Assembly: GCA_958295665.1 (NCBI GenBank)
Contig: OY282560.1
Location: 44,082,333-44,146,332 of the forward strand
DNA: 64,000 nt
Direction: 5' to 3'
From: Tipula vernalis
Lineage: Eukaryota; Arthropoda; Insecta; Diptera; Tipulidae
Shown in pieces: positions 1-64,000 of this stretch; the stretch's first letter is position 1, and every line of letters starts with the position of its first letter. Under the pieces are notes generated by a model that saw only the letters and a program-made list of their open reading frames with translations, was not told where the DNA came from and searched no databases. Both the position numbers and the translations under genes were made by a program.

Positions 1-702
1 CAAAATAATTTAGCGGTATTATGTCTGGAATCATTAATTAAAAAAAAATTAATTTGTGTTTGTGAGTGGCGTGTGGAATTAAATGTAAAATGGTGACGCC
101 GCTTTTGATTATCGATTATTTTAAATTGGTGGAGCGATTGTGCCGGACATAAGCCCCGATGTAGCTTTTGTCGTAACTTTTGATATGACAACGTTAATTT
201 GGCTTGAAACCATTCATCGAGCGCTTACAGAAACGAACACAAGAATCATAAAAATTTGTACATAAACTGAAACAATCCATGAAACGTTGAATAGAATTGA
301 AAAGTGAGTCTAAATTTAAGTGATCAATTAAAATATTTAGAATTAGATCAGAATTGTAAATTTGATACACATCTCCCACAAAAAACTCCCACAAAATAAA
401 AAAAAATTTGAATGAAAATGGTAGTCATCAATGTTTAGAGTAGGTATTTGGGCAGAATTGGGAATGACTTGATGATTGATGAAAATTATTTAACTTTATA
501 AATAATTAACTCGAATTTAAATTGAATAAAGTATAATGAATTCATGTTAGATATCCAAAGTTTGAAGAGTATTTTCCACCATTAATCGTATGCTTTGAAT
601 AACACTATTTCAGATAAGATAGTTTGAGTGAAACTTAATCAGGTGATGAGATTGAAGCAAAACGAGACAAAAAATTCTCACAAAAACTGTAAAATATAGA
701 AA
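1..702. other. AT-rich DNA without a recognisable gene
   Basis: No reading frame here resembles a known family; the longest are about 60 codons and of low complexity. A few GC-richer patches (about 75-180) carry no motif I recognise. Short strings such as GTTTGA and TTTGAAT foreshadow the tandem repeat that starts near 703. Confidence 0.5.
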
Positions 703-3150
703 TTTAATTTCAAAATTTGACTGGAATTTGAAATAGTTTGACGAGAAAAAGTTTTCCATAAAGTGACGGGAGTTCAAGTAGCCAGATGATGTCAAAATAT
801 TTAATTTTTTAAGGGCAAAACAAACTTATTATTTGAACTGGCATTGAAATTTGATTGGAGTTTGAATAGGAATTTTACTTTAAAATTTAGCGAGTTTCAA
901 GAAAATTTGATGAGAGAAAGGAGTTTGAATACATTTTATATAGAAATTAAATGAAGGATCAATTAATTTTTGGGTAACACTAGTTAAAATCGAAATATCC
1001 ACAGAAATTTGATGATGAAATGTCCGTTATTTGAACAAAGTTTGAAATTTGAAGGACATTTGATTTGAATAGAAATTACAATAATCTAGATTAAATTTCA
1101 TTAAATTATTAAAATTTAGTTAGTTTCAAACCAAACACGAGATAAGATTGAACAATTCTGCAAAATTTTTAAATATTTTATTATGATTCAAAAATTAACT
1201 GTTATTTGAATCAGTTTGAATAGAACAATTTACAAAATTTCCACAAATTTTAATTTTGTTTCATAATTGTAATTGTGAAAAAACTATTTGTTGGTAAAAC
1301 CTTCAGAAATGTGAAACATAATTCTGTCTCAAATTTCAATTTCAGAATTTGAATTAGTTTGACGAGAAAACGTTGTCCATAAAATGACAAGAGTCCAAGT
1401 ACCCTGACGATGTCAAATAATTTAAATAATTTTAGGGCAAAACAAACTTATTATTTGAACTGGCATTGAAATTTGATTGAAGTTTGAATAGGAATTTTAC
1501 TTTAAAATTTAGCGAGTTTCAAGAAAAAGGATCAATTAATTTGTGGGTAACACTAGTCTGAATCGAAATATCCACAATAATTTGATGACGAAATGTCCAT
1601 TATTTGAACAAAGTTTGAAATTTGAAAAACATTTTTAAATTTCATTTAGTTTCGAATCAAATTTAGTTAGTTTCAAACCAAACACGAGATGAAATTGAAC
1701 AATCCGGGAAAATTTTTAAATATTTTACTGTGCTTCAAAAATTAACTGGAATTTAAATCAGTTTGAACAGATTATTTTACAAAATTTCCACAAACTGTAG
1801 AAGGTTAGTATTTTAGCAGAATTTTAAATTTGAATGTTGTTTCATAAGTGTAAATGTGAAATAACTATTTGTGGGTAGAACCTATAGAAATGTGAAACAA
1901 TCTCTCTCTAATTTCAATATTTGATTAGAATTTGAATTAGTTTGACAAGAAAAAGTTTTCCATAAAATGACGGGAGTTCAAGTAGCCTGACGATGTCAAA
2001 TTATTTATATAATTTTAGGGCAAAACAAACTTATTATTTAAACTGGCATTGAAATTTGACTGAAGTTTGAATATTAATTTTACTTTAAAATTTAGTGAGT
2101 TTCAAGAAAAATGATCAATTAATTTTTGGGTAACACTAGTTATAATCGAAATATCCACAATAATTTGATGACGAAATGTCCATTATTTGAACAAAGATTG
2201 AAATTTGAAGGACATTTTTAAATTTCATTGAGTTTCGAATCAAATTTAGTTAGTTTCAAACCAAACACAAGATAAGATTGAATAATCTGGTAAAATTTTT
2301 AAATATTTTATAATGATACAAAAATTAACTGGAATTTGAATCAGTTTGAATAGAACATTTTACAAAATTTCTACAAACTGTAAACGGTTAGTGTTTCAGT
2401 AGAATTTGAAATTTAAATGTTGTTTCATAATTGTTATTGTGCAAAACTATTTGTTGGTAGAACCTTCAGAAATATGAAACCAAATTCTGTCTCAAATTTC
2501 AAAATTTGACTGGAATTTGAATTAGTTTGACGAGAAAAAGTTTTCCATAAAATGACGGGAGTCCAAGTACCCTGATGATGTCAAATTATTTAAATAATTT
2601 TAGGGCAAAACAAACTTATTATTTAAACTGGCATTGAAATTTGATTGGAGTTTGAATAGAAATTTTACTTTGAAATTTAGCGAGTTTCAAGAAAATTTGA
2701 TGAGACATAGGAGTTTGAATACATTTTATATCGATATTGAATGAAGGATCAATTAATTTTTGGGCAACACTAGTTAGAATCGAAATATCCACAATAATTT
2801 GATGATGAAATGTCCATTATTTGAACAAAGTTTGAAATTTGAAGGAATTTTAATTTGAATATAAATTACAATAATCTCGATTAAATTAAATTAAATTATT
2901 ATAATTTGGTTAGTTTCAAACGAGATAAGATTGAACAATCCGGCAAAATTTTTAAATATTTTTTTATGATTCAAAAATTAACTGGAATATGAATCAGTTT
3001 GAACAGATTATTTTACAAAATTTCCACAAACCGTATTTCAATAGAATTTTAAATTTGAATGTTGTTTCATAATTGTAATTGTGCAAAAATATCTGTTGGT
3101 AGAACCTATAGTAATGTGAAACGAAATTCTGCCTCAAATTTCAAAGTTTG
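703..3150. repeat. Tandem repeat, four units of about 0.6 kb
   Basis: A unit containing GTTTTCCATAAA, AGGGCAAAACAAACTT, ACTGGCATTGAAATTTGA and GAAATGTCCATTATTTGAAC recurs four times. The GTTTTCCATA anchor (or its one-base variant) lies at 751, 1372, 1955 and 2540, so periods are 621, 583 and 585 bp. Units 1 and 4 are the long version, with about 60 extra bases after GCGAGTTTCAAGAAAA. Units 2 and 3 share the deletion of that piece. No coding potential is visible. Copies differ by scattered substitutions, so the array is not very recent. Confidence 0.85.
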
Positions 3151-5624
3151 AAAGGAGACTAGATTTGAAAAATGACCTAACGCGGAATTTATTTACTGGT
3201 TTTCTGTTAAAATTAATTAATTTTTAAAATTAGAATTGAGAATAATTGAATAGTACTAGATTGAAACAAAAAGAAATCAATTTCAACTTAGTTCAATGTA
3301 AAATTAAATATTTAAAGATGTTTGTATTGGAATAGTGTTTAATAGCAACCAGCTATATTCATAGTATTTCAACTGAAATCGTAACTTGATTGAAGTTTGA
3401 ATAGTGATTTTATATTAATAATCAAAACATTTACGAGTTTGAATATTCACTGAAGCTTGAACGAAAAAACTGTATTTCGAAAAATATTTTTATCAAATTT
3501 GGAGGTAAATTGATTAGTAAGCTGTATATGTAAATTGAATGTAACTTGACTAGCAAAATGATTGATCAAATGTCTAGTGTTTTAGCATAAAGTCAAATTT
3601 GTTTGATAATCGAACAGGATTTACATTTATAAAAATTTGGAGATCAATGAAATTGTTTGTCAGTTTGCCCCAAAATATCTGGAAAAACTTCCTAATTGAA
3701 TTTTCTAACTTGAGATTTGAACAATTATTGAAATTTGATTGAAGTTTGAACGAATAAAACAAAAGAAGAAGCGATTCTCAAAAATTGATCTTAATTTAGC
3801 ACTTACTTAAATCTGAAAGTGTTGCTAACTGTTTAAAATTTGAGCGCTGTTTACCGCAAGCTTAAATGAGTTGTATTTGACTTAATTGAAACGAATAACT
3901 GTAGCAATTTGCTTTAATGTTTAATGTAACTAAACCTCTAGAAAACCTTTCTTAATCCAACAGAAGTTAACATTTGATGGAAGATTAATTAGTTGTTGAG
4001 CCACCATAGTTCGTAGCCAAAATAAATTAATAAAGCTTGAATGAGGAATAAATAAATTCTATGAGTTTGACGGAAATTGAAACTAATGCGATATTAAAAT
4101 TTATTATACATCAAGAATTTGAACAGAAATAGAAATTTGAAGATTTCTTAAGTAGATCCTATATTATTATTATTATTATTAAAGCTCAACTAAATTTATC
4201 AAATTTTAATCAACCGGCTTGACAAATTTATTTAGTTTGAAATCAAATTTCCTCGAGTTTGAATCAAAATTAAATAACAAATTTTCTTTCAAATATTCTC
4301 TAAGCCAGGAAATGAATATCTGGTGTGTGAGAAGAATTTGGTATTTGAAAGAAGTTTGATTAAAATTATTATTGATAATTTTTTAAGAATAAATGAATGT
4401 TTGAACAAATCGTTCAAATCAATAAAGCGTCTGTTATTTGAATATAATTGGCAAGTGAATGTAATTTCAAGCGATACATTGAAATGTTAAGTATTTTAAA
4501 TTGGAAATTTTACGGGTTTCTGCATAATAATTACTATGTTTTGAATAAGTTTGAACGGGTTTGAAACTCCCATGAACCGACAAAACCAAACATTTCAGCA
4601 GATTTAAAATGAACGATTTGAAAATTGATAACAAAAAATAAATTGATAACGATTTGAACGAGAGTCGTGGGACACAATAATTGATCAAAAATGAGCCAAA
4701 ATCAAATTTTAGCATAAAATTTATATCGAAGGAATGAGTAACTCTGATTTAAATCGAAATTTCGAAGTTTTTACTTGACCATTTCAAAAAATTTTGATTT
4801 TATGGGTACAACATCCAGTAAATTGTTTATACTTCAATATTTTTAAAATGATGATTTCATTAAATTTCATTGAAAATCGGTCATTTGTTCTGATTCAGCC
4901 GACCGGTGAACGGCAAGAAGGGCAATATTTATTACTTTAGTACATGTACTAAATAATGTTCGTATATTTCCCTTTAGAACACCTCGTTTTAGTACATTAC
5001 CATATATATAAACAAATTGGATGATCACTTTATTTTGTAACCCAATACGCGGTATTTCTTACTTCGGCTCTGCTCGGTTATATTTGACCTGAGTACTAAA
5101 AACCCATTTTATTTTCTCACGATTTCTTTGTGACCGTTGTAAAGCAGCAAAAACTTGATAGAAAAGACGAAATGAAAATAGTTGTTTCAAAACCACATCC
5201 GGTCCAGTTCGGCAAAACTGATAATATCCGATCTTAGTGGATAGCAAAAAATTGTTCTGCAAGTGAAAATTTGATGGATATGTTCTGATCAGAAAATCAA
5301 ACGACAAAACTATGATTCAGGGTGATTTTAAAATAATTATTTGAATCCAAAAACGAAATTAGCTCCATCCCCTCTTTCTCCAAGAGTAAAGCAGCAACTT
5401 ACCAAGATTATTCATCTGGCGGTGATTTTGCAAAATATATTTGAAAACTTCGCGAATCGTTCAACTTACTTCAAGAAAAGAGTCAGTAAGTCCGAATTAA
5501 GATTACAGTTCTCAGTCATCATCTACCTGATTTTTTTGATAACCTCTAAAAAGGTAAATAAAAATGAAATTTACCTGCAAAATTTATTTGGAAAATTATA
5601 CTAAATAAATGCTTAATTACTAAC
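3151..5624. other. AT-rich intergenic DNA, includes a short (ATT)n tract
   Basis: No gene is supported. A short (ATT)n microsatellite occupies 4161-4183. Up to about 4500 the DNA keeps the TTTGAA/TTTGAAT vocabulary of the upstream repeat without clear periodicity. The open frames at 5059-5307 (minus) and 5341-5604 (plus) have biased composition and no recognisable motif. Confidence 0.5.
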
Positions 5625-6610
5625 TTCCACAAATAGTTTGAAAATTTAACGACCAAAAACACTTCGTTTATTCTCAATATCACAGGTTTTCGATACTTTC
5701 CAGATTATTCATAATTTTTGAGATTTTCTGATTTATTCGAATTTTGCAATGTTTTCTGCATTGCAGACGGACAGAGTTACACACACAAATCTGACTTCTC
5801 AAATTATGTTAGAAGTTTGCAATATTCCTTCGAGCTGCATAGAATTTTTTTTAACATTGTGATATTTGCTTAATGTTACATTTTTATTAGAGATTTTCGA
5901 GGCCTTTGATAATAGTGGTTTTGCAAACAATTTCAGGAGGCCTCGAAACGAAATCCGAGAGTAAGGACAATGTAAATTCCTTTGTATACTCCCAAATTCG
6001 GGATCTTGCGATATTTATTAAAGTCCTACAGATGATTTGGGCTATCTCGAAAAGAGTATGTTTAAGACAGCCGTGTATATTGAACTTACTATAACTTCCA
6101 CAAAGAATTCGATAATTTCAAGGCATGCAGATTTTTCGATATAATTGAAATTAATTGACGTTATTCGTGTGGTATTCAAGATTGTTCCAATTTATTCGAA
6201 ATTTCCTAGGTTTTTGACAATTTCCAGAGTATTCGTAATCGAATTCATACGGCGAAACGTTACGGCATTGTTTTGTGCTTAAATTTAAGAAGCGATACGT
6301 TACACACTTAAACACACAAACCAGACTCTTTAATTTGGTAGAGTTTGAAAGCGTGGACATTTTGAGAATATTTCCAAATTATCTTGAGTTTAAAAATTAT
6401 GTTTGAAATTTCCAATATTTTTTGAGTTGTTTAGAATTTTTTTAGCCTTGAGATGTTTGCATAATGTAACATTCGATATTCATGATTTATTCTATATTTT
6501 CGAGGCCTTTGATATTAGTAGTAGGGTCCTACAAAATGTTTTCAGGAGACCTATTATGAAATTTTTTGATTTTATTATCGATTACTTAAATTCGTAACAG
6601 GCCTCAGATG
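5625..6610. repeat. Two diverged tandem copies of a ~0.5 kb segment
   Basis: Copy 1 (5625-6094) and copy 2 (6096-about 6610) both begin with TAACTTCCACAAA. They share in order a TTTTCGA/TTTTTGA plus CCAGA motif, a GTTACACAC..ACACAAA block, GCATAATGTAACATT (TTAATGTTACATT in copy 1), TTTCGAGGCCTTTGATA and TTTCAGGAGRCCT. Similarity is collinear but degraded, with no coding signal in either copy. Confidence 0.65.
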
Positions 6611-8573
6611 ATTTAGGGTTTTAAAAATTGATCCAGTTTTTCATGGCGTTAAATTTCATCAGACCGAAAATAATTTCCCAAATTTTTCGAGGATTTTAGA
6701 GCATCAGAAATCGTAATTGGTTAGTAGCTAAGAAAAATTAGCCTTCCTCGTCTGTATTGGTCTGTAAATTAGCCTTTAGAGTTTTCAAAATACCTAATGA
6801 AATAGAAGTACGTTTTAACTTACTTCTACCATATTAAGGTATTAAAACTAAACCTCTTATCATGTCTTAGGAGTGTAGCCGAATGGCGACGTTAAAGAAG
6901 AAAAAATAAACTTGAAGAAGAATTTTATAAAATCTTGTAGTTTCAGATACAATCTTCACTTGCTGGTGTCAGGCTTGTATAACTGCGAATGTCAATACGT
7001 ATGCCACATGAATGAATCAAGAAAGATTGATCTTCTCATTGATGTCATTACCCAAATTTGCGGGATTTCCACTTAATACAATATGGCCAACAAATAACCA
7101 ATAATAGAAAAACCTATTTGACCGAAAAAGAATGAAAAGTGACACTTAGTAAACACGTGGGTAATTTTTTTTTTTGCACCTGTGTAATTTTCCACGAAAA
7201 TGTATGGTATATTTTATGCAAAAAGGTTATCATCCCAATGTATCATCATACATAATTTTTATGTATACAATATACAATGCATGCATAGCATAGCGCATAC
7301 GTTAATATTTCCTACGGTGGATTAACCAAAGAAAATCAATATCTTAAATTGCGATCTAGTTAAATGCATTCTCTTCTTTTTATATTGTCCATCTTATTAT
7401 TTCGCCGTTACAAAAAATTATATCAAGATCATTATAAAAAAAAAAATTGATCTGTATACATACTCGTAATTCTAAGTAAAATGTGTGTAAATCAATCAAA
7501 ATTTGATCTAGGTACGAGAACGTATAATTAATGTAATATTAAGACGTTTAACCATAAATACATATTATTTTGTATATACAATGAGATACGCTTTGAAGAG
7601 TGTTTTCAACAATTAAGATTTAATGATTTGACGTGAAGAATAATATTTAGACTAAAGTTATTGACAGGCTCGACGTTTTTGAGTAGAATCGCTAAAATCT
7701 ACTTCGGCCACCGTTATATATATATTGTTATATAATATTGTGTACACCTCGGGCGCAAAATAACAAAAACTTGCAATCTCGCGTGGAAAACATTTATATT
7801 TCTCGTACTTGGGGTAATCAAATATCTTTCTCAACCTTTGAAAGGTTAATTATTATACAATATGGATATTGGCATTTTTTTTTCAGATTTACTCATTAAC
7901 AGTTTCAAATCTTTTTTACAGAAAGAATTTTTAAATTATTAAATTATTATTTTAAACCCTCAAATGTCGCTAAATCCTAACTTACGATATAATACAAAAA
8001 TTCTTAAAATGGTTTCAATTCTTTACACACTACAAGATTGCTTTATTTGCCTAATATAATCAAAAGTCCCAAAACTCGTACATTTCTTAGAACCTTGAAA
8101 ATCTTTCAAAATAATTTTAACCCTTTAAATTCTTAATTTTTTATTAACTTTTAGAATTTTTGAATGCCGTTCCAAATTTCTTCATTCGATAATATTCTAA
8201 ATTTTAAAAGTCATGAAATTGGAAAATAATAAAAATTTTCACTATCTCAGGGCTCCTAGAAATTCTTGAAATTTAACTTTGTTAAAATTATTAAATTTTA
8301 TAGATTTGAGCAAATTCCTGAAATTTATGATTTTTTAAATCTTCCGGAAATTTTTTAAATTCATAATAACATAATTTTTTAATTCATTTCATAAAATTTA
8401 AAATTCTCTTGTTGATTTGTAATGCAACATTTATGGGGTTCTTGAAATTTTTAACTGGATTGGCTAGCAAACAACTTCTCTGAGTTAGATCTCAGGTATA
8501 CATGATACCGATAAGATTATATTCTTAAATACACACAGTAAATCCAGGTTCTTTCCGTAACTCTCTTTTAAGT
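6611..8573. other. AT-rich intergenic DNA
   Basis: I see no gene or mobile-element domain. From about 7900 to 8450 the sequence drifts into TTAAATTCTT-like low-complexity DNA similar to the large domain at 38-58 kb. A TA-rich tract (about 7710-7735) is the only other local pattern. Confidence 0.45.
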
Positions 8574-8603
8574 TGTAGCGACTCACAATATATTTCGTCT
8601 CTA
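8574..8603 (+). repeat. 5' terminal repeat fragment of the Gypsy element
   Basis: TGTAGCGACTCACAATATAT followed by TTCGTCTCTA matches 12341-12370 with two differences. It probably marks the start of the LTR (TG start). The sequence beyond differs from the 3' copy, so the full LTR cannot be delimited here. Confidence 0.6.
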
Positions 8604-8983
8604 CAATACCCGGCGCGTCTCAAAGGATCTTTTCTGTCCTTTTTTTTCCCGCAACATTTACGCGATTATTATCATTATTTCTCAGTTCTCAATTTAACAT
8701 TTCAGCGAGCCCCCCCAATTGAGGAGCCGGAATTTGGGCCACCCAATTCGGGTTATCTCGTCCTATATACACAAGCCAGGGCCGGAGAATACACGGTAAC
8801 CATTCCGAATATCGAATATTTCAAACATTCATATTTTTTAAAAAAAATACTTCGAAAACAAAATACTCTCGGTCCCTGCCGGAACACGTAAGTAGTCCCT
8901 ACTCACAGCTTCAATAGCTAGTATTGGGACGAACCGTGCGCCATTCACTAGACACAAGGCAAGCAACTCATTGATAAGCAATA

Positions 8984-9851
8984 ATGACAACCAAACCAGA
9001 GAACGGTAATGGGGATAACTCGACCAACACAAGCCAAGACAATAGCGAAAATACAAATATTCAACAACACGTTGAATCAACGCACGTCAGGCTAAACACA
9101 TTTTGGCTAGAGAACCCTACAAAATGGTTTAATACTACCGAAATCATATTCGGTTTGTCAGAGATCACGAACGACAGCAAAAAGTTTGCTTACGTCTTGT
9201 CAGCGTTGCCCCTCACAAGCAAGTGTGCATATTTCCGACCTGCTTGCCAACCCGCCTTTGACAAATAAATACGTCACATTAAAACAAACGCTAATAGACC
9301 GGCTAGCACCATCCACCCTCGAGGAATTGCTAATTGGACAGGATATGGGCGACCAACGTCCAACCGAAATCTTGCGCCACATTCAAATGCTAGCCGGCGG
9401 TCAACTCACTGACCAAGTTTTAAAGCAACTCTGGATTAGAAAATTTCCAGAGGTAATAAAAATAGTAATGGTTGGTTAGGCGGATAATAGTAGACTAGGC
9501 GACATAGCTAAAATAGCAGATAAAATGCACGAGGCAATCAATCCAAAATTATCCATTTCGGCAGTTAGTGGCCCATCGACTTTCACACAACGCACTAGCG
9601 ATATCCAATATCAACCACCCTTAAACCAAAGTTCAAATACCGGCAACTCGCTTGAAGCCAGGTTATCACGATTGGAAAATCGAATTAACCAGGCCGACGC
9701 GGCCGGTCAAGGGGTCGATCATCATCCAACATGCTGGTACAATCATAGATGGGGCAAACACGCTAAGAAATGCATCAATCCATGTAATTTCGAGCAACAA
9801 ACCGAAACCATGCAAGTTGATATTCCAAAAAACCAATCGCAAATCGGGTAG
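8984..9851 (+). pseudogene. gag: Gypsy gag remnant
   Basis: The frame opens with a polar, Asn/Thr-rich start followed by an insect Gypsy gag signature (residues around FWLENPTKWF, then KKFAYVLSALP). It shifts frame near 9210-9260 and continues with LTNKYVTLKQTLIDRL, a stop at 9477-9479, then a Ser/Gln-rich linker. Near the end is a Cys/His knuckle (CWYNHRWGKHAKKCINPC) of the kind found at the C-terminus of insect Gypsy gag, which binds RNA in the particle. The start was chosen because it is the first Met of the recognisable frame. At least one frameshift and one nonsense codon make it non-functional. Confidence 0.8.
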
Positions 9852-9859
9852 AGTCAGCC

Positions 9860-10627
9860 ACTAATCACACCCATTCAAATTACCGACTAATTTTACATGA
9901 CCAAAACTCTAAATTGAATTTCTTAATTGATACTGGCGCTGACCTTTCGGTCATTCCAGTCACGATTTTTCGTATTTCCATAATTCCTAATACGAAAAAT
10001 CCTGATCTAGTCTTATCGGCAGCTAATGGTTCCGGCATTAATACTTATGGAACCAAGCTTCTCCGAATTGATATCGGACTGAGACGAACCTTCACACATG
10101 CATTCATTATTGCTGATGTGAATCGTCCGATCATCGGAACCGATTTTCTGGCAAAATTTGGCTTACTTGTCGATCTCAACACGAGAACACGGTCACAACA
10201 CCTGACCGCTATCCGATACCCCACGTTCAAAATTTCTCCATGCATTTACATGGTTGCAAAATTTACTCGAAAATCGATCTGGTCAGAGCATACCATCTCA
10301 TTCCCGTCGCACTTGAAGACGTTCATAAAACGGCAATCACTAACCGTTTGGCCTATTCGAATTCACCCGAATGCCATTCGGATTACGCAATGCCGCTCAA
10401 ACGTTTCAGCGTTTCATGAACGAAGTAGTTTGTGAACTTGATTTCGTATTCGTCTACATTGACGACATACTTGTGGCATCTAAATCTGATGAAGAACACA
10501 AACTGCACTTAAACCAACTATTCAAAAAGTTAGTGGAGTTTGACATACACATCAAGACCGCCAAATGCATATTTGGAGTAACAACTCTTGACTTTCTCAG
10601 CCACAAAATTACTCCTGATGGTATTTG
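9860..10627 (+). pseudogene. pol: Gypsy pol remnant: protease and partial reverse transcriptase
   Basis: The retroviral-type aspartic protease is recognised by FLIDTGADLSVIP (active-site D-T-G, about 9914-9955) and the downstream [16 protein letters not shown] block (about 10130-10180). The usual region between protease and RT palm is absent. After a short gap and a frameshift the RT resumes with [14 protein letters not shown] (about 10270), [19 protein letters not shown] (10371) and the catalytic YIDDILVAS (about 10455-10480). It ends at a stop near 10627 just before the thumb/connection. The N-terminal RT portion (about 100 residues by family comparison) is deleted, so polymerase activity is impossible. 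Confidence 0.85.
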
Positions 10628-10706
10628 ACCATCAGACACGATCGAATCAAGGCAATTTCCGAGTTCCCAGTTCCGCAAACAATCAAATTAATATATTCAT
10701 AACCAT

Positions 10707-11292
10707 TTGGCAGATCTAAACAAAATGGCCAAGACAGCCAAGAACTTCACTTGGCCCGACGAATGCCTACACGTATTCACGTCATTAAAATCTGAATTAG
10801 CCAAAATAACACTCCTCGTGCATCCACTGAGCGACTCAAAGCTCAGCATTACAACAGATGCGTCGAATACTGCTGCAAGAGCAGTTTTACAACAATGCAA
10901 AAACAATCAACGGGAACCCTTGGGATTTTATTCCAAAAAACTATCGGATGCCGAAAAGAAATATTCCGCATTCGATAGGGAACTACTAGCAATATATCAG
11001 GCAGTTAAACACTTCCGATGTTTTGTCGAGGGTCGTGAGTTTACCATTTACACCGACCATAAGCCTCTGACTAGAGTAATTCACCACCGACATCCAGCAT
11101 TTGCAAGGTAGTGACAATGTGGTCGCGGATACACTTTCCCGCACCACAGACAACGAAATGGCCACAGTCGAGACTCACTTCGACTATCAAAAAATAATTA
11201 TGGCACAAAAACATTACTTAGAACTTCAGAATTTACTTTCTGGTTACAGACGTCCCACTAGAAATATATTGCGAAATATCAACGGGAAATAA
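10707..11292 (+). pseudogene. pol: Gypsy pol remnant: RNase H and spacer
   Basis: RNase H is recognised by ITTDASNTAARAVLQQ (catalytic D, about 10850), PLGFYSKKLSDAEKKYSAFDRELLAIYQAVKHFR (E and flanking helix; read at 10917-11010) and FTIYTDHKPL (second D, about 11040-11070). It is normally fused to RT and removes the RNA strand during reverse transcription. After a short deletion near 11105 the frame resumes with NVVADTLSR, the typical RNase H end, and continues into the linker before integrase. The piece is separated from RT by a stop and frame change near 10625-10710. Confidence 0.85.
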
Positions 11293-12297
11293 TCGCCCGT
11301 ACATCGCAGAACCACTACGTCGAACTATCTTCGACACATTGCTCAATATTTCACATCCTGGTGTCCGTGCGACTCGAAATTTAGTTACCGCTCGATACTT
11401 TTGGCCTAGTATGATCAAGGACGTAGCCCAGTGGGCAAACTCCTGTTTATCCTGCCAACGATTCCAAAGTACAACGTCATACAATTTCACCTCATGGACA
11501 ATTTGAGATTCCACCTGGTCGATTTGAGCACATCCATATAGATATAGTGGGACCACTACCTGCGTCTAATGGATATCAATATTTACTCACCTGTGTTGAT
11601 CGTTTACCCGATGGCCCGAAGCATACTGCATGACCAACATGTCAGCTGTAACTATTGCCACCACATTCGTTAATAGGTACGTATCACGATTCGGCGTTGC
11701 TCCTTCATATAACCACTGATCAGGGAAAGCAACTCGAGTCAAAACTTTTCACTGAGTTAATTAATTACGGCTTACAATCCAAAAGCCAATGGCATGGTTG
11801 AACGCTTCTATCGACAGCTCAAAGCTGCTCTCATGGCCTGGGGAAATACAATTAATTGGAGCTCGGAAATCTCCATTATTCTACATGGAATCCGAGCAAC
11901 AGTAAAGGAAGATCTGAAGTGCTAACCAGCCGAGATGGTTTACGGGCAACCAATCAAGTTACCCGGTGAGTTCTTCGTCGAGAATCCTCTATTACCATTA
12001 CCAACTGAAAACACAGTCGTCGATCAACTGCGACAAACCATGCAACACCTTGTCCCAACTTCGCTACGTTCTAGCAAACAAGATAATATCTTTGTCCCTA
12101 AATCACTGAACAATTGCGATTTTGTTTTCATTCGAACAGATAAGGTTTGCACGGGTTTATCCCATCCTTATGAAGGCCCATACAAAAGTGTACGCCGCCT
12201 TCGCAAACAATTCACGGTTTCAGTTAATGGTAAAAACCATACCACCTGATCAATTATCAGGCATTCGCAAACACAAAACCGTACACTTTGCCGAATA
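11293..12297 (+). pseudogene. pol: Gypsy integrase remnant
   Basis: The N-terminal HHCC zinc region is visible as HPGVRATRNLVTARYFWPSM followed by CLSCQRFQ (about 11345-11470). The catalytic core is heavily broken: a CVDR-like piece near 11595 and a stretch resembling the ANGMVERF region near 11775-11810 can be read, but frames change repeatedly. A clean frame at 11935-12249 resembles the C-terminal part, with VYGQPIKLPGEFF and a DFVFIRTD..YEGPY block. No product can be made. This end abuts the polypurine tract. Confidence 0.75.
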
Positions 12298-12309
12298 GAT
12301 CAAAGTCTC

Positions 12310-12319
12310 AAGAAGGGGA
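12310..12319 (+). other. Polypurine tract of the Gypsy element
   Basis: AAGAAGGGGA lies just downstream of the integrase remnant and about 20 bp before the 3' repeat, where a plus-strand primer site is expected in LTR elements. Confidence 0.6.
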
Positions 12320-12340
12320 TATTCACTTGCGGCGGAGTCC

Positions 12341-12370
12341 TGTAGTAACTCACAATATATTTCGTCTCTA
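12341..12370 (+). repeat. 3' terminal repeat fragment of the Gypsy element
   Basis: TGTAGTAACTCACAATATAT followed by TTCGTCTCTA repeats 8574-8603. The DNA after it (TATAAG...) may be the rest of the 3' LTR, perhaps reaching about 12490, but no matching 5' sequence is present to confirm this. Confidence 0.55.
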
Positions 12371-13212
12371 TATAAGTAATAAATTATAATTTATAATTAA
12401 ACAAAAGTTTTGTGATTTCCTTCATTAGTGGAATAAGTGACGAGAGCAAATTACGTTTTTCGAGGCTGAATAAAATCCGGTTATATATTTAACCAGCTAC
12501 ACATCAACATACAACACGATAAAGTCAAGCGCGTCTTAATACAAAACTTCATTCTCGCTCATTTCAATATGAAATGGAAAACAATTTTCATTTTATTTTG
12601 AAAAGCATTCCAACTAACAATGATCGTAATGATTTTGGCTGCATAGAAATGTAGCTTAGGAAATTATTTTTATGTAGACAAATAAACTTCTTTTAATTAA
12701 AAACACCAAAAATTATAAGTGAGCTTGGTATTTCATTTTTCTTCAGAAATATTCATAAGTCGGGAATTCCCGAGAATTTCCGAAATTTCAAAATTTCCCG
12801 GAGAAATAAATAAGCGCCGAGAAAGTCATCCTTTAATTATAAACGAGTAAAAATTGTATTTATATGTGACTTTAATATCACAATTCTAAAAAAATGTTTA
12901 CTCGCATCCACAATTCATGCTTGATGTGGATATCCCCTAATTCTAAGCAAATGATCTACTGAGTAAATACCGACTTCTAGGTTAGCAATAGAACACTTTT
13001 CTCTAAAGCTTCACAAAATCAGCATTTAACCTTTAAACTGAACCCTTCTAAGAAAAAGAAAACTGTTTAAATACATTTTCGTTACATTTAGTGACATCTA
13101 TCAGTGAAATATGTAAACACATCAAAAAAAAAAAAAACGTTCTTTAAAGCTAGATTTAGTCCTCGGTTGCTCAACATTTTAGTACTTTGGAATTTATGAT
13201 CCTGCTAAAGTT
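12371..13212. other. Intergenic DNA after the Gypsy element
   Basis: No gene. The first ~120 bp may be 3' LTR. Around 12760-12815 there is a patch with CGGGAATTCCCG and AAATTTCCCGGAGAAA, similar in wording to the GAAATCTCGGAAAATTC arms of the next element, so it may be a decayed relative. An A-run lies near 13122-13137. Confidence 0.4.
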
Positions 13213-14123
13213 AGCCGAAAGTGAAAAGTCGATAATGCAGATTATGTTATTGACATTCCAGCCGAAAATAAATCAGTCTCTAGAGTGTTATGTCTGGAGA
13301 TGGATTGGATTGATGTGACTTGTCAATAGCTATCGCAGGAAAAAAATCCAGTTCAAGTTTCCCGTGGGAAATCTCGGAAAATTCAAAACATTTTCCAGCC
13401 GAAAGTAAGAAATGGATGAATAAAAAAAGCCTCTAGAGTGTTATGTCTGGGGATGGATTGCATTGATGTGACTTGTCAATAGCTATAGCAGGAAAAAAAT
13501 TCAGTTGAAATTTTCCGTGGAAAATCTCGGAAAATTCGATTTTCCAAAAATTAGTAGAAAATTTTCCGAAACCGGAAAATCGAATTTTTCGAGATTTCCC
13601 ACGGGAAACTTGGACTGAATTTTTTCTTGCAATAGCTATTGGGTAATCACATCAATTGAAGCCATCTCCAGACATAACACTCTAGAGGCTGATTAAATAA
13701 AAATTTTCTAATAATTTTTGGAAAATCGAATTTTCCGAGATTTACCACGGGAAACTTGAACAGATTTTTTTCATTCGATAGCTATTGACAAATCACATAA
13801 AAACGATTCAGCTTCAGATATATACTATGATTTTATTCCAATTTTGTATATTCTTCCGATTTTCCGATATTTTTTACAAAGCAAAGTTTTACACGTAAAT
13901 TTATTTACAAAATTTTTTATTTAAATCTATGTATCCTATTTACTTTCGGCTGATAACTAGTAAATTTTTTATTTTCGGCTTGAATGTTATATCATAATCT
14001 GCATTATCGACTTTTTATTTTCGGCTGGACATTTTCGGCTGGGATTATACAATCTGCATTACCATTTTTTTAACTTTCGGCTGGGCTAACACAATCTGCA
14101 TTATCGACTTTTCACTTTCGGCT
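13213..14123. mobile_element. Foldback element with AGCCGAAA/TTTCGGCT arms
   Basis: The ends are inverted repeats: AGCCGAAAGTGAAAAGTCGA at 13213 and its complement ending at 14123, each followed inward by a TAATGCAGATT block. Inside are two direct copies of a ~125 bp module (13262-13384, 13398-13546) containing CTCTAGAGTGTTATGTCTGG, GATGTGACTTGTCAATAGCTAT and TCTCGGAAAATTC. Two inverted copies follow (13559-13690 and, partly, 13719-13806). The right flank has extra inverted copies of the terminal motif: TTTCGGCT occurs at 13944, 13973, 14019, 14033, 14075 and 14116. There is no coding capacity, so movement would depend on a transposase from elsewhere. The superfamily is not determined. Confidence 0.75.
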
Positions 14124-17100
14124 TACTTTAACATTATGAATTTATGTCAATTTAATCACTGGTGTAAACTGAAGGTTTCGTACCGTTATGTTTTCTCGTT
14201 TTTTGCTGCAGTCGGGGAAGCAACGAATGCTATCTAGTCATACTACTTTTCAAAAATATCGAATTTACAATTATGGACGGGTTATTAAATTACTTATACA
14301 GAACTAGGAAAAAATTTTCAAAACATACAATCCAACGCTTCGGTTTAGAAGGCCTAAATTTCAATTGCAGGAAGTCTAGACCAAACAGCTTCGTAGGAAG
14401 CATTTTGATAACGATTAACAATTTACCCTCGTAACTTATCCTTAAATCCGGCGTGTTTGGAAAATTATTTATTTCATGACTATCGCTTATATTTGTAAAT
14501 TGTAGATAACCACGAACCTAGAAGTTTTAGAAAATAATTGGGACCCATCAATGCCAGATGTTCCAGCTAGTAAACTAGAAGGAATCCATCACATATTAAT
14601 TTGCTCTCAAAGCATCTGCGTTAAAATTAAAAGATAAATCACTAAATTCCATTTTACTTATTCCTAATAGCAAAATATAGGGCAAACCTCACGAGGTAAG
14701 GTCAACTCAAACTAACTCCAGAATCAATTAATCCCTAACTGATCCCCTTAATCCCTTACTTAATCTAAACTAAATCTCCAATTGAACCCCTTAATCCCTT
14801 TACAATTCAACCTAAACATCTAACTCAATCTCCAACTCGAAAAATAGGCAAGTTCCGTCATACTTGGCCATATTCCAGAATTTCATCCAAAAATCATTTT
14901 AGAGTCCCATTTACAATGCTCGAGCCGAAATTCATCATAATTGTTTGAGAAATAGGCAACACAGACATCCACACATCTAGACATCCAGACATACAGACAA
15001 ATGGACGGATATTTTTTTTTTGCTTTTTTAGACTCAGGTGGTGATAAACCTGCTCAAAATTATGGAAGAATTGCGATTAAGATAGTTGGATCCAATTGCA
15101 AAAGATTGTGACTTATGTGGCGCTTTTACAGAGTGGTTTGTTTTCTGAAGTACTAAAGGAACTTGATACAAGCCGTTAGTAATTGCACTAACTTCTACAC
15201 TGGGATAGCCATTGTCAGTTGATTCAAGTTGAGTACAGTTGATTCAAGATTTTTAATTCTCAAATTTAATCGTTTTGATAATTCGGTATTCAAAATATTC
15301 AAGAAATTTGATATTATTTAGGTTTGATTTGCATAATATTACAGGATACCCGCGGTAGCCGGGTACCCAGTGATATAAATATTCCGAAATTATGAAATCT
15401 TAAATATTATATTTCAAGGAAAATTTTTGACAATTTACAAAATTCACACGGTTACCCGACCTCTTAATAAATTTTCTCGCTGTCTTAAAAATATTTTTAT
15501 TTCGCAGCATACATTTTAATTTATGACCAAACATTTAAGACACCTCCAATAAACCCAAATAATAAAATAAAAAAGACAAAAATATCAGATAATTAAAAAA
15601 AAAAAAAAAAAAATCAATTTACATGGGACGTAAAAAAATTATGCAAATTTTCACAAAAACAAAACCCCAAAAAAAAAAAATTAATAAAATTTTATTTTAC
15701 TTTACAAGATTGTTTCGTTTAGTTTGTGAAAAATTTATAAACAATGTCTTAATAATTTTAATTAAAAAATTTTTAAATGGGAGGAAAAATTTACAAACTT
15801 TACACATATTCTGACGATATCAATTTCAATAATGAAAAGTGTCAATTGAATTTTATTATTAACGCAATTAAAAAATTCTAAAGGGGGCACTCGCAAAGAC
15901 TTCAACAGAAATATTCATTAATTTTTATAAATTAATGTTAATAAATTAAAAAAAAAACGTTTTATTTATGATTTTATGTTATGTATAATGCAAAATAATA
16001 AAATTAACAGTTAATGCATGTTTCAATTTTGTATTTATGCAAAATGTTTTTTTATTTTTTTTTATTTAATTGTAACAAACGGTGCAGCTAATCAGCTTTT
16101 TATAAAATGTTGCAACAATTACTAGAAACCTTGTAAATTGTACTTCCTTCCGATTTTTTACGGCGCGCATGTTTATAATTAATTGAATTGTTTAATTTAT
16201 ACTTTCTAAAAGTAAATAAATTATTCAGCTTTATGATTTGTAATTGGAGTAAATTTGAATAAAAAAATAAAAAAAAATTATTGTCGGTGATATGCGGTTG
16301 TTGTTGTTGTTGTCAAAATATTTTAATTTTTATTTTTATGATTTAATCTTGATTCTCGAATTTTTTTTTTTTTATTGTTGGAGAGATTCAATGAATTTTG
16401 ATGAAAAGGTTTTATTTGCTTTTGGAAGTATTTGGAGTGAAGAAGAAAAGTGGTTTATGAGGTTAGAGCGGAATTTTTTTCGGTTAGTTTATTGTAATTT
16501 TGCTGTTCAAGCTTTCGATGTATTAACATTTAATTAGTTGATGTGTTATTTTGATCTCTTAATAGTGTTTTGTGCAAATCTAAAGATTTCATAGTGTTTA
16601 ATAAACCAATAAAAGAATAAAAATAAATAATGGGATGGTTTTGTGTGTTAGTTCAAGCTATAAACATTTTTTTTTACTTGCCTACGATTTGTTGTATAAT
16701 TGTAATTTATTTTCGATTTAGGAAGTTGTAATAAAATCTTGCATTTAAAGATTAAGTAATTTATAAATTTAATTGACTATCTAACAGAAGATGAATATGT
16801 GTTTGTGAATCTGAAAATGTGAAATTGAATAATTTAAGATCCGTGCTTCCCGTATATTTATCTGGATCGACATTTCCTGACAATTGAAAATTTCTAGTTT
16901 TAAACACAGACGTTTTAAAAAAAAAATGTATTCTCTGGTCTGCAATATTTTTATCAAACATTTGACAATTTGAAGAGGTTGTGGACAAATTAAGAAATCC
17001 TAGTTAGTCGTATGCCTTTATATTGAAACTGGAATTTTTGTAAATATTCTACGTTTACGATTTTTTTTTTCTTTACGACTTTAGCTACACCCAGGTGATT

Positions 17101-17948
17101 TGTGTAAGCATTTTGAATTTTTTCAATTTAATTTCTTACTCAAATTATTTTAATAATAAACGTTTGGCAAATAAACACAGTTTATGTAATTGGTTTGCAC
17201 TCAATTATTTGAGCAAACCTATAAATTTTCTTTCGAAAAATCAATTGTTGAATAAGGCCAAACTTAACCGTTGAAAGCGTAAATTATACAAGTTAAAATT
17301 TAATATGCCAGTTGGGTACAGTTGATGTTTATAGTCATAGTGGGGCTATTTTAATATTTTTCTTGGCCTTAATATTGTTTTGAGGCTTTATAATGATCGA
17401 ATTATAATGATGAAACAAAGAAAAAACGAATAAATCTTCAAATAGCGGTTTAAAATCAATCATTTTTCATCATTTATGAAAATAATTTATCACTGATATT
17501 TGACAACTGCGGAATACAGATGACATTATGCATTTCAACAATTAATACAATTTTTTTATTTAGTTTCTTTGATGGGTTTCAACTAAAAGTTATTTCGTTG
17601 AAATTTCAGATAAAAAAATTTAAAATTTTGTTTGATATTGCCAGCAAGTTCGAATAATATTAAATTATTTGGATTTGGAGATTTTTTAAAATTTTAAAAT
17701 TCAAACCATAATAAAAGAATAAAAATAAATGCAAATTTGAAATAATTTCAGAATAAATTATTATTCAAAATTCTAATTCTTCTTATTTCAATTTATATAT
17801 TCTACAAATAAATATTCGTTTCGAAAATAGCCCTAGTGGGAAATCTGATCGAAATTTCTAAATTAATAAATTAAAAAATATTAAAATTATACTTCAAGCT
17901 TTAGAAACTGATTAAACGTTAGAATTTAACAAATATTTAAAATAGAAA
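14124..17948. other. Intergenic DNA, microsatellite-like patches
   Basis: No supported gene. Local patterns are a degenerate CAGACATC(C/T)A run at about 14964-14998, a repeated GTTGATTCAAG near 15217-15250, an A-run at 15595-15613, and (TTG)n at about 16297-16313. The frames at 15623-15814, 16292-16537 and 16761-16988 are short, low in complexity and carry no recognisable motif, so I do not call them genes. Confidence 0.45.
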
Positions 17949-20345
17949 TTAATAACCCGTTTTTATGGTTGTTCCAATTTTGGACACACAAATTTGCATC
18001 TAATTTCAAACGATCGTGTATCCCTTATCTTACAGGAATGACATCTATATTACAGTATAACTATTTGAAAAGAATATACCACATGATTTATATTTTTGGG
18101 ATTCCCCTTTTATGAAATTTAGTGTCAGTGGAATTTAGTCCGCATGGTGGTTCTTTTTATTGCCCTGAAAAATTATAAAATAATCAATTAAATAAAATAA
18201 TTATTTTATTAAATTTGTGGATTAGTGAAACCTGAAAGCTACTCGAAAAGTATTTAGTTAAAAGTAAGTGGGAAAAGAGGATTATTACCCCATATTTTAA
18301 CCTGTGATTATTTTATGTCCCAAAATGGAACAACCGTTTCTAGATGACAAAAAAATTTTACACGTTGGCCGAAGCTGTGGATGAAATGGAGAAATGGCAG
18401 GATGAAAATGAGGACGAACCCGAGTTGCCGGATATTGGTATTTTACCTCCTGCTGATTTTGGGGGAATAAGTGATGAAGATTTTCTGGATGAGGATGTCC
18501 TGGACGTGAATAATATAAGCGAAGAATTTCCGCATGATATTGCAGGTACGATGGAAATAATTTTGGATGAGATAGTTTTAGATGCTGATGCTATTTGGGA
18601 CGAAAATGATTTTGTCCCATTAAGCCAACTATTACCCCGTAAAACTATACCCGTATACAATAGTAAGTGGACTTTGTCTCAATCCCAAAAAATCGAATTT
18701 TTGAAAAAACTGAAAAGTATTGAATTCGAGAGAACAGAACATTTAAAAAACCTGCTAGATGAAAAATCGCCAATTGAATTATTTCACGAGTTTTTTTATG
18801 AATCCGTATACAACTTGATACTACAACAAAGTAACATATATGCTAGCCAATAGAATGTTAGCAACTTCAGCTTGACTCTTCCATATTTAAAACGCTTTTT
18901 GGGAATTCTATTATTTCCTGGACATCATCCTGTTCCTCAAGAACACCTATATTGGTCGGAATCTTTGGATTATTATTTTAAAATTATATGAAATACAATG
19001 CCCCGAAGTATGTTTTTTAAAATCAAATCAAACTTGCATTTAGCAGATAATAATAAAATTGATACTTCAGATAAATTTTACAAAGTGAGAACATATATGA
19101 GCATGATGTCCAGTAACTGTTCAAAATTTGGAATTTTTGCGCATAATTTATCGATAGACGAATCAATGTGGCCTAAACCCATTAGATTTAATTACAAGAT
19201 TTGGTGCATGACCTCTGCAAATCGGTTTTTATATACATTTTTTCCATATGGCGGTAAATCCGAAACTTTCAATCCAGAAAGAGGACTAGGAGAAAATGTA
19301 GTACGTAATCTTTTGGAAATTGTCGAAAATCCGGAGAACCATCGCGTATATTTTGATAATTTTTTCAGTTCGCATAACCTGATGGCGAGTTTGAACAATG
19401 ATGGCTATTTTGCCACGGCCACTGTCCGCGATAACCGAACTGGAAAATGCCCATTGCTGGGTTTGAAAGAATTCAAAAAAAAGGAGAGAGGATTTTACCA
19501 AGGAGCTTTTGATGATTATAATCAATGTATTGGACTAAGATGGAACGATAATTCTATTGTAACATTTCTTTCAAACTGCGATACGATCGAACCCGTTGCC
19601 CATGCTAAAAGGTTTTCGCAGAAACAAAAACGCTATATACAAATACCTTGCCCTGAAATTGTTAAAGCTTACAATAAAGGAATGGGTGGAGTCGATTTAT
19701 TCGACAGATTTATTTCCCAATATCGCATCAAAATTAAAGGGAAGAAATGGTGGTGGCCTTTATTTGTGAATTGTTTAGATGCTGCAGTTTCAAATGCCTG
19801 GTGCTTACATAAGCTGGTGTCTGAAAAACCTATGCCGCTATTGGCATTTCACCGAGAGGTAACTTTGGCCTTGCTATCAATTTCAACAGATATCAACTAT
19901 AATTCTGAATTAATTGGACGTATGACGGGAACGTCATTAGATACAACTCTTAGACTATCGAATCAGCATCATGACATAATAAAGATAGCGAACAGTAAGC
20001 AAAAGCGCTGCCGGGTATGTAAAAAGAACTCTAGGTTTAAATGTTCCCGATGCTCAAGTCATGGTATTGATATTCCACTGCATTTAAAATGTTCACCGCA
20101 GTTTCACAGCAAAAAATAATAAGCTGTATTTACATGAATTCTGAAATTATTTACTAATAAAAAAAAAAAAAATAATAATAGTGTTTTTACTATTGTTCCA
20201 TTTATGGAACATTCCATATCTCCGAAAATAGAAGCCAGATTTGGATGAAATTTGGCAATTATGTTTATTGAATCAAAATACGTTAGAGTTTTAAAAATCG
20301 TATAAATTGCTCCACTGATTTTATGGGCGGTATAAAACGGGTTAA
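17949..20345 (+). mobile_element. Degraded piggyBac-like DNA transposon
   Basis: A ~2.4 kb unit, the usual piggyBac size, bounded by inverted ends: TTAATAACCCGTTTTTATGG on the left (17949) and GGTATAAAACGGGTTAA on the right (ending 20345). TTAA, the piggyBac target site, is present at both ends, but the left one is followed by an extra TA before CCCG, so that end has probably mutated. A GTTCCATTT-type subterminal motif occurs at both ends (about 17970, 18325 and 20193). The interior is a broken transposase gene. Confidence 0.8.
18344..20119 (+). pseudogene. piggyBac-family transposase (PGBD type), nonsense-mutated
   Basis: One continuous frame of about 591 codons interrupted by only two stops, TAG at 18851-18853 and TGA at 18989-18991. 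The acidic N-terminus (rich in Asp/Glu to about residue 90) is typical. The DDD catalytic triad is present: D at about residue 272 (LSIDESM), 338 (VYFDNFF) and 451 (MGGVDLFD). A C-terminal Cys-rich domain (CRVCKKNSRFKCSRCSSHG, then CSP) would bind the ends. Compared with the copy at 43.1 kb, 14 residues are missing between the first two aspartates, just after SIDESMW, where the GHH..KQFIRG part should be. The start ATG at 18344 heads the acidic region. Dead, but not old enough to have frameshifts. Confidence 0.9.
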
Positions 20346-23300
20346 TAAAATTTCTCAGTTCGAAAAAATTTCATAAGACTTACTTTATATAAGCGTATCA
20401 CTGTCAAATTTTCGAATTCAATAAAATATCAGAATTTCATAAAAGTATGTGTAAATCTTTTTAAAGTTTTGTTTATGTGCAAAGAATTTTAAAAATTAGA
20501 CCAATTTTCAAAATTCGCAAAATTTTAGTTTGGTAAATTTTCGAATTGTATAGATTGTCAGAATTTCATGAAAACTTAAACATAACATTCTGATTAGTAA
20601 ATTTTTTTAGAATTTAAAAAATTTCAGAAATTCATTCTGAGATAGTTGGGTTATTTTTTGGAAGTGTGAAAGGCTTTATTTTGACTCCTTCCAGTTAAAA
20701 TTTTTGTCTAAAATCTGAAACAGGTCTTAAAAAACCTAAAGTTCAGGCTGAGCTATATATCAATTCTTCACTCTTATATCAAATTATTAAGAAAGTTCAA
20801 GCAATGTTGCCCATGCATTAAAAAACAGCTTAACCGAGTTTCAAAATTTGATTTAATTTAGATGAAGCTGACTTAATTTGGGTGTCACATAAAATAAAAG
20901 AAATGGGGAAAAATTATTATTTCATTACTTAAGAAAACTTTAGGATTTATACAACTTCAAATGTTTAATTCAATTTTTTAAGCTTATGTTTTTAAGCTTA
21001 ATTTTTATTATTTTATTAATTATATCTTAAAATTAAATTTAATTAAAAAAAAATAATTTTTTTTTAAATTTTTAAGCATTTAGGATTAGATTTTGTTTTT
21101 CGGAAGAGAATGTTACTTTAAGATTAACTCTTTAAAATAATATTTCGTAAGCCTTATTTTTGGAATTAAATAAAAAATTAATTATTTGAACTCATATCAG
21201 AATTTTTTAAATTTTAAGTTAAGAAAAATCTTAAAAAAATTCAGAATTTTACAAAATTCAACCTATTACTTTTATTATTGTGTAACATTTTTAAATTGAA
21301 TGTTGATTATCGGAACTACTTACAAATCTTAAAAAATTGTGATACTTTGGAAAATAAAATGTTTAATTATTAACATTTGAAAAAATTTGATTTGATCTTT
21401 AAAAATTTCTTTAAATTTATGAAGTCATAGTTTGTAATTGCCCCAAATTTTAGAACTATATTCACCTTAAATTTTAACATTAAACATGTTCTCACAGCAA
21501 GAACATCATTTACTATTCAAAATTTCTGTTGAAACAAAAAATTTGCATCTGAATATTTCTGAAAATGGTAAAAAAATTAACATTTGACACATTAACATTT
21601 TTAATTAACTTTACCGTAATGAATAAATTACCGATTTGGATTATTTATAATTAACTACTAAAAAATCTGTTTTAGAATTTCTAAAAATTTCCGAATTTGA
21701 TTCTGAAACCGGTGAAAATTTTTCACAGTTTTCTACTAAGGTCTGAAATTTGGCAATATAGATAGTTTTAAAACGATGCACAAATTTAGCTCACATTTTG
21801 AAACAATATAAGAAGTTCACAACTACTCTTACGTCAAACCACCATTCAAGTGTAAAATTCTGGCTTAACCGAGTCTCAAAATTATACTTAATTTAGGCGA
21901 AGTTCATGTAAGCTAATCAAAGTCCATGTCAGCACATCAAATCGAAACTTAGAAAGTAAAATTTGATTAGTTGAAAACAATTTAATATTTGGAAAAACAT
22001 AATTATTCCTAAATTTCACAATTTTAAAGATTTCGCAGTGCTTAGGTTGGAGGTGATAATTAATATTTTTGTTTAGATAAAAACTGCAAATTTTATTGTA
22101 AAATTAATTTCACCTTAAAGTAAATGCCTGCTCATGTCGAGACACCTACTTAAACCACTTCAATATCTAAATATTGGGATAAACTAAAATTATTCGTTAA
22201 AATATACACACGAATTGGCAGTATGAATATTTTCAAAGCTGATTTAGAACTAAACTTAAGTTTTCGTGTTAAATTGCGGAAATTCTATCGGCTCAAAGAA
22301 TTTAAATGTTTTTGTAGAATGATCCAAATTTAAATTTGAACAATAATAAAAAATTTGGGGGTTTAATGAACATTTTATGGATTTATTAGAAGATTTATTT
22401 TTGATTAGCGTAATTTCATAGAAACGTTTATAACCAAACCTAGAACTCAATTTAATATGTTTAGGACTTCATTTTGACAAGGCTCACAACTAGAACAAAC
22501 CAAAATTAAATTCAAACTTCAGTGATGATACAAGTCTGGAACTTGGCCTAAATTTTATCCTAACATTAGAAAAGGCTAAGACGTTGATATGTATGATAAG
22601 CTTCATTTAGGTGTCACATAAAATTTAAAAATTAGCAATAATATAACATTTCATTGAATTTTAAAATCGAATTGAAAAAAATCTTTTTGAATTTAATTTA
22701 AAGCTTCAGCGTGTGCCAGAACTGCAAATTTTAAAATTTAAAGAATTTACAGTTTCAGATAATCAACCTAATATTTTAAATTTACTAATTTTAGAATATT
22801 TAAAATTACGAGTTCGAAAAATATCAAATAAAAATTAAATGCAACTTTATGAAATTGGTAAAATTTCCAATTGGATATTGAACCTCAGAATTGCTGAAAA
22901 ATGTGAACGCGCCGGATAACGGTAGAATACCATTTTTTTTGCTAGATAAAAGTAACCTTGTAACTGAGACGCCGCCTCAAACCAGTCGAATATTTTTGAA
23001 ACTGGCAACCTTAGTTCTAATATTTTCAGAATTCTTCTTAATTCTAAAACCTTATTTAAAATTAAATACAAATTTTCAATTTTAAATTGGAAAAATTATA
23101 TCATAACAAAAAATTTAAAATGAATTCGATAAATTGGACTAAATTAAAACAAATTTTACAAATTTTAAAACAATAAATTATTAAAATTCAACAAAACTTT
23201 GATTTTTATACCCACCGATATCTTGTTAATTAATTTCTGCATAAAGCTTCGGAATTAAATCAAGCCGTTTTCAAAATATTGGAATTCTAATTTATCGAAA

Positions 23301-24916
23301 TATTATAAAATTGAAACTTAAATTTGTCAAATTTTCCCAATCGATTCAACGTGAAATAGAATAGATTGAATACATTCAACTTGAATTTCATAGTAAATTT
23401 TAATTCTAGTTACAAATTGTTAAAGAAAAAAAAAAAATTTAAACATTTCATAAACCTGAAATACTTGAACAAAAATAGGCATAAAACCAAAACGTTGAAG
23501 GCTTAATTTTTAAATATTATACGAAAGCTCACAACTATCAAACGAAATTAAAGTACCACCTTAATGGATTCTCGCCTTTAGAATTAATTTAAACAGAGTC
23601 TGTAAGCTAAGTTTAACTTGAGTATCATATAAATTGGCGGCCATTGAATTTTACCTATTAAACGTATTGAATTTTACTCTAAAATATTCAGAATTTGACT
23701 TCTTTAAAGTTTAATTTAAAATTTCATCGTATTCCAGATTGACTTTTTCATAAATAAAAGTAAATCGAAAAATTGAAATTTGAGAAAATTTTAAAACCAA
23801 ATTTCTAATAAAATATCAAGAATTTATAATTTTATATAATCAGTCTAATATTCTTAAAATTGTCTAGTAAACTTTGGATTAGTTGGAGAAATTTTAAATT
23901 AAGAAAGTCTTGCTCAGACCAATTTCTGAATCTTTAGAAAACTCGAGTTCAAAAAATATCGGCAAAAATACAGAATTTGTTAAATGCAACCTTATGACAT
24001 TAGTAAAATTTCCTCAATATTATATTGAGCATCAGAATTGCTGAACAACGTTACTAAAACACAATCTTAAACCAATCAAAATATTTTTGTAACTGGCAAC
24101 AACTGGAACAAATCGACAACTAGAGAATCTATGTTCTAAAATTTTCAAAATTCAACTAAGTTTTAAAACCTTATTTAGGATTTAATATACATTTTTAATT
24201 TTAAATTGCAAAAATTATATTGTGACAAGAAATTTAAAACTTTTTAATTTGGAAAGACAAATTGAACCAAATTAAATAAAAGTGAATTTTATTGAATTTT
24301 GTGATTTATTCAAATTGTAAGATAAAAATTTAATTACAAAATTTAAAGTTTCTAAGAAATTTTGATACCCACTTAATATTAAATTTGGGAATTTTAGCAA
24401 TTTGTTTAAATTCTGAACTTTTCCAACATTTCTCGAAATCGAAATTTTCAAAATTTTGAAATATTGATTTTTTTTTTCTTTTTAATTTCTGTGTAAAGCT
24501 TGAAATTAAATCAAATCGTTTTCAATATATTCGAACTCTAATTTTTGCAAATTATGATAAAATCGAAACGGTATTTACAAATTTTAGAATTTCTTTCTGA
24601 AATAGGCTTTCATCTGAAATCTGAACTACGTATACAAACAAAAGCCTAAAACTAAAAGTTGAAGGTTTAATTTTTAATATTACATAAAGCTCACAACTAT
24701 CAAACGAAAATAAAATGACATCTTAATGGGAGTCGTAACTTTACAATTAATTAAGGCGCAGTCACTAAGCTAAGTTTATATCGAACGGCACATAAAATCA
24801 ATAAAATCAGCACAAATATATTTTTTATTATTTGAAACTTTAGAATTTTATTCTAAAATGTTCAGCATTATAAAATTGAAATATTAGAAAATTTTAAAAT
24901 ATGCAATTCTTTTACC
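20346..24916. repeat. Diverged ~1.1 kb repeat family (left part)
   Basis: Non-coding, AT-rich. A recognisable block recurs at about 20690-20900, 21725-21940, 22450-22640, 23470-23645 and 24600-24810. It contains, in degraded form, AGCTCACAACTA, TTAACCGAGTCT (or AGAGTCTGTAAGCTAAG) and GTGTCACATAAAAT(T/A). Spacing between copies is irregular, roughly 0.7-1.2 kb. Copies are too diverged for exact borders. A further copy lies at about 27690-27880, beyond an inserted element. No reading frame shared among copies suggests a protein. Confidence 0.5.
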
Positions 24917-25068
24917 AGTGTGAAGTTTATGACAAATTGACAAAAAACCTTACAACAGCAGAAAAAGTGTAAAAACAAGTACATATTACACTTTCTACAC
25001 AATCTATAAGCAGATGGCTTCATATATTTTGTCATTTTTTGACAAAATTGTGTAGCTTACACTTGCTA

Positions 25069-25239
25069 CAGTAAAACTTCCTTAAGTCGAACTTCTATTA
25101 GTCGAATAATTCCATAAATCGAATTTTTTGTGGCAGGAGCCACAATTTGTATTGGGAAGTAATTTCTATATCTCGAATTTTCTTTTACTCGAACAAATTA
25201 TTATGGCAACTAGTGATTCGACTTATAGAAGTTTCACTG
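25069..25239. mobile_element. Nested pogo/Tc1-type MITE (171 bp)
   Basis: Terminal inverted repeats start CAGTAAAACTTC and CAGTGAAACTTC (right end read on minus), extending to about TAAGTCGAA on both sides. TA dinucleotides flank it (25067-25068 and 25240-25241). The insertion interrupts the left arm of the larger element. The right arm has the uninterrupted sequence (GCTAATTCG on the minus strand near 26437-26445), giving a direct view of the empty site with one TA. Confidence 0.85.
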
Positions 25240-25468
25240 TAATTCGAAAAAATTTAATTTTATATTCAAAAATTTTGGAAACTAAATAAATGTGGTGAGT
25301 TGTGTTAAAGCTCGAAGGTAAAATACTAAATAGTTACGCAGAAGTATGTTTTAAAATTATAATAAAAATGAATTTTTTGTTAATTTTCATAAGGCAGTAA
25401 AATTCAATACTGTAAGTATTTAAGCTCATTACAAACGTCAATAGAAACATTTATTAACCAATGACATG

Positions 25469-25552
25469 TTCCCTGGATCTGAGTATGCCATCACGTTGGT
25501 GTGCATTTAGTAAATAATATAAAGTAATCGCCATATTAACGCGACCCTCAAC
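25469..25552 (+). repeat. 84-bp direct repeat, copy 1
   Basis: Starts TTCCCTGGATCTGAGTATG and ends CGCGACCCTCAAC. It overlaps the inner end of the left inverted arm. Copy 2 follows 173 bp later. Confidence 0.85.
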
Positions 25553-25641
25553 AAACCGGTGGTCGATTTTACAATAAGACATACACTAAAATTATGTGTA
25601 GTGTATTTTCGAAGGCCAATAACAGGCCATCGTAGAGATTG

Positions 25642-25725
25642 TTCCCTGGATCTGAGCATGTCATCACATTGGAATACATTTAGTGGATAATATAAAGTAA
25701 TCGCCATATTAACGCGACCCTCAAC
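25642..25725 (+). repeat. 84-bp direct repeat, copy 2
   Basis: Starts TTCCCTGGATCTGAGCATG and ends CGCGACCCTCAAC. It is nearly identical to 25469-25552 and lies in the unpaired centre of the element. Confidence 0.85.
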
Positions 25726-26584
25726 CGGGCCCAACCCTCGAAAATAGAAATAGATATGGATGCCGCAGTTCTCACGTACAAATGTAAATTGGAAATATGT
25801 ACTTACATTTTAATTTTATTACCAGCATATCAAACAGGTGAAATATATCGGTACAATAACCAAAATGCATCAACCAATAAAAAAATTAAAAAATGGCGAC
25901 TATCTGGAAAATTGAAAAGAAGAAAGTTTTCTTAGGTTTTGGTCAACACGAAATTTAAAACAAAACAATTGAAAATTTCACATTTTTACTCCAGAATTTT
26001 TGGCAATCATGTTGGCACGACCAGAACTTGTCCCTAAACCTTCTGTGAAGCTATCAGCCATCGTAATCGGAGAATCGAAACACAGTCATATGTCAGAGAG
26101 ATTTCAGATTAGGCTTCTACAATGTACATATGTGCTGTAACTAGACATTTTTTAAGTTTTAATCCACTAAATGCTCACCAACGTGATGGCATACTCAGAT
26201 CCAAGGAACATGTCGTTGGTTAATAAATGTTTCTTTTTACGTTTGTAATGAGCTAAAATATTTACAGTATTGTATTTTACTGCCTTATGAAAATTAACAA
26301 AAACTTCATTTTTATTATAATTTTAAAACATACTTCTGCGTAACTATTTAGTATTTTACCTTCGAGCTTTAACACAACTCACCACATTTATTTAGTTTCC
26401 AAAATTTTTGAATATAAAATTATATTTTCTTCGAATTAGCATGTGTAGCTACACAATTTTGTCAAAAAATGATAAAATATATGAAGCTATCTCCTTATAG
26501 ATTGTGTAGAAAGTGTAATACTTGCTTTTACACTTTTTTTTTGCTGTTGTAAGGTTTTTGTATATTTTTCATAAACTTCACGCT

Positions 26585-28000
26585 AACAATTCTTTTACAA
26601 TTTTAGATAATCAACCCCATATTTTTAAAATTATACGTTAGAATTTGGATTAGTCGGAAAATGTTAAAATTAATTCCAAAGCTCTAATTTAAATATTTGG
26701 CCCAATTTTAGAATTTTTAAAATTTCGAGTGCAAAAAATATTGGCGAAAATGCAGAATTTCGTAAACGCAAACTTATGATATTGGTAAAATTTCCACATA
26801 GAATATTAAGCATTAGTTCGAATTAATTTGGAAAAACCTAAAAACTTATGAAACCTTTCAAATTAACAGTTTGGGTTTACACCATAACCACCAAATAAAG
26901 GTGCGATATACTCAATTAGGTTGGAATTGTAAAATATGAATTTTTTTACAAAATATAAGTCACCTTGCATTTTAACTTTAAACTTGTTCTAAATTCGCAG
27001 TCGCAACAAATTAATATTCGGAAAACATAGAGAAAACAATAGAGTTATATTCTTATTTCAGAATTCGACTTAATTTCAAAACCTTACTGAGAATTTATTT
27101 TAAATTGTAAAATTTTGAATAATTTGATCCAAAATAAAATTTAAAAGAAAATAAAAAATTCGTTAAATTTAACTAAATTAAATTTAATTTGTAGCTCAAA
27201 AGCAATTTGTTAAATTTTGCGAATTTTTCTTTGATACAAATTTGATAAGCAAAATTTTGATTGTGAATGTCTTTTGTTTTTAAGAAATTTCTTTTAATAA
27301 CCACAATTAAATTTGGAAATTTTCAATATGAACTAAGAACTGCAATTTGTAATTAAGAATGAATTTTATGAAATTCTGAATTTTATCCAACTTTTTACGA
27401 ACTCGAGATTTTAAAAATTCTGAAATTCGTTCAGTTATTATTCCTGAATAAGGCTTTGGAAATCAAATCAAATCATATTCCAAATAATAGTACTCTAATT
27501 TTTCAAAATTTGAACATAAATTTGTTAGATTTTTCAAATTAAATAGATTACGTGTATTTCATTATAACTGAAAATTAAAGTTTGGATTAGTTAAAAACTA
27601 TCGAAAAAAAAAATAAAATTATTTAAAAATTTTAGAATTTAAATTCAGAGGTGAAATTTTTGAAAAATGGCAAATCTTAGATAAAATTTTCTACTAAAAT
27701 CTGAAATAGACAAATTAATCTAAAACCAAAACTTGAACACATAATTGTGAAACATTATACAAAGCTCACAACTACGAAATTAAAATGCCAAGAATTAACT
27801 GTCTCAACATTAAAATTAATTTAGTCCGAGTCTGTAAACTAAGCTTAATTCAAAGCGTTAAACTTACAATTTATTTTAAAATTTTATCGTGTTCCAGACC
27901 AACATTGAAATTTAAAGATAAGTGTGAACAAGATTTTTGTTAATCTAAGCCTTATTTAAAATTTAACATTCCAAAAGTTGTACCAATTTCAGGATGAAAT
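26585..28000. repeat. Diverged ~1.1 kb repeat family (right part)
   Basis: Continuation of the repeat field interrupted by the inverted-repeat element. A clear copy of the core block is at about 27690-27880 (AAGCTCACAACTA, then GAGTCTGTAAACTAAGCTTAA). No coding potential. Confidence 0.45.
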
Positions 28001-31000
28001 TCAACGTTGTGGTATCGTTATAATTTGTAAATTAGATCATGTTAATCTTTGCATTCGGATGTTTTGAATATCGACATAGACCTTTTTAGACTATTAAACC
28101 TTAACTTTAGATTTAAGTTAGGAGTCTATAAATAACTCTTAATCTTGACAACAAATACCCGAGTACAGAAATAGAATTCATAATAAAAAAACATTAAAAG
28201 TCGGAAACAATACGAAAAAATAACTTTTGGCATAGTTGGTACTCCTAATTGTTATTGAACGGTACCATCCTCGTCATGTAGAGCAACAGCGTCAGTTCAA
28301 CGATTTGTAATAAAAAAGGGTTTACTCGTACCTGGAGGTCAGTAAGTGGGTAAAAATGTCAATATAAGGCCCATTCCTTACACGAAGCAACAATAAGCAC
28401 TTTAGTTATGTACATTCAAAAACAGCTAGAGTAATAGTCCGCAGAAAATCAATCAACAAAACAATTATTTGTTAAGGGCAAAAGACTGATTGGCAAATTT
28501 ACTTAATTCCAAAGCCTTATTAAAAATTTCAATGTTTCGGGCCATTTTTCAAATTCGGGCCAAAGAATTTGAAGAACCCTTCTTAAAGAATTTTATACCT
28601 GAATTAAACGATTTTTTTGTTTTAATCTCAATAAAAGATATTTATTTTTGTCAAATTATAAAAAAAAATCGTAGTTCGTTAAACTTTAATAAAATAAAAA
28701 ATGTTTAACAAAAAAACTTTGTTTCAAGAACCAACCAGAAAGTCTGAAAGGATTTATTGCAGCCAGTCAGAATGTTATTAATTTGCCCAAATTCTTTAAA
28801 ACCTTTATAATTCTTACATAAATATTACGATTTTAAAATTTTAAATAAATTTTTTTGATGAGGTCACTGATATCTTTGAAAAATATTCTAATCTTTAATT
28901 TAGATTAATACTTAAGATTACAATTTGAAACAATAAAAAATAAAATTTTGAATTTTAAGTTGATATTGGATAGGCCGTGTGTCTCTAAAATAAGAAACAA
29001 AACAAAATTTGCTTAAAATTAGAATAAAAACTCTATATGAAATTCCAACTGAAATGTATAAGCTACATGACAAATAAATCAAAGATCAAATAATATTGAC
29101 CCATTATAAATCTTTGATGTACCAAAAATTACTAAAATTTCCCAACCCTCATCAGATACAAGAAAAACTTGCAATATAAGAGGTTTTTTTTTTTACACAC
29201 CAAAAGTTCATCAATTCTAGAGTTCAATGAACCGTGAAATGTGGAAAAACCTGATCATTCCTATATGTGCCTATTTTCTAACACTTAGGAGTTTACATAA
29301 AAAAAAAAAAAAAATTTTGGTAACAAAATTAAATTAATTTTTGCACCTACCTTAAATTTTTTTTGTTTGTGAAATTTTATCTCACTTGAATTACATTTTG
29401 CACCTCACACAATAAAATTTTTATTTTTTTTTGCACTACAGTTCACTTGTCAAAAATTATCTTATATCACTTTAACTCTATATACTATGTAAAAACTTCT
29501 TATTTTTAAAATTTTCTTTTTCTTTTTTTTTTCTAGAACCAAATTACATATAATTTCATTTTACAAAAAACGAAAAAAAAAAATCACATCAGCAACAATT
29601 TTTTGTGTAGATTTGCACTATTCTTCTTAAATTCTTTCGTAATCATTAGAAGTAAAAAAAAAATTTTTTTTTTTTGCTTACATGAGAATAAAATTTTCTT
29701 AATTAAAATTAAAACAGCAAACACTTTTTTTTATTTATTTTTAACTGATATTGTGTAATAATTCACACGACTTTGTTCCACATTCGATTAAATTATAATA
29801 ACTAAGTTTTTCATTTATCTTAACACTGTTCTTGTGTTTTAAGTATAGTTAGATTTCTTCTAAATGAATACGATCATATTTTATGTTCTAAAATAACAAC
29901 AGAAAAACGAGAAAATTGTCAATTAAACATTTTTCGTTGTTGTTTGTTTTGCTTTAATTACAATACAGCACTAATTATATTCTAGAATTACGATATACTT
30001 AAAATTTCACTTGTACACGAGTATTATTTACAAAAAGACACTTTGCCAGATTTTTTTTTTTTTATTCGAAGAACAAGTTAAACGGAAAATCATAGTAGAT
30101 AAGAAAATAAAAATAAAAATAAAAATAAAAATAAAAATTACAAAAGAATTTATAAATACATTGTTGTTTGTATTTGTGAATATATTATACATATAGAGAG
30201 ATGGTCCGTCAAGGCCGCTGGTCAAACGGCAAATGCAATACACCTTGATACTGAATATAAAGAAAACCAAATACACAACGAAAACACTGTACACACAAGA
30301 AACTAAAAATTTTTTATTTTTTTATTTGTAAGAAATAAAAACGCGCTGATGATGATGATAATAATATTGAAGAAGATCCAATATAATACTGAATTACCGC
30401 ACGCGATTAAAATAAAAAAAAAAATTAAATAAAAGAAAACAGAAAAGAAAAGATTTGAAAAAAGTTTTTTGTTTTCTTTTTATTTCTTAACTATTTCTTT
30501 GGCTTTGGTTGAGTCTTGTAACATAGTACACCTATGTATATACATATATGTAGATGAAATGTGTGACGATGGTATGGGAATGAATTGTAAGTGTAATAAA
30601 TTTCAAAATTTATATGGATAAATATTTTGAATATTAATTTTGAATAAATATTGTCGTAATCTTTTTCATTATCTTCGGACCAATTAATCGTTCAATTCGT
30701 AAGACATTGTTTTGTGAATAATCTGGTTATAGTAAAAACAACATGTTTACTGGCGAGAAATACAGTTTTAAACTACCTTGTCTCTTCACTAGTTTTTAAG
30801 TAACATTCTTTATTTACCCGTATATTCTATTTTAAACCCATATATGGAGCAGCCGAATTACTACAGTTTTAAATGTGAAGCAGATCATAGCAACTACATC
30901 GGCGATTCGAATTTCTTGAATTTTAATGTTTAGTTTCGCCATTGTACCGAATTACAGGTACATACATCGGCATTTTCATACTTTATGTGATTTTTGGCGA

Positions 31001-31164
31001 CTTTTAAGATTATACGCGATTTGATTGGAATTGTTTGTTATGTATATGCCGATACAGGTAATGTACGAGATGGTATAACTTTTTCCTCTAATAATTTAAT
31101 TGTTTCTGTTTTGAATTTTGCATTGGGAGTGATGAAATGATTTCATCACAATGAATTACATATA
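28001..31164. other. AT-rich intergenic DNA with homopolymer runs
   Basis: No supported gene. Between about 29180 and 29700 there are many A and T runs. (AAAAT)n occupies about 30103-30138 and a short GATGATGATGATAATAAT tract lies near 30347-30366. The frame at 28490-28708 shows no recognised motif. Confidence 0.45.
30103..30138 (+). repeat. (AAAAT)n microsatellite
   Basis: About six to seven uninterrupted AAAAT pentamers. Confidence 0.9.
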
Positions 31165-31706
31165 CCCCTTAAATTTCTTAAGTACCCAAATAACGGCCAA
31201 ATCCCCACTTTCAGTGGTCGAATAGTCTCGTTTTAAAGAGCACGCGAGATTATCCAAGTTTATCATCCCCACGTACAGAAAAAACTGGAATGAAATGGAA
31301 TAGTGTTGCCTCATGAATATTTTTATTTTTCCTTGGATGAGAAACTGGGATAACGTTACATCAAAGCAAATAATAACGTATATAAGAAGTTGCACATCGT
31401 ACAAAATGCAAGAAAAATATTTTGGGTACGGTCGATGTGAAAGTGTGATGCCGTAGAATTGAAATGGAAGGATATACATAAAAATAAAATATTTGCTATT
31501 TCACAATCGAGCATTCATTTGTGGTTTTGTATTCATAGAGAAAAGTTCAGGTTCATTATTTGTAGTTTAATCATGTGTATTTTATCTTTATTGCATTTCC
31601 ATTTATTAGTGATTTAATAAATTCCCAATGTTAATTTAATTTTTTTACATCGTGCGTTATTATTTTATTATAAATATTAATAGTTTTGGAAAATTCAGGA
31701 ATTTTG

Positions 31707-31840
31707 TGCGCGGTTAAATCATGTAAATCTTCTCGAAGGAAAAATCCTGAAAAAAATTTTTTTTTTGATTTCCATCGGACAAAATAATGTTTGATGCCTG
31801 GGTAAATAAATGTGGATTATGTGATAAACATTTGTCAAAC
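31707..31840 (+). pseudogene. THAP zinc-finger remnant
   Basis: Read forward, a THAP-like start (CAVKSCKSSRRKNPEKNFFF, then DFHR) gives the first C..C pair and the phenylalanine-rich strand. After a frame change near 31785 the next frame reads a DAWVNKCGLCDKHL-like segment with the Trp and the C..H pair expected of the family. THAP fingers are the DNA-binding heads of P transposase and THAP9. The assignment is by eye and depends on one frameshift. Confidence 0.55.
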
Positions 31841-32290
31841 ATTTTATTCCAAATTCTATAGAAAAACCGAGATTGAAGCGAAATTCTATTCCCGAATTTT
31901 ATTTGACCTATCCGGATTTTAAGGTTGATCACGAAACTCTGTTAAAATATGAAAATCTTAGAACGTAAAAAAATAAAAATACACCTTCAAATGAAAATAT
32001 ATCTTTAGAATTTTTAAATGAGGGATGTAATGATATGAAGTCAACACTTCAAAATGACAACGAAGCTTTTGTATTAGTTGTGAAACTCATATAAAAAATT
32101 CATATTATTATAAACAAAAATATGATAATGCGTCGAAAAAAATTGAGCTCCTCAAGAATTAATAATTTTAGTAGGAAAATATCAAATCTTAAGAAACGAT
32201 TAAAGAACAGTCAGAAAAATGTGAAGATAGTAGTACCTGTATCTTAAACTGTGCTGATTGCCAGCATTGATAAACTAATTTATAAAAATT

Positions 32291-33279
32291 TTGATTAATT
32301 TATCAAACCAATATCCGTTAGAACAGAAAAACATAACACAAAAAATTTATTTTGAGTCACCTAGTTGTTATAATTTTCTCAGAGAAAATTTAAAATTAAA
32401 TTTACCATCGAAATCCTCATTATGCCGTTGGACTTTATTGAAAAATTTCAAACCCGATTTAAATGATTTTGTACTCAGGTATCTTAAAGGATAATTATCA
32501 GAGATAACAAACTCAGACAAATGGATAGTGCTAATGTTTGATGAAATATCTATTCGGCCTGATTTAGAATATGATCAGGTCAATGACGTAATTGACGAAT
32601 ATTCACAGATAAATAAAAGCAGATACTCGACAATTGCACGATGCATTAATGTTTTTATGATTTGGGGACTATTTAGGCAGTATAAATATGCAGTTGCTTA
32701 CCATGTAACTGAAAAAAATATGGATGGTGAAATTATCAAACAAGTTTTAATGGAACCCATTAAATCATTATTCAATTTTGCTTTCAAAATTTTTGCGGTG
32801 ATGTGTGGTCAAATTCCAAATAACCATAAATGCTTCCGTTTACTTAATACACCCCATTTGGTTAAATCAATCAGAAATATTTTACTAACCACCAATTTAG
32901 AAACTCCTGATGGAACTGCTACTTGGAAAGTACCAATGGAAACATTTGAAGGCGAGAAATTCAGAACGACTAAATTGTGTGTTCCAAAATTAACAGTATA
33001 ACATATTTATCCAAATACTTTTCAAAAAATGAAAGTACAATATGCCACACAAATATTTAGTAGAAGTTTAGCAGCTGGCATACGCACAATGATTTACTTT
33101 GATAAGTTTTCGGGTGAAGCTAATACAAGCAATTTTTTTCGAAAAAGTTGATCGATTATTCGACAATTTAAACAGTAAATTACTTTACTATTCAAACCCT
33201 CAAAAATCCACTCTGAAGCAAAATAATGCTGTTAATGATAATTTAAATTTTATTTTAGACTATCTTGACAAAATTTAAC
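32291..33279 (+). pseudogene. P-type (THAP9-like) transposase, degenerate
   Basis: The main frame has a stop at 32492-32494 and another at 32999-33001. P-family landmarks are FLRENLKLNLPSKSSLCRW near the start, LMFDEISIRPDLEYD (first catalytic Asp region, about 32533-32580), PLVxSIRNILL-like PHLVKSIRNILL (about 32840-32890) and FQKMKVQYATQIFSRSLAAG (about 33015-33085). A one-base shift near 33140 brings in EKVDRLFDNLNSK, the expected continuation, up to a stop near 33279. The usual CD.GxNN motif is degraded to CGQIPNNHKC. It would cut and paste the element using GTP as cofactor in known P transposases. This copy cannot. Confidence 0.75.
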
Positions 33280-33897
33280 CAAATCCTTAAAAAATGATGT
33301 ATTGTTTCAATGGCTTAATACAAACCTTTAGAGGTTTTTTATCTTTATCATCATATTTCTGTTTATAATAATATGAATTTTTTATATGAGTTTCACAACT
33401 AATACAAGAGCTTCGTAGTCATTTTGAAGTGTTGATTTCTTATAATTAATTATTTAGAATTTATTAAATCACTAATAAATGGGAATACAATAAAGATAAA
33501 TTACACATCATTAAACTACAAATAATAACCTGAACTTTTCTCTATAAATACAAAACCGTAGATGAATGCTCGATTGTGAAATAGAAAATATTTTATTTTT
33601 ATGTATATCCTTCCATTTCATTCGTTAGTACAACAAATGATATTCGTTTCTTATGAACCGATAAGGAGAAATGCATTTTTATATTGTTTACATAAAATAT
33701 GTGTTATAGCAAAAAATATTATAGTATCGAAGTTCCACTGTCCGGACATGGAATTATAGCATGTTCGAATTTTATCCGAAGTGCAACTTTTTTATATGTT
33801 ATTATTTTCTTTGGTTACATGCTTTTCAAAACGAGACTGTTCGACCACTGAGCGAGAGGTTCTTGCAGTTATTTGTACACTCAAGAAATCCTGGGCT

Positions 33898-34688
33898 TAG
33901 ATGGGACTCAACTAATAATTTTAAAGTATAGGTATGACCAAAAACTATAGTAGATTTCAAAGAGACGTCTCATGTCGAATAAATAAAAACTCAAATTAGT
34001 GGGGTGTAGAAAATACCTAATTGGGTGGAACAATATAGCCCTGTGGCGGTTCACGCATGTGTACATGCATTCGTTGTCACACGGTAACAAACAACGCGCC
34101 CTTTCTATCATCTGCGTTCAAGTATACCAACCGCGCGACACAACAGAATTACAAAACAGATAGACGAAGGAACGAAATAAAATAAAATACAACAGTCTGC
34201 ACTCGAATTTCAATAAGGTGAACAACAAAAATTGTGAATAAATAAATAAAATTAAAATGTTAGTTAAATTAAATTTATTAATTAAATTAAAAATAATTAA
34301 ATAATTAAAATAAAATTAATTCAAATTAAATACATTTAACTAAAATAAATTAAAAAATTTAATCAAAACAAAATTGTGTACAATTATTTATTTGTGAACA
34401 CGTTATATTGGTGACAACCGGCGTCCATTTTTATGGACATGAACACGCGGTTTTATTTAATTATTTTTTTTAAAATAAATTATGAACACTCGTACGACCC
34501 TGTACCAGGTAAATAAGGTACATCGAACACACCTACAATACAAACGTGGAGTTATGTACAACATACAAACGTGGAGCCACACAAAATACACATGAAACGG
34601 CACACGCAACACGTTCACAGGGCTCAACATAGCTGTATCATCATTTTGTATAGGGACACATAAACATTTATACATGTTGTACGCAATG
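33898..34688. other. Intergenic DNA
   Basis: No gene. An AATTAAAT-rich low-complexity tract occupies about 34230-34370. A 14-bp direct repeat ACATACAAACGTGG / ACAATACAAACGTGG lies near 34539 and 34561. The minus frames here (33908-34111, 34457-34720) have no recognisable motif. Confidence 0.45.
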
Positions 34689-36181
34689 AGTGTGAAGTTT
34701 ATGCTAAAAAAAAATAACATAAAATTACACTGTTAAATTAGCTATTTTTCCAATTGGAATTTAAATTATATGAAAATTCAAATGTTTTGTAATTTTGGAA
34801 TTTTCGTACCACCAAACAGATTCTTTTCATCGTTTTCAGACAGCTAGACCATCTGTTTATCTCGTTAACCAAAAGCATCCAATTGTGTAGAACATTACTA
34901 GTTATATTTCAGATAATTTAAAAGTTGGCCGATTTTTGATGGTTTATATATTTATTTAGCGTCGATCCTGGAAATGTCCCGCACATTTCTTAGAATAGCT
35001 AAGCCATATAGCGGTCAATGTCACCAAGCCGATCCATTTATAATGAACTATAATATATTTCACAGTTTTTGGAATTTTTAATAATTTTGGATTATTTTAA
35101 AAGTTTTATATCGCCGACCGCAGAGATGTCCACAAGGTCTTGCACATATCCTCGGATAGATAATATTGTCAGATAACTTGGCCATATACCCCTATAAGTG
35201 GCCAACCTGATCCAATTGTGATGACCTCTACTATATTTCGCCGAATTTAGAAGCTTTAATAATTATCGATGGTTTTAAAAATTGTTTTATCTCCAATCAC
35301 AGAGATGTCCACAAGATATTGCCCATATTTTCGGATAAATTGGCCGTGTGCCAGTTTATGGGGTCAACCTTATCCAATTGTGATGAACTATACTATACTT
35401 CATAGAATCAATTTCTAATAATTTTGATGGTTTTAAAAATTGTTGTATCTCCGATCACAGAGATGTCCACAAGGTCTTGCCAATATTTTCGGATAAATTG
35501 GCCACGTACCAGTCTACGCGGTCAACCCTATACAATTGTGATGAACTATACTGTACTTCACAGAATTTAGAATTTCTAATAATTTTGATGGTCAAATCAA
35601 AATTATTAAAAATTCTAAATTCTGTGAAGTATAGTATAGTTCATCACAATTGGATAAGGTTGACCAGGTAGATTGGGATGTGGCCAATTTATCCGAAAAT
35701 ATCGGCAAGATCTTGTGGACATCTCTGTGATCGGCGATACAACAATTTTTAAAACCATCAAAATTATTAAAAATTCCAAAAACTTGAAAATATATTATCA
35801 TCATAATTGGATCGGCTTGGTGACATTAACCGCTATATGGCTTAGCTATTCTAAGAAATGTGCGGTCCTTTCGGGACATTTATAGGATCGACGCTAAATA
35901 ATTATTTAAACCATCAAAAATCGGTCAACTTTTAAATTATCTGAAATATAGTAATGTTCAACACATTGGATACTTTTGGTTAACGAGACAAACAGATGGT
36001 CGAGCTATCTGAAAACAATGAAAAGAACCTGTTCCCTGATGAATAGAATCTGTTTGGTGGTACGAAAAATCCAAAATTACAAAACATTTGAATTTTCATA
36101 TATTTTAAATTCCAATTGGAAAAATAGCTAATTTAACAGTGTAATTTTTTGTTATTGTATTTTTAGCATAAACTTCACACT
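34689..36181. mobile_element. Foldback element with internal ~160-bp units
   Basis: The ends are AGTGTGAAGTTTATG (34689-34703) and its exact complement (36167-36181). The palindrome continues one step further (CAATG before, CATTG after). Long arms share TTACACTGTTAAATTAGCTA, TTCCAATTGGAATTTAAA, ACCATCTGTTTATCTCGTTA (degraded) and the GCTAAGCCATATAGCGG block. Inward, the left arm carries about three direct copies of a ~160-bp unit (GATGTCCAC anchor at 35125, 35304, 35462). The right arm carries one inverted copy (anchor complement near 35715-35723). The turn is near 35592. It has no coding capacity and no obvious target duplication. A second copy starts at 60051. Confidence 0.85.
35100..35591 (+). 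repeat. Short direct array of the ~160-bp foldback unit
   Basis: Three units with anchors 35125, 35304 and 35462. Spacings are 179 and 158 bp, the first unit carrying a ~17-bp insertion near 35158-35175. Each has TCACAGAGATGTCCACAAG (first unit GCAGAG), AATTGTGATGA and TTTAATAATT. They match the units of the array at 60.5-64 kb. Confidence 0.85.
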
Positions 36182-36325
36182 CATTGTTATTATGAAAGGT
36201 AATGTATGGCTGAATTTCATTGATAGTTTCTACTCTAAAACGAATGGAGAGAGGTTAATTAATTTTCTTTATTATTCTAAATTTTACTTTAAAGTATGAG
36301 AAATGTATTGTTCTAACCAAGACCA

Positions 36326-36501
36326 GAATAAACCAATAATTGCTCAGACAAAGATTTCAAAACTGAAAATGACTAAAAATCACTCAAAATTTTTGTGATA
36401 ATCACTGTAATATTCATATTACAGTGTTATCACAAAAATTTTGAGTGATTTTTAGTCATTTTCAGTTTTTAATTCTTTGTCTGAGCAATTATTTGTTTAT
36501 C
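36326..36501. repeat. Palindrome with ~83-bp arms
   Basis: The left arm (36326-36412) and right arm (36418-36501) are near-complementary through CAATAATTGCTCAGACAAAG, AAAACTGAAAATGACTAAAA and ATCACTCAAAATTTTTGTGA, with only a few bases of loop (around TTCAT). It is probably a hairpin MITE. No TA or other duplication is certain. Confidence 0.85.
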
Positions 36502-37244
36502 CATTATTGGGTGATTATGCACATTGAACAATCGTTCAAAATTTTTGGGATGTTTTGTGGTTTTAAGCGGTTTTAGCTAATGAATAATCGTTCATATTAA
36601 CAGCGAGTAGAATCGTCCAAATGTAAATTGAAGAATGGCCCAAAAATATGCGGTTACATTTTAGGTCTACTTTTCATGAATGATTTATTGAGCTAACTTT
36701 AAATTGATAAAAATATTCCTGGTTTTTATAAGGAATTCTACGACGAAACCATGCCCGACATGAGGTGAATCAGGGCATTTATAATTTTGTGACATTTAAA
36801 TTTTATTTTTTGTTTCTAAGATCACGATCAATTTAATTTTTAATTAAATCGTTGATCATAGCCAAATCTTTTTATCTTTGCAATTTTCAAAATATAAAAT
36901 TAAAATGTTAAGTTATTTAAGGCATTCGTAAACTTTATTAAACATTTTAATGTTTCGATGTAGATGATATGTTTGCGAAGAAATCAAACGAGTTTTCTAA
37001 TTAAAAGTTTGGTCCCCATTTCTAATTCATTGGTATTTCTAAATACGAATATCCTTGTATTTGAATTATTGTGTTTACGTTGGAACTTCATCAAAGTAAT
37101 ACTGCAAAATTGAAAGTATCCCAAAAATATGTCAACTTTTGACAACAATTTAGTTTGTTTGTGAATGAAATTGACTTCGGTTTATTTATATTTATATTGC
37201 TTTTGGTGTATAGGCATGTAAAACATTGAAACTAAAATTAAATT

Positions 37245-37522
37245 AAAACTAAAAATAAATTAGAAAAATAATTAAAGAATTAAAAAAACGTTAAATATAA
37301 AAATAATAAACAAATTAAAAATAAATAAATAAAAACAACAATAAAATGTTAGAAAAAACGATTTTTTACAATATACATATGTAGATATGAAATTAAAAAA
37401 AAAATTTACATTTTCTACTGTTTTATTGTTGTTTTTATTTATGTATTTTTAATTTGTTTATTATTTTTATATTTAACGTTTTTTTAATTCTTTAATTATT
37501 TTTCTAATTTATTTTTAGTTTT
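37245..37522. repeat. AT-rich palindrome with ~110-bp arms
   Basis: The left arm from 37245 (AAACTAAAAATAAATTAGAA, AAATAATTAAAGAATTAAAA, AACGTTAAATATAAAAATAA, ACAACAATAAAA) is repeated in reverse complement up to 37522, around a ~55 bp centre containing ATACATATGTAGATATG. It would form a very long hairpin. There is no coding signal. Confidence 0.85.
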
Positions 37523-38400
37523 ACTTTCAAATGGACGAAATAACATGTAAATTGCTTTAACAATTAAAACATTCCAACATATGTAGTACACAATTTAAAA
37601 AAATTAATTAAAACTTTGCATGAATCGTATGTGCTTGGCCCTAACTTCCGAGGAATCAAATTGGGAAGATGTCCAGCATAAATGATAAAAACGTTTGTGT
37701 ATTGGCGCTTTAACCATACATATCTTTAAATATATTCTTTATGATTCGTAGCGGCCACACGGATATATGTATGTGCCTGCATAGTATTACTGCTTTAAAA
37801 TTTATGTCACTTACAGCATACATCATGACATTCATGACAAGTTCATTTTTTATTTGTATTTTATTTTTTATGACTTAGCACAATGATAATAATATGAAAA
37901 TAAGTTAATTGTAAAAATCTATGACTAAATATTGAATGTTAGATTTCTTACGCTGAAAAGAATCGTTGATATCTTTAGTACAGCGAAAGCGCTGTTACCC
38001 TGAAATAAGTATACCGGTATTAGGTATTTAACTTCCAGGTGGCATCCTTAAATATAGTGTTCACCTGCACTATTCGTTGACCTCGACATACATATATCTT
38101 CAACGAAAAAGCGTAATCTGCAACAAAATTCAAAAAATCTCTGTTGAACTCTTTTAGCTAAAAGTTCACCCATGATTTGGGTTTACATTTTTGTTGTTTT
38201 TTCGGGTTCGCATCATAAAAAGTGGTATCATGAAAGTTGATCAGTTTCGTAGTAATACTGTTCAACTTTCCACCTAACTCTAATTTTTAAAAAAACGTCT
38301 GATGATAATTCTGCACTTGAATCTATACTTACTGTCCAAAATATCTTGCAGAAAATTTTTAATTTTTATATGGTTACTGGTGAGAAAATTTCGGTATCCG
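37523..38400. other. Intergenic DNA
   Basis: No gene or element recognised. Several mildly GC-richer pieces (37620-37700, 37970-38110) carry no motif I can name. Confidence 0.45.
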
Positions 38401-39228
38401 GTATCTGGTTCGTGTTTTTTAAACTGTTTAAGAAATTTTTAAAATTTAAGAATTCGTAAATTCTTTAAATTTCCAAACATTTTAAATTTTTAATTTTTTT
38501 AATATTTTTCAATCAAGTTCTCTAAATATCTTAATTTTAAAATCTTAAAACTCTCAAATTCTTTAAATTTTTTAAATTCTTGAAATGTTTAAGAACATTT
38601 AATTAAATCCGCCAAATTCTCAAAATATTTAAAATTATCAAAAATGTCTAAATTCTTTAAATTGTTAATTATTTATTATTTACTCTTAAATCAATTAATT
38701 ATTTTAAATTTTTTAGAAGATTTAAGTTTGTTAGGTTATTTAAATTATTTAAAATTTTCAAATTTTTCAAATTTTAAACCTTTTAAATTCTTAACGTAAT
38801 CATCAAATCATTAAACCCTTTAAATTCTTAAAACTATTCACATGGTTTTAAAACCCCCCTAAATGTTTAAAATTCCCAGATTCCTTAAATTTTTTAAATT
38901 ATTTAATTCTCATTTTGGAACAAAATTCCCAAATCAATTAGGGAAATAAATTCTCTAAATTTATTCAAAATGTTGTCACTTGAATATATTAATAGTTCAT
39001 TCGATTGATCTTAAATTAAATATTAAACGTTAATTCTATTTAATTATGTCATAACTTTTATTTATTTTATGTTTTTATTTTTATATAATTTGTATTATTG
39101 ATAATGCTTAGATCGTTAATAAATAAATAAATAAAAATAAAAAATTCTCCAAGTCCATTTAAATCTTTATATTTTTAGACTCTTTAAAGATCTTTAAATT
39201 TTTGAAATTCTGAATATCTTTTATTTAT
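38401..39228. repeat. Degenerate TTTAAATTCT-like low-complexity DNA
   Basis: Built almost entirely from variants of AAATTCTTTAAATTTTTAAA. This is the first block of a domain that recurs to about 58.2 kb between inserted elements. Confidence 0.75.
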
Positions 39229-39755
39229 GTTAGGTTTTATCGCTACTTGGCCAAATAATTATTTTTTACGAAGGGAAAAATTTTGCAAATTTTCAGTTTC
39301 GATCTGAGTGAGAATAACGAAAAATTTAATTTTTTACCAGTCAATCTCATCAGGCTATAGCGACTGAAAAGGCTAATTACATTTTACATTACTTTCTATT
39401 TATAGAAAATAACCGTGTAGTTATTTTAAAACAACAGTGTACTCGAAAATTTCTCCCTTCGTAAAAAATAATTATTTGGCCAAGTACCGATAAAACCTAA
39501 CATTTCAAAACAGAAATCGTGTTTATTCGTCAAATAAACTTAAATTGAAATATATTAAGAATTTAGTATTTGTGTTTGCGTATAATTCGCTAATACTTAA
39601 CTACATGGGTATTTTCTATATATAGAGAAAATGTATCTAAAGTGAAATTAGCATTTTAAGTAGCTATAGCCTGATGAGACTGACTGGTAAAAAATAAAAT
39701 TTTTAATTTTTCTCACTCAGATCGAAACTGAAAACTTGCAAAATTTCTCGATAAT
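39229..39755. repeat. Interleaved inverted repeats (A-B-A'-B')
   Basis: Pair A: 39229-39285 (TGTTAGGTTTTATCG, then TACTTGGCCAAATAATTATT) and its complement at about 39446-39503. Pair B: about 39277-39430 (TTTTCAGTTTCGATCTGAGT, ACCAGTCAATCTCATCAGGC, TATAGAAAATAACC) and its complement at about 39590-39755. A-A' alone looks like a 275-bp MITE, but B lies inside it and its partner B' outside, so the two hairpins exclude each other. Confidence 0.8.
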
Positions 39756-39951
39756 CTTTTATTTATATTTCAAATTGTTAAAAATTTTAAATTCCTTAAA
39801 TTTTTCGACATCTTTAAACTGTTTAAATTCTATAAATTTTTAAATACTGAAATTAGAATCTTTAAACATTTAATAACTCTTTAAATACTTTAAACTGTTT
39901 AAATTCTTGGATTGTTTAAATTTTTCAATCCTTAAACATTTTACTTTCTTT

Positions 39952-40012
39952 TTGGCGCTACATCACATAAAGGGATTTGTTTGCCTCGATGTTGTATTGA
40001 GTTATAACTTTG
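39952..40012 (+). repeat. Dispersed short repeat, 5' part
   Basis: TTGGCGCTACATCACATAAA, then GGGATTTG..GCCTCGAT, aligns with the first half of 42097-42222. Confidence 0.55.
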
Positions 40013-40824
40013 AAAAAAAATGTAAATGCTTAAAATTCTTCAGATTCTTTTAATATTGAAAAATTCTCAAATATTTTTAAATTTTTTAAATTCCCTAAAT
40101 TTTTAAATGTATTAAATTCTTGTAATTTTCAACAATTTAGAAATTTTTAAATTTTTTAAATTCTCGAAATCTTAAAATTTTTTAAAACCTTCAAAAATTT
40201 TGAAATACTCGTAATCTTGTAACTTCTATAAATTGTTTTAAATCTTAGAACTTAAGAAAAATGTAAGTTCTTTAAATTCATTAATAGACTAAATTCTTTA
40301 AGTTTTTAATTTCATTAAATCCAATAATTCAATTACATTTCTTAAATTCTTTAAAAATTAGAAACAAAATTTAAATTCTTTACATACTTCAAATTCTTTA
40401 AATTCTCTAAATTTTTAAATTTTTAAAAACTTTGAAATTTTTTAATTACTTGGAATCTTGGAAATTCTTTAAATTCTCTAAACTCTTATATTAAATATCT
40501 ACACACTATTTTTTAAATGCTTAGAGTTAAATCACTTTCAATTTTAAAAGTTCATTGGATTTCTTAAATTCAATAAATTCTTAAATTCTATAAATTTGTT
40601 ACATCCAATAAATTCTTTAAAACCTCAATATAATATTTAAATGTTTGAATTAATTAAACTATTAAAATTCTCTAATATTTTTAAATTTCAAGTAATTCTC
40701 CACATTTTTAAAATTTTTAAATATTTAAAATCTGAAATTAGAATTTTTTAAATATTTAAAATCTTTAAGCTTTTAAATTTTTAAATTGTTTAAATTTTGA
40801 AATACTTAAAATTTTTCTTCCTTC

Positions 40825-40902
40825 CTGGTGCTAGAGAACGCCAGACTCTGTGACCGAGTGCTATCAGGCCCCTTTCTGCGTAGTCACTGCATCGGGTCAA
40901 AT
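40825..40902 (+). repeat. Dispersed short repeat, internally deleted
   Basis: CTGGTGCTAGAGAACGCCAG, TGACCGAGTGCTAT, and GCATCGGGTCAAAT match the start and second half of 42097-42222, lacking about 56 central bases. Confidence 0.6.
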
Positions 40903-41084
40903 ATAAAAAAAAAGTCTTTAAATTCTTCCAATTCTCTAAATATTTCAAATTTTTGAAATCTTTTGAATTCTTTTAATGTTAAATATTTTATATTCTCAAA
41001 AATTTCAAAATTCTTAAATTTTTTAATTTGTTTAGTTAATACTTCAAATTTTTCTAAATATTTTAATTGCTTACATTATTCGGC

Positions 41085-41350
41085 ACGAATTGGTTTTAGC
41101 TGTCTCACTTGACAGGCGACGGTGGCAAATTTTGGAAAAGGAAGATTTAATTTGTTTTTAAATTAAAATAGGAATGAAATAAAATTTACTAATGTTTATT
41201 AAATTGTGTATTATGTTTGCAAATTTTGGAAAAGGAAGATTTAATGTTTTTTTAATTAAATAAACAGTGATTTTTAGTTATTAATACTTCCACACCAAGA
41301 AATAAATGGCGCCACTTTGACTGAGACAGCTAAAACCAATGCTAGCCCAT
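41085..41350. mobile_element. MITE with ~48-bp terminal inverted repeats
   Basis: The left end has CATTATTCGG..ATTGGTTTTAGCTGTCTCAC and the right end its complement (TGAGACAGCTAAAACCAAT..CCCATTATTC). The interior has a 27-bp direct repeat (GCAAATTTTGGAAAAGGAAG then ATTTAAT) at 41126 and 41219. It is 266 bp, non-coding, set in low-complexity DNA. Confidence 0.75.
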
Positions 41351-42400
41351 TATTCAAATTCTCTTAACAGTACAAATGTTTTAAATTTATTAAATTCATT
41401 AAATTCTCAAAAGATTAAAAGTTGTTTAAATTAAAAAAATCTCTAAATTCATCAAAATGGTTTACATTTTTCTGATTCTGTTATTTTGATTCTTTAAATT
41501 AATTATATACTTTAAATTTTTAAAAATTTTTAAATTCCCTAAACAATAAAAAAATTTGTTTAATTCTATAAGTGCTTCAAACTCATTCGATCCTTTAAAT
41601 TCTTTAGATTTTTGATTTGATGTATGTCACATCTTTCAAATTATGTAATTCGAAACTCCGAATTATCTAAATGTTTTAATTTTGCAAATTTTTTAGATTT
41701 TAAAACCTTTAAAATTATTTAAATATTTCGAATTAAAAAAAAATAAATTCTTTAAATTATATTTGTTTATTTAGACATACATACATTAAAATTTACAAAT
41801 TGAATGGCACAATCATTTTGAGCTTTTGCTCATTCGCAACAGAGCGTACAAAATAGTTGAATTTCCTAACAATATGTCATAAGAAAACGGTTGGTTATTA
41901 TGGTGGTCAGGCACACCATGCGTTCAAATTAACAACTGTCCCTTTTTTCCATTTCATTGTTCGAGAAATTTTCAAATTCGGAATTAGAATAAATTCTAAT
42001 CTAATTTCTGAATTCTTTAAATATTTTAGTTCTTTAAACTCTTTAAGTTCTTGAAATGTTTTAACTTCTAAATAATTATAAAAATATTCCTTTATTACTG
42101 GCGCTGCACTTCATCAAGGGACTTGACCGCCTCATCGATACTAGTTCAAGTTCAGAGAACTCCAGATACGATGACCGAGTATGATTATTTCTCTTCCTAA
42201 GTGGTCAGTCCGCATCGGGCCAAATTTTTTAAATTCTTTAAATTTTTAAATTCAATAAATTTTTTAATCTCTAAAAAATTTTAAAATTCTTAAATTTTTA
42301 AATTTTTTAAAACCTCCAAATTTTCGAAATACTACATGTAATTTTATAAATTCTATAAATTCTCAAACTCTTTAAATTTAAATTTAATTTTCGTGTATAT
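41351..42400. repeat. Low-complexity domain, continued
   Basis: TTTAAATTCT-type DNA, with a less repetitive stretch at about 41770-41960. The frame at 41857-42054 is not convincing as a gene. Confidence 0.6.
42097..42222 (+). repeat. Dispersed short repeat, fullest copy
   Basis: A GC-richer island of about 126 bp starting CTGGCGCTGCACTTCATCAA and ending CCGCATCGGGCCAAAT. A GTTCAAGTTC string resembles a pol III B box but with imperfect spacing. It could be a SINE or part of a longer ancient repeat unit. Confidence 0.5.
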
Positions 42401-42669
42401 CGCACATCAATAGCTGCATATATCCTTCGTCCCTTTACTGCATGTAGTCTGAAAGATAAACATGTCCGATACTACTCCAAGAAAGTAGGTAAATATTGTA
42501 TGGAATTTTCCGGTATTCTAAAATGGGTCAGATATTGTGAGTTGGCGAGATAATAAGGGACAAATCAGAAGAGAAATGTCCCATACATTTTTGAATATAA
42601 TTTAATGTATATATCTAAATATCCGTTTATCTTTCATTTAGCCCTGCTCTTGTCAAATACACAGCTTAA
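42401..42669. other. Flank of the piggyBac insertion
   Basis: Unique-looking DNA with no gene, ending in TTAA (42666-42669), the target site of the element that follows. Confidence 0.5.
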
Positions 42670-42856
42670 CCCATTAACGCTTGTCGTACCCAAGCGAGTA
42701 CACCCCTTTTTCTCACTAGTACTTCTTTCTCTTTGCATATTTTTTTTTTTTTTTTTGTTTTAAATAAATTTGTAATAGTGCAAGTAACATAACCTAGTCG
42801 TACTTTTCATCGCAGAAGTGAATAGAAGTGTGTTTTTTGTTGCGTGTTTTCTTAAA

Positions 42857-44901
42857 ATGTCTGAAGGTAAATTGCACCTGATTATATTATCTCTAACGGT
42901 AAAATCTGATCTTGTATTTTGTTTTAAATGTTTGGAATTACTTAAATATATATTAAACTTTATTTTCTAATAAAATTTGTGCAAAAAAAAACCATATCGA
43001 AACCGTTACTTCTCGAAACATTTTACTGTACTCAGCCGAGTACAATGGGCAGTTATGTAATTAAAATATATATTTTTATTTTTTTTTTGTTTAGAAATGA
43101 GTGCATATTTTACAGAAATAAGCACTAACAATTTTTATGGTCGAAAATTATTCAATACACTTCCGGAGGCTTTTGATGCCTTAAGTGAGAATGACAATGA
43201 AGAAGATATTGTTCTGTTGCCCCCAGAACCAAATTATCTAACTGATGAAGAAGAATTCGATGACAATGATCTTATGACTATAGCGGTTCCAAATGATGTG
43301 CCAGGTCAAATTGAAATTGGCCCCAATACCTTACAAGAAGATGATATTTTTTCATCTAGCGACGATGAACCGATAAGTGCCCTGACTGCTAAAAAAAAGA
43401 AAACAATTCATACATTTTCATGGAAAAAAGTGGAACCATCATATACCACCCTTGGAAGTCCTATTGAATCCCTTCACAACGAACGCAGAGACGAACTTAT
43501 ATCGGAATTCAAAAATTTAACTCCCACGGCAATTTTTGAAAAAATTTTGGATGAATCAGTTGTTCAACTTATTGTTGACCAAACAAATTTATATGCTCAG
43601 CAAAAGAATAACCACAGCTTTAACCTAACGGCTTTGGAAGCAAGAACTTTTATTGGTATTTTGTTTTTGACTGGTTATCATCCACAACCACAAGAGAGGA
43701 TGTACTGGTCCCTTGACGAGGATATTGGAGTTGAGCTAGTTGCTAAGTGTATGAGTAGAAACAGATATCTAGAAAAAAAAAGATATATACATCTAGCTGA
43801 TAACAACCAATTGAATAAGGATGATAAAATGTTCAAGATTCGTCCTTTGATGAACATTTTAAATAATAAATTTATGCAGTGGGGAGTTTTTCAGACTGAA
43901 CTAGCAATTGACGAAGCCATGATAAAATATTTTGGGCATCATCCAGCCAAACAATTTATTAGGGGAAAGCCTGTACGATTTGGCTACAAAGATTGGATGT
44001 TATGTAGTTCATCTGGATATTGCTATGCGTTTGACACTTATTGTGGAAAAAATAATAATCAGTATAGTACTACAGAAACTCTTGGAGCTAAAGTGGTTCT
44101 TTCTTTATTAGAGAAGCTAGAACATCCAGAAGAACATGTGATTTACTTCGACAATTATTTTACTACATTGGAACTTATGAGACTTCTTAGAGAGAAAAAA
44201 ATCAGAGCTACGGGTACCATCAGGGAGAACCGCTTAAAAAAATGCCCAATTGAAGATACCAAGAAAATGAAGAAAGCTGAAAGAGGATATTTCGATTATA
44301 TGTTTGATACAAATAACGAAATCCTAATTGTAAAATGGGTCGATAATAGTGTTTGCACAATGGCATCAAACTATGATAAAATCGAGCCGCTTTCGAAAGT
44401 CAGAAGATGGTCGAAGATACAGAAAGCTGTTGTCGATGTACCACAACCTCTTCTTTTTAAAAATTACAATCGAGGAATGGGCGGAGTGGACCTAAACGAT
44501 CAAAGTGTGAACACGTACCGTATTAGTATACGAGGGAAAAATGGTGGTGGGTATTATTTACGCATATGATAGATCTATGCATGACAAATGCTTGGAAGGT
44601 CTCTCAGGTGGCTTCTGACATCAAAATGACGCAATTGGAGTTTACGCGATATGTGACACGGTCATATCTACTTAGTGCAAGAAGTAGGGCTGCCAGAAAA
44701 CCGGTGATACCAATCAGCGTAGTTGAAGACGGCCATGGTCACTACCCAAAAAAACTGGAGAAGCAACTAAGATGTGCAATTTGTCATGCCAGAATTAGAT
44801 GGTGTTGCAAAAAATCCGGTACAACCCTTTGCATCGAACGAGATTGTTTCGAGGTATACCATACCCGAGGAACTTCATATCTGCCCATTGTACTCGCTTG
44901 A
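42857..44901 (+). pseudogene. piggyBac-family transposase with one frameshift
   Basis: The main frame from ATG 43097 runs 490 codons. An A-run at 44537-44541 has lost one base, which turns the conserved GKKWWW region into a wrong frame ending at 44569. The true frame continues at once (LCMTNAWK) to a stop at 44901. The catalytic aspartates are at residues 272 (LAIDEAM), 352 (VIYFDNYF) and 465 (GGVDLND), the usual DDD layout. The N-terminus is acidic, and a C-terminal Cys/His cluster (CAICHARIRWCCKK, CIERDCF) is present. A tiny first exon is likely: ATGTCTGAAG (42857-42866), intron 42867-43094 (GTAAAT..TTTAG), joining in frame to 43095. Use of ATG 43097 alone is also possible. Confidence 0.9.
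42867..43094 (+). other. Probable 5' intron of the piggyBac transposase
   Basis: Donor G|GTAAAT after a short ATG-initiated exon and acceptor TTTTTTTTGTTTAG|AA (polypyrimidine tract). Joining gives GAA at the junction and keeps the frame into ATG 43097. The intron also holds a subterminal motif, GAGTACAATGGGCAG (about 43040-43054). Confidence 0.55.
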
Positions 44902-45042
44902 GTACATTGCTCTATTTCCTTCGAAACATAAAAAACGAAAGACTGAAGTATATTTTTAGTTATTTTTATTATATTTGTACTGAATTAGAATTAAAAAAAT
45001 CATCTGCACGTTTTACTTTTCATTTGGGCGTTAATGGGTTAA

Positions 45043-47340
45043 TACCTGCCAAGCATCTCATTCGAAGTTTTTGATAAATTTCCCAAAACAAACTGTCTCA
45101 ACTAAATCTATATAAAATGTAAAATTATTTACTCAGCGTGAAGAAAGATTTTTTGGTTTTCAGCGGTTACTCCCTTGAAGAATGAAAATCATATTTCATT
45201 ATTATAGTTCTTCTCTAAAGCACCACACCTTTCACTTGAAAGTTAGTCAGAATTTTGATCCACTCCAGGGTTAATTTCGTCAATCGTTACAAAAAATTAA
45301 TTTCAAAAATTTTATATTTATAAATTTTACTAATTTTTAATTCGTGTATAAGCGAAATCAAACAAAATATTTTTAAACCTGTTAAAACAAATTTTAAAAG
45401 TTCACAAATCATTATTGTCATACATTTTTTATGCAATATACAACCAATTTCATTTTTCGAAAAAACAAATTTTCCACCTGATTATGACTAACATATGAAA
45501 ACTAATCAATACATAATCGACAATTAAGTAGTTATACGAGTATACAATAAAATAACCGCCAACACTTTTTACATAAAAGAACAAAACTCGTCATTCGGTA
45601 ATTTAAATATTAAAAGATCCACCGTAACAAACCTTGTCTATAATATTATGCAGCGTAAGATATTTTATAAGCGCAACAGAATTCGCAGATCAATTTATAA
45701 TTTTCTTCATTATTTTTTTTTTACGTAATGCTTGCAATCGATCTTACAAGCACCAAGCATCACAAGACAACAAAAAATGACCAAACTATAATAAAAATAT
45801 TGTGTTGTTGTTATTAAAAGTTCCGTTTAAGATTTAATAGTTGTTTTTGCTATATACACACATCATATTATATTCAAACCTACATACGAGTATTTACATA
45901 TGTAGTTTCCAGTTTCGACGAATCAAAAATAAAGATTCCCAAACGCAACAAAAAAAAAATCCTTCATCTTAACTGTGTGGTATATTTAGTTGGTGTACTT
46001 TATAACGGTCGTAAAATTTAATTATAATAGCTGGGTACTTACACTTTAGACAGCTAAACAACAAATTATTATCAAGTTTCTTTTAACATCGAAGTAAATT
46101 CTACAAAAATTTTATTTCCCCTTACAATGAAAAAGTCTACACAAATTTCTCTCTCAGATATTCACTTGTTCGGTTTTGTTTTGTATTTAAATTTGTCTTT
46201 ATTTCTCCGCCTCACTGAACATATGTGTTGGTGTTTTCATTCATGGCTTGCTTTTGTGTACGATATATGGAGTGGTGTATAAAAATTAGTTTACAAAATA
46301 AAGGGGAATTGTTGATTGAGTATTTAAATATTTTCTCATCTCGATCGCATCTCAACACCAAAATGAAAAGTAAATATCATAGTGACGTTTATAAATTGTT
46401 TGGTGTGATTTAATCAAAATTGTATAATACGAAAGACTTCATAAGGCGACGAACCCGAATTGACGTAAAATAATTTTTGATTTATAATCTTTGAAAGTAT
46501 GAAAAACAATAAATCCGTTGCAAGTGCTTATACATTTGTTTTACCTATGATTCTTATCTAATTGTTACTTATTTAACTTGAGCTGTCTAAGATATGTATT
46601 TTTTTTAAAATCATTGCCCAATAATATGACTTCCGAAAATGAAATTTTTGATTTATTATTTTATGAATATACATACATGTTGTACCTTTATAGGTTTAAG
46701 CTATGCTGTGGGCAAATATTCGTTTTCATGTAAAATTTAGCTAAGCTGATTGAGTTGAGCTCAGGTCCAATACCGCATAATTTAGTGAGTTATGCGCCTT
46801 TTTTATGCAAAAAGAAGTAATTATTAGCAGCGCAAGATATCATTGAACTTAAACTAGACTATTTCGACTAAACTATTTAAACCAATGTGATTTATGGCAC
46901 TGGGGGGATTCGGATTAGATCAAAATTCACATCGACACCGAAAACAAAACGTAAGATAATTTTTGTTTTTCGATCACCATTTTGATCCATGGAGTTGTTT
47001 GCACTTCTTTGATGTTTCTTGAAATATGACTTGATCCGGATCAGATCAAACCAATTAAATCAGATTTTAAATCCACCAGATCTATCTGGCAGGTTGCCTG
47101 GAGCTTGATATTAATGATATATCCACGATACTTTCGTAAAACAAATTTAAAATGGTTTGAGTACCAAAAATGGTTGATTGTTTTACTGTCTGTTGTTTTT
47201 CTGAGGATTGTTTTTTGATTGTTTTAACCTACCCCAGACACTACCATATTTAGAATTGACTTCTAAATCTGCATCAAGCCAATAGATATAAGTTAATAAA
47301 TTCGCTTCCATGATACTTGGAGGAAAATTGAGGAACGCCG
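45043..47340. other. Intergenic DNA between piggyBac and LINE
   Basis: No gene. Fly-like strings such as TACGAGTATAC (about 45535) and ACATATGTAG (about 45897) occur. The frame at 46225-46413 has no recognisable motif. Confidence 0.45.
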
Positions 47341-48836
47341 TCAACTTAAGTTAAAAATGCACCAAGAAAAAAAACGGCAGAGGTGAAACGTAGATACGAA
47401 GAAATAGCATGCGAATTTAAAAAGATGGCAAGGAATGATCGAAGAAAATATACAGAGAACATTCTCAAAGAGGTTAGGAGGCAGCAGCAACCCAAAATAT
47501 GCGAGCACTACACCAGTGTGTAAGAAAGGCACGGGAAAAATTACAAACATACCACCTATAAGGGACGCAAATGGTCAAGTCTTAACAACGGACGAAGCAT
47601 AGTTAAGGAGATGGAAAGAATATTTCAGAGAAGACGCCACCACCAGCACCAGAAATCTCCCATCATAAATTGAACACAATAACGTAACTAGCAACACCCA
47701 AATTCCAACGAAACAGGAAGTTAAAAGTGTCATTGAGAGGCTAAAGAACAATAAGGCTGCTGGAACAGATAATAATACCGCCGAAATATTCAAAGGAAAC
47801 TCATCTACAGCTGCAGACGCATTAACACAAATAATCCAAGACGTGTGGAATTCTGGTGAAAAACCACAAAAATGGAAGGAAGGCTTGACAGTCACAATCC
47901 CCAAGAAAGGTGACCTAAGAGAATGCAAGAATTGGCGAGGTATCTCTCTACACAATACAACAATAAAGATACCCGCAATGATCATCCTTGATAGAATCTC
48001 ACCTACGATCAATGCAAAATTAAGGAACGAGCAAGTTGGTTTTAGACCAGGAAGAAGTTGCACTGATCACATCAACATAATCCATATCATCACCGAACAA
48101 TCCAATGAATGTAATTCACCACTGTACCTGCTCTTCGTCGATTTCGAACGCGCATTTGACACGATAGATAGAAATGCAATATGGCAGACACTTTGTGAAA
48201 TGGGCATCCCAAAGAAATTAATCGAACTCATACAAGAAATTTATCGGGATGCTGGAAACCGAGTTCAATATAAAGGCAAACAAAGTGAAATATATATACT
48301 ATAACACTCGTGGAGTAAGGCAAGGATGCGTACTCTCGCCAATGCTGTTTTTGATCTTGCTGGATAGTGTGATGCGAAAACTAGATATCACGTCCCCTAA
48401 CGGCATCCAATGAGTATTAACAGGTAAATTCAATGATATGGACTATGCAGATGACATATGCCTGCTCACACACAAACATTCAGACATGCAGCAGAAAGTA
48501 CAACAGCTAACAGACCTAGCTAACAAAGTTGGTCTCAAGATAAACATTAGGAAAACAAAGGCAATGAGACTCAATTCGAGAATAAACACACCAATACACG
48601 AAAAATGGAGATGAATTGGCCACAGACTGCGCAAATCACCAAGTGATATAACGAAGATGTCATTGGACTGGAACCCGCAGGGAAAAAAGAAAGTCGGAAG
48701 ACCAGCAATGACATGGAAGAGAAGACTGCTAGCTGAAGCGAAACAAGTAGGAAAATCATGGGTGGAGATAAAAGCAATAGCCCCAAACAGAGTAAGATGG
48801 TCCAGCCTAGTAGACGCCCTATGCTCTTAAATTGGA
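47341..48836 (+). pseudogene. Non-LTR reverse transcriptase remnant
   Basis: After a lysine-rich, broken lead-in, the RT reads WKEGLTVTIPKKGDLRECKN (about 47872), NEQVGFRPGRSCTDHI (about 48027), YLLFVDFERAFDTIDR (catalytic Asp, about 48127-48170), RQGCVLSPMLF (about 48316-48350) and MDYADD (catalytic YADD, 48444-48455). A frameshift lies near 48300 and stops near 48415 and 48613. An internal deletion after NTPIH (about 48600) joins the RT to a C-terminal block with IGHRLRKSPSDIT, GRPAMTWKRRL and RVRWSSLVDALCS, typical of RTE-type insect LINEs. The family name is by eye and a related clade is possible. Confidence 0.8.
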
Positions 48837-48865
48837 GATAAAGGAAATAAAAAAAAATATATATT
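47341..48865 (+). mobile_element. 5'-truncated RTE-like LINE
   Basis: Only the reverse transcriptase part and the C-terminal tail remain; no endonuclease is seen upstream, as expected of 5' truncation. The 3' end is GGAGATAAAGGAAATAAAAA (48834 on) running into an A-rich tail and then low-complexity DNA. Exact left border and target duplication are not resolved. Confidence 0.8.
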
Positions 48866-50578
48866 CCGAATTATTTAAATTAATCATTAAACCCTATAAA
48901 TTCTCAAAATTTTTAAAAAAATTTAAAATTTTTTAAATTTTGAAATTCTAAAAATTTTTTAAATTCTTTGTTTCAAATCTTTTATATTATTTAAATGGAT
49001 CGAATTCCTAATTAAATATTTAAGAATTTTAAATTTAGTTGTTTAAATTCTAAAAATTCATAAACTTTTAAATTCTTAAATTTCTTCAAACTCATTAAGC
49101 TCACTGAATTTCTTAAGTTTTTAAACTGATTAAATTTTTTAAATTTTCTGAAGGTTTAAATTCCTTATTTTTTTTAATTCATGAAACTTATTAATTTTTT
49201 TTTGTATTTTTTAACTTTGTTAAATATTTTAAATTCCTTTAATATACTAAATTTTCTAAACATTTTAAATTCTTTAAATTAATTGAATTCTGCCAATTTT
49301 TAAAATTTTTAAATTCTTCTTAAATTTTTTAGTTCTTTCTTTAATTTTTTGATTTAATATGTTTCTTAAATTTTTAAAGTCCAAATTATTTAAATTATTT
49401 TAGTTGTTAAAATACTTTAAATACTATAAATTCATCAAATACTCTAAATATTATAAATCGCGAAAATTATTTAAATTGTTGAAATTCTTCAAATTTTTTT
49501 AATGAATTTAATTTCTCAATACTTTAAATTTTACAAATTATTTAACTGAATTGATTTCGCTTTAAATTGTTTAAATAACTCAAATATTTACATTATTAAA
49601 TAAATTTGAAGATGCTTTAAATTTTCTAAATTCTTGAAATTTTTTCAAAAATTTGTATTTTTATTTTTATATTATTAATCTCTCCTATCTCTTACTTAAA
49701 TATTTCACATTTTTTAAAATTTTAAATTCTTCTAGTTGTTCAAATTCTTACAGTTTCCTAAATTCTGTAAATTTATACCAATTTTAAATTCTTAAAGTTT
49801 TTCAAACTTATTAAATTCACAGAATTTCTTAAATTTCTAAACTCTTAAAATTTGTAAATTTTAATCAATTTAATTTTAACTTTAAAATTTTATACTCATA
49901 AGTTCTTTAAAATTTCTGAATCATTTCAATCCTCACAGCTAATACGTTAATTATTTACTCTAATATTATGCGACAAATTGTAAAATTAATTTAAAAAATA
50001 CACCGCTTTGCTTTCAAGCTAAAAATCAAAATTTATATTCACATGTTTTGGCAACATTAAGACTTCAATTAATTTTCAAGTACACCGTTATGACAAAAGT
50101 TGAAATGGAACTGTGATGTAGATGATATGGCTAGAAAACGCTTTTTTGAATATTTTATTAACAATTTTCATACTATTTTGATACATTCTGTTGAGAATGA
50201 GCTTATGCTCAAGATAGTGTCTGAAAATACTGTAAATTCCTAAATAAATAAAAATAAATTAATTCTCTAAATATGTAAAATTTTTGTAAATTTTATTTTT
50301 GATAAATAATCCAAATTTTTTACAATTTTTTCGGATTATTCCAAATTTCTTAAATTTTTAATAAATATTTAAATACTTTAAAGTCTCTATATTCTTAACG
50401 TTTTTAATGTTTTAAAATTCTAAATTAAATTCTCCTAATACCAAAAATTTTTATTTTAAATACAATTTTCAATTAAAACCTCAAATGTTTTTAAGTTTTT
50501 ATTTCATTTTCAACAAAAATTAAATTCCATGAATTTTTTAAATTCATTAAATTTTTTAAATCCTCAAAAATTTAAAAC
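48866..50578. repeat. Low-complexity domain with ~0.7 kb long-period repeat
   Basis: TTTAAATTCT-type DNA. A ~90-bp block with AGTTGTTTAAATTCTA..CTCATTAAGCTCACTGAATT recurs at about 49037-49130 and 49735-49830, and again at 54733-54815. The segment at about 49936-50100 (TTTACTCTAATATTATG.. GTTTTGGCAACAT.. GTACACCGTTAT) recurs at 54970-55138. Confidence 0.6.
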
Positions 50579-51066
50579 TACCCAGTCCTGAGCCCCCTTA
50601 AGAGAAATTATAGCTTTAACTCGATCACAGTAGCCAGCTATGAGCCCCCTTTTTTCCAGTAATAAATAGGCCATATATAAACCAGTTACGAGCCTCCATC
50701 AAAATTAGTGTAATTAATGAATATTAATATAGGTATTACGTAATATTGAACAGAATCTTATTTCTTAATTTCGTACTTGTATTCTCAAAAATATATAAAA
50801 TGTTCAAACAATAAAATAAAATATAATATATAATACAGAATTAAAATTCATTTAGTAAATTAAACTTAAAATATTGCACGAACTTTTGCAATTTTTCAAA
50901 ATTTTAAGAGCTAAAGTTTAGAAAAGAGACTTTAGATTAAGTTGAGAATAAGCTTCAGATTACTGTGCATTTCGTACAAATAAATATTTTCATGTGATCT
51001 TGAGAGAACGTTAATGCACATTTTAAATGGTAGGCTCTGTTACACGTAGAGCATGAAACCCCTACT

Positions 51067-51354
51067 TCAGTTTTGGACAAGTTCCGAGCAGATGAAAAGC
51101 ACAGGAAATACCATATTTCTACAAGGAGAATTGGATGCTTCTTCTTGTTCTACGCTTTTGTGGTTGTCATCAGATTCTACTACTGGGTTATTAAAAAGGT
51201 TGCGCACATGAGGTCCCATCACCTTATTTGTTTCTTCTTTTCTCGGTGACACAGCAGATTCCTTCCCGGGTTTTTCTAAAATACCTAATAAAAAAAATGT
51301 CTCTGTTGTAACTGGCCAATAAAATTTACATAATGTATTATATGTGCATACCAT
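51067..51354 (-). other. Open frame inside the pogo-like element, unknown
   Basis: A 95-codon minus-strand frame beyond the transposase stop. It contains LEKPGKESAVSPRKEETNKV, which is reminiscent of Ser/Pro-rich linkers in pogo transposases, and is preceded by an acceptor-like TTTTTTTATTAG|G near 51282. It may be an alternative last exon or a chance frame. No domain is recognised. Confidence 0.3.
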
Positions 51355-51612
51355 CGTGAAGCATTTTAATAGAAATATTATTCAAATTTTGGTTTTATTT
51401 ATTGCCAATTAATTTCGGATTTCGCGACGCAGAACGCTTTCGTTTAGTTTGTAAAGTTCTTTCTCAGCTTTCCGTTTACGATTATTTTCCTTTTCTTTTT
51501 CTTGTAATATCTTTTTTCTCAAATCGGATAAAATACGTCAGTTTTCTAGTTTGTTATCTGTCAGCAAAATGAAGTATTCCCCGACACTACAGCGTTGCTA
51601 GGCAACTTACTA

Positions 51613-51670
51613 AAAACAGTACTAGAAAATATTCTCTGCCTAGGCAGAGAATACTTTCCAGTACGGGTTT
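51613..51670. repeat. Short near-perfect palindrome
   Basis: Symmetric around CTGCC-TA-GGCAG, with arms ACAGTACTAGAAAATATTCT and its near complement. It lies within the insertion that splits the last transposase exon. Confidence 0.85.
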
Positions 51671-51830
51671 TCATCTGTTTTTAAGAAATACATGATATAA
51701 CGCACGCGATTGTTATAATTCTAAGGTAACTTTGATAGTAAAATCTATTGAAAATATAAATTGACAAATGTTGCGTATTTTAAAGAATATAATGAATAAT
51801 ATTGATTATCTACGATATACTGCCGATTGG

Positions 51831-51985
51831 AGAAAAAATAGTATGTGTAACTCGTGGAAAAACTATAATTCCCGGACTCTTATGGTTGCTGGAACTCGGC
51901 TGACGCCTCGTCCCAGCAACTTCCATACTCGTCCGGGAATATATCGTTTTTCCTACACGTTACACAATATACTATTTTTCTAATT
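51831..51985. mobile_element. Hairpin MITE inside the pogo-like element
   Basis: Arms of about 75 bp: AAAAAATAGTATGTGTAACT, CGTGGAAAAAC, ATTCCCGGA and GTTGCTGG, with complements CCAGCAAC, TCCGGGAAT, GTTTTTCC and GTTACACAATATACTATTTTT. Together with the palindrome at 51613 it forms a ~450-bp insertion in the C-terminal coding part. Confidence 0.75.
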
Positions 51986-52231
51986 TTTTGTTTCTTTTAT
52001 CTATTTTTCCCTGTTCTATGGCAGCCTTTTCATAATTTTGGATTCGAAAGCGCTCTGGAATGGAGTTGATGTGACAATGTAGGAGCTTCTTTCTGTATGT
52101 TTGATTCCTTTTCTTGCTGGTGTTTTGATTACTTTCAAAAAACTAGTGATTTCAGAATTATCCTTGTCGTTTTCTAAAATAAGGATAGGAATATCCGATG
52201 TATCGATTATTTGTATATCCGATTTTGTAAT

Positions 52232-52302
52232 CTATATTAGAAGACAATACAATTGATTAGAAACATTACGTTGATTATCATATTTACTTCTTAGGTAGGT
52301 AC
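52232..52302 (-). other. Intron 2 of the pogo-like transposase gene
   Basis: On the minus strand, TCAGAT|GTACCT..CTAATATAG|ATTAC. It is 71 bp. Without removal a stop follows within three codons. With removal the frame continues into SDITKSDIQIIDTSDIP. Confidence 0.65.
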
Positions 52303-52440
52303 ATCTGAGTTAAACTGTTGCACTTCCTCTGTTTCAAAAATAATAATTTCTTGCGCTATTTCCAAATCGCACAGTGCAACATTTTGTTGTTCTGGTTCTG
52401 GAATATTTTCAGTTCCATTTCCATTTTCCAGATCGTTACC

Positions 52441-52506
52441 CTACAAATTAAATTATTCTAATTGTAATTGTTAGGTATTTCGTGATAAAATATATTAGTT
52501 ACTCAC
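52441..52506 (-). other. Intron 1 of the pogo-like transposase gene
   Basis: On the minus strand, ATTG|GTGAGT..TTTGTAG|GGTAAC. It is 66 bp, and joining keeps one open frame through NSGSILGNDLENG. Confidence 0.7.
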
Positions 52507-54473
52507 CAATATTGACCCGGAATTCCCTTTTAAAGTGTTGCACAATTTATATAGTACCATAAAATCTTCTGAGTGAGTAAAGCTACTCTGTTCAAATGCT
52601 TTTAACTGGTTAAGTTTAGAACATCCTACGATTTGACTAAATTCTGCAATGTTTATTGATCTGATATTCGTCTCGTGTGTTACGACATTTTCATTATGTT
52701 CATTGCCAATAATTGTTAAGTCTTTCCCAAGGCACTTGGAATAATTGATTGCATTGGGACTAAATGGATACAGTCCACAAGTGCGAAATCCATTAATAAT
52801 CGTTTCTGGTTTTAAATAAATTTCAACGAAATTTTAACACAGGCGCAAAATATTAATTAGTGAATTGTTCATCTAAGTTGGTGCTTCTCCAAAGCTGAAC
52901 TTCTTTCGTCCATTTTAAGGTCTAAAAATGGTAACATCTGCGGGTTGAAAGATCCTCGTAGAATTGGGGTAAAAGCAAATTAATATTGTTTTCAGTTCTT
53001 CATATAATTTGGACAAGGCATAAGTTAGGTGCGTCTTATGGCCGTCGACATAAGAACAACTGGAAACTTCACGTTCTTCGCGCTGAAAGCAGGATAAAAA
53101 ACTTCTTTAATATAAAACAAAAAGGCTTCCGAGGTCATCCAACCTGAATCGGTTTTCGTATACTTGATGCCCTCTGGAATCGAATCTATGACATATTTCG
53201 GAATTCTTTTGTAATGGAATACAATCATAGGGAGAACTACGAAAGCATCAGCAGAAAAGCAGAACAAAACGCTCTCCTTGTCTCTCGACCTTTATCCGTT
53301 TCATATACGTTATTGGCATCTTTAGGAGCTAAAACAGTTCCACCTTTCGGACACAACAAAAACCCTGCTTCGTCTCCATTAAAGATCCGACTGGGGTCTT
53401 ATGAAACCAACCCCTTATATCTTTTTCAGATACACATGCACTTGAGTAGGTAACCGTTTCCGGAGTTCTAATTGAAACTTCTGGGTGTCTCTTTACAAGG
53501 CCATAGTACCATTTACTTCCCGGATAATTGTTTTTAAACAAATTTTCCCGGGGACATGCATCCAGAAATTCTTTAACGATGCCTTGAACCTCGAGCTTTC
53601 TCCTTGGAAATCCTCTTACTTGATTCTCGAAAATCCATTTAACGATCTTATTTTCTTCCGCTTCAGTTAAAACGGGTGATGGTCCCATAGTACTTCTAAC
53701 AGAACGGCAATGAATCCGGTTTTGGAGAGTTCCTCGCGGAATGTTGTGTAGTTTAGCCGCAGCATGGATAGACATGCCACCTCGAATTCTCTCGAGTGCC
53801 CCTTCCACATCCCTTACATTATAAGTACTCCTTTTCGGAGCCATTACTAGTGGCTTTGCTGAATTACTTTATAATTAAGGTTTATTTACCTTAGCTAAAA
53901 TCTAAATTACTAACTTGGACCTATAAATTAAAAATTTAATATGGCACATTACTGGGATACATTTATTTATATAATCAACCAATAATAAGCCGCATGGCTC
54001 ATAATAGGAATGGCTAAACATTTGAATCTCTAATGATGAGCCCCCCCCCAGGCTCATTATTGGAAAACTTGAATTTTAAATATTCAGTAATGGGCCGCTC
54101 AAGATTTGCATAAAATATAAAATATTTTCGTCATAATTAACAATAATTGCACTGTACAAGTCATTAACAATTACACTGTAATTAAATTGGAACACTAAAA
54201 ATAAACCAAAAAGTACAAAATGTGTTCCTTATCAAATTTATAAAATTATTTTTTTTTTTTACAACACACGCTAGGTTGACTTATTCACATCGAAATATCT
54301 TGTGCAACTGAAATTAAATTCAAATGAGAAGAGTGTGAACTCAAACTCCAAGATAACGGTATTCATTGACGAAAACAAAATTCCTCATTAAAACAAAGTG
54401 AATTAGTAATAGAGAAATTTTAATCGTTAAGGTTCATAATTGGCGAAGGGCTCATGACTACTACGCTTACCCT

Positions 54474-55275
54474 ATTCAAATTGTTTAAAATATTTATATT
54501 CTTTGTTTTAAATTCTCTAAATTATTTAAATCTATTAAATTTCTAATTTCCTTTGAATATTTTAATATATTTAATGATGTTAAATTGTTTAAAAAATTCT
54601 TTATTCTTTCATTCCTCTAAATTCTTTAAATTATTGAAATTTTTTGAATTTCTTATTTTATAAAAAATAAATTAACTCAATAGATTCTTTGACTTGTTTT
54701 CTTAAATATTTCAAAATTAAATAAAGTTGTTTAAATTCTATAAATTTACTAAACTTTTAAATTTTTAAATTTTTCTAAGCTCATTAAGTTTACTGAATTT
54801 CTTAAATTTTTAAACTTCTCGAATTTTTTAAATAGATCAAATTTTTAAATATTATATTTTCCTAATAATTAAAACTAAAACAACTTAATTTTTACAAATT
54901 TAAACTCTTGAAGTTCTTTAAATTATTCTGAATCTAATTTTTCATTGTTTTCTCACAATTTCTCTCATTATTTATTTTTTACTCTAATATTATGGACAAA
55001 TCCATATAATTTATTTATAGTTTACAAAATGTAAATAAACATACATCAGTTTGTTAAGAAACCGTAAATCAAACTTTATGATCATACGTTTTGGCAACAT
55101 CCTGATTCATACACTTTTCAGGTACTCCGTTATTTTATTTTAAAAAATCTTATTAGTTATATATTTAAATCTTTAGATCCTTCAAAATTTTTAATATTTT
55201 TAATTCTTGAAACACACTAAAGTGTTTGTATTTTTTATGCACGTTAAATATTCCAACATTTTATTTAACATTTTA
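54474..55275. repeat. Low-complexity domain, continued
   Basis: TTTAAATTCT-type DNA to about 54960, then the ~170-bp segment shared with 49936-50100, then more AT-rich DNA ending in the TA (55274-55275) at the next element. Confidence 0.6.
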
Positions 55276-56878
55276 CACTGCGCCGATTAAAAAACGGAAT
55301 AGAAATTTTCTTCGAAAAAAAACCCAGGTTTGAACGCTTGTATCTTGGTGAAATAACACTTTTGTTTTTTAAACAATTTTTGTTTCTAGTTAAAGGAAAT
55401 TTTGTTTTCTTTTCGATACTGGAAACCGTTTTATTTTATTTTGTTTTTTTATGACTTTTTTGAGTAAAACAAAAGGTGCCTAAAAAAAACAAAATTTGCT
55501 GCTGTTTGCAACTGTAAACGAACTTGCTCGATATTTCATTCAAAAATCCAAATCGGCCATTTTATAGAGAATTTAGAAACCTTCCAAAATGTTACTAGGA
55601 GAATTTCTGTGCGACCACTTCTTGTCGAGTTATCGAAGTTTTAGAGAAAACGTACCAAAAAGCGTATACACGTTAACAAGGACATTTTTTTATCTTGTAA
55701 ACTTAGCACTCTACGATAAAATTTTGAGCCACATTTTGATATCAGGCGTAATTTTGGTGATCCAAAATCAAGGAGAAAATATGTTTTTACAGTGAAAAAT
55801 ATGATTTATTTCATAAGGTATACTGTAAACAAAATCTTTCTAAACTTTATTCAAACGTAATAAAACTAAAATCTACGAACAAACTGGAATTTTCAATAAC
55901 GCGTGTTACCTCCTATAGCCGGCATTAATTCATAAATACGCCGTGGCATATTTAAAACATTGCGTATTTGTTGCTTGATGATTTGTTGCCTTCTTTCTTC
56001 TTGTAAAGCGTCTTAAAGTTCCTGCAAATTTGTTGGTTGCCTTGTCCGTTTTCTTATACGCAGTTGAAACATATCCCAGACTTGTTCTATGGGGTTTAAA
56101 TCTGGACATCGCGGAGGATGGCTTATGTTAATTAATGCGGTCCTGTTGCAGAAATTGGCGTGTTTTGAGAGCTGTGTTCCACCGGACATTATCATGCATC
56201 AAAAAAAATCTTCGCCCAATTTGTTTTTTCATGGAAAGCATATGAAGCCTTAAAATTTCTTCCACGTATCGTGCTGATGTTAAAGCTGTATGTGGTATTA
56301 CTACCAAATATGTCTTGCAATTCCAAGAAATATCTGCCGAAACCATCACCGAACCTCCATGAAATACTACGACTGGCTTCACGCAATTAGGGTGTAATCG
56401 TTCCCCTAGTGAACTCCAAACTCTGCATCGGCCGTCTGATGCATATAAATTGAACTGCGATTCATCCGAAAAAAGGACCTTACACCAGTCCCTCTGAGTC
56501 CAGTTGCCATACTGCAATGCATAATTTCTTCTTTGTCGACGGTGATTATCAGTCAGATACGGAACTCTGACAGGTCGACGTGATCTTAGTCGATAAGCTT
56601 TCAACCGATTTAATATCAACTGTTTTGATATCTGGTTTTGTATAGGTACGTTACTTCTTATTGCTTGAGTACTGCTTGTCCTGTTTTTTCTAGCATAACG
56701 TGCGACAGCTCGATATTCTCTTGATGTTGTTTTTCTTGGTCGACGGAAGAAAACAAAATTTACTTCAACTAGAAACAAATTTTTTTTTTGAAAAGTGTTA
56801 TTTCACCGAGATCCAAGCGTTCAAATCTGAGTATTTTTTCGAAGAAAATTTCTGTTCCGTTTTTTAGCTGGCGCAGTG
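55276..56878 (-). mobile_element. Tc1-like transposon (1603 bp)
   Basis: Inverted ends CACTGCGCC (55276) and GGCGCAGTG (56878), flanked by TA on both sides (55274-55275, 56879-56880). The inverted repeats run at least 120 bp, sharing ACGGAA(T/C)AGAAATTTTCTTCG, TTGAACGCTTG(T/G)ATCT(T/C)GGTG and AACACTTTT. The minus strand carries a transposase gene. Confidence 0.9.
56013..56778 (-). pseudogene. Tc1-type (DD34E) transposase, N-truncated and frameshifted
   Basis: From 56778 the frame gives RRPRKTTSREYRAVARYARK (end of the second helix-turn-helix), then the DDE catalytic core: D at residue 105 (VLFSDESQFNL), a GGSVMV motif near 141, D at residue 196 (FLMHDNVRWNTA). A frame change at about 56130-56195 brings in SHPPRCPDLNPIEQVWDMFQ with the catalytic Glu at the expected ~34-residue spacing, ending at 56013. 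Tc1 transposases are about 340 residues. The first helix-turn-helix is missing because the frame begins almost inside the right inverted repeat, so this copy lost its DNA-binding head as well as its frame. Confidence 0.9.
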
Positions 56879-56880
56879 TA

Positions 56881-58170
56881 TTAGAATTTATTCGGTTTAT
56901 TCCAATTGTTCAGGTACATTTTAAAAATTTTAAATTCGTTCTTCAATTTTTTAATTCACTGAATTTCCTAAATAATTATACTATAAATTATTAAAACGTT
57001 TTAAATTCCCTGAATTCTCAACGTTTTTAAAATGTTAAGATTCTGAAGTTCTTTAAATTCATCAAATCCCCTTAAAATTTCAAAAGTATTAAAATTTTTT
57101 AAATTGCTTAATTTATTAGAATAGATTAAATTTTTTAATATTTTCAATTCTTTAAAATTTTAATACTTCAAATTTTATAAATTCTAGAAAACAAAAATTA
57201 GAAAACATTTAAAGTATTTAGGGGCCTCAAATGGTTTCTAAATTTTATAATTCTCAAAAAAAAAATATAAATTCTCAAAAGACTTAAAATTCTTAAAAAA
57301 TTCTAATTATTTAAATTCTCTATTTTAAATGCTTTAAATTCTGTAAATTGTATACATGGGTCAAATGTCTAATTTTCTTTAAACATTTCAAATTTTTTAA
57401 ATTGTATGAATACTTTAAAAATTAGTATATAAATTCACTTTCTTTAACATTTTTAAATTTTTAAATTTTTTTAAATTAAATTAATTAGATTTCTTTAGAT
57501 TTTAAACTATTTAAATTTTATAAATTATTCAAATTTTTTAAAATGCTTTCGATTCTTTCTTTACATTTTTGGAATTTTAAAACTGAAACCTTGAAATCTT
57601 TAAATATTTTAAACCTTTTAATTTCCTTTTATTTTAAAAATTCTCTGAATCCTTTAAACTGCTAACTGGGTAAATTTCTTAAGTTCTTTTTATTCTTGAA
57701 ATATTTTAATTTCTTTAAATTGTTTAAATACTTGAAATTCTTTAAATTTGTTAAACTGTTTAAATTGTTGAATCTTTATAAATTTTTTATATTTTTGAAA
57801 ATATTTTAAATATTTTTTTTAATTTTATCTAATTATATGCTTCCAATTCTATTTCAAATTTTTTAATTTCTTAAATCCTTTAAAATTTTAAAATTTCAAA
57901 TTTTTTAAATTCGTTCTTTAGATTTTTTAAATTAATTATTAAAATAGTTTAACTTATAATTTTTTTATTTCTTTAAATATTTGCTCTTTTTCTTTAAATT
58001 TTTTAAATTCCAAATAAAATTTAAATTGCTTTAAATATTTTAGATTCTATAAAATAAATAAAATTTTAAACGACAAATAGACCTTAAAATGTTAAAATTA
58101 AAACTTAATGGCTTTAAAATTTTTCGAATATTTAATTTCTTGAATTTTTTAAGTTTGTGAACTTTTTCAA
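56881..58170. repeat. Low-complexity domain, last block
   Basis: TTTAAATTCT-type DNA from about 56925 to 58170, without genes or clear insertions. Confidence 0.65.
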
Positions 58171-60050
58171 TTGGATATGCGCCCATTCGGCTAGAAAATC
58201 TTTCCTTTGCAAACCATACATTTCTGTTTTCTGTTAAATTCTCTACTAAAGAAATAGAAAATAGAATAATTATTCAAGTGATTTTGTTGAAAGATCCAAA
58301 ATTTACAATTATCGTTTCAATTAGATGAAGAGTCAACTGAAAAGGTGACGAATGAGTAAGACTGATTATCTCTTACAGTAATTGTATTAATAATTAACCT
58401 TTAGTAAACAAAAAAAAAAAACAAAAAAAAATTAAGGCAAATTTTCCATGTCAGTCACTTCATTTATCATAAACGATTTACTCTTATCCTTCTTTCTCAT
58501 AAATATTTTACCATTAAGGATTCACAACTATTTGAACTTCTTATTATTTTCAAACGTCACTTCTTGTCTACGTAAATGACATAAACGTTCATTAATGGAT
58601 GTTTACGGGGTAAAATCCAGCACAAAGTTAGCACCAGATAATGCTGCCAGATTTTCCTTTTGGCCTGCAATTTATTTTGTTTTATTTGATGATTGCGGAA
58701 CTTCACGTATATTATGTTGAGCGTCGTTGCGGAACTTCACGTATATTATGTTGTCGTGTTGTTGTTAGTATTAGGAAGAAATGATTTAGTTTTCAAATTA
58801 GAGTAGAATTTCTGAAAAACGGAAAATTTAAAAATTTGTTCCTAAGCTGCCTTAACTGCGTTTTAAGGAAATTTCGGTACTGGCTTATATCATGCTTCAA
58901 AGTTTTTACACAAAATTTAATGGCCCAGGCAGGGTGCAAATAAGAATCTTCAGAAAAAATTAAAATCAGCTACCATTGTGTTCCTAACCATAAGTTTCAT
59001 AACTAAAGCTTCGACCTACCTTTAGTTTTAAGCTTTCAACACGTGTAATGTCTTGTGCAACCATAATTTCAAAGCTACTTAGTGTGAAAAGGGATAAAAA
59101 AGCTTTTTACTTTAATTTTGCATTTTTCTATCTGTCAATAATTCGAATCTAAAAACAAGGACTTAAACATAATACCACGTTAGATACGCATTTTATGCTT
59201 TTAAAGCTTAAAATTAAAAATAAATAAAGAAACTGATGTAAAAACCAAACCAAACATCTAAAAAATTTTATGGAAAAGTCATAAAAAATGGTTAATATAG
59301 CTGCTTGAATACATGTCTTATGAGAAAAATCGAGGAGTCCCATTTGAAGCAGTAGGCCTTCATGACGATCTAGCGCAAATGTTGACAAAATGAATTGTAG
59401 GTGAGGGAGAGTTTCAAGAAGATGTCGCTGTATTCAAATGTTTCACAATTTCAATTGCTTCAGAAATACTGGTCCATATATCTACTTCAAAAACCACATA
59501 ATTTTTCTTTAAGTTTTTAAATAACAAACAAGCAAAAATTAAATTATTTTCAAAATTATTGTTGTCTAATTAAATATTCTAAATATTTGCTTTCTGTGGC
59601 ATCTCAGTTATGGCTTAAAAGAAATGTTGTGAAAATCTTCTCGGGTCCAATCCCAAATTGTTTGAAGCTTTAGATTTTGATATTAATATTTTGGTCCCTG
59701 TTTTCAGTTAAAGAATCAGTTATAATTGAATCTTTTTTTACGCACTCAGTCTGTTGCGTTCATATTTTGCTGTGACCGTGTTATTGTTGTATTGAATATT
59801 GCTAAACTCTAATGAGGACACGTTCCAGGTTGTAAGCTCTTTGCCCAGCAAGGGCGATAATTTAGATCAAGATTCGTTTTCAATCTCTTTCGGTTTAGGT
59901 TCGAATCCCGTACGCCCCATTTTTTTTTTATCGATCCCATTACACATCATTAAAAATAACCTAATGAAATGTTACTAAATCAATACAGTTATGCTATACT
60001 GCGATGTTGTAATATACTAAAAAACCAAATATTCAGGCACAAAATAGATG
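58171..60050. other. Intergenic DNA
   Basis: No gene. A 34-bp tandem duplication (TTGCGGAACTTCACGTATAT then TATGTTG) lies at about 58694-58757. Homopolymer runs are near 58409-58430. The minus frame 59149-59388 has no recognisable motif. A tRNA-like piece is listed separately. Confidence 0.5.
59852..59919 (+). ncRNA. tRNA-like sequence (pseudogene or SINE head)
   Basis: GGTTCGAATCCC is a canonical B box/T loop, followed by ACGCCCCA and a T-run (pol III terminator-like). The 5' GGGCG can pair with CGCCC near the 3' end. AGATT-CGTTTTC-AATCT forms a perfect 5-bp anticodon-like stem with a 7-base loop. But the D arm is too short, the base before the would-be anticodon is G not T, and the T stem is poor, so a functional tRNA is unlikely. 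Confidence 0.35.
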
Positions 60051-60480
60051 AGTGTGAAGTTTATGCTAAAAAAAATAACAAAAAATTACACTGTTAAATT
60101 AGCTATTTTCCAATTGGAATTTAAATTATATGAAAATTTAAATATTTTGTAATTTTGGATTTTTCGTACCACCACCAAATAGATTCTTTTCATCAGGAAA
60201 TCGGTTCTTTTCATCCTTTTCAGATAGCTGGACCATCTGTTTATTTCGTTAACCAAAAGCATCCAATTGTGTAGAACATTACTAGTTATATCTCAGATAA
60301 TTTAAAAGTTGACTGAATTTTGATGGTTTAAATAATTATTTAGCGCCGATCCTGGAAATGTCCCGAAGGCCCCGCATATTTCTTAGAACAGCTAAGCAGC
60401 TAAGCCATATAGCGGCCAATGTCACCAAGCCGATCCAATTATGATGAACGATAATATATTTCACAGTTTTTGGAATTTTT
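60051..60480 (+). mobile_element. Left arm of a second foldback copy
   Basis: Begins AGTGTGAAGTTTATGCTAAA exactly like 34689 and is collinear with that arm through TTACACTGTTAAATTAGCTA, TTCCAATTGGAATTTAAA, CTGTTTAT..CGTTAACCAAAAGC and the GCTAAGCCATATAGCGG block. It keeps a piece (ATCAGGAAATCGG) that is absent from the left arm at 34.8 kb but present in that element's right arm. It leads directly into the array. The right end is outside the window. Confidence 0.85.
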
Positions 60481-63400
60481 AAAAATTTTTCATTATTTTA
60501 AAAGTTTTATATGGCCGACCGCAGAGATGTCCACAGGGTTTTGCACACATTTTTGGATAACTTGGCCATGTGCCAGTCTATGTGGTCAATCTTATCCAAT
60601 TGTGATGAACTATACTATACTTCACAGAATTTAGAATTTTTAATAATTTTATTGGTTTTATAAATTGTTGTATCTCTGATCACAGAAATGTCCACAAGGT
60701 CTGGCCTATATTTTTGGATAACTTGACCATATGCCAGTCTACTTGATCAATCTTATTTAATTGTGATGAACTATACTATACTTCACAGAATTTAGAAATT
60801 TTAATAATTTTATTAGTTTTATAAATTGTTGTATCTCCGGTCACAAAGATGTCCACAAGGTCTGGCCTATATTTTTGGATAACTTGACCATATGCCAGTC
60901 TACGTGGTCAATCTTATTAAATTGTGATGAACTATACTATACTTCACAGAATTTAGAAGTTTTAATAATTTTATTAGTTTTATAAATTATTGTATCTCCG
61001 ATCACGGAGATGTCCACAAGGTCTGGCCTATATTTTTGGATAACTTGACCATATGCCAGTCTACGTGGTCAATCTTATTCAATTGTGATGAACTATACTA
61101 TACTTCACAGAATTTAGAAATTTTAATAATTTTATTAGTTTTATAAATTGTTGTATCTCTGATCACAGAGATGTCCACAAGGTCTGGCCTATATTTTTGG
61201 ATAACTTGACCATATGCCAGTCTACTTGATCAATCTTATTTAATTGTGATGAACTATACTATACTTCACAGAATTTGGAGTTTTTAATAATTTTATTGGT
61301 TTTATAAATTGTTGTATCTCCGATCACAGAGATGTCCACAAGGTCTTGCTTATATTTTCGGATAAATTGACCATATGCCAGTCTACGTGGTCAATCTTAT
61401 TCAATTGTGATGAACTATACTATACTTCACAGAATTTGGAATTTTTAATAATTTTATTGGTTTTATAAATTGTTGTATCTCCGATCACAGAGATGTCCAC
61501 TAGGTCTTGCTTATATTTTCGGATAACTTGGCCATATGCCAGTATACGTGGTCAATCTTATTCAATTGTGATGAACTATACTATACTTCACAGAATTTCG
61601 AATTTTTAATAATTTTATTGTTTTAAAAATTGTATCTCCGATCACAGACATGTCCACAAGGTCTGGCCTGTATTTTTGGATAACTTGACCATATGCCAGT
61701 CTACGTGGTCAATCTTATTAAATTGTGATGAACTATACTATACTTCACAGAATTTGGAATTTTTAATAATTTTATTGGTTTTATAAATTGTTGTATCTCC
61801 GATCACAGAGATGTCCACTAGGTCCTGCTTATATTTTCGGATAACTTGGCCATATGCCAGTATACGTGGTCAATCTTATTCAATTGTGATGAACTATACT
61901 ATACTTCACAGAATTTCGAAATTTTTAATAATTTTATTGTTTTAAAACTTGTATCTCCGATCACAGAGATGTCCACAAGGCCTGGCCTATATTTTTGGAT
62001 AACTTGACCATATGCCAGTCTACTTGATCAATCTTATTTAATTGTGATGAACTATACTATACTTCACAAAATTTCGAATTTTTAATAAATTTATTAGTTT
62101 TATAAATTGTTGTATCTCCGATCACAGAGATGTCCACAAGGTCTGGCCTATATTTTTGGTTAACTTGACCATATGCTAGTCTACGTGGTCAATCTTATTC
62201 AATTGTGATGAACTATACTATACTTCACAGAATTTAGAAATTTTAATAATTTTATTAGTTTTATAAATTTTTGTATCTCTGATCACAGAGATGTCCACAA
62301 GGTCTGGCCTATATTTTTGGATAACTTGACCATATGCCAGTCTACTTGATCAATCTTATTTAATTGTGATGAACTATACTATACTTCACAAAATTTCGAA
62401 TTTTTAATAAATTTATTAGTTTTATAAATTGTTGTATCTCCGATCACAGAGATGTCCACAAGGTCTGGCCTATATTTTTGGTTAACTTGACCATATGCTA
62501 GTCTACGTGGTCAATCTTATTCAATTGTGATGAACTATACTATACTTCACAGAATTTAGAAATTTTAATAATTTTATTAGTTTTATAAATTGTTGTATCT
62601 CTGATCACAGAAATGTCCACAAGGTCTGGCCTATATTTTTGGATAACTTGACCATATGCCAGTCTACTTGATCAATCTTATTTAATTGTGATGAACTATA
62701 CTATACTTCACAGAATTTAGAAATTTTAATAATTTTATTAGTTTTATAAATTGTTGTATCTCCGGTCACAAAGATGTCCACAAGGTCTGGCCTATATTTT
62801 TGGATAACTTGACCATATGCCAGTCTACGTGGTCAATCTTATTAAATTGTGATGAACTATACTATACTTCACAGAATTTAGAAGTTTTAATAATTTTATT
62901 AGTTTTATAAATTGTTGTATCTCCGATCACGGAGATGTCCACAAGGTCTGGCCTATATTTTTGGATAACTTGACCATATGCCAGTCTACGTGGTCAATCT
63001 TATTCAATTGTGATGAACTATACTATACTTCACAGAATTTAGAAATTTTAATAATTTTATTAGTTTTATAAATTGTTGTATCTCTGATCACAGAGATGTC
63101 CACAAGGTCTGGCCTATATTTTTGGATAACTTGACCATATGCCAGTCTACTTGATCAATCTTATTTAATTGTGATGAACTATACTATACTTCACAGAATT
63201 TGGAATTTTTAATAATTTTATTGGTTTTATAAATTGTTGTATCTCCGATCACAGAGATGTCCACAAGGTCTTGCTTATATTTTCGGATAACTTGGCCATA
63301 TGCTAGTATACGTGGTCAATCTTATTCAATTGTGATGAACTATACTATACTTCACAGAATTTCGAATTTTTAATAATTTTATTGTTTTAAAACTTGTCTC

Positions 63401-64000
63401 TCCGATCACAGAGATGTCCACAAGGTCTGGCCTATATTTTCGGATAACTTGGCCATATGCCAGTCTACGTTAACAATTTTATTCAATTGTGATGAACTAT
63501 ACTATACTTCACAGAATTTCGAATATTTAATAGTTTTATTAGTTATATAAATTGTTGTATCTCCGATCACAGAGATGTCCACAAGGTCTGGCCTATATTT
63601 TTGGATAACTTGACCATATGCCAGTCTACGTGGTCAATCTTATTTAATTGTGATGAACTATACTATACTTCACAGAATTTAGAATTTTTAATAATTTTAT
63701 TGGTTTTAAAAATTGTTGTATCTCCAACTTGGCCATATGCCAGTATACGTGGTTAATCTTATTCAATTGTGATGAACTATACTATACTTCACAGAATTTC
63801 GAATTTTTAATAATTTTATTGTTTTAAAAATTGTATCTCCGATCACAGAGATGTCCACAAGGTCTGGCCTATATTTTTGGATAACTTGACCATATGCCAG
63901 TCTACGTGGTCAATCTTATTTAATTGTGATGAACTATACTTCACAGAATTTAGAAATTTTAATAATTTTATTAGTTTTATAAATTGTTGTATCTCTGATC
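60481..64000 (+). repeat. 161-bp satellite array, about 22 units
   Basis: The GATGTCCAC anchor (or a one-base variant) falls at 60526, 60687, 60848, 61009, 61170, 61331, 61492, 61649, 61810, 61968, 62129, 62290, 62451, 62612, 62773, 62934, 63095, 63256, 63413, 63574 and 63850. The unit is 161 bp, or 157-158 bp where TTTATAAATTG is shortened to TTTAAAACTTG-like. One unit at about 63725 lost roughly 46 bp including its anchor. Each unit has TATCTC(C/T)GATCACAGAGA, GGATAACTTG(A/G)CCATATGCC, AATTGTGATGAACTATACTA and CTTCACAGAATTT. The array continues past the end of the window. It is non-coding. Confidence 0.95.

Follow-up and report, generated by a model that had tools for sequence, protein, structure and literature searches.

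Satellite-like arrays of a 161-bp unit as the probable interior of a foldback transposon family in Tipula vernalis

The analysed stretch of DNA (the window; 64,000 nucleotides) corresponds to C3:44082333-44146332 in a genome assembly of 1.27 Gb and 340 contigs, of which C1 comprises 464 Mb, C2 412 Mb and C3 371 Mb. It contains a short complete foldback element (element 1, 34686-36184) and the larger part of an array-bearing one (copy 2, from 60048). A window scan for the terminal 19-mer ATGAGTGTGAAGTTTATGC gave exact matches at 34686 (forward strand), 36166-36184 (reverse strand) and 60048 (forward strand); shuffled sequences gave on average 0.03 matches at ≤ 3 mismatches. A P-like fragment is also present within the window at 32495-33001. 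The relatives of piggyBac sequence indicate an insect, with Sitophilus oryzae (57%) as the best named match. Both elements are composed as follows (window coordinates, unless otherwise noted):

34686-36184, no strand assigned: element 1, a diverged short foldback relative of 1,499 bp with the same tip at each end
35037-35589, forward strand: left units E1 to E3 and partial unit E4 of element 1
35590-35595, no strand assigned: hinge of element 1, 6 nt separating the inverted halves
35596-36184, reverse strand: right arm of element 1 with decayed units, inverted
60040-60047, forward strand: left target-site duplication CAAAATAG of copy 2, 8 bp, repeated behind the right tip at 3.6 kb outside the window
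60048-64000, forward strand: copy 2 (L009), a foldback element of 7,596 bp whose left 3,953 bp lie in the window (genome contig coordinates of the whole element, C3:44142380-44149975)
60048-60264, forward strand: outer arm of copy 2, with the tip followed by what may be a third decayed unit, hardly detectable and in register with the tandem array
60265-60435, forward strand: decayed edge unit of copy 2 at position 0, with 73% identity to the core unit by local alignment
60436-60596, forward strand: decayed edge unit of copy 2 at position 1 (A1), 76-80% identical to core units
60597-64000, forward strand: core array of copy 2 with 161-bp units 88-100% alike

In element 1, the left units measure 176, 162 and 158 bp and are followed by a partial one of 68 bp before the inversion; no exact target duplication was found at its flanks. 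For the array of copy 2, TRF reported a period of 161 with 20.5 copies and 92% matches (60436-63725), and splitting at an anchor word gave 22 units in the window (one of 119 bp) plus 79 bp at the window end. Units E2 and E3 of element 1 are 78-89% identical to the core units of copy 2. A1 is 71% identical to the last array unit, which is cut by the window end, and 87% identical to E1; since it is closer to E1 than to the core, the arm-to-array transition is homologous in both copies. The core of copy 2 contains two recent internal duplicates, one of 711 bp at an offset of 1,925 bp and one of 409 bp at an offset of 322 bp, each with 2 mismatches.

A preliminary description of the window had named two copies of one foldback arm, the first complete with about three direct units ahead of the inverted arm, the second leading into about 22 homogeneous 161-bp units, with the same unit sequence at both places; the tips, lengths and identities given above confirm this. 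The array was also said to run off the window. It does pass the window end, but it closes 3,643 bp further on with an inverted array and the right arm that had been proposed as a check. The left arm is followed by about 31 units, the point of inversion, some 15 units in opposite orientation and finally the right arm. Copy 2 is bordered on both sides by CAAAATAG, its 8-bp target duplication.

To examine the family beyond the window, the genome was queried with the arm (2,172 candidates, 40 scored, 40 full-length matches). The best 18 of these 40 matches by score plus element 1 formed a sample of 19 elements, in which old copies are under-represented because of selection by likeness to the left arm of copy 2. 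An arm end is present at both sides in 19/19 elements, which are 1,499-14,966 bp long, and 33/38 tips are exact. Inverted arms with units on both sides were found in 18 elements; the left array is absent in L016. One arm matches in its outer part only in L013, L016 and L020, the right arm of L013 being truncated. According to a profile search, the number of units per side, edge units counted, is 0-65 on the left and 3-65 on the right, and the spacer between the inverted halves is short or absent in the elements examined. Exact target duplications border 16 of the 19 elements (8 bp in ten, 9 bp in six); one further element has an ambiguous 7-bp A run, and two (L027 and element 1) have no exact duplication. 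By eye, four types of head-to-head junction recur at different loci among 17 elements, which suggests descent by transposition. Thus, the element consists of conserved tips with 8- or 9-bp duplications and of two arrays that are built from one 161-bp unit and face each other almost or entirely without spacer; the long inverted repeats, variable internal direct repeats and target-site duplication of a foldback element are all present. Such structures might be an assembly artefact, with repeats collapsed or falsely closed, as tandem plus inverted repeats are hard to assemble and the analysis covered the assembled sequence. Given the exact duplications around 16 of 19 elements and the varied element lengths, this is considered very improbable.

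The units next to the tips are decayed. At position 0, likeness to the core consensus is 0.64/0.67 and likeness between elements 0.97 (left) and 0.92 (right); at position 1, the consensus is matched at 0.81/0.85 and at positions 2-7 at 0.95-0.97. In three arms, the match of position 0 to the core unit lies 7.0 to 11.6 standard deviations above shuffled sequences. Position 0 was detected at the expected place with an E value below 1e-3 in 36/38 arms, the other two being the truncated right arm of L013 and the left arm of L016. Further out, weak matches to the unit profile were found in the outer 200 bp of 32/38 arms, -5 to +1 bases off the exact tandem register; ten shuffled sets gave 0-1 matches per 38 arms. 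Most of these matches cover about 30 bp at 1-3 bits (best, 8.0 bits over 135 bp in the right arm of element 1), single-sequence z-scores are 1.3-2.9, and arms of common descent amount to few independent observations whose relatedness is broken by shuffling each arm. The arm therefore holds at least two decayed 161-bp units, in place in nearly all arms examined, and perhaps a third, nearly erased one in its outer part. It is not a leader unrelated to the unit.

This anatomy bears on a reading in which a free satellite of older date accidentally picked up a transposon arm at 60051, an outcome that the preliminary description had named as contradicting its own model. The unit is abundant, with 8,382 exact 20-mers in the genome, as such a satellite would be. 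The decayed unit at its place in 36 arms, the arm ends on both sides of all 19 elements and the exact target duplications contradict a mere capture, which we regard as extremely unlikely.

Genome-wide, the 19-base tip has 1,135 exact matches (554 + 581; reversed-pattern control, 0) and 1,781 matches at ≤ 2 mismatches (889 + 892; control, 24 + 14 = 38). The 8,382 exact unit 20-mers (4,179 + 4,203; control, 0) represent a word present in 405 of 595 sampled units, which suggests a total of about 12,000 units or about 2 Mb as a rough lower bound. When exact tips are taken in order of position, the first 100 contain 26 neighbouring pairs < 25 kb apart; 23 of them point inward and three do not. The inward pairs span 919-16,711 bp with a median of 2,984 bp. 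As position rather than similarity decided which tips entered this sample, long elements do exist but are not typical. A 24-base unit word gave no stretches in the collections viral_contigs and genome_contigs, from which records of the source genome are possibly excluded.

Arm-free arrays were searched for in two ways. The first 100 matches of the unit 20-mer form 25 clusters in the first 37.6 Mb of C1. Of these clusters, 17 (82 matches) lie ≤ 8 kb from an exact tip, a measure of nearness and not of closure; seven are single unit matches, and the one cluster that has several matches but no exact tip within this distance, at C1:37.61 Mb, has a complete arm whose tip carries one mismatch (one end read). 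The second search, with the array only, gave 1,304 candidates, 40 scored, and 246 matches; those listed form about 27 clusters by eye. In the nine clusters with both strands, forward units precede reverse units, which is the foldback order. No arm-free array was found among the assembled DNA read, i.e., the 19 elements and the one multi-unit candidate.

The arrays have satellite-like traits, with a maximum of 65 units per side and core units 0.94-0.95 alike on average. They might accordingly represent an emancipated satellite, which left the element as long free arrays and of which copy 2 is an intermediate. This reading gains from the satellite length of the arrays and from the array-only matches listed, which extend over as much as about 12.9 kb (C3:104333563-104346421, ends unread). 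C1:340043087-340053228 and C1:211828524-211839732 likewise belong to the longest arrays of that search. It is opposed by the arm of the single multi-hit tipless cluster in the C1 survey, by the upper limit of about 13 kb for clusters among the array-only matches listed, and by the number of unit 20-mers per exact tip, which is lower genome-wide (8,382/1,135 = 7.4) than in the sampled closed elements (429/33 = 13.0, a sample possibly rich in long elements). We rate it as improbable. As all 19 elements are armed at both sides, most clusters surveyed on C1 lie near tips and the C1:37.61 Mb candidate is armed as well, the array is placed inside closed elements. Most probably, the family is a non-autonomous foldback (long-inverted-repeat) DNA transposon, and the satellite-like array is its variable interior rather than a free satellite. 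As proposed earlier, the genome contains other copies with units inside arms, but the expected arm-free arrays did not appear where the DNA was read. Likewise, foldback membership and variable, apparently locally amplified arrays are retained from the model of repeat expansion, but a satellite growing out of the transposon is unsupported.

Array turnover was assessed by comparing units and repeats within and between elements. Core units are 0.954 alike within the same arm, 0.942 between the arms of one element and 0.938-0.939 between elements. Exact direct repeats inside one element reach 1,848 bp (J18), and exact matches between two elements reach 392 bp (median of the longest matches, 137 in 136 pairs). 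Internal exact repeats > 392 bp occur in 4/17 elements only, with a within-element median of 152, and long arrays give more chances for long repeats. Outer arms show a left versus right likeness of 0.930 both within the same element and between different ones, i.e., the outer arms of one element are not homogenised left to right. Between elements, right arms are 0.934 alike and left arms 0.975, the latter value being inflated because copies were selected by left-arm likeness. Elements of the same hinge type showed no clear extra positional likeness beyond the hinge unit in a comparison by fixed 161-bp steps, which lose register.

In a growth test, the age of exact internal repeats was compared with the private arm substitutions of 15 elements with whole arms. 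Equal age was improbable for J26 (7e-7), L023 (1.6e-6), L009, i.e., copy 2 (4.5e-3), and J18 (7e-3), of which J26 and L023 remain once 15 tests are corrected for; private substitutions overstate the age where siblings are unsampled. Values were > 0.05 in the other 11 elements. Low values of L013 and L020 were set aside, as truncated arms inflate the private count. At C1:6055220-6061180, nine unit matches are found again 3,182 bp away together with a right tip, and by these positions alone the region looks like a tandem duplication of the kind that unequal exchange would produce in a resting element. The growth test well suggests, for some elements and not for all, that arrays grew in place after insertion. 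Alternatively, array length could be set mainly during transposition, e.g., by gap repair or hairpin replication, and not by later unequal exchange. The 11 elements without a sign of post-insertion growth would fit this, as would left/right unit counts which vary freely among elements assigned by eye to the same hinge type (57/19, 6/65, 31/15, 9/11) and the independent variation reported for the arms of Galileo (PMC3573991). Against it stand the internal repeats that appear younger than private arm substitutions in four elements (two after correction) and, as far as its positions show, the duplication on C1. On balance, this alternative appears rather unlikely.

Two arrays contain large interruptions, of 4.3 kb in L012 and 4.0 kb in L019. 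They were considered as transposase-coding middles and rejected: both lie off the hinge, do not match each other and contain reverse transcriptase and endonuclease domains, and hence are taken as nested retroelements.

Concerning the mobilising enzyme, the target duplications (ten of 8 bp, six of 9 bp) fit the Mutator superfamily, for which about 8-11 bp are typical, a length not unique to Mutator. MULE domains are abundant in the genome, with at least 150 scored matches, many of them in intact frames of 466-477 AA. The tip words tried were absent from the flanks of the 12 MULE loci read among the 150 listed, within ± 1.5 kb, which is perhaps too short. As candidates for an autonomous partner, these 12 loci were rejected, since none has the tip; the inverted repeats of L039 are another sequence. 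Each unit was also inspected for a tip-like transposase site. TGTGAAGT is common to unit and tip in inverse orientation, but such sharing is not clearly beyond chance and was rejected as evidence: a 15-base match of ≥ 10 was reached by 427/1,000 shuffles and an exact share of ≥ 8 by 70/1,000 shuffles. A second tip family is present in the window:

24914-26587, no strand assigned: element 3, representing another family whose tips share the 15-base core, with long inverted repeats

A direct repeat of 86 bp recurs in this element at a spacing of 173 bp, and 0.03 matches to its 15-base tip core are expected by shuffling. Its target duplication AATTCTTTT (24905-24913 and 26588-26596) measures 9 bp by reading, with up to 12 bp possible. 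For its tip word AGTGTGAAGTTTATGA, a genome-wide count gave 85 + 79 matches (control, 1 + 0). Probably, a single transposase serves both tip families.

From these data, the following course is proposed. A transposase, probably Mutator-like, would act in trans on the tips and insert copies. After insertion, the core of an arm would grow and shrink by unequal exchange or slippage; edge units beside the tip would stay out of this exchange and hence decay. The satellite-like array would thus be carried to many places as the interior of the element.

In a full-text literature search on links between foldback elements, satellites and inverted repeats, the closest case was Tetris/TIR-220 of Drosophila virilis and D. 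americana, described as a foldback element with AT-rich tandem units of about 220 bp (Dias et al. 2014, PMC4079207). As reported there, Tetris has target duplications of 8-10 bp, arrays of up to 66 units, of which longer ones are more homogeneous than short ones, and a 37-bp stretch shared between unit and outer arm. By fibre-FISH, long arrays lay between two arm signals, and arrays lacking arm signals were not seen; 39/69 unit-bearing contigs had units only, and allelic copies at one site differ in unit number. The paper describes a middle domain, three complete copies only and no transposase found; its case is argued from short contigs and FISH, and large arrays are suggested to possibly disrupt the element (PMC4079207). 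Measured against this description, the present family shares tandem units in foldback arms, similar target duplications and a similar maximal unit number (65 versus 66), but differs by many arrays inside closed elements, decayed units in arm register, a short or absent spacer or middle domain and more than 1,100 exact tips. Compared by description and not by sequence, it appears to be of the same kind as Tetris and is not filed as Tetris itself.

Like the present family, FB elements combine long inverted arms of composite structure with internal repeats that vary in number. Such arms are likewise reported for the Mutator/foldback element Tm1, with internal repeats of about 14 bp, far shorter than the 161 bp found here, and target duplications of 8-10 bp in 45/53 cases (PMC3169594). 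Galileo (P superfamily) is described with direct repeats of about 210 bp in long arms, unequal in number between arms and holding extra transposase binding sites (PMC3573991, PMC3688188). The Galileo copies described have ≤ 3 repeats per arm (PMC3573991), unlike the present family, in which tip-like sites in the unit are also not clearly beyond chance. For MITEs, tandem units are stated to expand into satellite arrays, whereupon terminal segments are lost by mutation and a classical satellite remains (PMC12628747, citing Scalvenzi and Pollet). As in that model, unit numbers change within a DNA transposon and lead to longer arrays, but the ends persist in the elements examined here. To our knowledge, Helentrons have neither long inverted arms nor target duplications. 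In Crassostrea gigas, the Helentron Cg_HINE is reported as a non-autonomous mobile element carrying satellite-like arrays (PMC7492417); unlike those, the arrays here form inverted pairs, with 8-9 bp duplications in 16/19 elements.

The seeding of satellite DNA by transposons is an old question. New in comparison to Tetris are the sequence-level closure of many long copies, the in-register decayed arm units and the high copy number. Satellite-length arrays inside closed elements with target duplications show that an array can become large without the element being broken apart. Since many separate insertions act as replicates, it becomes possible to measure how units decay at the edges, how they are homogenised locally and how arrays grow in place. 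From core to edge, likeness fades from about 0.96 over 0.83 and 0.65 to barely detectable. Tentatively, and with less than even confidence, the transposon may be viewed as a mobile satellite, nearly the whole length of which, arms included, derives from one tandem repeat that acquired tips recognised by a transposase and was folded head to head, with cores growing in place and edges that freeze and fade. If this is true, the genome would carry hundreds of dispersed satellite nurseries.

A second foldback-like family, besides the one carrying the 161-bp unit, is present in the window at 24914-26587. This element is bounded by a 9-bp target duplication as read, although the shared block could be taken as up to 12 bp, and a 15-base tip core is common to it and the 161-bp-unit foldback family. 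Peculiar to its own family is a direct repeat at 173-bp spacing. In a genome-wide word count, the 16-base tip word of this family gave 164 matches versus 1 for the control.

The following further features were recorded in the window:

18344-20119, piggyBac-like transposase
31460-33620, P-like element, nested inverted repeats enclosing a fragment that carries a TNP-like RNaseH domain
36328-36500, miniature element, near-perfect palindrome (74-nt arms, 25 nt between)
43061-44901, piggyBac-like transposase, near-complete, split across two frames (502 and 124 aa)
55274-56880, Tc1/mariner-like fragment with 90-nt inverted repeats
59800-59925, stretch resembling a tRNA by eye (GGTTCGAATCCC), with a T run after it

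The closest named relative of the near-complete piggyBac-like transposase was found in Sitophilus oryzae (57%). The palindromic miniature element starts 144 bp past the end of element 1, the short foldback relative. The tRNA-like stretch, which lies a short distance upstream of the 7,596-bp copy 2, is perhaps, together with its T run, a SINE; ARAGORN found no tRNA genes in the whole window.

Nested inside the arrays of two foldback elements were retroelements (at 2700-6969 in L012 and 1358-5388 in L019) that carry reverse transcriptase and endonuclease domains. At C1:6053256-6061180, on one of the three largest contigs of the host assembly, nine unit matches and the right tip are repeated at a 3,182-bp offset (word-match positions). 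Judged from the match positions alone, part of a foldback element has putatively been duplicated in tandem at this locus.

A domain search of the genome placed MULE transposase domains at 150 or more sites. Among the matches listed, many sit in intact frames of nearly uniform length (466-477 aa), which suggests recent activity of Mutator-like families in this genome.
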